A stretch of DNA of 38,365 bases from a virus, in the IMG/VR virus record IMGVR_UViG_3300044845_000568, positions 1 through 38,365 of that record; one strand, 5' to 3'. A program made the translations under genes and the position numbers. Positions 1-38,365 of this stretch are shown here, piece after piece; within the stretch, counting starts at the first letter, position 1, and each line of letters starts with the position of its first letter. Below the pieces are notes generated by a model. It did not search any database, had not been told where the DNA came from, and was given only the letters and a program-made list of their open reading frames with translations.

Positions 1-501
1 TACAAAAATGGTATTTTCATAGACTCCTCAGAAGCTGGAACAAACGAATTTGACCCCAGGGCATACGTCCCATATTTTAATCCGGAGTATGTCAAATACG
101 CAGAGGACACCCTTGTAGCAGAAGATGGCAGGAATATCTACAGGGTAATGAGAGCATTCACACCTCAAACAACGGTAACCAACTGGACAAACATGACAGT
201 CACCAATACGGCCAGATTTGAAGAATTTGCCGATAACCTACTGAGGTACGTCTCTTTTTACAGGTGTGAAGAGGAAATTATCTCTCAATTTGGATTGGAG
301 ACATCCTCGATTAAATTAGGCGCAGCTCAAATAACATTAGTGCCACGTAATACAGGAAGATTTACCAACTCCAACCAGGAAATCACTTATGTATGGGAGA
401 ACCCTAGTTCCAATACAGATGTTCCCCAACTCTCTTGGTATACTGGGACTACTTTCCCTTATCAACCGCCTGACTATAAAGAGGGAACCTTAAGTCTATG
501 A
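1..501 (+). CDS. Structural protein, 5'-truncated at window edge
   Basis: The frame is open from the first base, so the gene begins before the window; an internal Met lies at 148. The visible 166 residues are rich in aromatic residues, Thr and Asn, with no signal peptide or membrane segment. They look like a beta-rich virion protein, but I recognise no family. The stop overlaps the next start (ATGA at 498-501), which points to translational coupling with the following structural genes. A baseplate or tail role is inferred only from position, upstream of the OB-fold hub gene. Confidence 0.7.
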   Translation, partial: YKNGIFIDSSEAGTNEFDPRAYVPYFNPEYVKYAEDTLVAEDGRNIYRVMRAFTPQTTVTNWTNMTVTNTARFEEFADNLLRYVSFYRCEEEIISQFGLETSSIKLGAAQITLVPRNTGRFTNSNQEITYVWENPSSNTDVPQLSWYTGTTFPYQPPDYKEGTLSL

Positions 502-1793
502 GCCAGATCATCACGCCTTTAAATGGGGGTAGGGGGGAAATTCAAACATCTTCTAATCCTACATTTGGTACTATAATATCCGTTCAGTTTCAAGAGGCTA
601 ATAACCTGTTTGAGACACCCACTGAATGGGTACCAGGTGGTAGACCTATTTATGGTAGGTTACCTGCTGCATCGGAACGATACTATATTGACTTTGGACT
701 AGATAGGAAGTCTGCTTATGTGTATCTACCGCCTGGGGAAAGTCCGTTTGGCCCTAATTCCCTAGAAGTTGTTGCATCAGGGGGCGATAAATTTTTAGTC
801 ATCAAACCTGGAACCGTAGTTTGGGAGCACGGTAATCTTTCCATAGGTCCAGTCATTATAAATTTAGAATTGGTTGGGATGGCTGATTCCCAATATTTGA
901 TAGCTTATAGATTGACCTATGACGATTCCCCCTTCTATGCTTTATATTCTGTAGAGAATTATTCCTTATCAGGTCACGAAATGAATGTCGTCAGTGGCAC
1001 AGATTCTGAGGTAGGGTGGAGGTTCGTACCTAAACATGCTTTTTGCGATGATACGACCTTAGAATGGAGAAATTACGACGGGGTATTCCCAAATTATTCT
1101 GGAGCGCCGTACCTATACTGGCAATTCCCCAGGGCGGCTTCTTTTTCTGAGATAACATTCCGTTGCCCACCTAACACTGTAATTACGGGTAGCGCCACCC
1201 TATCTATAACTAATTGTCTTAACGAAGATCCTGATAACCCCGGACAACCGCACCCTGATAATCCATGCTGCCCTAATCCAGATTGGATTTTTGTGGAAAC
1301 AGTGGAAGTTAGTAGGGATAGTATAGGTCAATTCTTTACATTTAAAATTGCAATACCTACTTTTAATACTGGTTGGAAAATCGAGTGGTCTGACCCCAAA
1401 ATTTCCATACAATCGGTTTCTGTTTCAGGGACCATCTCCCTCCTGAGAAGACCATCTACGGGTAAATCAGAAGTATCTCTTGTTGCTCACCCACTAGGCA
1501 GTCTGCCATCTACAGTAGTCAATGGTGCTGGAAAAGAGGTTCCGGTCACCTATTGTAAACTTGCTCAAGTTGATATTTCCCCGAGTTATGAAGTAAAGAA
1601 AATTTTTGACATCAGAGAGTCTGTAAATGCAGATTACCAACCCATTGCAGAATGGCTTACAAGGCCATGGGATGACAACTTGATTAACCTATACGAGCAA
1701 GTGGATAATTATTCGGCCCTTTGGATGACCCCCAATACTTGCATGAATCAAGAATACTTAGCACTATCAGATGATCTAATCATTGTAGAATAA
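498..1793 (+). CDS. Hypothetical structural protein (431 aa)
   Basis: This is a 431-residue beta-rich protein. A Cys-Pro-rich stretch lies around residues 238-265 (it includes Asn-Pro-Cys-Cys-Pro-Asn) and separates two beta-rich halves. Its start overlaps the stop of the preceding gene by four bases, and the next gene starts one base after its stop, so it is part of a tightly coupled tail or baseplate operon. I see no enzymatic motif. The Cys-containing linker resembles inter-domain segments of fibre or baseplate proteins, but no family is recognised and the role is inferred from context. Confidence 0.7.
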   Translation: MSQIITPLNGGRGEIQTSSNPTFGTIISVQFQEANNLFETPTEWVPGGRPIYGRLPAASERYYIDFGLDRKSAYVYLPPGESPFGPNSLEVVASGGDKFLVIKPGTVVWEHGNLSIGPVIINLELVGMADSQYLIAYRLTYDDSPFYALYSVENYSLSGHEMNVVSGTDSEVGWRFVPKHAFCDDTTLEWRNYDGVFPNYSGAPYLYWQFPRAASFSEITFRCPPNTVITGSATLSITNCLNEDPDNPGQPHPDNPCCPNPDWIFVETVEVSRDSIGQFFTFKIAIPTFNTGWKIEWSDPKISIQSVSVSGTISLLRRPSTGKSEVSLVAHPLGSLPSTVVNGAGKEVPVTYCKLAQVDISPSYEVKKIFDIRESVNADYQPIAEWLTRPWDDNLINLYEQVDNYSALWMTPNTCMNQEYLALSDDLIIVE

Positions 1794-1794
1794 A

Positions 1795-4689
1795 ATGACC
1801 AAAATTTCCCCAAATTTTAACATAGACGACTACGAACTCTATGGGTATTCCAATCCATTCCTATCAGAGAGTCAAGCTGCATCTGTCCAACAAGTTGGAA
1901 CCAGAGTTAGTAACCAATTAGATTGGTTAGCTCAGCTATTAGGTTGGAGCGGTGATGAATACTGGTTCAGTCTTGTTTCAAACATAGACCAAAAACGACA
2001 ACTCTTGGGTGGTACTTTCGGTGTTTACAATAGCTCTGTATTCCCCGCCGTCAAAGAAATTAGGAACTGGGAAGGTTCCATTGTAGTTGAATCTGATAAC
2101 AGAATTCAAATCGGTCAAATTTTGACATTGGGGGAGTATTCATACGAAATAAAGGATGTCCAAAAAAATAGCCAATCCTTATCGTTGTTTATTAGCGAGT
2201 TTAATGATCAATTCTTACTTGATTATTCTATTGGTAGTCAAATTAAAATTGATATAGAAAGTACTCGACCAGCCCCATTCTATAGGCCAACTCCAGGCGT
2301 CTCTGCTGATGCTTCATTTTTGGTTAGCCTAGTAAATCAGACTGGTTCCATAGTCCTCCACCCAGATTTTGATAACCGATACTCTTTACCGTATGTATTC
2401 AACATATTTTATGCGGGGTCTAGACTATACTTTGATAAACCCGTACAGATCATCATTTCTGAAGAAGTTACTATAGATCCATCCTATAGTTTTGAAACAA
2501 AGTCATGGTTCCTAGACATCCCTCTAAATCTAAAATTAGAAGGTCTTGGAATTAATGCCCTATTGAAGTACGGTATATATAGTTCAACTTTCTTGGTACT
2601 GCCCTGGTCATTCAGTAGCGACTGGAATTGCAAATCCGTCTTAGATAATTTTACGGGGGTCTGGGGGAATAAGGGAGGATTTTTACCATTTAATTTCGTA
2701 TTTGATAGCCTTAGCCTCCACGGTTTCGATGAGAGAAACTCCCTGTATTTGGCGCCAGTGGAAAGAAAGATACCATTTAATGACATTTTAAATTTCATTT
2801 ACTACCAGAAGGCAGCAGTAAGCCCTACTGCCCCGTCTCCAAAACAAAATCAAATCTGGTGGAATAGCCAGACAGGGTCATTTTCGGTTTACGACGGGGG
2901 CGGCTTCAACTGTGGCCCATGGGTGGAGATAGAGTATCCGGAGGATGGTAATTTCCCCTTAATCCCTGATTTCCTATTCCCTGATTATAATAGTTTCTCT
3001 AGCTATACGGACCCAATTACAATCGGGGCAGTCGTTAGGATCTTAGACGCCACTGGGCTATCAGAAGCTGATGGAGTTATAGGTCTGTCTGGGGCCATAT
3101 CTGGCACTTGCCAAATCGACATGTTCAAACCATCTGATGAGGGGCACTGGCAGCTGCAGTCTGTAGTATACCTTAATGAGGCAAACTTCTCCATAGACGC
3201 CCCCATTTTACCTGCAAGGGTAATTATCAAACTAGAAAATTCGGCATCCCTTAGTCCATCAACTAGTAGCTATGTGATTGCCAACCTATTGGCAAACCTG
3301 GGCGGCCCTTACCCCCTGATCTTATCAAGGTGGGGCAATCAACCCAGGAGTCCATGGTATATTTCACCCCCGTCCAAATTAAAGTACATCGGAAATACCC
3401 GTCTCTTTGGCGATGAGCTACAAGATGGGGAATTATCTTGGGATTACAGTAACCCCGACCCACAGGTAAGGGGGGCATCTATCTTCTATTATAATCGGTG
3501 GGAGTTAGTAGGCACCCAATGGGAACTACAAGGAGACTGGGTAGACATCAATAGTTTAACCCCTGCTGCCCCATCATCAGCTGTCAATTTTGATGCTGTT
3601 AAGGTATTTTGTAACGATGTACCACTAGAGCCATCCATTCCGTATCAAACTGATGACTTCCAAATAGTTTTTACAGTTGACAGCCTAAATGGGACTTTTA
3701 ATTTTTCCTACAACACAATGACTTTCGAGGGAAAAGTTAAACTCCCGACAGTAATAATAACGGATTCGCTGACTTATACATTTAGACACGACATCTCCAA
3801 CTTGGTATTCAGTGGGTTACAAATCTACATGTCCCCCAACGTAATGGACGCTTCTACTTCTTTGAGAATTTGGAAGACGAAGCCCCTGTATGTGGCCAAT
3901 TCCGCACCAGAGTTGGATATGTATGACAATGCCCTCGTGGCTGATTTAAACTCAGGAGTAGGCGATGATAACTGGGAGAATTATTCCCTAAGGTTGCCGC
4001 CGGCTTACCAAAGGAACGGGCCGGAGTGGCAAAAAGTAAACCTGATTTGCCAAGATTTTGGCTTATGGGGGTCTCCTCTATCTCCAGAAGACATGGAGTG
4101 TCCCCCTCAGCAGGAACAACCAAGGATTTACGACGATGTGTTTCTATACGGTTTAGAACCATCGAGTCCTACTTATCTGTATTCTGAATCTTACTTATAT
4201 TCCAATGTAAGGTACGGCCTAGGTCTGGAAGAGGACTACCTAAATGCTGCCATATTGCCGGGTGCGGACATTGATTTTGATGATTTCTCAGGGTCCAAAA
4301 TAGTGGAATATGCCCCCCTCCACGACCGTAGAGCGACCACTGAAGCCACATTAGATAAAGCCTATGGGGATTGGGAAGGGGATTACTACAGAGCTGACGA
4401 ATGCGGAAGACTATCTGGCCACTTAGCTAATGACTTGGAAGATTCAATTATCGAAAGAGTAGACGCACCACTCTGGGATTCTAGTATCTATAAAATTCCA
4501 ACTACTTGTGTCATAAACGAAGAATCTTACAGAGTAGACGCCAACCACTATAAGGTCGGCTATGCGTATTTTGCTGCTGATTTGTCGGCCGCTGATGAAA
4601 CTTTCTTCGACCCATTTAATCCTACGTCTTGGAAAAAATGTACGCAAAGAACTTCCCTCTATTTGACCCCGTGCCCGGATTGCCCATAA
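1795..4689 (+). CDS. Large fibre- or baseplate-like structural protein (964 aa)
   Basis: This 964-residue protein is rich in Ser, Asn, Tyr and Asp, typical of phage tail or fibre proteins. Around residues 343-380 there is a module of the form P-x-P-K-Q-N-Q-I-W-W-N followed by TG, V-Y-D and a Trp. Equivalent pieces (P..G..W.N...G.L...W) occur near the N-termini of the fibre-like proteins at 23396, 28265 and 32461. The last 100 residues contain several acidic/aromatic segments and end in a Cys-x-x-Cys-Pro tail. It begins one base after the upstream stop. Receptor binding or baseplate periphery is a reasonable guess but not shown. Confidence 0.7.
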   Translation: MTKISPNFNIDDYELYGYSNPFLSESQAASVQQVGTRVSNQLDWLAQLLGWSGDEYWFSLVSNIDQKRQLLGGTFGVYNSSVFPAVKEIRNWEGSIVVESDNRIQIGQILTLGEYSYEIKDVQKNSQSLSLFISEFNDQFLLDYSIGSQIKIDIESTRPAPFYRPTPGVSADASFLVSLVNQTGSIVLHPDFDNRYSLPYVFNIFYAGSRLYFDKPVQIIISEEVTIDPSYSFETKSWFLDIPLNLKLEGLGINALLKYGIYSSTFLVLPWSFSSDWNCKSVLDNFTGVWGNKGGFLPFNFVFDSLSLHGFDERNSLYLAPVERKIPFNDILNFIYYQKAAVSPTAPSPKQNQIWWNSQTGSFSVYDGGGFNCGPWVEIEYPEDGNFPLIPDFLFPDYNSFSSYTDPITIGAVVRILDATGLSEADGVIGLSGAISGTCQIDMFKPSDEGHWQLQSVVYLNEANFSIDAPILPARVIIKLENSASLSPSTSSYVIANLLANLGGPYPLILSRWGNQPRSPWYISPPSKLKYIGNTRLFGDELQDGELSWDYSNPDPQVRGASIFYYNRWELVGTQWELQGDWVDINSLTPAAPSSAVNFDAVKVFCNDVPLEPSIPYQTDDFQIVFTVDSLNGTFNFSYNTMTFEGKVKLPTVIITDSLTYTFRHDISNLVFSGLQIYMSPNVMDASTSLRIWKTKPLYVANSAPELDMYDNALVADLNSGVGDDNWENYSLRLPPAYQRNGPEWQKVNLICQDFGLWGSPLSPEDMECPPQQEQPRIYDDVFLYGLEPSSPTYLYSESYLYSNVRYGLGLEEDYLNAAILPGADIDFDDFSGSKIVEYAPLHDRRATTEATLDKAYGDWEGDYYRADECGRLSGHLANDLEDSIIERVDAPLWDSSIYKIPTTCVINEESYRVDANHYKVGYAYFAADLSAADETFFDPFNPTSWKKCTQRTSLYLTPCPDCP

Positions 4690-4711
4690 TTGATCTGTAA
4701 CAATAAAGTCA

Positions 4712-4720
4712 GGGTAAAAA
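4712..4720 (+). promoter_or_regulatory. GGGTAAAA element, candidate late promoter
   Basis: GGGTAAAAA lies in the 53-bp gap between structural units, and its first G is 31 nt before the ATG at 4743. It belongs to a family of about a dozen such sites at near-constant spacing in this window. A promoter role is inferred from this recurrence. Confidence 0.55.
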
Positions 4721-4742
4721 TCTATCATACAAACAAATTATT

Positions 4743-5078
4743 ATGACCACCAAAAGAAAAAACTTGGATGAGACTCAGGATTTAACCCCCGCTACCTCCG
4801 ATAGCGCTGAGGGCCTTGGGAACCTTGGGAACCCCGAAACCCCCGAAAGCCCTGAACCAATTTTGGAAGTAAGCCCCAAGCAACTAAGCCCAATTCTTAA
4901 AGCCCTCTCTAAACCAAAAGTGCCTGAGGAAACTGCAGAGTTAGACAAAAATGAATTAACTCAATTTCCGATTAGTGACACACAAGTGGCACAAGTGGCA
5001 CAAGAATTAGTTAAAACCCGTCCCCAACCAAAGCGCACCCAACTTAGAAATACCCCTAGATTCTCAGCGCATAAGTAA
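4743..5078 (+). CDS. Low-complexity Pro/Glu/Lys-rich protein (111 aa)
   Basis: A small hydrophilic protein rich in Pro, Glu and Lys, with short internal repeats (PE-TPESPEP; VAQVAQ) and a basic C-terminus. It is probably largely disordered. It is the first gene after a GGGTAAAA element, and its stop overlaps the start of the OB-fold hub gene (TAATG). Position suggests a tail or baseplate assembly accessory, perhaps a chaperone or linker. No family is recognised. Confidence 0.6.
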   Translation: MTTKRKNLDETQDLTPATSDSAEGLGNLGNPETPESPEPILEVSPKQLSPILKALSKPKVPEETAELDKNELTQFPISDTQVAQVAQELVKTRPQPKRTQLRNTPRFSAHK

Positions 5079-6271
5079 TGGCACAAAGTCTCAGTTGTAT
5101 ACCGCTAACTCACAATTTAGCTAGGTTGATGCTATTTGCAGAATCCAATGCTAAGTATGCTGGTTTACCTAGGGGGATGGTTAGGGGAAAAATAGTCGAT
5201 GTCGATGACCCTGAGAATCTCGGCAGGGTGAGGGTACTATTTGATGCTATGAACCCGGAGGATATCCCTGAAATTGAAGGGGCAGGTTTATTTTCGGGTC
5301 CAAGGGACGGCAAAGGAAATTCATATTCCCATTGGATTGACGCTTCTCCTGCATTTGTCGGTAAGCAGCCCCCTGACTTGGTGGGGTCCAGAGTAAATGT
5401 CATACTAAGTAATGGCCAATATCACTATGCCATCTTAAGTGATACCCTTTATGACCCACAAAACCTAACAGAACAAGCGGCAGGGGAGTTGACAATTCCT
5501 AACAACTCTTCCATGACTCGCCTCCCGGCTTACCCCTCAGGGAGCCTGCCACCACCTTGCAAGGAAAACCGTGGTTGCTCTGTCATAGAAGAAGATGGCC
5601 CCATGAGTTCTGACTGGGTATGCGTCTGTCTGAAAAGAAACGGTGAGTACATCTGGGTAAGGCATTGTGACTTGCAGCATGGACACGCAGGGGCTAATGA
5701 TTCTATTCAGCCGCCGGACTCTTCCGGAAATAGGCAAAACCCCATTCAAGCTGGGACGGTAGGCGACTGTACTTTTCCAACATCCAATGGCCAGTGCAAA
5801 AGATACTCGGCTTTTGGGACTGCGCCCACTGGTAACCCATTTGGGGTCGATGCTAATTGGAATCCTCCACCGATGAGCGATAAACAACCATTCCCTTTCG
5901 AAGACCCTAAGCTCCTAGACATGGGTGCTGCGATGGATTTTGTGAGGAAGGATGCTGGGTTCATAGAAGGCCAAATTAAAGGCTCTTTTACTACCGCATG
6001 GACCCCGCAAATTCCAGCGACTCTACCGGCAATACCTGGCATAAACTTTGCGGAGACTGCTTTAAAAACAGCACAAAAGGCCCTTTCTATCGCTGAGGCT
6101 GCAAGGAACATCATAACAGATCCCACAACATTTATTCAGTCAACTGCATTGGCGGCCCTACAATCGTATTCCCCTCAAACTAATTTCATACTGAAAACGC
6201 TACAAAATCCCCAAGGTACTATAAACACTGTTTACTCATCCTTGACTTCCGCACTAAACCCCTTCAAATAA
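5078..6271 (+). CDS. Baseplate hub / tail-spike protein with gp5/VgrG-like OB-fold
   Basis: Residues about 33-125 match the OB-fold of T4 gp5 / VgrG-type hub proteins: the G-K-I-V-D-V-D-D-P-x-x-L-G-R-V-R-V signature at residues 37-53, then a hydrophobic core and Y-A-I-L-S-D-T-L-Y. In contractile injection machines this fold forms the trimeric base of the membrane-piercing spike. The middle (about 150-250) is Cys-rich (CKENRGC, VCVC, HCDLQHGH) and could bind metal or form disulfides. The C-terminus has an Ala-rich helical stretch (330-365). No lysozyme motif is visible, unlike T4 gp5. It overlaps both neighbours by one base (TAATG). Confidence 0.7.
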   Translation: MAQSLSCIPLTHNLARLMLFAESNAKYAGLPRGMVRGKIVDVDDPENLGRVRVLFDAMNPEDIPEIEGAGLFSGPRDGKGNSYSHWIDASPAFVGKQPPDLVGSRVNVILSNGQYHYAILSDTLYDPQNLTEQAAGELTIPNNSSMTRLPAYPSGSLPPPCKENRGCSVIEEDGPMSSDWVCVCLKRNGEYIWVRHCDLQHGHAGANDSIQPPDSSGNRQNPIQAGTVGDCTFPTSNGQCKRYSAFGTAPTGNPFGVDANWNPPPMSDKQPFPFEDPKLLDMGAAMDFVRKDAGFIEGQIKGSFTTAWTPQIPATLPAIPGINFAETALKTAQKALSIAEAARNIITDPTTFIQSTALAALQSYSPQTNFILKTLQNPQGTINTVYSSLTSALNPFK

Positions 6272-6672
6272 TGGCATTCGAAAGTAACTACAACGCTGAT
6301 TATGACCCAGGGTTCCCAATCTATCAAGGGTTCGGCCAAAGTGCCACAAACCCGTTGGCTCCAGTTTTTTATCAGTCCCTTGGTGTAGTTAATAATCTGT
6401 CGGTTTATGATTCAATCTATGCGTCTCGAAGCATATTTGCTGATGTATCATTTTCTGTAGGTGACAGCTTGCTTAGTAAAGACTTGTTTAGCGTCGGGGT
6501 TCCAACAAACTTCCTAAAGACGGTAAATTGCGAGCAACCTGTAAACTGCGAACAAACCCTTAGGGTAAATGATATTACAAATACCGACCGCCTGATTGTC
6601 GCTGGTAAAGAGTTTAGACCAACTAGAATTGTAACCCAGAATGGCACATTCACAGTACTCGCTGCGATTTAA
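6271..6672 (+). CDS. Hypothetical tail/baseplate protein (133 aa)
   Basis: A 133-residue beta-rich protein with a short repeated segment (V-N-C-E-Q-P and V-N-C-E-Q-T at about 88-97). The C-terminal half alternates hydrophobic and polar residues (F-x-P-T-R-I-V-T-x-N-G-T-F-T-V), as in small spike-tip or fibre domains. It lies directly after the OB-fold hub gene with a TAATG overlap. A spike-tip or hub accessory role is inferred only from position. Confidence 0.6.
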   Translation: MAFESNYNADYDPGFPIYQGFGQSATNPLAPVFYQSLGVVNNLSVYDSIYASRSIFADVSFSVGDSLLSKDLFSVGVPTNFLKTVNCEQPVNCEQTLRVNDITNTDRLIVAGKEFRPTRIVTQNGTFTVLAAI

Positions 6673-6674
6673 CA

Positions 6675-7088
6675 ATGGCTATCCGCCGACCTTCAATTTA
6701 TCGCCAAGACCTATTTGCCTTTCAAGATTTTCTATACTATGAAAATGGCCCAGAACAAGGAAGATACATCCTCGGTAAATACGACGGAGAACCCTATGAA
6801 TCATTGCAGCAAACTTTTGACTATCCTGCACCTGATTTCGGGGGCGGCTATATTGTGTCCAGAATCGATTACACTCTTGTGGGTAACCTTATTACAGTAG
6901 AGCATTGGGAGATTAACTGGAGAGACGAATGGCCCCTGAGACTTGCTGCCCAGGTATTAGTCAATTGCTTGTACCCAGAGGGAAAGGGCTTCCTGGTCAG
7001 GGTCAATAGAGATGCCTATCCATTTTGGGTATCAGAGAATTTCTTCCCCGTAACCAATGAACCTGACGATTACTTAATTCTGAGATAA
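6675..7088 (+). CDS. Hypothetical structural protein (137 aa)
   Basis: A 137-residue protein rich in Tyr, Trp and Phe with an acidic tail (NEPDDYLILR). It has no membrane segment and no enzymatic motif. Two bases separate it from the upstream stop and two from the next start, so it is one member of the run between the hub and connector genes. I do not recognise the family. Its size and place would fit a baseplate or neck component. Confidence 0.6.
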   Translation: MAIRRPSIYRQDLFAFQDFLYYENGPEQGRYILGKYDGEPYESLQQTFDYPAPDFGGGYIVSRIDYTLVGNLITVEHWEINWRDEWPLRLAAQVLVNCLYPEGKGFLVRVNRDAYPFWVSENFFPVTNEPDDYLILR

Positions 7089-7090
7089 TC

Positions 7091-8170
7091 ATGGCAATAC
7101 CCAAATTAAAGGAATCCACTTTAACGACCCCAAATAATGTTGTCCTATTCTTTGATGGGCCATTAGACATTACCATACCGGTTCCCGTCTCTAGCTTCAC
7201 AGTATGCTTCGGTCAGTATGGGGTGAACACCATAGTGTACTCCTCAGATACGATGATTTCACTGGGGTTAGATTCTGCATTGTCCCCTTGGGATGAAGTC
7301 TTTGTTTCGTATGAGCCACCACTAGACCTAAATGTATGCCTCAGGGGGCCCATACCGCCGGGTTCAAATGATGTAATCAAAAAGAGGAATGCCGTCAGGG
7401 CCTTTTATAGGTTTGCGGTTAAAAATACGTTAGCCCCTGACGAAAAGACCGATGGCACCCATAAGGGGTCTAACTTGGGGCAAACCATCGGCGGCTATGG
7501 CTTCCCCTATCAGGATCGTTCAGGAGTTTTAACACCCAATCGCTCAGACCCACGTAGCGCATCCCCGGATGATTTCATCACAGCCTTCGGCCTTAAGGAA
7601 GCCGTTCAACTGACAAATATCGATGATGCTTCTGCGACTAGCGTTAACATAGTTAAGCTCAGGATGGCCATTGAGGATGCTAATTCCCTAATTGACTCTT
7701 ATATTGAGCAGTCTGGAAAGGCTGGCAAAGTACTAATTACCAGTAGTCGCAGAAGGACTGCATTAATTATTGCTAGATACTACCTTGATACAGTCCGTAA
7801 AAGAGATGATATCAAAAGTGATTATGTAGAGGCTCTTAAGCAACTAGATGCCGAACGGCAAATGACTGCCATCCGAGCAGGACACGGGGACTCTGCTATT
7901 GATACTAAACGCGGCATAATGCGGACATGGCGTATTCCGCAGAGGTATAATGGTGTATCCGGAAAGGGTTTCAGCGGTTGGAATAATGACCCAGCCGGGG
8001 ATCAATCCCCAGATTACCGATTGGGTTATGGCGCCACAGGACAAAATAATACCAACTCCAACTGGATAACAGATAGTAATTATGAAGACCTAGGTGGCAC
8101 CCCACAAGTCATACAACCTAATGATGCGGGTGGTTACGACATCGGCGGGTCAAATACAATATTCCCATGA
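7091..8170 (+). CDS. Head-tail connector-like protein with DUF1320 (Mu gp36-like) domain
   Basis: Residues about 159-258 look like a DUF1320 / Mu gp36-type domain: D-D-F-I-T-A-F-G followed by an acidic helix (A-I-E-D-A-N-S-L-I-D-S-Y-I), then the basic helix with A-R-Y-Y-L-D and a final D-Y-x-E-A-L-K-Q-L. In other phages such proteins sit at the head-to-tail interface. The family is normally about 140 residues; here it is preceded by a 150-residue beta-rich N-terminal extension and followed by about 100 Gly/Asn-rich residues. The next gene is a tail-completion candidate, which agrees with a neck role. Confidence 0.6.
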   Translation: MAIPKLKESTLTTPNNVVLFFDGPLDITIPVPVSSFTVCFGQYGVNTIVYSSDTMISLGLDSALSPWDEVFVSYEPPLDLNVCLRGPIPPGSNDVIKKRNAVRAFYRFAVKNTLAPDEKTDGTHKGSNLGQTIGGYGFPYQDRSGVLTPNRSDPRSASPDDFITAFGLKEAVQLTNIDDASATSVNIVKLRMAIEDANSLIDSYIEQSGKAGKVLITSSRRRTALIIARYYLDTVRKRDDIKSDYVEALKQLDAERQMTAIRAGHGDSAIDTKRGIMRTWRIPQRYNGVSGKGFSGWNNDPAGDQSPDYRLGYGATGQNNTNSNWITDSNYEDLGGTPQVIQPNDAGGYDIGGSNTIFP

Positions 8171-8178
8171 GGTAAACA

Positions 8179-9411
8179 ATGGCTGAACTTTCTACTATAA
8201 CCCGCATAGAGCAGTACCTGTGCGACTCCCTGATAGCATCACCTTTAATCCCACTTAATGTCAATGTCCTACGGCTGGCAGATGCCATGGATAACGAGGG
8301 TGTGGTTAATCAGACTAATAACATTGTGGTTAGATTTGTGGGGGCATCGTCTAATGTGACAAATAAAATCCCCCTTATTTACGATAAGAGGATGCAATTT
8401 GAATTGAATTTCTCTTGTCAAAATTACCTAACCAGTTCTGGCCATGATTTTGCCACCCAGTTGTTAATGGGTTCAGAGATTACAATTTCAGGTGGGGTGC
8501 CGTCGGGCTCTTTCGTACAAGTTACTGAGCCGTTCCACTGTGCATCGACCCAATTTACAGGAGTAACCAATCAATCTCAATACACATACACCCAACTATA
8601 TACAGTAACAGTCCAGGAAGTCTACCCATACGTCGCATTAGATCCTTGCGTCCAAAGGGGAGATTGCAGGCAGTTATTCCCAGGACTTAATGTAGCTACC
8701 ACATTGCCTCTAGGCGGAGTAGTAGACGAAGCTTCCGGTAGTATTTATGTCCCATGGTACCCTGGCGCTAATCCGTCAGAATATGAGTTTTCCAACCAGT
8801 CTGGCATCAGGTGGAGTAATGAAGTAACTCAAAGTGGAGACTGGGTCTTTATCTGCGATCCTACTGAAGTATACATAGAAGACCCCCTGGGGCAACCTAT
8901 TTATTTGCTAAGTAACAATAGCTATACCGAAGATGGTCGCTTAGTGGTTACCGTTTGGGACGCTCAAACTAGGCAGCCACTGAGGGAAGTTTTCTATGTG
9001 GATTCTGGAAAAAAACTGGCTAGATACGCCGTTGAACTATGGAGGAATACACTGGAAGGGGCAACCGATGGCAATAGCGGCATTGCATCCGATTCTGTCA
9101 AAGAGGCTATTTTCTTTCAGGGTATGAATACTGGTGAATTTGCAGTTGTTAAAGGGGCTTTTCAAATTTTCTACTCAGATCCCCTAAATCCAGAGGCAAA
9201 AACCCAAACCCTAGCGGGAGGTTCATTAATTGGGGTAAAACCAGATATATTCATTCAAGCGCCTAAGGGAAGATTTTACTTCGTGGGTCAATCTCCTCAA
9301 GGGAAAGGTTGGTTACTAGAAGGTACATTTGAACTTGCTTCCATGAATTCCCTGTGGAAACTTGGGTGTGGGGTTTGCCAGGGTGGGCCAGAACCTACGG
9401 CCCTGTGTTGA
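8179..9411 (+). CDS. Tail-completion / Gp37-like protein with C-terminal extension
   Basis: The first 160 residues resemble phage tail-terminator proteins of the Gp37/U type: an N-terminal helix with I-E-Q-Y-L-C-D-S-L-I, then V-V-R-F-V-G, Y-D-K-R-M-Q-F-E-L-N and a long beta-strand segment ending in the VQEVYPY region. Directly following the DUF1320 gene is the usual order (gp36-gp37) in Mu-like neck modules. Residues about 190-410 form a second, beta-rich region of unknown type with a Cys-rich end (LGCGVCQGGPEPTALC). The family assignment is weak and rests mainly on gene order and the N-terminal pattern. Confidence 0.5.
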   Translation: MAELSTITRIEQYLCDSLIASPLIPLNVNVLRLADAMDNEGVVNQTNNIVVRFVGASSNVTNKIPLIYDKRMQFELNFSCQNYLTSSGHDFATQLLMGSEITISGGVPSGSFVQVTEPFHCASTQFTGVTNQSQYTYTQLYTVTVQEVYPYVALDPCVQRGDCRQLFPGLNVATTLPLGGVVDEASGSIYVPWYPGANPSEYEFSNQSGIRWSNEVTQSGDWVFICDPTEVYIEDPLGQPIYLLSNNSYTEDGRLVVTVWDAQTRQPLREVFYVDSGKKLARYAVELWRNTLEGATDGNSGIASDSVKEAIFFQGMNTGEFAVVKGAFQIFYSDPLNPEAKTQTLAGGSLIGVKPDIFIQAPKGRFYFVGQSPQGKGWLLEGTFELASMNSLWKLGCGVCQGGPEPTALC

Positions 9412-9449
9412 AGATTGCCATGGTTACCTTTGCTAAAGAATGAATTCAA

Positions 9450-9515
9450 ATGACAGCCCCTAATCTGATTCGCAGGCAGGAAACTCTACACCTTGTCAAC
9501 TTTGCTAATTGTTAA
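9450..9515 (+). CDS. Possible 21-residue leader ORF before the packaging genes
   Basis: ATG at 9450 opens a 21-residue reading frame whose TAA is followed immediately by the ATG at 9516. The tight spacing would suit a translated leader, but the ORF is too short to judge. It lies in the 104-bp gap after the tail-completion gene, where I see no GGGTAAAA element or clear sigma70 promoter. Confidence 0.2.
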   Translation: MTAPNLIRRQETLHLVNFANC

Positions 9516-9668
9516 ATGGAAACTCCAAGATCCCTATGGGCTCAGTACCATACGGCAGTTAAATCCGGCGATAACAAACTAGCTGAAACCCTGCTAAGAA
9601 GATTGCACTCCTACAAATCTACCCCTAAACCACAGGGTTGCTCAAGTTGTAATAGGAGATTCAGATGA
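9516..9668 (+). CDS. Small Cys-containing protein upstream of terminase (50 aa)
   Basis: A 50-residue ORF beginning METPRSLW, with a helical, charged N-terminal half (GDNKLAETLLRRLHSY) and a C-terminal CSSCNRRF, a CxxC knuckle that may bind zinc. Its stop overlaps the start of the following TerS candidate (AGATGATG at 9663-9670), and AGGAG at 9654-9658 lies just upstream of that start, so the two are translationally coupled. The location suggests a packaging accessory. No family is recognised. Confidence 0.55.
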   Translation: METPRSLWAQYHTAVKSGDNKLAETLLRRLHSYKSTPKPQGCSSCNRRFR

Positions 9669-9946
9669 TGAATCAAAATGAAAAAATTCTACGTCAAAAG
9701 GAAAAGCTAGCTCTCAGGACTTTACAAGTAGCTGAGGACTCCTTGACTATTATCCAGGCTTCTTTGGAGGAGTGTAGTACTGACGATTTAGTGAAAATTT
9801 TTAACTCCTCCGTTAAAGCCCATAGGGATTTCATTTCCGATACGGCTGCTTTGACAGAAGGTGAAAGTAAGTCTGAGAAGGAACTCACTAAGGAGTATAT
9901 AGGTACTGCGGCTGAACTCATTAAGAAGTTTAAACCCCAAGTATGA
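9665..9946 (+). CDS. Candidate terminase small subunit (93 aa)
   Basis: A 93-residue, almost entirely helical charged protein, immediately upstream of and overlapping (ATGA) the large terminase gene. Small terminase subunits are typically short, helical, oligomeric DNA-recognition proteins encoded just before terL, and this matches in position, size and predicted structure. No specific sequence motif proves it. The start could be ATG 9665 or 9668; an AGGAG at 9654-9658 serves either. Alternative: an unrelated helical accessory protein. Confidence 0.5.
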   Translation: MMNQNEKILRQKEKLALRTLQVAEDSLTIIQASLEECSTDDLVKIFNSSVKAHRDFISDTAALTEGESKSEKELTKEYIGTAAELIKKFKPQV

Positions 9947-11673
9947 CACTCCCACGGCCGATAATAAACCACGCTAGTCAACTAGATGAGCACAGCTCAT
10001 GGCGCCATTACATTAGGGGTCTACATCATCTCAATGTCCTAGAAGCACCAAACTCTGTCATTCAGAACTACATGTTTGAGTCTTCTAGGTATTGTTTCCT
10101 GGCTTTTGCAGACTTGATGAAGGGTGGTGCGTTAAAGGTCGCAGATTTCCATGAAATTATTGCCAGTGGTTTTGAGGATCTAGCAAATAAACGTTACCAT
10201 AACTTGATCGTATCCTGTCCCCCCCGGTCCGGTAAATCAATGCTGGCGTCGATGTTTGTGGCCTGGTTGCTAGGGAGAGATCAAGAAACTCAACACGTTA
10301 TTGCCTCTTATGGTTTATCACTGTCCAATAAGTTCCATAAGGAAGTTATCGGCATGTTGAAGACACCTGTCTTTAAGAAAATCTTCCCTGATTGGAAAGG
10401 TTTTGCTAGGGACTCTAAATTTGAGATGCTTAGTGGCGGATACATCCTGCCTACTTCTGTCGGTGGTGTGTTGACTGGCCATACGGCAGGGTCTGTAAAC
10501 ATTATTAGCCCAGGTGTGGGGGCCATGGTAATCGACGACCCACTGAAAAGCTCAGCTTCTGCCAGGGCTTTTGAGAGTCTCCAAACGTGGTGGCAAGAAG
10601 AGGCATCGACACGTAAAACTAACAACTATTGCCGTCTAATTATTGCGACCAGGTTTCATGCCAATGATTTGCATGGCCAGGTTTTAGAATCGGACGGCAG
10701 CTATGATGAGGAAGAAAACCCAGAAGGTTGGAGATGGGTGAATATTGCGGGCCTGTGTGAAGACCCCGTTAATGACCCATTGGGCAGGCAAATCGGTGAG
10801 TCCCATTGGCCTGATAACCCGGCATTCTCGATTGATATGCTGGAGGCCCAAAAGAAGACTATGGGCAGTTCCAAATTTGCGGCCCTTTATCAAGGGACTC
10901 CAACTGCAGCAGAAGGTCAAATTGTAAAGGCCGGATGGATCGTCACGGTAGAAGAAAAAAAGTGCCCACCACTAGATGTAGTATGGCTGGGTGTAGACTG
11001 TGCGTTTTCTGAAAAAGAAGGTGCAGACGAAACTGCGGTCTGTGTGGCTGGTATCTCAACTAGGGACCCCCGAACTGTTTACATTAGGGAAATCGTTAAA
11101 GGGAGATGGGGCTTCCCTGATTTGATTGCATCTATTAAGCAACTACATTCCTTCTACAAACCAAAAGTAATCTGCATAGAAAAGGCAGCATCCGGCCAAT
11201 CTTTGATACAAATGTTGAGACGGGAAACAAAAATACCTGTAGAAGAAATGAGACCCCTCAGGTCAAAAACGGTTAGACTCGAAGCTGTTTGTCCACTTTT
11301 AGAGAATGACAGGGTTAAACTCGTTGAGGGGTTATGGGTAGATGGTTTTATTAAGGAGCTAACAGGATTCCCCTTCGTTAAGCACGATGACTCGGTGGAT
11401 GCGTTTGTGTGGTCCCTGACGTACTATGCGATGAAGCTAGACACCGTTGACCGTGGGATACAAGATGCTATAATACAAGCGAGGAGGTGGAGCGGAGGAA
11501 ACAGAAGGCCATTCTTGGGTGATTCGAATTTACCTACTGGTAGAGTAGGGAGGAATTTACCTTCGGCTGGACTTTACAATAATTTAGATTCTGGTTCTGG
11601 TTTTATAGGTCCAGACTCTTTTTCTAGACCACGTCTCAACAGGGATGACACTGGCTATGGGCTATCTCTCTGA
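9943..11673 (+). CDS. terL: Terminase large subunit, copy 1 (ATPase plus nuclease)
   Basis: Motor protein that pumps DNA into the procapsid and cuts the concatemer. The 576 residues carry the full set of motifs: Walker A CPPRSGKS (92-99), Walker B MVIDDP (195-200), coupling motif ATRFH (235-239), and RNase H-fold nuclease residues D352 (VDCAFSE), E413 (CIEKAAS) and the HDDSVDAF segment (481-488). The last 75 residues are a Gly/Ser/Arg-rich tail. It overlaps the TerS candidate by four bases. Its N-terminus (SQLDEHSSWRHY) is nearly repeated in the next gene, which is a second complete TerL. Confidence 0.93.
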   Translation: MTLPRPIINHASQLDEHSSWRHYIRGLHHLNVLEAPNSVIQNYMFESSRYCFLAFADLMKGGALKVADFHEIIASGFEDLANKRYHNLIVSCPPRSGKSMLASMFVAWLLGRDQETQHVIASYGLSLSNKFHKEVIGMLKTPVFKKIFPDWKGFARDSKFEMLSGGYILPTSVGGVLTGHTAGSVNIISPGVGAMVIDDPLKSSASARAFESLQTWWQEEASTRKTNNYCRLIIATRFHANDLHGQVLESDGSYDEEENPEGWRWVNIAGLCEDPVNDPLGRQIGESHWPDNPAFSIDMLEAQKKTMGSSKFAALYQGTPTAAEGQIVKAGWIVTVEEKKCPPLDVVWLGVDCAFSEKEGADETAVCVAGISTRDPRTVYIREIVKGRWGFPDLIASIKQLHSFYKPKVICIEKAASGQSLIQMLRRETKIPVEEMRPLRSKTVRLEAVCPLLENDRVKLVEGLWVDGFIKELTGFPFVKHDDSVDAFVWSLTYYAMKLDTVDRGIQDAIIQARRWSGGNRRPFLGDSNLPTGRVGRNLPSAGLYNNLDSGSGFIGPDSFSRPRLNRDDTGYGLSL

Positions 11674-11677
11674 CCCC

Positions 11678-11687
11678 AGGTAAAAAA
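11678..11687 (+). promoter_or_regulatory. AGGTAAAAAA, degenerate GGGTAAAA-type element
   Basis: AGGTAAAAAA lies five bases after the terL1 stop and about 60 nt before the second terL start. It lacks one G of the core and is farther from the start than the other members, so it is a weak example of the window's recurrent motif. Confidence 0.25.
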
Positions 11688-11737
11688 ATCCTAGAGCAAA
11701 CCAAAAATCAACACAAGCCAACAAAATCTTAATTAAA

Positions 11738-13159
11738 ATGACACCAAAACACCCAAAAATAACACACTCTTCTCAGCTATCTGAACATTCAAGCTGGAGA
11801 AAGTATAAAAGAGGTCTTCTTGAACTTGAAATGAGATGCGCTACTAAGGAAATAATCACCGACTACACTAAAGAGTGTGCCAAATATAGTTTTTCTACTT
11901 ATTTGTCTATCACCACAGAAGACATAGACCCCCTACTAAACTGGGAAACTTACGAAATCTTGGGGTCCGCCTTTGAAGACATTGCTGAAGGTAGGTACCC
12001 AATCCTCTTAGTATCAATGCCCCCTCGCACAGGGAAGTCTACATTGGGCTCTCTCTTTCTGTCATGGCTCCTGGGTAAAGACCCTGATACTAACCATTTC
12101 GTAACTTCTTACGGCCAAAGTCTTTCTAGGTTGACAGCAAATAGGGTGAAGCAAGAGGTTAATAATCCACTTTTTGAGGAAATTTTTTCTAAAATTGACT
12201 TTGAACCGCACCGTGTCGTGCCAGTTTCCTCTGGGTTTCCTTTACCCGGGTATGCTTATGGGAACACCAATCCCGATTCTAAAGTGCCTGGGGTCTGGTT
12301 AATCGATGACTATCACAAGTCCTCAAATATAACAGTAAATAAAGACTGGATAGAAAAGGAAATTATGACCCGGCGCCACCAAAACAGTGCCATTGTTGTT
12401 CTTGGGTCAAGATGGGGTGATGAAGACATTTTCGGCTACTTCTTAGATAAATTCGGTGTTTTTGACCCCGTATCAAACCTGAAAGGAGCCGTCCACATTA
12501 ATTTGTCAGCAATTATTGAAAGTAAAGAAGAGGCAGAGGCTGACATTCTGGGTAGGAATGTAGGGGAAACCTTAGGAAATGCCAACCAATACCCGTCCCC
12601 CGAAAATTTAAAAGACCTCAGAAGAAACTTAGGAGATGAAAAGTTCTCATGGCTGTACAAGGGGTGCTCACCGACACCGAAAATCCCCCCATTAGATAGA
12701 GTTATCATTTCTGTTGATCCTGCCTTTAGAGCCGACAGCATTGATAAAACAGGTATTTGCATCGCGGGGGTTTCAAAAGAAAGAGACTACATGTATGTCC
12801 TTGACACTTACGAAGGCAATTGGGACTTGAAAACTGTCGGAGTAATCCTAAGCCTAGCAGTTAAGGCATACGGAGCGGAAGAAATTGTACTTGAATTCGG
12901 CGGGCCAAGTGCAGCTTGGGTTGTGTACCTACAGGACTTAGGGTTAAACGTTTGCGTAGGTAGACAGCCGAGGCAAGCACTCATTAAACGCTTCTCCGAT
13001 ATGGCGGACTCAAGGATAGTAAAATTTTCCAATCCGGATATCCAGAGCACATTCAATGAATGTCGTGACCCCGAGATTGTCCAATCCGATATCATGAGCG
13101 CTGTCCTAGTTAGTTACAGCCAGCTCCTACCTACCGTTAACCAGGGCCTTTGGTACTAA
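11738..13159 (+). CDS. Second terminase large subunit paralogue (TerL2)
   Basis: A 473-residue paralogue of the preceding TerL, starting with the same type of N-terminus (SQLSEHSSWRKYKRG). It keeps Walker A MPPRTGKS (94-101), Walker B VWLIDD (186-191), a motif III-like GSRWGDED (223-230), and nuclease-core acids D327 (SVDPAF), E386 (VLEFGG) and D451 (QSDIMSA). Where copy 1 has HDD, this copy has QSD, so the third site is less canonical but keeps the Asp. It lacks the Gly/Ser-rich tail and has shortened linkers. It may be a second packaging motor, a hetero-oligomer partner, or a regulatory copy. No frameshift or decay is visible. Confidence 0.85.
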   Translation: MTPKHPKITHSSQLSEHSSWRKYKRGLLELEMRCATKEIITDYTKECAKYSFSTYLSITTEDIDPLLNWETYEILGSAFEDIAEGRYPILLVSMPPRTGKSTLGSLFLSWLLGKDPDTNHFVTSYGQSLSRLTANRVKQEVNNPLFEEIFSKIDFEPHRVVPVSSGFPLPGYAYGNTNPDSKVPGVWLIDDYHKSSNITVNKDWIEKEIMTRRHQNSAIVVLGSRWGDEDIFGYFLDKFGVFDPVSNLKGAVHINLSAIIESKEEAEADILGRNVGETLGNANQYPSPENLKDLRRNLGDEKFSWLYKGCSPTPKIPPLDRVIISVDPAFRADSIDKTGICIAGVSKERDYMYVLDTYEGNWDLKTVGVILSLAVKAYGAEEIVLEFGGPSAAWVVYLQDLGLNVCVGRQPRQALIKRFSDMADSRIVKFSNPDIQSTFNECRDPEIVQSDIMSAVLVSYSQLLPTVNQGLWY

Positions 13160-13179
13160 AAGCAAGACCTGACGACAAA

Positions 13180-13192
13180 TTGCGATTCGCAA
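13180..13192. other. 13-bp perfect palindrome (operator-like)
   Basis: TTGCGA-T-TCGCAA lies in the gap between terL2 and the 67-aa ORF. It is the size of a dimeric repressor site, but no protein is assigned to it. Confidence 0.35.
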
Positions 13193-13207
13193 CCGCATAA
13201 AAAGTTG

Positions 13208-13223
13208 CTGTTGTTACCAACAG
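13208..13223 (+). other. Short hairpin before 67-aa ORF
   Basis: CTGTTG-TTAC-CAACAG forms a 6-bp stem with a four-base loop, ending seven bases before the ATG at 13231. It has no T-run, so it is not a terminator. It could affect translation of the small ORF. Confidence 0.3.
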
Positions 13224-13230
13224 TATCAAA

Positions 13231-13434
13231 ATGGCTATTTCACCAACTGATAAAAACTCTGCTATCATGCAGGAGCTTCACGGCACCCGCTGCCTCATTA
13301 CAGACCTTGCCTCGGATAAGTACCTTGATCAAGCGAAAAAAAGACCCCAATACACAATCCCGAAAGACTCCTACTCCCGATGGTGTGGTGGCGCTAATGG
13401 ATTCGACTTATTCGTCGAAAGGGTCCATGAATGA
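13231..13434 (+). CDS. Hypothetical small protein (67 aa)
   Basis: A 67-residue hydrophilic protein beginning MAISPTDKNSAIMQ and containing two Cys (C21, C52) and a C-terminal FDLFVERVHE. It has no recognisable motif. It lies alone between terL2 and a strong terminator, after a palindrome and a hairpin. An overlapping frame that reaches 13480 was judged less likely because it needs a TTG start and has poor composition at its N-terminus. Confidence 0.5.
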   Translation: MAISPTDKNSAIMQELHGTRCLITDLASDKYLDQAKKRPQYTIPKDSYSRWCGGANGFDLFVERVHE

Positions 13435-13486
13435 GTATATAGAGTGGTTGCTCAACCACGATAAATGGTGGTCTCTCTGATGCATT

Positions 13487-13508
13487 AGCCCTCTAACGGG
13501 GGCTTTTT
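13487..13508 (+). terminator. Rho-independent terminator after packaging block
   Basis: The AGCCCTC / GGGGGCT stem (7 bp with one T-G wobble) has a TAAC loop and is followed directly by TTTTT. This is the clearest intrinsic terminator in the window. It separates the packaging genes from PhoH. Its T-run also begins an inverted repeat with the GGTAAAA of the next promoter-like element. Confidence 0.8.
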
Positions 13509-13518
13509 ACCGGGGGCG

Positions 13519-13527
13519 GGGTAAAAT
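13519..13527 (+). promoter_or_regulatory. GGGTAAAAT element upstream of phoH
   Basis: GGGTAAAAT starts 34 nt before the ATG at 13553, immediately downstream of the terminator. This is the arrangement expected of a terminator followed by a new promoter. TAAAAT also resembles a sigma70-type -10 hexamer. Confidence 0.6.
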
Positions 13528-13552
13528 AAGGTCGTAGAGTTCCCTTTCACAA

Positions 13553-14374
13553 ATGACTCTGCCTATTAGTTTAGAAGGGGGTGAGGATCATGTAATCCAA
13601 ATTAGCAACGAAGCATACACGTTATCCACAGTCGTCACTAACCCTCTTTACCAAATGTTGAAATCAAGAGAAAAGCGCAAATCGCGCCGCGCAGAGTCTG
13701 CCCAAATGGTTGAGCACTCTTATAGGGGAATGGATGTTCTACCCTTTTACCCGAAAACAGACCATCAGGAAGACTTGTGGGCATCTTTAAATAAGAACAC
13801 AGTCACCATTGCTATAGGCCCATCAGGAGTTGGAAAAACCTTAGTGGCGCTATGGTGGGGATTGAGTGAAATTTCTAAGGGTAACATTCAAAAAATTTAT
13901 TACATTAGAAGTGACGTAGGCTGTTCTCACCAAAGAAATAGGGGGGCTCTTCCTGGAACCCTGGAAGAAAAAATGAAGCCACTGGTGGGACCTGTCTATG
14001 ACAATTTGGTGGTAATGACTAGAAGCAAGGGGGCTGCGGATTACCTTGTAGATAAAAAGATTGTAGAACCCACACTCCTAGAGGATTTGAGGGGGAGATC
14101 ACTAAATGAGTGCCTAATTCTTTTTGATGAGGCCCAAAACTCATTACCAGAAAATGTTAAAACCGTCCTCAGTAGGGTTGGCAAAGACTCGAAAGTTGTC
14201 ATTACAGGTGACACAAGGCAAATTGACCTAGATGTATTTAAACCTGAAAATGGACTTTTAGATTGCTATCACCGGCTTTCCTCCATTAGAGGGGTGGGGA
14301 GAGTTAAATTTGAAAGGGGGGACATCGTCAGGAACGGCATCATAGCAGAAATCTTGGAGGCATACGAAGCTTAA
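13553..14374 (+). CDS. phoH: PhoH-family ATPase
   Basis: A P-loop ATPase of the PhoH type, common in cyanophages; its biochemical role in infection is unsettled. Motifs: Walker A GPSGVGKT (89-96), the PhoH signature GALPGTLEEKMKP (131-143) with the following PVYD, Walker B LILFDEAQN (188-196), and ITGDTRQID (217-225). The 273 residues match phage single-domain PhoH, without the PIN domain seen in some bacterial homologues. The N-terminal 80 residues are extra and charged. It is alone in its unit, with a terminator before it and an apparent promoter after it. Confidence 0.93.
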   Translation: MTLPISLEGGEDHVIQISNEAYTLSTVVTNPLYQMLKSREKRKSRRAESAQMVEHSYRGMDVLPFYPKTDHQEDLWASLNKNTVTIAIGPSGVGKTLVALWWGLSEISKGNIQKIYYIRSDVGCSHQRNRGALPGTLEEKMKPLVGPVYDNLVVMTRSKGAADYLVDKKIVEPTLLEDLRGRSLNECLILFDEAQNSLPENVKTVLSRVGKDSKVVITGDTRQIDLDVFKPENGLLDCYHRLSSIRGVGRVKFERGDIVRNGIIAEILEAYEA

Positions 14375-14380
14375 TGGATA

Positions 14381-14389
14381 GGGGGGGGG
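14381..14389 (+). repeat. G9 homopolymer tract
   Basis: Nine consecutive G lie just after the phoH stop, within a 100-bp gap that also holds a GGGTAAA element. A 15-residue ORF (ATG 14374 to TAG) crosses it, but I do not call it a gene. Confidence 0.5.
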
Positions 14390-14402
14390 TTAGTATGACT
14401 CC

Positions 14403-14409
14403 GGGTAAA
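14403..14409 (+). promoter_or_regulatory. GGGTAAA element, long spacing
   Basis: GGGTAAA sits 73 nt before the ATG at 14476, farther than the usual 29-34 nt. It is still the only such element in front of the metalloprotease gene. Confidence 0.4.
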
Positions 14410-14475
14410 TCTTATTCATAGACTACTATATACCCCGTCATCTATTAAATTTCCCATAGGCAGGTACGAGGACTA

Positions 14476-15357
14476 ATGATCGAAATAGATAACCCTAAAG
14501 AATTTGATTTTGCAATTGCTGGAACTATTCAGCACCTAGGCGCACCCCAGAGATGGGGGGGGTCCGGGAAGAAAAGATGTTCTTTAGGGAAATCTTGTCG
14601 CTCAACTTGCATTCAACGGGGTTTAGTTTGTAGGGTTGAATTAAGTCCATACATTGCGGAGTCCCTGGGGAGACTAATTAAAGTAAGAAGAAGTGGCGAA
14701 GTAAAAGCTCACCCTGACTTAAAGATAGACTTCAACAGGAATTCCATCATGGGTGCCATCCGGGATTTAAAAACCCTGGACCCAGACGCCCCTCGCAGAG
14801 TAGAAGTTCTCCAGAGGATTTTCAATAAGACTAAAACCCTATTCATGGACTGGAAGGACATTGCAGGCAACAAAGAAGCCTTCAGAAGCGCATTTTCAGG
14901 GTACTTCAAAAACCCAGATTTCACCATCTCGCAGAAAATCTACAATAAGACTTGGGGCGGGTTAGCGTATAAAGAGGGGGTCACAGTTATCCGGTCAGCT
15001 CAGGGGTTTACCCCACAAGTAAAGAAAATCAAGGCCACTGCCGAAAAGCATTTATCCAGTGCCGCCCAAGGTAAAGAACTGCCACATACTATGGGTAAAG
15101 CTCCAGGGTCAGCCAGCAATAATACACTGGTGACATTAGTTCACGAACTAGGGCACCACGCTCACTTCAAAGCGAAAGAAGTTGGAATTCCCGATAGCTT
15201 CAAAAGAGTTAGCACATACAGTAAAACAAATCAACTAGAGCACTATGCTGAGCTATTTTCAAGTTACATATTCGCTGGACCCAAAATGAAAAAACTTTTT
15301 CCAGCGGAATATGAACTGGTGGAGTCTGTTCTAAGGGAAGGGAACTTACTGAGGTAA
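14476..15357 (+). CDS. Cys-tagged zinc metalloprotease, candidate phage effector
   Basis: A 293-residue protein with two parts. Near the N-terminus is a Cys module C35-x5-C41-x3-C45-x6-C52 around LGKSCRSTCI, which recurs in the two kinase-like proteins at 17058 and 22150. The C-terminal part carries LVHELGHHAHF, a zincin HExxH site (H223, E224, H227), followed at 255-262 by EHYAELFS, whose glutamates could supply the third zinc ligand as in gluzincins. Toxin-like proteases of this kind cleave host proteins, but the target is unknown. Without a signal peptide it would act in the cell it enters or is made in. A small helical gene follows three bases after the stop. Confidence 0.75.
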   Translation: MIEIDNPKEFDFAIAGTIQHLGAPQRWGGSGKKRCSLGKSCRSTCIQRGLVCRVELSPYIAESLGRLIKVRRSGEVKAHPDLKIDFNRNSIMGAIRDLKTLDPDAPRRVEVLQRIFNKTKTLFMDWKDIAGNKEAFRSAFSGYFKNPDFTISQKIYNKTWGGLAYKEGVTVIRSAQGFTPQVKKIKATAEKHLSSAAQGKELPHTMGKAPGSASNNTLVTLVHELGHHAHFKAKEVGIPDSFKRVSTYSKTNQLEHYAELFSSYIFAGPKMKKLFPAEYELVESVLREGNLLR

Positions 15358-15360
15358 ACT

Positions 15361-15543
15361 ATGGATAGCATCGAAAAAGCCCAGGTCTTAATTCGTAAGG
15401 CACCTTCCGATAAAGAAAACTTCGATAAATATGCAAAAGCCTTGTCTGCCTTGTCGGATTTAGAAAGAAAAGGAGGAGACATGGTGTCATCTGAGTTTAT
15501 CAAAAATGAACTAATGGAAGCCCTACTGGTAGCTACCCAATGA
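15361..15543 (+). CDS. Small helical partner gene 1 (60 aa)
   Basis: A 60-residue, highly charged, helical protein three bases after the metalloprotease stop. It resembles the 59-residue product directly after the first kinase gene (18278-18457): both have a helix with L-x-x-L, then a Gly-containing turn, V-S-x-E-x-I and a last helix. Size and pairing fit a chaperone, adaptor or immunity-type partner of the Cys-tagged proteins. That role is inferred. Its stop overlaps the next start (ATGA). Confidence 0.55.
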   Translation: MDSIEKAQVLIRKAPSDKENFDKYAKALSALSDLERKGGDMVSSEFIKNELMEALLVATQ

Positions 15544-15875
15544 GAAGAGACACAAGATTTAATAGGCCCTCCCGTGAAGACCTAGAAGGTAAATTACCAG
15601 TGGGTACGCTAACCGGTAGCCAAGAAATGGGGATCTGGAACATGATGTTACAATCTGATGACCCCTCAGAAGTTTGTAAATGGTATAGAAGCTACAGGGA
15701 CAGCCCACACTGTGAAGTGCCTAAGGAAAAACTTAGGGCCATGCGGGACACCATGGTAAACGGTATGAGGGAAGCCAACAAGAAAGACCCTGCCAGAAGA
15801 TTAGAAAAAAGAAAGGGCATCCACTACATGGACTACGAAAATGAATGGATTTTAAAACCCAGGGAAGAAGCTTGA
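15540..15875 (+). CDS. Hypothetical basic protein (111 aa)
   Basis: A 111-residue soluble, charged protein containing two Cys and a C-terminal YENEW-ILKPREEA. There is a possible structured segment LTGSQEMGIWNMMLQSDDPSE. It overlaps the upstream small helical gene by four bases, and the next gene starts one base after its stop, so it is part of the metalloprotease unit. No family is recognised. Confidence 0.55.
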   Translation: MRRDTRFNRPSREDLEGKLPVGTLTGSQEMGIWNMMLQSDDPSEVCKWYRSYRDSPHCEVPKEKLRAMRDTMVNGMREANKKDPARRLEKRKGIHYMDYENEWILKPREEA

Positions 15876-15876
15876 C

Positions 15877-16236
15877 ATGGGCAAAACTGAGGCTAAAATT
15901 AGAGACTTATACAGGATTCCTTGCGGCCCCATGGAAATTTCTGCCGATTCAGTGTGTAGAAGGGGGTTGAAAGACTCTATGGATAAACTCCTAGATAGGT
16001 TAACCCATGAGGTTCACCCCGTGGTTATTGATGATGCTGACGGTGCCGACGGAAATCATGATGCTGACGGAAATCACGCTGAAAAGGAAGAAACTGACGA
16101 TGAGAGAAAGGAACGTCTCATTAAAGAGGGTAAATTGAAGGCCGAAGTCAAGGCCACCATAAGGCAATATGAAGAGGAACTTCAAGGTAATAGCAAACTA
16201 TTGCAAGATATTTCTGGTAAAATTGAAAAGTGGTGA
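15877..16236 (+). CDS. Hypothetical charged coiled-coil protein with Asp-Gly-Asn-His repeat (119 aa)
   Basis: A 119-residue protein with a short N-terminal domain containing two Cys and a central direct repeat of the form DADG-(A)DGNH / DADGNH (about residues 53-67), which also shows in the DNA near 16033-16078. A charged helix from about 70 to the C-terminus is likely a coiled coil. It is the last gene of the metalloprotease unit. No function can be assigned. Confidence 0.5.
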   Translation: MGKTEAKIRDLYRIPCGPMEISADSVCRRGLKDSMDKLLDRLTHEVHPVVIDDADGADGNHDADGNHAEKEETDDERKERLIKEGKLKAEVKATIRQYEEELQGNSKLLQDISGKIEKW

Positions 16237-16407
16237 CCCCAACCGCCAGCATGATGGGTAATAATCATTGGTCTTAGTAGGTCTCAGGGCACACTTTCAA
16301 CATCTGCTGAAATAGGCCTAAAAACTGAAAGCTGAATGGACCAGGGCCCAACACCCCAAACACCCCCCCCCAACACTTAAACATTCAAGTACCGACCCCT
16401 TAAACAA
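16237..16407. other. 171-bp intergenic region with C9 tract
   Basis: No ORF longer than about 14 codons and no terminator. It holds GGGTAATAATC at 16256, but 150 nt from the next start, a C9 tract at 16363-16371, and the GACCCCTTA motif just before the acidic-protein gene. Confidence 0.4.
16394..16407 (+). promoter_or_regulatory. GACCCCTTA element upstream of acidic-protein gene
   Basis: GACCCCTTAAACAA directly precedes the ATG at 16408. Almost the same sequence (GACCCCTTATA) directly precedes the ATG at 32461. These two gene heads lack the usual GGGTAAAA element, so this may be an alternative start signal. Weak evidence, with two cases only. Confidence 0.3.
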
Positions 16408-17022
16408 ATGACGAATAGAATCAACGGCGATTTTGAACAGGATGCTATTGAAGCTTTCCGCGCAGCTTATGCAGCTCAATTGTCAAACCCTGAAGATCAC
16501 GAAATTGACCCCATTAACGGGTTGCCAACGAACGTAGTCCATAATACATCCCCCTGGATTCAGCATACGGGGCTCTGGAAGGCCAACGATGGTTTGTCCC
16601 GTGACTTTAAGCCCAACCAACCTTTCAACCCAGATGATTATTTCCCGGCCTCCCCGGGCGATGGTGCCGAAGAAGGTGATGACGATGCTGACGATGCCGA
16701 GACCAGTCAAGATGCTGATGATGACTCAACATACCTAACCGATGAAGAATTTGAACGCCTTTCTGAAGAAATTTGGGGTTCGGATGGTAGCGATTCTGAC
16801 GGTAATACAGAAAGTGACTCTGACGACAACGACAACGGTAACGACAACGAAACCCAATACGAAGAAGACCCCTATGTGGAGTCCGAAGTCGAAGGTGGAG
16901 AAGAACTAAATGAGGATGAAATTGATACCCTAATCGACGAGATCCTTAGCGAAGGTAACGATGAACACGATGAGGACGGAAACGAGGATAATGAAGACGG
17001 AGAATACAACGACGAAAATTAA
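16408..17022 (+). CDS. Highly acidic low-complexity protein (204 aa)
   Basis: The first 80 residues look folded and include an Ala-rich helix (AIEAFRAAYAAQL). From about residue 83 to the end, nearly half of all residues are Asp or Glu, with Asn, Gly and Ser and almost no Lys or Arg. Such proteins in phages act as DNA mimics, scaffolds or internal head proteins; none of these can be proved here. It is a single-gene unit between the protease and the first kinase. It has no membrane segment. Confidence 0.6.
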   Translation: MTNRINGDFEQDAIEAFRAAYAAQLSNPEDHEIDPINGLPTNVVHNTSPWIQHTGLWKANDGLSRDFKPNQPFNPDDYFPASPGDGAEEGDDDADDAETSQDADDDSTYLTDEEFERLSEEIWGSDGSDSDGNTESDSDDNDNGNDNETQYEEDPYVESEVEGGEELNEDEIDTLIDEILSEGNDEHDEDGNEDNEDGEYNDEN

Positions 17023-17025
17023 ATT

Positions 17026-17032
17026 GGGTAAA
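17026..17032 (+). promoter_or_regulatory. GGGTAAA element upstream of kinase 1
   Basis: GGGTAAA starts 32 nt before the ATG at 17058, in a 35-bp gap, at the spacing shared by most sites of this family in the window. Confidence 0.55.
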
Positions 17033-17057
17033 TTAAAGTATCAGTACCTTTAATTCA

Positions 17058-18278
17058 ATGGTAGTCCTAGGAAGAACAGAAGCTCAAATTAATGCTGCAA
17101 AAAAGGGACAAATAGCCAGGCTTGGCGGCTCTGATTTACCTAAATTAAAAAGAAAAAAGTGCAAGAAAGGGAAATCTTGCGGGGCTTCTTGTATCCCGGG
17201 TTACCATGTTTGCATGGTTGATATCCCCTGGGCTTTAAACCCCGGATTAAATAAAGCTGTTGCAGCTATTAAGAAAGTACAGGGTGTGGCCCAGGTTAAG
17301 GTCCCGGTAGCGAAGGCTCCGGCGGCCAAGACCCCGGCAGCGAAAACTCCGGCAGCGAAAACTCCGGTAGCGAAAACTCCGGTAGCAAAACCCCCCATAG
17401 TTGGAGCCCAAGAGGTAAAAACCGAAGCAAAAACCCCCATAGTTAACCTCCCCGTAAAAGCCAAAGAAGTCTACGACATAATTGATTCCCCTGGCTTCAA
17501 ACTTAGGGACGTTGATGGCAGTAAGGCAGCTAAATCCATTGATTGGAACGCCGTAGGTAACCCCAATGCAGTCCAAATGGGTGCTGGCATGTTTGGGGCG
17601 TTCTTCAAAGTTCCGAACGGTGCGTTAGGTAGGAATGTAGGTATTAAGGCTGGGGAAATAGGTCTCCATGAAGCAGAAGCCCTCAAGATTGTCGGCAAAG
17701 CAGGCATAGGGCCTAAATTTATTGCGGCCCAGCACGGGGAATTCGGGGGTGGGAGATATAGGGTGGCCACAGGCAGAATCGCGATGGGGGTAGTGCAAGG
17801 AACTCCACTTTATAAGTCGCCCGGTGTTGTCAACGGCATAACAACAAGGGACGCTTACTGGACAGCTAGGGCTAAAATTCACAGGTTGGGTGTAGCCCAT
17901 AATGATACTCACGCCGGTAATATCATGATTGACAATAAGGGTGTGGCAAGATTCGTTGACTTAGGGCTAGCCCAGGTTTCCCGTAAAGCAGCTCTTGCAG
18001 AGGCTTTAGGTGGTGCTAGTAGGACGGGGGCAGACTTTGAAGCTGAGAAACAGTTGTATTCCCGGGGAAAAGGAAAAATATTCAATTTAATTAGTTCAAA
18101 TATCAGAACAGTAGTAGAAGCCATGAAAGCTGATGGTTTGTCAGATTCTGACGTTAGAAGATTCCGAAGTACTGACATTAGACAAAAAGATGAGTATTTC
18201 AATACCAACCCATCCTGGTCAAAAATCACTGACAAGCAAGCTAAGAAGTATATAGACCTCTTATATGACGGAGTCTGA
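17058..18278 (+). CDS. Cys-tagged protein-kinase-fold protein 1, candidate effector
   Basis: A 406-residue protein. Residues 35-52 hold C-x5-C-x3-C-x6-C (CKKGKSC..SC..VC), at the same residue positions as in the metalloprotease. A Pro-Ala-Lys linker of repeated AAKTP units follows (about 82-113). The C-terminal part is a small kinase-like domain: GAGMFGAFFKV glycine loop (175-185), K197, catalytic HNDTHAGNIMID (281-292, D283 and N288), and metal-binding FVDLGLAQ (299-306, D301). All key residues are present. The H-N-D-x-H loop is closer to RIO/ABC1/aminoglycoside-type kinases than to eukaryotic Ser/Thr kinases, so the substrate is open. It ends TGATG with the next small gene. Confidence 0.75.
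   Translation: MVVLGRTEAQINAAKKGQIARLGGSDLPKLKRKKCKKGKSCGASCIPGYHVCMVDIPWALNPGLNKAVAAIKKVQGVAQVKVPVAKAPAAKTPAAKTPAAKTPVAKTPVAKPPIVGAQEVKTEAKTPIVNLPVKAKEVYDIIDSPGFKLRDVDGSKAAKSIDWNAVGNPNAVQMGAGMFGAFFKVPNGALGRNVGIKAGEIGLHEAEALKIVGKAGIGPKFIAAQHGEFGGGRYRVATGRIAMGVVQGTPLYKSPGVVNGITTRDAYWTARAKIHRLGVAHNDTHAGNIMIDNKGVARFVDLGLAQVSRKAALAEALGGASRTGADFEAEKQLYSRGKGKIFNLISSNIRTVVEAMKADGLSDSDVRRFRSTDIRQKDEYFNTNPSWSKITDKQAKKYIDLLYDGV
17304..17393 (+). repeat. Six-copy 15-bp tandem repeat (Pro-Ala-Lys linker)
   Basis: Six 15-bp units of the form CCGGYAGCGAAAACT encode Pro-Ala-Ala/Val-Lys-Thr repeats linking the Cys module to the kinase domain. Units 3, 4 and 5 are nearly identical, which suggests recent unit gain by slippage. 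Confidence 0.75.
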
Positions 18279-18457
18279 TGGCAAGCAAAATGTCTGAGTC
18301 CGATAAAAAATACCAAAAATTAATGGGGGCCTACAAAGTTGCCCGAAGAAACCCTACCGACTTGGGGAAAGCCCAAACCCTCCTAAAGGCAGCCCAAGAA
18401 TTAAAGAATTCAGGTAAAGTATCACCCGAAGTAATTGAGGGGGTGCGTTACCTTTGA
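18278..18457 (+). CDS. Small helical partner gene 2 (59 aa)
   Basis: ATG 18278 overlaps the kinase stop (TGATG). The 59-residue product begins MASKMSESDKKYQKL and is charged and helical, with VSPEVIEGV near the C-terminus. It resembles the 60-residue product that follows the Cys-tagged metalloprotease (15361-15543). Two Cys-tagged effector genes are therefore each followed by a similar small gene. A chaperone, adaptor or immunity function is an inference. Confidence 0.6.
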   Translation: MASKMSESDKKYQKLMGAYKVARRNPTDLGKAQTLLKAAQELKNSGKVSPEVIEGVRYL

Positions 18458-18476
18458 GAGTTGGTAAGTTGGCAAA

Positions 18477-18484
18477 GGGTAAAT
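18477..18484 (+). promoter_or_regulatory. GGGTAAAT element upstream of two-TM protein gene
   Basis: GGGTAAAT begins 31 nt before the ATG at 18508, in the 50-bp gap after small partner gene 2. This is the standard spacing of the motif family in this window. Confidence 0.55.
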
Positions 18485-18507
18485 CTAAGTAGATTCGCTG
18501 AAGGGCA

Positions 18508-18828
18508 ATGAAAGAATTCAACGAAAGAGCATTTTTAGTTAAAGCTTTAGTGGCTATTTTTGTAGCACAAATCGCTATGATCGGTTATGATAATGTTTCA
18601 TGTCGTAATAACCTGAGAAAATCACCAAATGACTCTTATTCAGCTTTCTGCCTAAAGATAACCGATAATTTCACCGAGACCGGGAAATCAGCAGCCAATG
18701 TCTTCTTAGCGTTGCTAGTACCCGCTGCTGCTTTGGGAATGGCTACCAAGGGAAGTTCCGGTAAATCAAACAATAAGGACAATAGTATAGATAGCAACCC
18801 AGATACAAACACCGAAGGCAAAGGGTAA
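18508..18828 (+). CDS. Two-TM membrane protein, holin-like candidate (106 aa)
   Basis: A 106-residue protein with two hydrophobic segments (about residues 9-27 and 63-82), a polar loop with two Cys between them, and a hydrophilic Ser/Asn/Asp-rich C-terminal tail. Size and topology fit a class II-type holin that would permeabilise the inner membrane at lysis, but no lysin gene is nearby to support it. It could be any small phage membrane protein. Its stop lies inside the next GGGTAAAA element. Confidence 0.45.
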   Translation: MKEFNERAFLVKALVAIFVAQIAMIGYDNVSCRNNLRKSPNDSYSAFCLKITDNFTETGKSAANVFLALLVPAAALGMATKGSSGKSNNKDNSIDSNPDTNTEGKG

Positions 18829-18831
18829 AAG
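18823..18831 (+). promoter_or_regulatory. GGGTAAAAG element at 18.8 kb
   Basis: GGGTAAAAG starts 31 nt before the ATG at 18854. It overlaps the last codons and stop of the two-TM gene (GGG-TAA). The motif is therefore kept despite coding constraint. Confidence 0.55.
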
Positions 18832-18853
18832 AAATAAGTTTCTAACTACTCTT

Positions 18854-19570
18854 ATGCCTTACGGAGAACACATGGATTTCTCCTCTGTACTCTTGCCGGG
18901 TGTCGGGGGACAGTTAAATGCCAGTAATGCCATTTCTACTGATCAGTTGATGAAAAGGAATAAAATCGGCCGTAAATGGTCCCCCACCCCGGAAGGAGGC
19001 TTGTCGATGCACAAGGAGGCTATTCTAAAGGGCAATAAGGCCATCAGAGAACGGAGGGCCAACCTAGTCAATAGGGACTATGATGGCCACGCTGACGGAG
19101 CTGATGCCATGAAGGAAATCATGGGTCGCCGCAAAGCTAGAATGGATTCTTTCAAAGAACTTAAAAGAAAAGAATATAATTTTGCAGACGATACTGAACT
19201 GATGTCAATCCCCCAACCGTTCAAAGAAGGCGGATGCAAGTCTTGCCAATCGGGTAATTGTAAATGTAGCTCATGTAACGCGAAATCAGGCAATTCAGCA
19301 AAATTCAGGGAATGGGATGCTGAGGCCAGGGAAAAACTAAAGGCAGGAAAAACAAAAGGGGAATTCGCAGGCCCCGGAAAGTCTTTCCCAATTGCCAGCC
19401 CCCAAGATGTTGCTGCTGCATGGTCATCCGTAGGTCGCACTGCAGATCCACGTAAAGTTATGGCTGCTATCATCCGCATCGCAATCAAAAACAAATGGGA
19501 ATCTGGTTTACCGGAAACTGTCAGGCAAAGGCTTGAAAATGGTGGTAGTGGTTTACCGGATGGCAATTGA
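18854..19570 (+). CDS. Phage protein with Cys cluster and DUF6582-like C-terminus (238 aa)
   Basis: The N-terminal 110 residues are charged. A compact Cys cluster CKSCQSGNCKCSSC (128-141) looks like a metal-binding or disulfide-rich knuckle. Residues about 165-230 resemble the DUF6582 domain often seen in phage structural proteins (G-K-S-F-P-I then a helix A-A-A-W-S-S-V-G-R-T and I-I-R-I-A-I-K-N-K-W). The role of that domain is not known to me. Its stop overlaps the next start (TGATG). Confidence 0.55.
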   Translation: MPYGEHMDFSSVLLPGVGGQLNASNAISTDQLMKRNKIGRKWSPTPEGGLSMHKEAILKGNKAIRERRANLVNRDYDGHADGADAMKEIMGRRKARMDSFKELKRKEYNFADDTELMSIPQPFKEGGCKSCQSGNCKCSSCNAKSGNSAKFREWDAEAREKLKAGKTKGEFAGPGKSFPIASPQDVAAAWSSVGRTADPRKVMAAIIRIAIKNKWESGLPETVRQRLENGGSGLPDGN

Positions 19571-20067
19571 TGGAATACGACTGGAACCGCCTACAAGGTC
19601 TTGGCTTTGATTTGCAGTTTGTAGAGAGGGCCCTACCCGCTAGGTATAAAAAAGGATTGACCCCCAAGGAACAAACCATCGCCAAGGAAGAAGCTAAAGA
19701 AACGATGCAAAAGGCTAAAGACCCTGGAGTATCCTCCAAAGACCTATACAAAGATTGGGAATCTGACGATAAGTTCAGAAAAAGAAACAAAAAAATCCCT
19801 GAATCCCCCGCAACTAAAGCTTTCGACGACAGATATTCTGAGGGGTCTAGCAAGGCACTAAAAGCAAAATCGGAAAAGTCAGGTATTTCTGCTAGTATTC
19901 TGGGAGAAGTATACAGTAGGGGGATCGCAGCATGGCGTTCCGGCCACCGACCCGGAGTATCCCCGCAGCAATGGGCATTAGCCAGAGTGAATTCATTTAT
20001 TACAGGAGTTGGTAAGGCTCGCCAGGCTGATAACGACCTTTGGAAAAAGCACTCTAAAACCAAATAA
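19570..20067 (+). CDS. DUF5824-like phage protein (165 aa)
   Basis: The start is taken at the ATG at 19570, which overlaps the previous stop (TGATG), rather than the upstream TTG. Residues 22-45 (LPARYKKGLTPKEQ) fit the DUF5824 motif common in large phages. The C-terminal half (SASILGEVYSRGIAAWRSG, then QQWALARVNSFITG) is another element that I know only as phage-conserved. The first 20 residues (EYDWNRLQGLGFDLQFVERA) are nearly repeated at the start of the protein at 20876. Function unknown; possibly a virion protein. Confidence 0.6.
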   Translation: MEYDWNRLQGLGFDLQFVERALPARYKKGLTPKEQTIAKEEAKETMQKAKDPGVSSKDLYKDWESDDKFRKRNKKIPESPATKAFDDRYSEGSSKALKAKSEKSGISASILGEVYSRGIAAWRSGHRPGVSPQQWALARVNSFITGVGKARQADNDLWKKHSKTK

Positions 20068-20080
20068 TTTACCAAATTCT

Positions 20081-20800
20081 ATGACCACTCTAACCAATAT
20101 CAAACAAGGAGCCCCTGCTCCGCAACCTGCTCCGCAACCTGCTCCTCAAGCCCCAGTCAATTTCACTTTTACCGGCGATTCTGTGTTGGTCCTTGGGTTT
20201 GCCCTTTGGGCCCTTGTTACTAAGGTGATTGCCCCTAGGACTATAAATAAACTGGATGTCTTTCTAAATCACATCGAGAAAGAAAAGGAAATCAACACTT
20301 GTTTGGCCCAAATTGGCATCATAACTAATGCTTCTAGGGTTATTTTGTGTTCCTTCCATAATGGACAAGTTGATTTTACGGGGTACCACCTCCAAAAAAT
20401 GTCCACCACCAATACCTACACAGCTAAAGATAGCGCTGCTATGGCATCCCCGGTAAAGGATATTCAAATAGGCAGTTTCATAAGGGAAATTGAAGCCATG
20501 CTTGAGGAAAATGATTGGTTGACTGTGAAATTTAGTGAGGAGTTGCCCCAAGCTTGTAAGGACTATCTGTCTAGGAATGGGATTGACTGTTTCTACAATA
20601 GGATGGTTAAGGTGGGTAATTTGCCAATTGGAATCTTGTCAGTTCAGTACGGTACTGAAGAAAGGAATAAATTTGACCTAACAATAAAGAGCAATAAGGA
20701 TACCTTAGAAAACCTGTACCTGGAAATTTCCGAAATCATGAGGACACGATTCATTCAGCCATCACCGCTCCGGAAATTATTTAAATGGTGGCCTCGCTAG
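20081..20800 (+). CDS. Membrane-anchored GAF-like domain protein (239 aa)
   Basis: The start is placed at ATG 20081, where the preceding stop region ends; an upstream GTG in the same frame would read through the previous gene. Residues 12-25 form a Pro-Ala-Gln repeat, 33-51 a single hydrophobic segment likely to span the membrane, and about 70-195 a GAF-like fold (A-S-R-V-I-L-C-S-F-H-N-G-Q followed by K-M-S and a C-terminal G-I-L-S-V-Q-Y strand). GAF-type domains bind small ligands. The C-terminus is basic (RKLFKWWPR). A membrane sensor or timing protein is a guess. Confidence 0.5.
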   Translation: MTTLTNIKQGAPAPQPAPQPAPQAPVNFTFTGDSVLVLGFALWALVTKVIAPRTINKLDVFLNHIEKEKEINTCLAQIGIITNASRVILCSFHNGQVDFTGYHLQKMSTTNTYTAKDSAAMASPVKDIQIGSFIREIEAMLEENDWLTVKFSEELPQACKDYLSRNGIDCFYNRMVKVGNLPIGILSVQYGTEERNKFDLTIKSNKDTLENLYLEISEIMRTRFIQPSPLRKLFKWWPR

Positions 20801-20802
20801 GT

Positions 20803-20874
20803 ATGGCGGTATTTAATTCCCAAGTATTACGACCCCATCCCCCACAGGGTAACATTAATTACTTCCTGAGATAA
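20803..20874 (+). CDS. Possible 23-residue microprotein ORF
   Basis: ATG 20803 opens a 23-codon frame whose TAA ends one base before the next ATG (20876). The frame contains the GGGTAAC promoter-like element. It could be a translated leader or chance. Confidence 0.2.
   Translation: MAVFNSQVLRPHPPQGNINYFLR
20847..20852 (+). promoter_or_regulatory. GGGTAA element at 20.8 kb
   Basis: GGGTAACATTAATT begins 29 nt before the ATG at 20876, in the 75-bp gap after the GAF-like gene. The core GGGTAA is kept; the following A-run is broken by a C. Confidence 0.45.
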
Positions 20875-20875
20875 A

Positions 20876-21292
20876 ATGACTATTTCTGAGTACGATTGGA
20901 AACGTCTCCAAGGTTTGGGCTTTGACTTGAATTTTGTGGAGAATGCTGCCAAGGGCGCTAAAGGTTCCAGGGCGACTAGATCTGGTGAAGCTTCAAGGGG
21001 TCAAAACCCCGACCTTACCTCAATGGATAAGATGGCCATTGCCCCAGGTATGAAAAAAGAACCCGCTACAAAACCATCGACTTTTATCATGGGGGAAGGG
21101 GACGCTGATTTCGAACCTAATGGCGGTATGCTAATTGCCCAGTTAAAATCAATGCAGGATAATATCGCCACTTCCTTAGGAGAGATCACCCCCAATAGTA
21201 ACTCAGACCCCTGGATTGCATCAAAAATTTCAGAAGCTTCCCACAGTTTAACAGCAATTGCAGACTATTTGAAACATGGAGAGAAAGAGTAA
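20876..21292 (+). CDS. Hypothetical protein sharing N-terminal peptide with 19570 product (138 aa)
   Basis: The N-terminal segment SEYDWKRLQGLGFDLNFVEN closely matches the N-terminus of the DUF5824-like protein, while the rest is unrelated. The middle is Ala/Gly/Lys-rich and probably flexible. The C-terminal 60 residues are helical and amphipathic (QLKSMQDNIATSLGEIT, then SHSLTAIADYLKHGEKE). The shared peptide may be a docking or capsid-targeting tag. Its stop overlaps the next start (TAATG). Confidence 0.55.
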   Translation: MTISEYDWKRLQGLGFDLNFVENAAKGAKGSRATRSGEASRGQNPDLTSMDKMAIAPGMKKEPATKPSTFIMGEGDADFEPNGGMLIAQLKSMQDNIATSLGEITPNSNSDPWIASKISEASHSLTAIADYLKHGEKE

Positions 21293-21681
21293 TGCTTTAC
21301 GGTAGTGCAAATTTCAGCGATGAAGCCCTAGAGGCATTCTATAACATGTTTGCTGAGCAGTTTGGGGAGACTTACGATAAGTCTAAAATGGCTTGTAATA
21401 AACCACGCCCTACTAAACCCGGTGATGAGAAAAGCCATGTGGTCAAATGGTGCCATGACGGTAAGGAAGAATTGAAAAAATTTGGCCAGAAGGGTGCAGA
21501 AACTGCTGGACCACCTAAAGAAGGTGAATCTGAACGCATGAGGGTGAAGCGTAAAAAGTTTAAGTCTAGGCACTCCAAGAACATCGCTAAAGGACCATCT
21601 TCATCAGCCTGGTGGTCGAATCGATTTAAATGGAATGAAGCCATGGACATTATGGCCAGAAAAAACATCGACTTCAATTAG
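21292..21681 (+). CDS. Small basic phage-conserved protein (129 aa)
   Basis: A 129-residue basic protein. It has MACNKPRPT (33-41), KSHVVKWCHDGKEE (47-60) and a C-terminal KRKKFKSRHSKNIAKG followed by SSAWWSNRFKW. I know this K-x-F-K-x-R-H plus aromatic-W pattern from small proteins of large phages, without a function. It overlaps the upstream gene by one base, and its TAG overlaps the next GGGTAAAA element. Confidence 0.6.
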   Translation: MLYGSANFSDEALEAFYNMFAEQFGETYDKSKMACNKPRPTKPGDEKSHVVKWCHDGKEELKKFGQKGAETAGPPKEGESERMRVKRKKFKSRHSKNIAKGPSSSAWWSNRFKWNEAMDIMARKNIDFN

Positions 21682-21689
21682 GGTAAAAG
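21681..21689 (+). promoter_or_regulatory. GGGTAAAAG element at 21.7 kb
   Basis: GGGTAAAAG begins exactly 30 nt before the ATG at 21711 and overlaps the preceding TAG by one base. A tiny ATG-GAC-TCT-TAA at 21698-21709 lies between it and the start. Confidence 0.55.
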
Positions 21690-21710
21690 AAAACATAATG
21701 GACTCTTAAA

Positions 21711-22145
21711 ATGAGAAAAGATAAAATCTCAAAAGAAGCATACGATAAGGCGATCCAAGCTTATTCCCATAAGCCTACAGATTATGCCAAAGGTACTGTA
21801 ATGGAGCCTACAGTAGTCCTGGGCCTTCGACCTAGTTACAGTGAGTATGGAGACCTTGGGAAAAAGCATACGGATTTAACCAGCCAAATAGAGTCCCTAA
21901 ATGAGAAAATGAAAATCTCCCGTCAGAGGGGGGCGTTTCAATCCTTGCAAGAACAAATGAAGCAAGTTAAGGAACTAGTCAAGAAGCGCGAAGACATCGA
22001 TGCCAAGATGGCTACCCTGGACCTAGCCAGAAAGAATACCGATGACCACCGAATCGCCACAGGTGAAGAATTGTCATATTCCGAAAAGATAGACACAGTA
22101 TCAAACCGAATCGCTAGACTAGAGACTTTACTAAACGGGGGCTGA
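21711..22145 (+). CDS. Coiled-coil protein upstream of kinase 2 (144 aa)
   Basis: A 144-residue protein with a short basic N-terminus and a long charged helix (about 55-110) showing heptad-like spacing (K-K-H-T-D-L-T-S-Q-I-E-S-L-N-E-K-M). It is almost certainly a coiled coil. It lies four bases before the GTG start of kinase 2, so it may be the kinase 2 counterpart of the small helical partners found with the other two Cys-tagged genes. No sequence similarity to those is visible. Confidence 0.5.
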   Translation: MRKDKISKEAYDKAIQAYSHKPTDYAKGTVMEPTVVLGLRPSYSEYGDLGKKHTDLTSQIESLNEKMKISRQRGAFQSLQEQMKQVKELVKKREDIDAKMATLDLARKNTDDHRIATGEELSYSEKIDTVSNRIARLETLLNGG

Positions 22146-22149
22146 GTCC

Positions 22150-23346
22150 GTGTTTGGTAAAGGAGATAGGTGTGATATAGGGAAATCGTGCGGTTCAACA
22201 TGTATAGCCCGACTAAAGGTTTGTAGGGTTGATTTTGGGGATAACATATCAGAATCTATTGACCGTATATCCGGGTCTATTGATGCTAGTTTCATCGATG
22301 ATGCTAAGGAAAGTTTAGAAGACTACTTGGCTAGGGTGGAACCAAACGCTAAAACAAGCACAAAATCTGTACCCAAAGTAAATCAAGAGTCAATCAAGAA
22401 GCCAGGAAAAATAATTACTGGTAACACACAATGGGCCAGAGATGATGCTTCTGATTTTGACTCTAGTTTCAAGGTAGGTAGGGTCATTAATGGCACTAAG
22501 GATCAATTTGACTGGTCCGGGTCCCTAGGTAAAGGAACCAAATTAGGGGAAGGTGGATTTGGTACTGTGCTCTTGATAAAGGGAAACCCGAGCTATGCCG
22601 TTAAACGTGGCCAAGTGAGTACAACGGAAGCGGAAATAACTCAAATCTTGGGGAAAGCCGGTTTAGGCCCCAAACTGGTGTATGGGGAAATAGCCAAAGG
22701 CAAACCAAAGGCAGAGGGTGGTGTCTATATAATAAATGGTCGTATAGTCATGGGACTGGTGCCCGGTGAGAGTTATGGTAGCTTTAGTAAGTCTTCAGAC
22801 AAAGTAGGAAAGACATCCATTGGAGATGCTTACTGGTTCTTGAGATCACAGGTCCATAGACTCGGGATAGCCCACAATGATGCCCATAGTGATAATGTAT
22901 TGATCGATAAAAATGGTAGGTCCAGGTTTGTTGATATGGGCTTATCGCAGCAAAGCGTCAAAGCAGCGTTATCTGAAGCACTGGGGGTTTTTACCAACAA
23001 GGGGTTTTTACCAAAAGGTTCGACTTTCGACCTTAGAAAAACTGATCCCTTGACCTCTGGGGACCATAGATCAAAAACAGACCCCCAAATGGGAGTACAT
23101 AAAGGGTCAATCAAGGGGGATGCTCCCCAGAATTTACTAAAAATGAGGGACAATCTACCCAGGGTTTACGATGCGCTCAGGAGTCACGGCGTCTCTGACA
23201 ACGAAATTGCCCAGATGATTGTGTCCCGGGTTGGGGAGCCCCTGAAGTCATACGAGAAAGGCCCATGGGCCAAGCTATCAAACAAGGACGCTGCCAAAGT
23301 TATCGACATTTTGTATGACGGAGTCAAAGACTATTCTAAGGATTAA
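22150..23346 (+). CDS. Cys-tagged protein-kinase-fold protein 2, candidate effector
   Basis: The 398-residue product begins at a GTG (no in-frame ATG is better placed) and opens with the Cys module C8-x5-C14-x3-C18-x6-C25, with GKSCGSTCI. A flexible linker (about 60-95) is followed by a kinase-like domain: LGEGGFGTV glycine loop (132-140), K152, HNDAHSDNVLID (242-253; D244, N249) and VDMGLSQ (261-267; D262). The end (KVIDILYDGV) matches kinase 1 (KYIDLLYDGV), showing common origin. It lacks the AAKTP repeat linker and has an insert after the D262 region. All key catalytic residues appear intact. Confidence 0.75.
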   Translation: MFGKGDRCDIGKSCGSTCIARLKVCRVDFGDNISESIDRISGSIDASFIDDAKESLEDYLARVEPNAKTSTKSVPKVNQESIKKPGKIITGNTQWARDDASDFDSSFKVGRVINGTKDQFDWSGSLGKGTKLGEGGFGTVLLIKGNPSYAVKRGQVSTTEAEITQILGKAGLGPKLVYGEIAKGKPKAEGGVYIINGRIVMGLVPGESYGSFSKSSDKVGKTSIGDAYWFLRSQVHRLGIAHNDAHSDNVLIDKNGRSRFVDMGLSQQSVKAALSEALGVFTNKGFLPKGSTFDLRKTDPLTSGDHRSKTDPQMGVHKGSIKGDAPQNLLKMRDNLPRVYDALRSHGVSDNEIAQMIVSRVGEPLKSYEKGPWAKLSNKDAAKVIDILYDGVKDYSKD

Positions 23347-23347
23347 A

Positions 23348-23353
23348 GGGTAA
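23348..23353 (+). promoter_or_regulatory. GGGTAA element before giant fibre gene 1
   Basis: GGGTAAGAATAGG begins 48 nt before the ATG at 23396. The extra distance is occupied by a hairpin, so the motif-to-gene spacing is longer than usual. Confidence 0.45.
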
Positions 23354-23359
23354 GAATAG

Positions 23360-23375
23360 GGGCGCCTTTGCGCTC
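23360..23375 (+). other. Hairpin in leader of fibre gene 1
   Basis: GGGCGC-CTTT-GCGCTC forms a 6-bp stem (one G-T pair) with a CTTT loop between the promoter-like element and the ATG. No T-run follows, so termination is unlikely. An mRNA-stabilising or translational role is possible. Confidence 0.4.
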
Positions 23376-23395
23376 AAATAGAAAGCTCTTTAGCA

Positions 23396-26300
23396 ATGAC
23401 CAGAGAACAATCAGCAAACAAAATTATTTTCGCAAAATCCAGTCTCCTGGGTAAGCGTCCTACCAACCAACTGCAACCCGGCGAAATCGGTTTGAACACC
23501 AATAGCCAAGAACCGGGATTATTCTTTGGAACAACAGATGGAAGAGTAATTAAAGTTGGTCCTACGGCAGTTCTACCAGATGCCCCTACAAGCACCCCAG
23601 AGAGGGGTGAATCCTGGTTGAATACCGTTGACGGTACTTTGAATGTAGGCGATGCTGTAAGGTCATGGAGGTCTATCGCAGCGCCTTTTCTTGGGGGTAA
23701 TGGTAATGTAGTATTTGTAGCCCCGGAATTTCAGTTCTCCTCGGATGCCATTGCCAATGATGGACAAGCATTGCCCTACCAGACATTAACAAGGGCTATC
23801 CTGGAGCTATCGAAAATTTATATCAGCAACGTACTGGCTGGTTTATCCCAGAAGAGTGAATCTAATAGGTACACAATCTTTTTGGCGTCGTCAAGATTCA
23901 CTGCCAATAATGGCCCTGGGCAAAGCCTATCGGATTTTTCTCTTAACCTGTCGAATTATGGAACGGGAGATATTTCCACATCTGATTTAAGCAAATTTAA
24001 CACTGAGAGCGGGTCCATTATAGTGCCATCAGGCATCTCTATTGTCGGCTTGGATTTGAGAAAGTGCGTAGTTTGCCCTTCATATGTACCATCATACCGT
24101 AATCATACTTTCCCCACTGCATTGGCAGGAGTTAATCAACCTGCAACTTCTATTTTTAAACTATCAGGCAACTCGTCCCTTTCCAACTTCTCAATTAATG
24201 ATAAAGTAAACTACATCGAAGTGGTCGAAGTTACCAACCAGAATTCCTATGCGTTATTTAGATCTAAGAGGCCGCATGGGTTAGAATTGAATGATTTAGT
24301 TGACACCCAGTACTCGTCTGGCATAGACCAAAGCACCGGATCCTTTTCTGCTGGTGAGTACTATGCCATCCCTATAACAACATATACTTTTCAGTTATCC
24401 ACAGAAAAGCAATTGCCATTTGGTGGGGCACCCAGTGTTGCATTTACATCAATTCCACTTAATGTTAATTCCAGGGCAGTAATTTTTAACTGTTCTTTCA
24501 CCCTGAAGTCGGCCCACAGACTAAGGGTAGTTGAAGAAGCATCTAAAAATGATTTAGCTGAGTATTATACTAAGGTTCAAAGGGCTTTCCCTGTATTCTT
24601 CGGTGGTAAAGTCACTGACGGTGATTCACTGGTCAATTCAGGTGATTTTGTCATCGTGGGCCCCACAGATACGGCTTTCCCGAACAATATCAATTCAAAT
24701 ACTACAAAAAATTCATCCTCCTATGTCAATCAAGTAAATTTAAAGTCCGATTACGGAATGTGCTTTATTGATTTTAACGGATCTAACATCCTTGGGTTTA
24801 AGTCCGTCATTGCTAATTCTTGCACATCTGTCAGTTTACAAAATGACCCAACGGCATACGAGGTTTATACAACTCTAGAGTCTGAACAGAAGTGGTGGTC
24901 GTTAACTGAGTATACATATCTATCCAAGCCCCTATCGCAAAGGCCCGCATCTATAGTAGATGTTACCATTGAAGACCAGCTCCAGGAATTAAACTCAGTA
25001 CCCATCAATAACATACGCTATTACTACCAGAACCTGAAAACAGCTGATAATCTTAGCCTGGGAATAGTAGACATAGACACAGACTTTAGACATTTTGGGT
25101 TCAGAGTAAGAAACGGGGCCTATGCTCAACTGCAATCTGTGTATACTATTGGCCCAGCAGTTGGGGTATGGTCACTAAATGGTGGGATCACAAGTCTAAC
25201 AAATAGCACAACTAACTTCGGGTCCGTAGCTTTTAAAGCTGAGGGCTTCCTTGGTATTAATACAATAAGTGGGGCACAAAATAACGCTCAAGGATTTGTC
25301 TTCGAGGGCATCCAGAGGCCCCTAGCTCTAACTATCGGTCAAGTTGAGAAGTCAGAAAACAAAAAGATTCTTTCCCTGGGATCCAGAGTAGTAAGCTCTT
25401 ACATTGATCCAACTAATACCGAAATTCAGCTAGTTGAGTTGAGTGCGGATTTTGATCCACGGTATTTACTTCCTTATTCTTTGAAGCCGGGTAGTGCAAT
25501 TTGGGTGGAGACGGAAGAATGCACATACCGTGGTTTCCTGGCCACAGACGGTGGTCCCACAGTTAATACCGGTCAGGACGACCCAGCTAGATTTGCCCAG
25601 TTAAGAATTAGGTCATCAGATAGTACCATACCGACTGATCTTAATTTGATCCCCGTTTTAGGAGTACCCTATATTAGACGATTCCATGACCCACGTAGTG
25701 ACATTGAGAAGTCCTACAGTATGGTGCTAAGTAATACATCATCTAATGCCATCTCCCCTCAAATAGGTGATGTTCTACGTCTCAACCAAAGCAGTCAGAT
25801 TCTTGGATCATCGAGTTTAAGGCCAAATGTCCAATTTGACCCAGGGGTACTGGGGGGATGGGGCCGCATATTTACTGTTGATGCGGTAGAGACTGGAATT
25901 TTAGGGTCTTCGCCTCAGTTTAATTATTTGATTGGGGACGGTAATCAAGACATAGAATATTATGTTACAATAACAGCATCCGATTATGATAGGCCCTGGG
26001 TGCAGAATTATGACCCTGATAGTGGTAGTTATCTCACCTTTGATAACCCATCGGGAACCTACACCACATATGCCAATAGAAACTGGTATGCTGCGGAAAA
26101 TAATTATTGGACTTCAGTTTATTATGGGGAAGCTAGTAACTTCCAGCCCACATCTGGCCCAGAGAAGCTATCCCCAACATCAACCAATTCTCCATTCGTC
26201 GATACTAGTACCTTAGAAAGACAGGACTTGGTCAGTCAGACTTTCCAGGGATCCTATGCCGCTGATGAATACTCATCAATTTATCCAAATTCTACTTACT

Positions 26301-28219
26301 TCCGTGGGTCTACCAATCCTTACACCACCTACCCAGTTAATAATCAGTACGACGACGATGATGGGTCCGAGTCTCTTGGCATTTGCCTCAAGGACTCTAT
26401 TACCGGGCCAGAAACTTTCCTAGTAAGCCCATTGGAAGTCATACAAACTGAACAATTATCCGGGCCTACACAAAGATACAGACCCGAGATAGTTGAATTC
26501 TCTGTATTATCCGCCAGTGTTTTGCAGAACCCAAGGCAAACCGTTTCCATCGTTAGAATTGGAAATGACACCAATCATGAATTTGTCCGAGTAGTAGGCA
26601 TCTCCGGGTCTATAATCAGGGCCATCAGACTTAACTCTGGTAATAGTTTCTACTTTACTTCCGGTACCATTCCAAATCCTTGGCCCATTCAAACCTCTGT
26701 TAGAGTTTGCAGCACTAATCCAATTCCTGAACCCGGGTTGTATGACCCTGATTGGTCTAACACTAAGAGGGCAATACTAAGGTTCTTTCAGATTATGGGG
26801 TATTCCTCGGAGTCTTTGCTGACTTATCTCCAACCTAAATATTGGGGAGAAAGGCTCTTGCCTATTGGGTCTCTACCGTTGACCCCTGAAGCCGGTGGAT
26901 ACGCTCTAACTACCAGCAGGTGGCCTGTAGAGTTCAATCAACCCTCTATAGTCATAGCTAATACCCATACGTGGGCATACACCGGGTACTATAACTATTC
27001 CCGTGGCTTACCTAAATTCCAAACAAATGACATTTCAAGAAAATTAGCGGCTGACTTTCAAGCAACTACTTTGTGGAGTGGCAGGTTGACAATTACGGGT
27101 GTTAACGATAAGGGTGAGATCATCATTTTTGGCCCCCAAAGACAGGCCCTCACAGCCAACTACTTCGAACAAATCAATCCTTCCGCAAACCCAATAAATC
27201 AACAGATTTACGAGCAACAGCCATTTGTGGAGTTTCCCGGGCAAGTTACCGTATATTCATCGGATTCGATTACGTCTCTATTCAACGGTACAACAACAAC
27301 CTTCACTTTAACTAAAGGCGGAGTACCTATTCCTCCGTCTCAGCTTTCGGCTAACTCTATTTTTGCAATCCTGGGTGCTGTCACTCAAGTGCCTGGCAAT
27401 AACTATACAGTTAATGGTAATCAAATAACCTTCAGTGAAGCCCCTTTACCGGGGGCAGTAAGTGACATCAGAATCATTACATCTGATGACGACAATAGAA
27501 CCTTGCAAATGGTGCCCCTGAAGATTAAAGATGGTCAACAAATCGATGGTGTCAGGTTCTCCTTTACTTTGGTATCAAAAGATCCTACAATTAATTTGAC
27601 CCCATTTGACATCAATGCCAATAATACTTTTGTGTTCTTAGGAGGTACCGAGCAATTACCTCTTACGACTGTTGGTCCCTTGGAACCCTATTCCTATGCC
27701 ATGACCAGGCTTTCTGGTTCGGAAATGGAGATTACCTTCTCCGAGGCTCTTGCAGTTGGTACTATATTCGATGTTAGAACTGTTTGCACCTCTTCCTTCT
27801 GGGCTATTCAATCGGTTTACCCCGTTCAAGTATATTCTTTAAATTCAATCTCTAGTCAATTCAATGGTGTAAAAACCGAGTTTGACTTGACTTATGGATA
27901 TTTTGATGTTGGGGAAACCTTGCCAAGACCCGTTAATGCTGCTTCGGTGAGTTCTCAGGGTATTATGGTCAATTTAGGTGGGGCTATGCAGATTCCTTAT
28001 TTCCCAGGTGCTCCCGAAAGTGACTACTCATACCGGGTAGAGGGGTCTAAAATAATATTCACCGAAGGCCCCGCAGAAGGCACCACAATAAACATCAGGG
28101 TCATAACTAACGCTGAGTTTATAACTTGCCCGTCAGGTAAATATGGTGCTCCCTCGTTCTTGAAATGGGGTCCCAGCATTGTTCTAGAACTTGCTGATGG
28201 TGCTGGTATCATACAGTAA
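23396..28219 (+). CDS. Giant tail-fibre-like structural protein 1 (1607 aa)
   Basis: The N-terminal 80 residues (FAKSSLLGKRP, then QEPGLFF and VIKVGPTAV) are closely shared with the 107-aa protein at 32461 and look like an attachment module. Next is a beta-helix-like region opening with VAPEFQF and DGQALPYQTLTRAILELSK, with GISIVGLDLRKCVV (217-230). Both these parts and the NTHTWAYTGYYNYSRGLPKF segment (about 1181-1200) resemble long T4-like cyanophage fibre/structural proteins. The C-terminus has three tandem beta domains (about 1280-1370, 1375-1465, 1475-1580), each with a conserved pattern of LGG...Q-P, then F-T/S-E and I-R-V/I-I-T. Host adhesion is likely. Confidence 0.75.
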   Translation: MTREQSANKIIFAKSSLLGKRPTNQLQPGEIGLNTNSQEPGLFFGTTDGRVIKVGPTAVLPDAPTSTPERGESWLNTVDGTLNVGDAVRSWRSIAAPFLGGNGNVVFVAPEFQFSSDAIANDGQALPYQTLTRAILELSKIYISNVLAGLSQKSESNRYTIFLASSRFTANNGPGQSLSDFSLNLSNYGTGDISTSDLSKFNTESGSIIVPSGISIVGLDLRKCVVCPSYVPSYRNHTFPTALAGVNQPATSIFKLSGNSSLSNFSINDKVNYIEVVEVTNQNSYALFRSKRPHGLELNDLVDTQYSSGIDQSTGSFSAGEYYAIPITTYTFQLSTEKQLPFGGAPSVAFTSIPLNVNSRAVIFNCSFTLKSAHRLRVVEEASKNDLAEYYTKVQRAFPVFFGGKVTDGDSLVNSGDFVIVGPTDTAFPNNINSNTTKNSSSYVNQVNLKSDYGMCFIDFNGSNILGFKSVIANSCTSVSLQNDPTAYEVYTTLESEQKWWSLTEYTYLSKPLSQRPASIVDVTIEDQLQELNSVPINNIRYYYQNLKTADNLSLGIVDIDTDFRHFGFRVRNGAYAQLQSVYTIGPAVGVWSLNGGITSLTNSTTNFGSVAFKAEGFLGINTISGAQNNAQGFVFEGIQRPLALTIGQVEKSENKKILSLGSRVVSSYIDPTNTEIQLVELSADFDPRYLLPYSLKPGSAIWVETEECTYRGFLATDGGPTVNTGQDDPARFAQLRIRSSDSTIPTDLNLIPVLGVPYIRRFHDPRSDIEKSYSMVLSNTSSNAISPQIGDVLRLNQSSQILGSSSLRPNVQFDPGVLGGWGRIFTVDAVETGILGSSPQFNYLIGDGNQDIEYYVTITASDYDRPWVQNYDPDSGSYLTFDNPSGTYTTYANRNWYAAENNYWTSVYYGEASNFQPTSGPEKLSPTSTNSPFVDTSTLERQDLVSQTFQGSYAADEYSSIYPNSTYFRGSTNPYTTYPVNNQYDDDDGSESLGICLKDSITGPETFLVSPLEVIQTEQLSGPTQRYRPEIVEFSVLSASVLQNPRQTVSIVRIGNDTNHEFVRVVGISGSIIRAIRLNSGNSFYFTSGTIPNPWPIQTSVRVCSTNPIPEPGLYDPDWSNTKRAILRFFQIMGYSSESLLTYLQPKYWGERLLPIGSLPLTPEAGGYALTTSRWPVEFNQPSIVIANTHTWAYTGYYNYSRGLPKFQTNDISRKLAADFQATTLWSGRLTITGVNDKGEIIIFGPQRQALTANYFEQINPSANPINQQIYEQQPFVEFPGQVTVYSSDSITSLFNGTTTTFTLTKGGVPIPPSQLSANSIFAILGAVTQVPGNNYTVNGNQITFSEAPLPGAVSDIRIITSDDDNRTLQMVPLKIKDGQQIDGVRFSFTLVSKDPTINLTPFDINANNTFVFLGGTEQLPLTTVGPLEPYSYAMTRLSGSEMEITFSEALAVGTIFDVRTVCTSSFWAIQSVYPVQVYSLNSISSQFNGVKTEFDLTYGYFDVGETLPRPVNAASVSSQGIMVNLGGAMQIPYFPGAPESDYSYRVEGSKIIFTEGPAEGTTINIRVITNAEFITCPSGKYGAPSFLKWGPSIVLELADGAGIIQ

Positions 28220-28230
28220 ACACCCGGTGC

Positions 28231-28239
28231 GGGTAAAAT
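28231..28239 (+). promoter_or_regulatory. GGGTAAAAT element before giant fibre gene 2
   Basis: GGGTAAAAT starts 34 nt before the ATG at 28265. It forms the right arm of a small hairpin, ACCCG-GTG-CGGGT (28222-28234). A six-codon ORF (28251-28271) overlaps the gene start. Confidence 0.6.
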
Positions 28240-28264
28240 AACCATACTAGATGAAAAAAATCAG

Positions 28265-31200
28265 ATGTTAACTAGAGCCCAATACATAGCTGGGGATGCA
28301 AGCCAGGGTGAGGTTCTTGAGGACCAAGTCCAGGGTGTTAAAGCAGGCGTAGGAGTTGAGATTTTACCTGATGGTACCATAAATTTTGCATCTGGTACGT
28401 CTGTAGGGGTCGTAAAGACCAACAGTCTAACAGCATTTAACTCCTACATATGGCCAAATTCCCCCTTGGTAAATGGTCAACTAGTCTTTAGAAGTGGTAA
28501 TAATTTATCTTGGGGCAGAGTCCCCGGCTTTGGCTTAGTAGAGGACGGTACTAACGCTTCTAACCTCAAAGCCGCATTGCCTATTTCCACTACTAACCCG
28601 GTTATCGGAACAAGCTTAGGGGGAGCCCCAGAAGGTGGTTTATATTGGAACAGTGAGAATGGTAATCTATTTATAAATTACGGTGGCAATTGGATCCAGA
28701 CCTCCTATGGCCCTGCTGACCTAAACGAAGCCCTTCTCACAGGAACTTATACTCTCTACGTGAACTCTCAAATCGGGAGTGATATTTATGTAACCGGAAT
28801 ATACGACGGTACTGCAACACCAGTTGTCACCAACCAAATGACGCAGGCTGGCTATACTGCTCAAAAGCCTTTCAAAACCCTCCAAAGAGCTGCATTAGAA
28901 GTAGCTAGAATTCAAAATGGCCCAGGTCAGGATTCTCAGTCATTTGACCGTTTTGTGATTAAGTGTGCTGCAGGGGTTGCATTGATTGATAATGCCATTG
29001 GTAGCGCGTCCGTTTCAGCCTGGGTAAACGATACCATTCCGTCCGCCGCCCAATTAAGGGCCATGAATAGCGTGAATTACCCCGGTGTTATTCTGCCCAG
29101 GGGCGTATCAGTCATCGGTGAAGACCTAAGGAAGACTGTGATCAGACCCTTATACGTCCCGCCAAAGACGGGGGATATTGATACCGATCGGGGGTCTATC
29201 CTAAGGATTACTGGTGGGGGATTTTTCTTTAACTTCACTTTCAAGGATAAGGAAGGTCTTTCCGATAGTCATCACCTCCTAGATTGTTTTTCGTTCGTTT
29301 CTGATACGGATTTGGACGATTACTATGCAAAAGTTCAGACAATTTTCGCTCAGTCCTACCCTGACGTTCCTGTCAACCCGGGGGAAACAGAGATTGTTGC
29401 ACCTCAACCACCGGGCACTCCAGAACAAGATACAGATGGCATCATGGGGGCGTCCCCGTACATCTTCAACTGCTCTGTACGGTCGGCCTATGGTCTTTGC
29501 GGTATCAATGCTGACGGTAATGATGTGACTGGGTTTAAATCCATGGTTACAGCTCAGTTTACTGGAGTTAGTTTGCAGAGGGACTTAAGCTGTTGGCAGA
29601 AGTATAATTCGGGTCCGAAAACTTGGACCAACACAATTGCCAATTACGACTCATACATTGCGTTAGATCCTAATAATGTTAGGATGGATCCTACGAAGAG
29701 AAGCTTCCACATTAAGGCCATCAATGAAGCATTCATTCAGGAGGTTTCCGTATTTGCGATTGGCCAAGGTATACATCACTGGGTGAAGTCAGGCGGTGAA
29801 ATCTCTATTACAAACTCTAACAGTTCTTTTGGGGGTTGTGCTGCTTTGGCAGAGGGGTACAAGGCGGAGGCATTCCCTCAAGATACAAACTGGAACGTTG
29901 CCACAATAAACCTGGCAACAAACATGATAGATCAAACTACTGTAGTAAATAACATTTCTTTAGGGGTTGTAAGTGCAGGTGTAGCAAATAATGCCATTAA
30001 CATCACCCTGACTCAACCGTTAATTGACTCGGAGGTTTACCCCGGTGTTCCACAGGTTCTTGCGTCTAAGAATTATACTTTTGCAAGTGGTAGTTACTTG
30101 TGGATTGAGAACTCAAGCGGACCCGATTGGAGGGCACCTTTATCCTCAGCGGCTTGGAGTTCCTCAAACCCTGAAAACATCCAAATTACCGTTCCAATGG
30201 GGAACCAGAGAGGGGATTTCCCGGGGGTTGACGGTGCCCCTAATTTGGTGGGCAGCAAGGTCTATGTCCGACGCCTTACAGATAGTCGCTCTTTGAGCCA
30301 AAGACGCTATAGTATTAATGCCACCAACACTGATAGCAACACTCGCACCCCCCTAAGAGACTATGTAATTCAAACTACTTTAGGTTCTGGTGGCGGTATC
30401 ATAGGCTTGCTTCCTGATTCTGACATGGTGATTGTCAATAAATCGGGCCCCATCCCAATCGGAACTGACCCTGTTGTCAGGAAAGCCCAAGTTATTCTGG
30501 AAAGAGCGAACCCTTCTAATGTCTGGACTGCAGGTAATTACTACAGGCCAGGTGAAACAGTTAAATATCAAAATAAGCACTTCACATGTGTAGTTAAAAA
30601 CTCGGACGCTGCTTTTGACACCGAAAAGTGGAGTCAGTCCTATGTTCATATGCGATCTGACTATAATGCTTACGACTTTTTCATCAACACAGCCCCCGTA
30701 ATTTATTTCGATAATGATACAGATGGGGATCAACCCACTACAAATTGTGGCTATAATCTAACTACTTGTTGGTCCACTGACCCTAAGATTATTTCCCAGT
30801 ACACCACGGCAACCGACTATAGGGGTGTTTACCAATTTTTAATTGGCATCGGCTTCACTGCCCCGCAAGTTACCAGCATTTTGCTGCCGGTACCAACTGC
30901 CTCCAGGGAATTAAACCCGGCTTCTAATGTGGATATGAAAGGCTATGTCCCTAATGGGGCAGCCAACTTATTGTCGAACTGGCCCATTGAGTTCAGGCGG
31001 CCATCAGTTTTACGCATGTTCGGCCATGCTTGGGAGTGGGCTGGTTTCTTAAACTATACGAAGGCTCTCCCCCGTTATCAAGGTGATTTGTCCCCACAAA
31101 ACCAGTTCACATATTATTTCACTAATGAACTTGGTGGCCGAGTTTATGCAACCGGTTTCAACCAAGAAGGTTTCTTTGTAACACCTGCTGGACTGACTGA

Positions 31201-32404
31201 CTTGAGCACGGGATCAACCATAGGAATTTCCGACATTGGAAATCCGTTCTCGGGGGTAGATTTGCCGACTTACTACCCGGCTTTGACCGTAGACTCTCTT
31301 AATGTGACAACCAACATGGAGTTTTCGTCTGGGTGTCAAATCGACGGGGCCCCAATTTTCTCACCAGAGTGGTATACGAATTTCAGATCTGCAACTGAAA
31401 CCGATCAGGGCATTATCCGATTGTCCACTACCCAGGAATCTCAACAACTCCTGTCTACCGACACGGCTATCACCCCTTATAGTTTATCATATGCTGTTAG
31501 TTCTGCTATCAAGAGCGTTGTAAATTTAAGACTCAGCCTATCTGGATCCTCTCCTGTCCCAAGTAGCAACCAGCTTAATAGTACCAACCTTTACATTCAC
31601 CCTTACAATGGTAGTGAAATAGCCCTATACAACACTACCGAACAAGTTTGGCAAATCGTGCCTTTCTCAGGGGTATTAACGAGAAGTTTAGCCCCTGCAT
31701 CGTCTCCTGACACAGTTTACGATATCTATGTGTACAACGGAAATGCTTCTAACCCTTTGTTGGCCCCCAACCTTTTAGTCGATTTCGTGGCATGGGCGAA
31801 CCCCCAGTCCCCCCCTTCACGGTCCAGCCAAAACGGTATTATTTGTAAATTAGGCGATCTTTCCAGAAGATTTGTCGGATTAGTCCGTACAACTACGGCT
31901 GGCACTTCGACGATGCGTCTCGGTGGGGCCATATACGATGTGAACTCTGCTGATTACCCAAGATTATACTTGGCTAACTATTATAACTTGTATGATGCTA
32001 GAGCTGTGTACTTTTTCGGCAGCAGTTGGAACTCGCCAACAGCGAATAATTGGGCGCTAGTGCCAGGTAGCGTCTACCCTGTGGCTCCCCGTATTAGCTT
32101 TATTCAAGCAGGAAATACCCTTGTAACATGTTTCCTAGACATATACAATAATTTTCAGTCACCGCCGAACGTGGCTACGGCATACGTTGCACCAGGGTTG
32201 GATTTAAATTTGGCTAATACTCCCTTTCCAGTAGATGATGCTTTTTACGGGGAGACCCAAGTTGATAACCAAACTACAGGATCCCAATGGGCAAGAGCAC
32301 TAGACCCAGGTGCTCACGATTTGTATTATTTATACAAACAAATAGGAAACTCCATCATAAATGAACACCTAAATCACGGTATGATCTTAATAGCGAAAGT
32401 ATGA
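28265..32404 (+). CDS. Giant tail-fibre-like structural protein 2 (1379 aa)
   Basis: A paralogue of the preceding fibre protein. Shared landmarks are a beta-helix opening with AQKPFKTLQRAALEVARIQ, GVSVIGEDLRKTVIRPLYVP, VTGFKSMVTAQFTGVSLQRD, and a PIEFRRPSV then GHAWEWAGFLNYTKALPRYQ block, which I recognise from long cyanophage structural proteins. It lacks the attachment module of protein 1 and the three tandem beta repeats. Its N-terminus instead has a different module with P-E-G-G-x-Y-W-N followed by a Trp-containing strand. The C-terminal 400 residues are a separate beta-rich domain. It probably forms part of a fibre or adhesin with protein 1. Confidence 0.75.
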   Translation: MLTRAQYIAGDASQGEVLEDQVQGVKAGVGVEILPDGTINFASGTSVGVVKTNSLTAFNSYIWPNSPLVNGQLVFRSGNNLSWGRVPGFGLVEDGTNASNLKAALPISTTNPVIGTSLGGAPEGGLYWNSENGNLFINYGGNWIQTSYGPADLNEALLTGTYTLYVNSQIGSDIYVTGIYDGTATPVVTNQMTQAGYTAQKPFKTLQRAALEVARIQNGPGQDSQSFDRFVIKCAAGVALIDNAIGSASVSAWVNDTIPSAAQLRAMNSVNYPGVILPRGVSVIGEDLRKTVIRPLYVPPKTGDIDTDRGSILRITGGGFFFNFTFKDKEGLSDSHHLLDCFSFVSDTDLDDYYAKVQTIFAQSYPDVPVNPGETEIVAPQPPGTPEQDTDGIMGASPYIFNCSVRSAYGLCGINADGNDVTGFKSMVTAQFTGVSLQRDLSCWQKYNSGPKTWTNTIANYDSYIALDPNNVRMDPTKRSFHIKAINEAFIQEVSVFAIGQGIHHWVKSGGEISITNSNSSFGGCAALAEGYKAEAFPQDTNWNVATINLATNMIDQTTVVNNISLGVVSAGVANNAINITLTQPLIDSEVYPGVPQVLASKNYTFASGSYLWIENSSGPDWRAPLSSAAWSSSNPENIQITVPMGNQRGDFPGVDGAPNLVGSKVYVRRLTDSRSLSQRRYSINATNTDSNTRTPLRDYVIQTTLGSGGGIIGLLPDSDMVIVNKSGPIPIGTDPVVRKAQVILERANPSNVWTAGNYYRPGETVKYQNKHFTCVVKNSDAAFDTEKWSQSYVHMRSDYNAYDFFINTAPVIYFDNDTDGDQPTTNCGYNLTTCWSTDPKIISQYTTATDYRGVYQFLIGIGFTAPQVTSILLPVPTASRELNPASNVDMKGYVPNGAANLLSNWPIEFRRPSVLRMFGHAWEWAGFLNYTKALPRYQGDLSPQNQFTYYFTNELGGRVYATGFNQEGFFVTPAGLTDLSTGSTIGISDIGNPFSGVDLPTYYPALTVDSLNVTTNMEFSSGCQIDGAPIFSPEWYTNFRSATETDQGIIRLSTTQESQQLLSTDTAITPYSLSYAVSSAIKSVVNLRLSLSGSSPVPSSNQLNSTNLYIHPYNGSEIALYNTTEQVWQIVPFSGVLTRSLAPASSPDTVYDIYVYNGNASNPLLAPNLLVDFVAWANPQSPPSRSSQNGIICKLGDLSRRFVGLVRTTTAGTSTMRLGGAIYDVNSADYPRLYLANYYNLYDARAVYFFGSSWNSPTANNWALVPGSVYPVAPRISFIQAGNTLVTCFLDIYNNFQSPPNVATAYVAPGLDLNLANTPFPVDDAFYGETQVDNQTTGSQWARALDPGAHDLYYLYKQIGNSIINEHLNHGMILIAKV

Positions 32405-32449
32405 TTATATGTTACTTTGAAATTACAAAAACATTTAGACAAAAACACT

Positions 32450-32460
32450 GACCCCTTATA
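32450..32460 (+). promoter_or_regulatory. GACCCCTTATA element before small fibre-module gene
   Basis: GACCCCTTATA directly precedes the ATG at 32461 and matches the GACCCCTTA before 16408. TATAATG also makes a sigma70-like -10 across the start. No GGGTAA is found here. Confidence 0.3.
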
Positions 32461-32784
32461 ATGACCTTCACCCCTATTCAAATCCTCAGGAAGAGCACCC
32501 TCGGTGTTCGACCCGATCCAACCCTTCTGCTGCAGGGACAACCTGCCGTTAATACGAACATAGAACAGCCTGGTTTGTTTTTTGCAGACTCTGCTGGCAC
32601 TGAACTTATAAAAATTGGCCCCACCGCAGTGGGTGAAAATCCCCCAACTCCGGACCCTTGCTTAGGTGAATCTTGGGTTCAACCAGACGGTGCTGATCCC
32701 GGTGTACCCATGCTCTGGTTGTTCGATGGAGAAGACTGGAGGGGCGTCCCCTTAACTGAGACTTATGTTGCCCCTGGTCCATGA
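32461..32784 (+). CDS. Stand-alone fibre N-terminal module (107 aa)
   Basis: A 107-residue protein whose sequence follows the N-terminal module of giant fibre protein 1: LRKSTLGVRP, QPAVNTNIEQPGLFF, then IKIGPTAVGENPPTP and C-L-G-E-S-W-V, ending in LWLFDGEDWRGVPLTE. Unlike that protein, it stops after the module. It could be a truncated fibre, a competitor or an adapter that fills the same attachment site. It ends at 32784, next to the minus-strand gene's stop, so the two genes converge with no space. Confidence 0.6.
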   Translation: MTFTPIQILRKSTLGVRPDPTLLLQGQPAVNTNIEQPGLFFADSAGTELIKIGPTAVGENPPTPDPCLGESWVQPDGADPGVPMLWLFDGEDWRGVPLTETYVAPGP

Positions 32785-33537
32785 TTAAAAATCTAAGGAC
32801 AAATCCTCAGGACCTTGTTTTGAAAATGAACCAATTAGGGGCATGGGCGTGCAATAAGTTCCACATCCTTTGCTTCGGTTAGCACTAGCTAAGACCAATG
32901 CGTATTTGGCAGCACCTCTATGAAACTCTTGCCAATCTTTCCATAGTTGCTGGTCTTTAAACTTTTTAGCCGTGGGAGGGCCCACTAGGGGCACATCAGC
33001 ATAAACCAAACCTTTAAAAGCCATGAAAGAGTCTGCAATTTCAGAGAAACTCAACAAAACATGATCAACGTCTGTCTTGACCCCGTTCCTAATGGTTTTC
33101 CCTGTTATCATACAGATAATCGGTAGTGATACAGACGATCTATACGCCTTTAGTTGATCATTAACCGCCAGCCTCATTGACGATCTAACCGCATTATAAT
33201 GTTTTTCTTCTGGAGACGGGGCAGTGCCGATCTTTTTAGGTGGGTATAACATGTCAATAAGCTTCTGTTTGCCTACTGGCTGTTTAGTGCCACCCCTTTC
33301 CAGGGAAATCATCTTGACTTTCCTGCCACTGGCGATGTCTATGTTGCGAATGTAGACTTCTACATCGGTTTCATTTGATAATTTCATCCATTGTTCCGTT
33401 AGTCGGCAAGACCGTAGAACAAAATCTTTTGGGGCTCCAATTAAGCGACTATTGGTCCGGTGGTTATCGATGATTCTGGTTATCTTATCGGAGTACTCAC
33501 CTTTATTAAGGCCGAAAGTGGTTTTACCTGTTGTCAT
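32785..33537 (-). CDS. HNH-like nuclease-fold protein, DUF3223/DCL-like (250 aa)
   Basis: This is the only minus-strand gene. The C-terminal half has C142-M-I-T-G-K, TDVDHVLLSFSEIADSFMAF (D156, D158, H159), then W-x-x-F-H206 and N220 in LASANRSKG. This DxDH...H...N arrangement is HNH-like. The N-terminal 100 residues have the look of a DUF3223 (plant DCL-type) domain, but this is less certain. It may be a mobile nuclease or an RNA-processing factor. The C-terminus ends in DLSLDF, like a bacterial sliding-clamp binding peptide. It faces the other genes and is preceded by its own GGGTAAAA element. Confidence 0.55.
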   Translation of the reverse strand: MTTGKTTFGLNKGEYSDKITRIIDNHRTNSRLIGAPKDFVLRSCRLTEQWMKLSNETDVEVYIRNIDIASGRKVKMISLERGGTKQPVGKQKLIDMLYPPKKIGTAPSPEEKHYNAVRSSMRLAVNDQLKAYRSSVSLPIICMITGKTIRNGVKTDVDHVLLSFSEIADSFMAFKGLVYADVPLVGPPTAKKFKDQQLWKDWQEFHRGAAKYALVLASANRSKGCGTYCTPMPLIGSFSKQGPEDLSLDF

Positions 33538-33560
33538 TGTTTCCTGGTTTGCTAACGATA

Positions 33561-33569
33561 ATTTTACCC
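33561..33569 (-). promoter_or_regulatory. GGGTAAAAT element on the minus strand
   Basis: The minus strand reads GGGTAAAAT at 33569-33561, with its first G 32 nt before the HNH-like gene's start at 33537. This is the only minus-strand gene, and the motif is turned with it at the same spacing. It is the strongest sign that the motif is a directional element. Confidence 0.65.
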
Positions 33570-33583
33570 TTCAGATGTATGTG

Positions 33584-33589
33584 CTATAA
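33584..33589 (+). promoter_or_regulatory. TATAAT -10 element of DNA-metabolism cluster
   Basis: TGC-TATAAT at 33581-33589 is an extended -10 box about 20 nt before the ATG at 33610. An imperfect -35 (TTTACC, 33563-33568) lies 15 nt upstream and overlaps the minus-strand GGGTAAAA motif. Together they form a divergent promoter region. Confidence 0.4.
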
Positions 33590-33609
33590 TGACTGTGGCG
33601 AGTGGTGCT

Positions 33610-33975
33610 ATGACAAACTCCGTTATTCGGCAAAGAACCGATCTTGAATTTCTAGATGGAACCACCGTGGAATGCTCTGGCAGGGTGAAGGAATTTAAAT
33701 GCCATGAAAGGAGGAAAGACCTTGACTCGGTCTTACTTGTGAACCTCATTGTCACTCCAGTGCCATTTGGGGAATCTATAGCTATTGACCATCTGTGGAT
33801 TCTTAAGAAACAATTACAACAAATAGGAAAGTTACCTAGCCAAAACGAACGAATAAGATTCACCGGGTTGGTCTACCCTTACAGAAGGATGGGGGGTAAA
33901 TCAATTGATAGGGGATTATTTGGGTCAACTGATTACGGAATTCTACCAAAAGTTAATCATGAAAATCGAAATTAA
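33610..33975 (+). CDS. Hypothetical protein (121 aa)
   Basis: ATG 33610 is preferred over the upstream ATG 33589 because that ATG is part of the TATAAT box. The 121-residue product is soluble and beta-rich, with IDHLWILKKQL, IRFTGLVYPYRRMGGKS and a C-terminal STDYGILPKVNHENRN. I have no firm family assignment; the strand pattern would fit a small OB-like fold. It overlaps the next gene by 17 bases. It leads the DNA-metabolism cluster. Confidence 0.5.
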   Translation: MTNSVIRQRTDLEFLDGTTVECSGRVKEFKCHERRKDLDSVLLVNLIVTPVPFGESIAIDHLWILKKQLQQIGKLPSQNERIRFTGLVYPYRRMGGKSIDRGLFGSTDYGILPKVNHENRN

Positions 33976-34138
33976 AAACGGCTTCTCCAACGGCAAAGAA
34001 TACTATGAGTTTGAGCTTTGGGATGGCCCCGAGGAAATAGAGCACGTAAGAGGTTTCTCTACGGATCTAATCAATGCTTTCACTAAGGTTTTAGAGTGGA
34101 GAGAGCGAATCTCTAGGGAGTATGGGGAAGGAGATTGA
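33959..34138 (+). CDS. Small conserved-type protein (59 aa)
   Basis: The start is taken at ATG 33959 (MKIEIKNGFSNGKEYY), not the upstream in-frame ATG that would overlap the previous gene by 71 bases. The 59-residue product ends FTKVLEWRERISREYGEGD. Similar small proteins (an N-terminal strand pair and a W-R-E-R-I helix) are familiar from cyanobacteria and their phages, but I cannot name the family. It lies upstream of the exonuclease, whose promoter begins inside its stop region. Confidence 0.5.
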   Translation: MKIEIKNGFSNGKEYYEFELWDGPEEIEHVRGFSTDLINAFTKVLEWRERISREYGEGD

Positions 34139-34162
34139 CTTTTCATGGAGACTTGCTACAAT
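34135..34162 (+). promoter_or_regulatory. Sigma70-type promoter for exonuclease gene
   Basis: TTGACT (34135-34140), a 16-bp spacer, and TGC-TACAAT (extended -10, 34154-34162). The expected start of transcription is near 34169, which makes the ATG at 34184 the likely start and excludes the upstream ATG at 34145. Confidence 0.7.
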
Positions 34163-34183
34163 AGCAATGAGAAAACCTCAAAA

Positions 34184-34804
34184 ATGAAACCATCCGAAGA
34201 AAAATTAGCAGAGTTTAAGAAAAACTCAGAAAATTGGTCCAAAGAACGTCTAGGGGATAGAAAATCCTTGATTCTCGACGTTGAAACTACCGGCATCCTT
34301 AACAAGGATCCAGATACCGAAGTCGTACAAATCTCTGTCATTAACATGCAGGGCCGTCCAACTTTTTCCATGCTTGTTAAACCCAACAAACCGCTTACCC
34401 AAGAACTAATCGACATCCACGGAATCACCAATGAAATGGTTATGGATGCTCCGATTTTTCCGCAAATCGCCAAAATGCTGTCGTTTATCCTTGATGGCAA
34501 GCACCTTATTGCTTACAATGCAGATTTTGACTTGAAGCTTCTATGGCATCTTTACAAAAAGTACAATCTCGAACCCCCTAAGACTTCGGGAGTATCCTGT
34601 GCCATGGATAGATATTCGGAATGGTGCGGTGAGTGGAGCGATAAGAAGGATGGATTTAAGTGGCAAAGATTGCCAAACCTCTCGGCACTTCCGGCGCACG
34701 ATGCCATGTCTGATTGCCTTTCCACCCTAAAAGTACTGGAATTAATGTCTGGTTTGTACGATCCGGCTAAAGCCAGCGCAGATGAAATTGATTTGAATTT
34801 TTAA
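34184..34804 (+). CDS. DEDDh 3'-5' exonuclease
   Basis: A 206-residue DnaQ-like exonuclease that would remove 3' terminal nucleotides in replication, repair or host DNA breakdown. Exo I is LILDVETTG (D32, E34), Exo II is LIAYNADFDLKLL (D114), and Exo III is H172-D-A-M-S-D177 (LPAHDAMSD), the DEDDh form. The ATG at 34184 is chosen because a sigma70 promoter overlaps the upstream ATG. The C-terminus is EIDLNF, which resembles a clamp-binding peptide. It is followed by thyX. Confidence 0.85.
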   Translation: MKPSEEKLAEFKKNSENWSKERLGDRKSLILDVETTGILNKDPDTEVVQISVINMQGRPTFSMLVKPNKPLTQELIDIHGITNEMVMDAPIFPQIAKMLSFILDGKHLIAYNADFDLKLLWHLYKKYNLEPPKTSGVSCAMDRYSEWCGEWSDKKDGFKWQRLPNLSALPAHDAMSDCLSTLKVLELMSGLYDPAKASADEIDLNF

Positions 34805-34812
34805 ATTTACTA

Positions 34813-35658
34813 ATGGAAAATAACAATCCCTGGTTTATTGAGGGGTCTAGCAAGTCCCGTCTCGTTACCGTTACCCCCAATGCTGAGGAGCACATTGCAT
34901 ACATTGCGAGGGTGACAAGCAAAGATCAAAGCAACCCTAAAATCTCGGGTCTACTAAAGCATTGCGCTAAACATGGACATTGGAGTGTGTTTGAAAATGC
35001 CACAATGTCAGTCGAAGTTGTTACTCCTTTGGCAATCTCAATCCAGGCTTTGCGGCATCGATCTTTTTGCTTTCAGCAATTTTCTGGGAGGTATGAGGAC
35101 CAAGGTTTTATGGGAAACTACACCGACGGTCTTCCTGCCTACCGAGACCTATTCTATATGCCCGAAGAAGCGAGAGTTCAGGATACCAAGAACCGGCAAA
35201 ATAGTTTTGTCGCCGATGATAAGAGTCTAACCGACTTCATGTGGGCAGAGTTTGAGTTTGCTTACAAAGCTGCGATCACTGCCTACAATAATCTCCTTGG
35301 GCGTGGTATCGCTAAGGAATTGGCCCGCTTTGTTCTTCCTGAAGGGGTCTACACACGTCTCTATATCACCGGTAACGTTCGTTCTTTCATCCATTACATC
35401 AACGTAAGGGACGATCAGGGGGTGGCTCAGTGGGAACATGTAGAACTTGCAAGAGCTGTACGCTCGGTGTTTGCGACTCAATTTCCTACGATCTACGGTT
35501 CGTTATTTGACGCTCAAACAGGCAGCCTTCTTTACAAGGATAAGGAACACGATGAGCAAATTGCCAAGCTTAAGGGGGAGATCTCCATCCTGCACGAGGA
35601 AATTGAAGACCTCAAGTCCATAGTAACTACGCTTCAAAATCAACTCTCGAATCAATGA
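34813..35658 (+). CDS. thyX: Flavin-dependent thymidylate synthase ThyX
   Basis: Makes dTMP from dUMP using FAD and methylenetetrahydrofolate, raising the dTTP supply for phage replication. The signature RHRX7S is present as RHRSFCFQQFS (81-91), followed by GRYE. The preceding HWSVFENATMSVEVV and the later NVRSFIHYINVRDDQGVAQWEHVELA are normal ThyX features. The family is usually about 210-250 residues; here a 45-residue coiled coil (about 236-280) is added at the C-terminus. It overlaps the next gene by four bases. Confidence 0.92.
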   Translation: MENNNPWFIEGSSKSRLVTVTPNAEEHIAYIARVTSKDQSNPKISGLLKHCAKHGHWSVFENATMSVEVVTPLAISIQALRHRSFCFQQFSGRYEDQGFMGNYTDGLPAYRDLFYMPEEARVQDTKNRQNSFVADDKSLTDFMWAEFEFAYKAAITAYNNLLGRGIAKELARFVLPEGVYTRLYITGNVRSFIHYINVRDDQGVAQWEHVELARAVRSVFATQFPTIYGSLFDAQTGSLLYKDKEHDEQIAKLKGEISILHEEIEDLKSIVTTLQNQLSNQ

Positions 35659-35882
35659 ACAACCAGATCGTAAAAGGATTTTGGAAAATCGCCGAAGATT
35701 ATCCCACAACAGATAAAGATTACCTTGTAGCATTCCCTGCCAATGATGGAACTTTCTCAATGGTGGATTGTGATGTGTGGGAATTCAGGTCCGGGGAATG
35801 GCTAAGCCTCCCAGACTCTAGATTCCAAGAGCAGGAAGTCGGACTTCCAACATACTACATTGACCTCCCTATGCCAAGATGA
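35655..35882 (+). CDS. DUF551-like small protein (75 aa)
   Basis: A 75-residue protein. The pattern W-K-I-A-x-D-Y-P, D-Y-L-V-A-F, V-x-F-W-E-like aromatic turn and a C-terminal PTYYIDLPMPR recalls DUF551-type proteins of phages, with a W..LP...LV core and a terminal W-x-P-L-P-x-P. The match is by eye only. Function is unknown in this family. It overlaps both thyX and the 5' nuclease gene by four bases each. Confidence 0.5.
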   Translation: MNNQIVKGFWKIAEDYPTTDKDYLVAFPANDGTFSMVDCDVWEFRSGEWLSLPDSRFQEQEVGLPTYYIDLPMPR

Positions 35883-36847
35883 CGGACAGGCCCAAACTCG
35901 AAAAAACTATCGTCTTAAAGACTTCCCCTAGCCCCCTTCTAGTCATTGACTTCAACGTCATGTGCTTTGCTGTTTTGGGTTGGTATGAATCAAAAATTGA
36001 AGGATCCTTCAGCAAAGAAGTCGAAAAGAAGCTGGTTCGTGGAGCTTGGGCACTTTTCGTAAATCGCGGTCCACAGTTCATGAAAAGGCATCCTTACCGT
36101 ATTGTATTTGCTGCGGATTATCGCAATCCAGAGACAAATAACTACTGGAGGGATGATTTTATGAAGGAATCCGAAGTAGTTCAACAAGCATGGGTCGATT
36201 ATGCGGCAGCTGGAGGAGTTGATGTCAAAGAACTTGCCACTCACTATAAAGGGACACGGAGTGAGAAATCAGATGCATTCTGGTTTGTTTACAATGAAGG
36301 TAGGAATTACTGCCAGATGTATTTTCCGTGGTTTTGGCGTCTTGGTTATGAAGCCGATGACATAGCAGGTAGTATCTATAGGGCATCCCACAAAGGGGAA
36401 CCCAACGACGTTATTCACAAACGCCAAATCTTGCTTCACACTGTAGATAGAGATTGGACTCAGTTGTGCGACGATAAGAACCAAATTTACTTCTCAAACA
36501 CACGAGCATGTCACCCCAATGGAAAAATCCAAGAGCAACTTAACGGGGAAATTGGCGTTGCTGAGTGGGCTAAACATAGGATGAAAGTTGACATTAAGCA
36601 CCCTAGTGAGCTGGCAAAGCACAAAGCTGCCGCCGGGGATATGTGTGACAATGCCGTAAAAGGTAGCCCCATCGAGTTGTTTGACTTGTGTGAACCAAAC
36701 CCCAAATGGAACATCGATGAGTTGCTATGGGATGAAACCTTCTATTCTGAAGTTAATAATCCTGAGCATAATACTAGAAACGACCATTACGACCAGGCAG
36801 TAAAGGCCTTTGCTAAGATTTGTTTGGAAATTCCGGTTTCTACTTGA
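35879..36847 (+). CDS. FEN/RNase H-type 5'-3' nuclease
   Basis: A 322-residue structure-specific nuclease of the FEN/PolA-exo class that removes RNA primers or 5' flaps. Motifs: N-terminal PLLVIDFN (D24), VFAADYR (D80), YKGTR (123-127), YEADD (157-161), TVDRDWTQL (188-196), and the H3TH-like AAAGDMCDNAVKG (250-261). These give the seven to eight acidic residues required for two metal ions. It ends the cluster of exonuclease, thyX and DUF551-like genes, all coupled by ATGA overlaps. Confidence 0.85.
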   Translation: MTDRPKLEKTIVLKTSPSPLLVIDFNVMCFAVLGWYESKIEGSFSKEVEKKLVRGAWALFVNRGPQFMKRHPYRIVFAADYRNPETNNYWRDDFMKESEVVQQAWVDYAAAGGVDVKELATHYKGTRSEKSDAFWFVYNEGRNYCQMYFPWFWRLGYEADDIAGSIYRASHKGEPNDVIHKRQILLHTVDRDWTQLCDDKNQIYFSNTRACHPNGKIQEQLNGEIGVAEWAKHRMKVDIKHPSELAKHKAAAGDMCDNAVKGSPIELFDLCEPNPKWNIDELLWDETFYSEVNNPEHNTRNDHYDQAVKAFAKICLEIPVST

Positions 36848-36856
36848 TTGGTGTCT

Positions 36857-36926
36857 GGTATTTGACATTGGGTATTTGTCCCTTGGTATTTGACATTCGG
36901 TATTTGTCCCTTGGTATCTAACCTCT
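36857..36926 (+). repeat. Five tandem copies of a 14-bp repeat
   Basis: Units beginning GGTATTTG lie at 36857, 36871, 36885, 36899 and a diverged one at 36913. They alternate two versions (GGTATTTGACATTS and GGTATTTGTCCCTT), giving a 28-bp higher-order repeat. It lies in the intergenic region between DNA-metabolism and structural genes. Iterons, an operator array or a recombination site are all possible. There are no spacers, so it is not CRISPR. Confidence 0.7.
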
Positions 36927-36962
36927 GGCACTTTGCTTGGGCAGTCAAGGGTGCGGCAAAGG

Positions 36963-36970
36963 GGGTAAAA
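36963..36970 (+). promoter_or_regulatory. GGGTAAAA element at 37.0 kb
   Basis: GGGTAAAA begins 31 nt before the ATG at 36994, in the gap after the 14-bp repeats. It marks the switch back from the DNA-metabolism genes to the structural unit. Confidence 0.55.
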
Positions 36971-36993
36971 CTCCTTTAGATAAACATCAATGA

Positions 36994-37650
36994 ATGAATC
37001 CCGATTCAGCATACCTCGCAAAAGCTCTCCCTATGGCTCGTCTTCTTTACGAAGCTAGTCGTGGGGATTTTGAATGCGTTCCTGAGACTTACTCTGAGCA
37101 TTTTAGCCATTGCTTTCAGGATGGGGATGTATCGTTGCTGTCGGCTTTTTCTAAGTTTTCTATAGATGGTGAGTTAGAGAATTGGGAGCTAGACGAAGCC
37201 ATCGAATTGCTAAGTAAGGTAGAGCCTGATTTTTGGCCTGATCCTGAATCCATAGAGCACCTTGACTTGGGTGGTATTTTTTCTAATGAGCAAGAGGAAT
37301 CATTAGACTTTGTTGAAGATAATTTGAGTTCGTCTGAAAGAGCCCAGAAGGTTCTGTCAGCAGTTATTTATAGTGTGTTTGGTGAGAAGGTGGATACGAT
37401 AAGAGATAGGTCCGGGAATTTTCCGTCTCCAAAGAATAATTTCCTACAGGACGAGGACGGAACCTTTTCTGGTTCATTTAAATTTGATAAATACAAGTTC
37501 CTATTTGAGATCTTACCTACTGAGCAGGGCTGGGTGTGTACCTATAGGATGGACGAGAAGTCGTTAGATTCCCTAGAAAAGAACACCGACATAAAAAATA
37601 AGAAGAAGGCGCCCCAACACCGAAAAGTACGCAATAGGGGGTGGTCCTGA
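36994..37650 (+). CDS. Hypothetical acidic protein (218 aa)
   Basis: A 218-residue soluble protein, strongly acidic in the first 130 residues (ELDEAIELLSKVEPDFWPDPESIE) and basic at the C-terminus (KNKKKAPQHRKVRNRGW). I see no family. The start is ATG 36994; an ATG four bases earlier is in another frame and closed quickly. The gene lies 31 nt after a GGGTAAAA element, and its stop overlaps the next start (TGATG). It could be a tail assembly protein or a structural accessory. Confidence 0.6.
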   Translation: MNPDSAYLAKALPMARLLYEASRGDFECVPETYSEHFSHCFQDGDVSLLSAFSKFSIDGELENWELDEAIELLSKVEPDFWPDPESIEHLDLGGIFSNEQEESLDFVEDNLSSSERAQKVLSAVIYSVFGEKVDTIRDRSGNFPSPKNNFLQDEDGTFSGSFKFDKYKFLFEILPTEQGWVCTYRMDEKSLDSLEKNTDIKNKKKAPQHRKVRNRGWS

Positions 37651-38365
37651 TGGCTAATTTTTCTGGCGGGGTGATCCCTACATTCCCCATTACGGCTAAT
37701 GGGGCCATTAATAGCTTAGGGAATAGCATAGTTCAAACTTTAGGCGGGTCTGTTATTAATGTTGCACTGAATCAAGTAACTCCAGAGGAATGGAGACAAG
37801 TTCTCGGGGTGGAGCCTACAGCATTCGATAATATTCTGCCATCAATCGAGAGGAGCGCTCTTTCTGCTGGGGGACAACTTTTCAATCAATTTTTGACTGA
37901 TACCTTATCACCATCAGGGGCAGGGGGAGTTTTAGGGAATATTGGAATAAATTTAGCTCAGACTGCAGCTAGTAATATATTTCAGAATCTGTTAGGGGAC
38001 ATAAGTGGGGCAGCAGTAGGTAGCGGGAAATCCAGCAGGTGGTTTCCAGGCGCATCCAATGAACCAGTAGCTAATTATGGGTCTACAATTTTCACAAAGG
38101 GGTTAAATGGACCTGATGTAACTTTTTCTATTATACCTGCTCTTTCAGGGGCTGCTAGGGAATCTGCATCTTGGTTAGTTAATCCAAAATCAAAAGCAAG
38201 TTTAAATGCTAGGGAGGCCTTTGCTGAAACGTCAGGGGGTTATATAGCGGCATCAAATTTTGACACGGCTGCCGCTTTCTCTAAGGAGATGGATCTTGCC
38301 TTGTCTCTGCCTGATTTTAAAGGTAAGTTTCCCTTAGTAGGGAGTGAGGAATTTTTTAATTACTT
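37650..38365 (+). CDS. Structural protein, 3'-truncated at window edge
   Basis: ATG 37650 overlaps the upstream stop (TGATG). The frame is open to the last base, giving 238 residues so far. Composition is Ala/Gly/Ser/Asn-rich, typical of virion proteins, with N-terminal repeats of helical hydrophobic segments (NSIVQTLGGSVINVAL, and LGNIGINLAQTAASNIF). The later part includes VNPKSKASLNAREAF. It shows no membrane signal or catalytic motif. A tail, tape or baseplate protein is likely from context, but the family is not recognised. Confidence 0.6.
   Translation, partial: MANFSGGVIPTFPITANGAINSLGNSIVQTLGGSVINVALNQVTPEEWRQVLGVEPTAFDNILPSIERSALSAGGQLFNQFLTDTLSPSGAGGVLGNIGINLAQTAASNIFQNLLGDISGAAVGSGKSSRWFPGASNEPVANYGSTIFTKGLNGPDVTFSIIPALSGAARESASWLVNPKSKASLNAREAFAETSGGYIAASNFDTAAAFSKEMDLALSLPDFKGKFPLVGSEEFFNY

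What the first reader, a model, noticed from the sequence alone, without database searches (positions are those of the whole stretch)
14476..23346. Modular set of Cys-tagged candidate effectors: one zinc protease and two kinase-fold proteins
Three proteins share an exact C-x5-C-x3-C-x6-C module with GKSC..(S/T)CI near the N-terminus (C35/41/45/52 in two of them, C8/14/18/25 in the third). The module is fused to different catalytic domains: an HELGHH zincin and two kinase folds with intact G-loop, Lys, HND and DLG/DMG residues. This looks like a common tag swapped between effector domains, as in polymorphic toxins. They lie near packaging genes and could be loaded in the virion and injected, as T4 Alt is. 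Visible: the tag and catalytic motifs. Inferred: virion packaging and host targeting.
Basis: partly seen in the sequence, partly recalled or inferred. Interest (0 to 1): 0.87.

Follow-up and report, generated by a model that had tools for sequence, protein, structure and literature searches.

The report
Cysteine-tagged enzymes of cyanophage particles
A virus of cyanobacteria carries three enzymes joined to one small four-cysteine tag; the same tag sits on many other toxin-like enzymes in related viruses, some of them reported inside virus particles, so it probably marks enzymes that are packed in the particle and injected into the host.

Summary
In detail: the C-x5-C-x3-C-x6-C tag is exact in three proteins with intact catalytic residues.

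The tag is a recurrent N-terminal module: 97 distinct tagged ORFs, with kinase, HNH, zincin, zeta-toxin, ART-like and other C-terminal parts. One leader-plus-tag is 75% identical between a window kinase and an unrelated effector in another virus, so it is exchanged.

Virion evidence: in S-CBWM1, the nearest isolate found, the three kinases reported in virions (PMC10665884, passage; primary paper not held) are the three tagged ones. Homologous kinase and HNH proteins of S-CREM2, with other N-termini, were detected by mass spectrometry.

New here: tagged proteins hold almost no cysteine outside the tag (11 against 298 expected), like the injected N4 virion RNA polymerase and T7 gp15/gp16.

Most likely a cargo tag for a polymorphic set of virion-carried, injected effectors. 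Shown: tag, sharing, exchange, cysteine depletion. Reported for relatives: virion presence. Inferred: injection, targets, and that the tag itself sorts. New variant of a known kind (MuF, polyvalent, T4 Alt-like effectors).

The parts
14476..15357 (+). tagged zincin, 293 aa, directly downstream of PhoH
   Evidence: ORF; HExxH and E259 invariant in 6 of 6 aligned; C-terminal part matches the end of a MuF head protein of MED4-184, E 6e-9
14578..14631 (+). Cys module of the zincin, residues 35-52
15142..15159 (+). HELGHH zinc-binding motif
17058..18278 (+). tagged kinase A, 406 aa
   Evidence: Pfam Pkinase E 2e-4, below the curated cut-off; kinase homologues in cyanophages
17070..17129 (+). leader GRTEAQINAAKKGQIARLGG, shared with other tagged proteins of unrelated C-terminus
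17160..17213 (+). Cys module of kinase A, residues 35-52
17577..17966 (+). kinase A catalytic core: glycine loop, Lys, HND, DLG
22150..23346 (+). tagged kinase B, 398 aa, GTG start
   Evidence: Pfam Pkinase E 5e-6, below the curated cut-off; model pLDDT 79.6; kinase-fold matches
22171..22224 (+). Cys module of kinase B, residues 8-25
22543..22941 (+). kinase B catalytic core: glycine loop, Lys152, HND, DMG
9943..14374 (+). packaging block upstream: large terminase, second terminase-like gene, PhoH
23396..28219 (+). homologue of S-CBWM1 gp081 (deposited as putative baseplate wedge), downstream border of the block

Best explanation
The four-cysteine module is an N-terminal cargo tag of a polymorphic effector family in cyanophages of the S-CBWM1 type and related viruses. 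The tag, often with a short leader, lets different enzymes be loaded into the phage particle; they then enter the cyanobacterium with the DNA and act at once: kinases and ART-like domains modify host proteins, the zincin cleaves a host or phage protein, HNH domains cut nucleic acid. The enzyme part is kept free of cysteine, as in proteins known to be injected; the four tag cysteines are the exception and probably form a small disulfide- or metal-held clasp. Shown: the tag, its sharing and exchange, conserved active sites, cysteine depletion. Reported by others for relatives: virion presence. Inferred: that the tag itself is the sorting signal, injection, targets, clasp chemistry.
For: 97 distinct tagged ORFs with unrelated C-terminal clusters, one N-terminal module each. 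Kinase A and L030:3911-5239 share 101 N-terminal residues at 75% identity, C-terminal parts unmatched. PMC10665884 passage: APH, ChoK and Rio2 kinases detected in S-CBWM1 virions; by the deposited names these are gp035, gp036, gp084, all tagged, while PknB-like gp024 has no tag and is not named there. S-CREM2 ORF14 kinase and ORF12 HNH protein in its virion table match tagged kinases and HNH proteins. Zincin, ART-like and L016 domains recur on head proteins. 57 of 71 tags lie within 15 kb downstream of the terminase on its strand, 14.6 expected. Cysteine outside the tag: 11 in 23,743 residues, 298 expected; N4 virion RNA polymerase 0 in 3008 read, T7 gp14-16 1 in 2261. Catalytic residues conserved.
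Against: No virion data for this virus; the S-CBWM1 data come from a secondary source. NMNAT is also reported in S-CBWM1 virions and has no tag, so the tag is not the only way in, or carry-over occurs; the S-CREM2 authors themselves warn of carry-over. Capsid and scaffold proteins can also lack cysteine, so composition points to the particle interior, not to injection alone. T4 Alt, which is injected, has 3 Cys in 682. Some tagged ORFs have no enzyme part (L038, L073, L074, L018). The divergent G036 set is only weakly depleted in cysteine. The module has no confident model.
Confidence: 0.55

Rival explanations
1. The proteins are virion cargo, but the Cys module is not the sorting signal: it is a small knuckle that holds cargo on packaged DNA or regulates the enzyme, and loading uses the leader or another feature.
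For: NMNAT of S-CBWM1 is reported in virions without the tag; S-CREM2-type kinase and HNH cargo has other N-termini; many tags are flanked by Lys/Arg.
Against: The module is the only part common to all classes; in S-CBWM1 the three virion-reported kinases start within 5 residues of the first Cys, without the leader.
Confidence: 0.22
2. The proteins are not packaged: they are abundant late enzymes acting inside the infected cell, found in virion samples as carry-over; the module is a dimerisation or regulatory element.
For: The S-CREM2 authors caution that such proteins may not have been separated from virions in CsCl.
Against: A 25-fold cysteine depletion is not expected of cytosolic enzymes; related enzyme domains recur on MuF and minor head proteins; virion kinases are cited for S-CRM01, S-TIM5 and S-CBWM1.
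Confidence: 0.12
3. The module is an envelope-acting disulfide domain of the kind seen in small secreted bacterial proteins, used when the cargo crosses or meets the periplasm rather than for loading.
For: Same Cys spacing directly after a signal-peptide-like stretch in an Enterobacter plasmid protein, a Sphingorhabdus frame, phage C5a and L138; the one degenerate module lost C1 and C3 together, C2 and C4 kept.
Against: Similarity is short and weak (E 0.9 and 2, 2); phage tags are not preceded by signal peptides in the N-termini I read.
Confidence: 0.08

Closest known systems
Virion-associated kinases of cyanophages (S-CBWM1 APH/ChoK/Rio2-like, S-CREM2 ORF14, S-CRM01)
   Same: Homologous kinase domains; the S-CBWM1 ones carry the same tag
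   Different: The cited accounts that I saw name single kinases and no shared tag or other enzyme types; S-CREM2, S-CRM01, S-N03 and S-B68 records have no tag match
MuF polymorphic toxins of temperate phages (PMC5576092, passages)
   Same: Constant N-terminal part, variable C-terminal nuclease, metallopeptidase or ART domains, link to the phage head
   Different: No MuF domain match in the three window proteins; tag of about 20 residues instead of a head domain; several tagged genes per genome
Polyvalent proteins (PMC5512222, passages)
   Same: Same repertoire: zincins, ARTs, kinases, zeta-like kinases; expected packaging; one G036 protein has a sub-threshold LPD1 match
   Different: Mostly one recognised enzyme domain per chain; the word 'cysteine' does not occur in the held main text of that paper
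T4 Alt and the T4 capsid targeting sequence (PMC9026906, passages)
   Same: Short N-terminal signal loading different cargo, injected enzyme
   Different: Different, Cys-based tag; no prohead-protease processing shown
N4 virion RNA polymerase (PMC3715699, PMC3915230, PMC2784036, passages)
   Same: Injected protein without cysteine
   Different: No tag; different enzyme

Membership tests
Polymorphic toxin systems | constant N-terminal trafficking part with exchangeable C-terminal toxin domains | tested here: met
   15 C-terminal clusters behind one module; exchange pair. That the module is a trafficking part is inferred
Polymorphic toxin systems | immunity gene next to the toxin gene | not tested
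   neighbouring small ORFs exist but were not examined for this
MuF polymorphic toxins | MuF domain at the N-terminus | tested here: not met
   no such match in the three window proteins at E up to 1; HMMER filters may drop weak ones
MuF polymorphic toxins | carried by temperate phages | not tested
   no search for integration genes was made
Polyvalent proteins | two or more effector domains in one chain | tested here: not met
   one recognised catalytic domain in each kinase, none recognised by Pfam in the zincin
T4 capsid-targeted cargo | T4-type targeting propeptide at the N-terminus | tested here: inconclusive
   not seen by eye in the three N-termini; the T4 sequence is recalled; no profile was run
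Cyanophage virion-associated kinases | homologous kinase domain | tested here: met
Cyanophage virion-associated kinases | presence in the virion | not testable with these tools
   reported for the tagged S-CBWM1 kinases in PMC10665884, not for this virus
Protein kinase-like fold | glycine loop, Lys, HxD, DxG | tested here: met
   Lys 42 of 42, HxD 41 of 41, DxG Asp 40 of 41 ungapped, of 46 aligned; kinase-type rows in Foldseek, E 5e-7, low TM
M34-type zincins (lethal factor, PPEP) | HExxH with third Glu, and the M34 fold | tested here: inconclusive
   H, E, H and E259 invariant in 6 of 6; Z 9.2 with rmsd 5.5 over 184, or Z 9.1 with rmsd 3.7 over 153, but model pLDDT only 58.6; no Pfam match

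The most novel reading that the evidence does not exclude
The Cys module is a portable capsid-loading tag, doing the job of the T4 capsid targeting sequence by thiol or metal chemistry. It defines an injected, polymorphic effector arsenal of cyanophages: enzymes purged of cysteine so that they can cross tail and envelope, with four cysteines kept only in the tag, where a disulfide or metal clasp is set in the particle and released on entry into the reducing cytosol.
Probability: 0.42. Interest if true: 0.88.

Novelty: new variant of a known kind. Interest (0 to 1): 0.8.

Why it matters
It would give a sequence rule for recognising phage proteins that travel in the particle (shared tag plus cysteine-free enzyme), put the kinases repeatedly reported from cyanophage virions into one system, and supply a delivery tag that can be tested in an existing isolate, S-CBWM1. 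It also lists enzyme families with which cyanophages may reprogramme photosynthetic bacteria before any phage gene is expressed.

Tried and rejected
Paralogy instead of exchange: rejected, because C-terminal parts fall into unrelated clusters and one leader-plus-tag pair is 75% identical while the C-terminal parts do not match.

Chance Cys pattern: rejected.

Module in bacterial genomes: two scans of the GTDB collection with narrow peptide patterns gave no relative among 30 and 90 candidate stretches. This does not show absence; weakly similar secreted-type proteins exist.

A named family for the module: none seen in Pfam or NCBIfam lists (searches show only 25 of 40 and 25 of 66 families) and no PDB chain at E up to 10.

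Names given by eye: 'ART-like' (L030:3911-5239) rests on recalled motifs plus a match to a minor head protein family, as does L016; PDB sequence searches gave nothing for them. I had guessed HipA-like for L030:2666-3883 and glycosylase-like for L013; searches gave no support and I leave both unnamed.

Promoters between 13,000 and 24,000: 18 found, 17.0 in shuffles; terminators 20 against 13.4 (sd 4.1); not used.

Papers: searches were S-CBWM1, cyanophage kinase in virions, polymorphic toxin and virion, MuF, conserved cysteine and cyanomyovirus, capsid targeting, cysteine-free ejection proteins, N4 polymerase and cysteine. None of the listings or passages that I saw describes this tag. Most subscription papers are not held.

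Dropped before counts: identical ORFs; similar proteins, 66 of 97 kept; the secreted-type L105 protein, leaving 65. One line (N4 gp65) was read in a wrong frame and is discarded.
Full report
WHAT THE WINDOW IS. It is a whole IMG/VR virus record of 38,365 bases. Its large terminase is 53.5% identical to that of Synechococcus phage S-CBWM1 over 89% of its length, and gene order is shared: head-tail adaptor, terminase, PhoH, a block of small and tagged genes, then a 1607-residue homologue of gp081, deposited as putative baseplate wedge.

THE OBSERVATION. All stated residues are present. The three modules read CSLGKSCRSTCIQRGLVC, CKKGKSCGASCIPGYHVC and CDIGKSCGSTCIARLKVC. They hold the only cysteines of the three proteins, and the spacing never arose in 2000 shuffles of 35 window proteins.

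THE MODULE IS A FAMILY. S-CBWM1 has five copies. Scans of viral contigs gave 50 loci from 52 confirmed of 75 candidate stretches and, with a wider profile, 77 loci from the best 80 of 84 confirmed of 110. All of 41 records searched afterwards matched, but they had been picked because they held a locus (or, for S-CBWM1, because it was known to match), so this is not a frequency. Six other phage records, S-N03, S-B68, S-CRM01, S-CREM2, MED4-184 and S-TIM5, had no match. One 47-kb record (G016) has 8 copies, G036 has 12, some weak. From the loci held by then, 97 distinct ORFs have one module each; their C-terminal parts fall into 15 clusters, with three very short ORFs left over: 46 kinase-type (including truncated and tag-only ORFs that join through their linkers), 21 HNH-type, 6, 1 and 1 with an HExxH site, 6 of an unknown 230-residue type, 6 short ones, a zeta toxin (Pfam E 8e-22) and a PGDYG protein, an ART-like protein, L016, a DnaJ protein (E 8e-15) and two unnamed. 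The G036 ORFs also include a weakly hydrolase-like protein and a 1563-residue open frame with four modules. Of 46 aligned kinase-type ORFs, the ungapped catalytic residues are Lys 42 of 42, HxD 41 of 41, DxG Asp 40 of 41; the Asn after HxD is Asn in 34 and Gln in 7. The HNH His is 19 of 19 ungapped, of 21.

THE TAG MOVES BETWEEN ENZYMES. Kinase A and L030:3911-5239 share 101 N-terminal residues at 75% identity (E 2e-46) and 277 bases at 78%; apart from a short linker match (E 0.001) the rest does not match (best E 1.2). A leader of the form RTxxQIxxAK precedes the module in kinase, ART-like, HExxH and one unnamed class (by eye). In S-CBWM1 the gene directly after PhoH is a tagged HNH-type protein; in the window it is the tagged zincin.

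WHY VIRION CARGO. [quoted passage not shown] By the deposited names these are gp035, gp036 and gp084, all tagged; the fourth kinase, PknB-like gp024, has no tag and is not named there. The primary paper is not held. gp023, tagged and HNH-type, is deposited as 'virion structural protein', on what basis I do not know. Against a simple rule, NMNAT is also reported from those virions and has no tag. (b) S-CREM2 ORF14 (kinase, 21 unique peptides) and ORF12 (called CRISPR-Cas9 nuclease, 28) are in its virion table; the authors warn that such proteins may be carry-over. ORF14 matches 41 of the 97 tagged ORFs (best E 4e-20) and ORF12 matches 6, of the HNH type (best E 7e-7). They lack the tag. Their N-termini resemble the T4 capsid targeting sequence as I recall it, and kinase and HNH proteins of S-CREM2 and S-N03 share a second motif, GHGxW/Y. 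So related enzymes carry different N-terminal parts in different phages. (c) The window zincin matches the end of a MuF-type head protein of phage MED4-184 (E 6e-9; deposited as 'head morphogenesis'; that it is of MuF type is my reading), and the ART-like and L016 domains match a 'minor head protein' family (E 9e-11 and 1e-20). (d) In the 25 of 41 records with a terminase match, 57 of 71 tags lie within 15 kb downstream on its strand; uniform placement gives 14.6. In 15 records that I picked as less redundant it is 34 of 44 against 7.8. Records are related and of unequal length, so this is descriptive.

A NEW SIGN: NO OTHER CYSTEINE. Outside the module, 65 tagged proteins, thinned for similarity, hold 11 Cys in 23,743 residues; 298 are expected from 327 other ORFs of at least 150 residues in the same loci (1.26% Cys; window not included). 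With the 0.91% of 33 S-CBWM1 genes or the 1.18% of 17 other window ORFs the expectation would be about 215 or 281. Cys is at 0.04 of background; every other residue lies between 0.71 and 1.48. In the 180-650 residue range 49 of 58 have none; of 214 background ORFs of 200-650 residues 26 have none. The three tagged S-CBWM1 kinases have none outside the tag, the two tagged HNH-type proteins have 2 and 1, the untagged PknB-like kinase has 7 in 292. The untagged S-CREM2-type proteins are alike: seven kinase, HNH or neighbouring proteins hold 3 Cys in 5175 residues, 16 nearby genes hold 31 in 2486. Known injected proteins behave alike: N4 virion RNA polymerase 0 in the 3008 residues read, T7 gp14, gp15 and gp16 together 1 in 2261 (their injection is recalled); T4 Alt has 3 in 682. 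Others noted this for N4-type polymerases and proposed that it serves passage through the tail or the periplasm (PMC3715699, PMC3915230, PMC2784036, passages). Limits: the major head proteins of N4 and S-CBWM1 and the T7 scaffold also lack Cys, and the divergent G036 set is only weakly depleted (0.26% against 0.44%). So the sign points to the particle interior; injection is the natural but unproven reading. Against this purge all four tag cysteines are kept in 96 of 97 ORFs.

HOW IT MAY WORK. My odds: enzymes in the particle 0.85, injected 0.7, the module itself the loading tag 0.55. A disulfide clasp seems likelier than a metal one, because the spacing recurs in secreted-type proteins and because the one degenerate module lost C1 and C3 together; this is weak. 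The AlphaFold models give the module under 50 pLDDT, and the zincin model as a whole only 58.6, so its M34-like match is tentative. Targets are unknown.

WHAT IS KNOWN AND WHAT IS NEW. Injected effectors, MuF toxins, polyvalent proteins and cyanophage virion kinases are known. New, as far as the listed searches show, are the shared Cys module, its attachment to kinases, zincins, HNH, zeta and ART-like domains, and the cysteine-free enzyme part as a common property. The deposited start of S-CBWM1 gp084 lies directly after the last tag cysteine and that of gp036 inside the tag, although open, ATG-started frames reach across the whole tag; this may have hidden it.

Noticed in passing
9943-11673 and 11738-13159: Two terminase-large-subunit-like genes in a row (phrog_38 E 1e-80 and 5e-24). 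12 of 41 related records have two matches and G026 has three; S-CBWM1 has one.
   Followed up: partly
19567-20067 and 20876-21292: Two neighbouring ORFs share an N-terminal stretch EYDWxRLQGLGFDLxFVE and then differ; both lack cysteine, as do ORFs 16408 and 21711. They may be further cargo.
   Followed up: no
L135-L137 (record G036, 153,952 bases): A divergent virus with 12 module matches, on a zincin with a sub-threshold LPD1 match, a DnaJ protein, hydrolase-like proteins and a 1563-residue open frame with four modules.
   Followed up: partly
L111 (S-CREM2), L108 (S-N03), L109 (S-B68): Kinase proteins, and in S-CREM2 and S-N03 the neighbouring HNH-type proteins too, share another motif, GLxxDGHGxW/Y or a GFGxW variant, perhaps a second cargo module.
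   Followed up: partly
L001:20399-20465 and L002:18830-18887: Deposited starts of S-CBWM1 gp084 and gp036 cut off all or most of the Cys tag.
   Followed up: yes
L007 about 3995-5189; L038:3908-4342; L018:6473-6745: The kinase B homologue lies in two frames in L007; L038 and L018 have tag and linker but no kinase match.
   Followed up: partly
L138:6610-6912, L139, L140, L141: Small proteins with signal-peptide-like N-termini and the same Cys spacing (Enterobacter mori plasmid, Sphingorhabdus plasmid, Pseudoalteromonas phage C5a, a 42-kb virus record), the C5a one annotated as SH3.
   Followed up: partly
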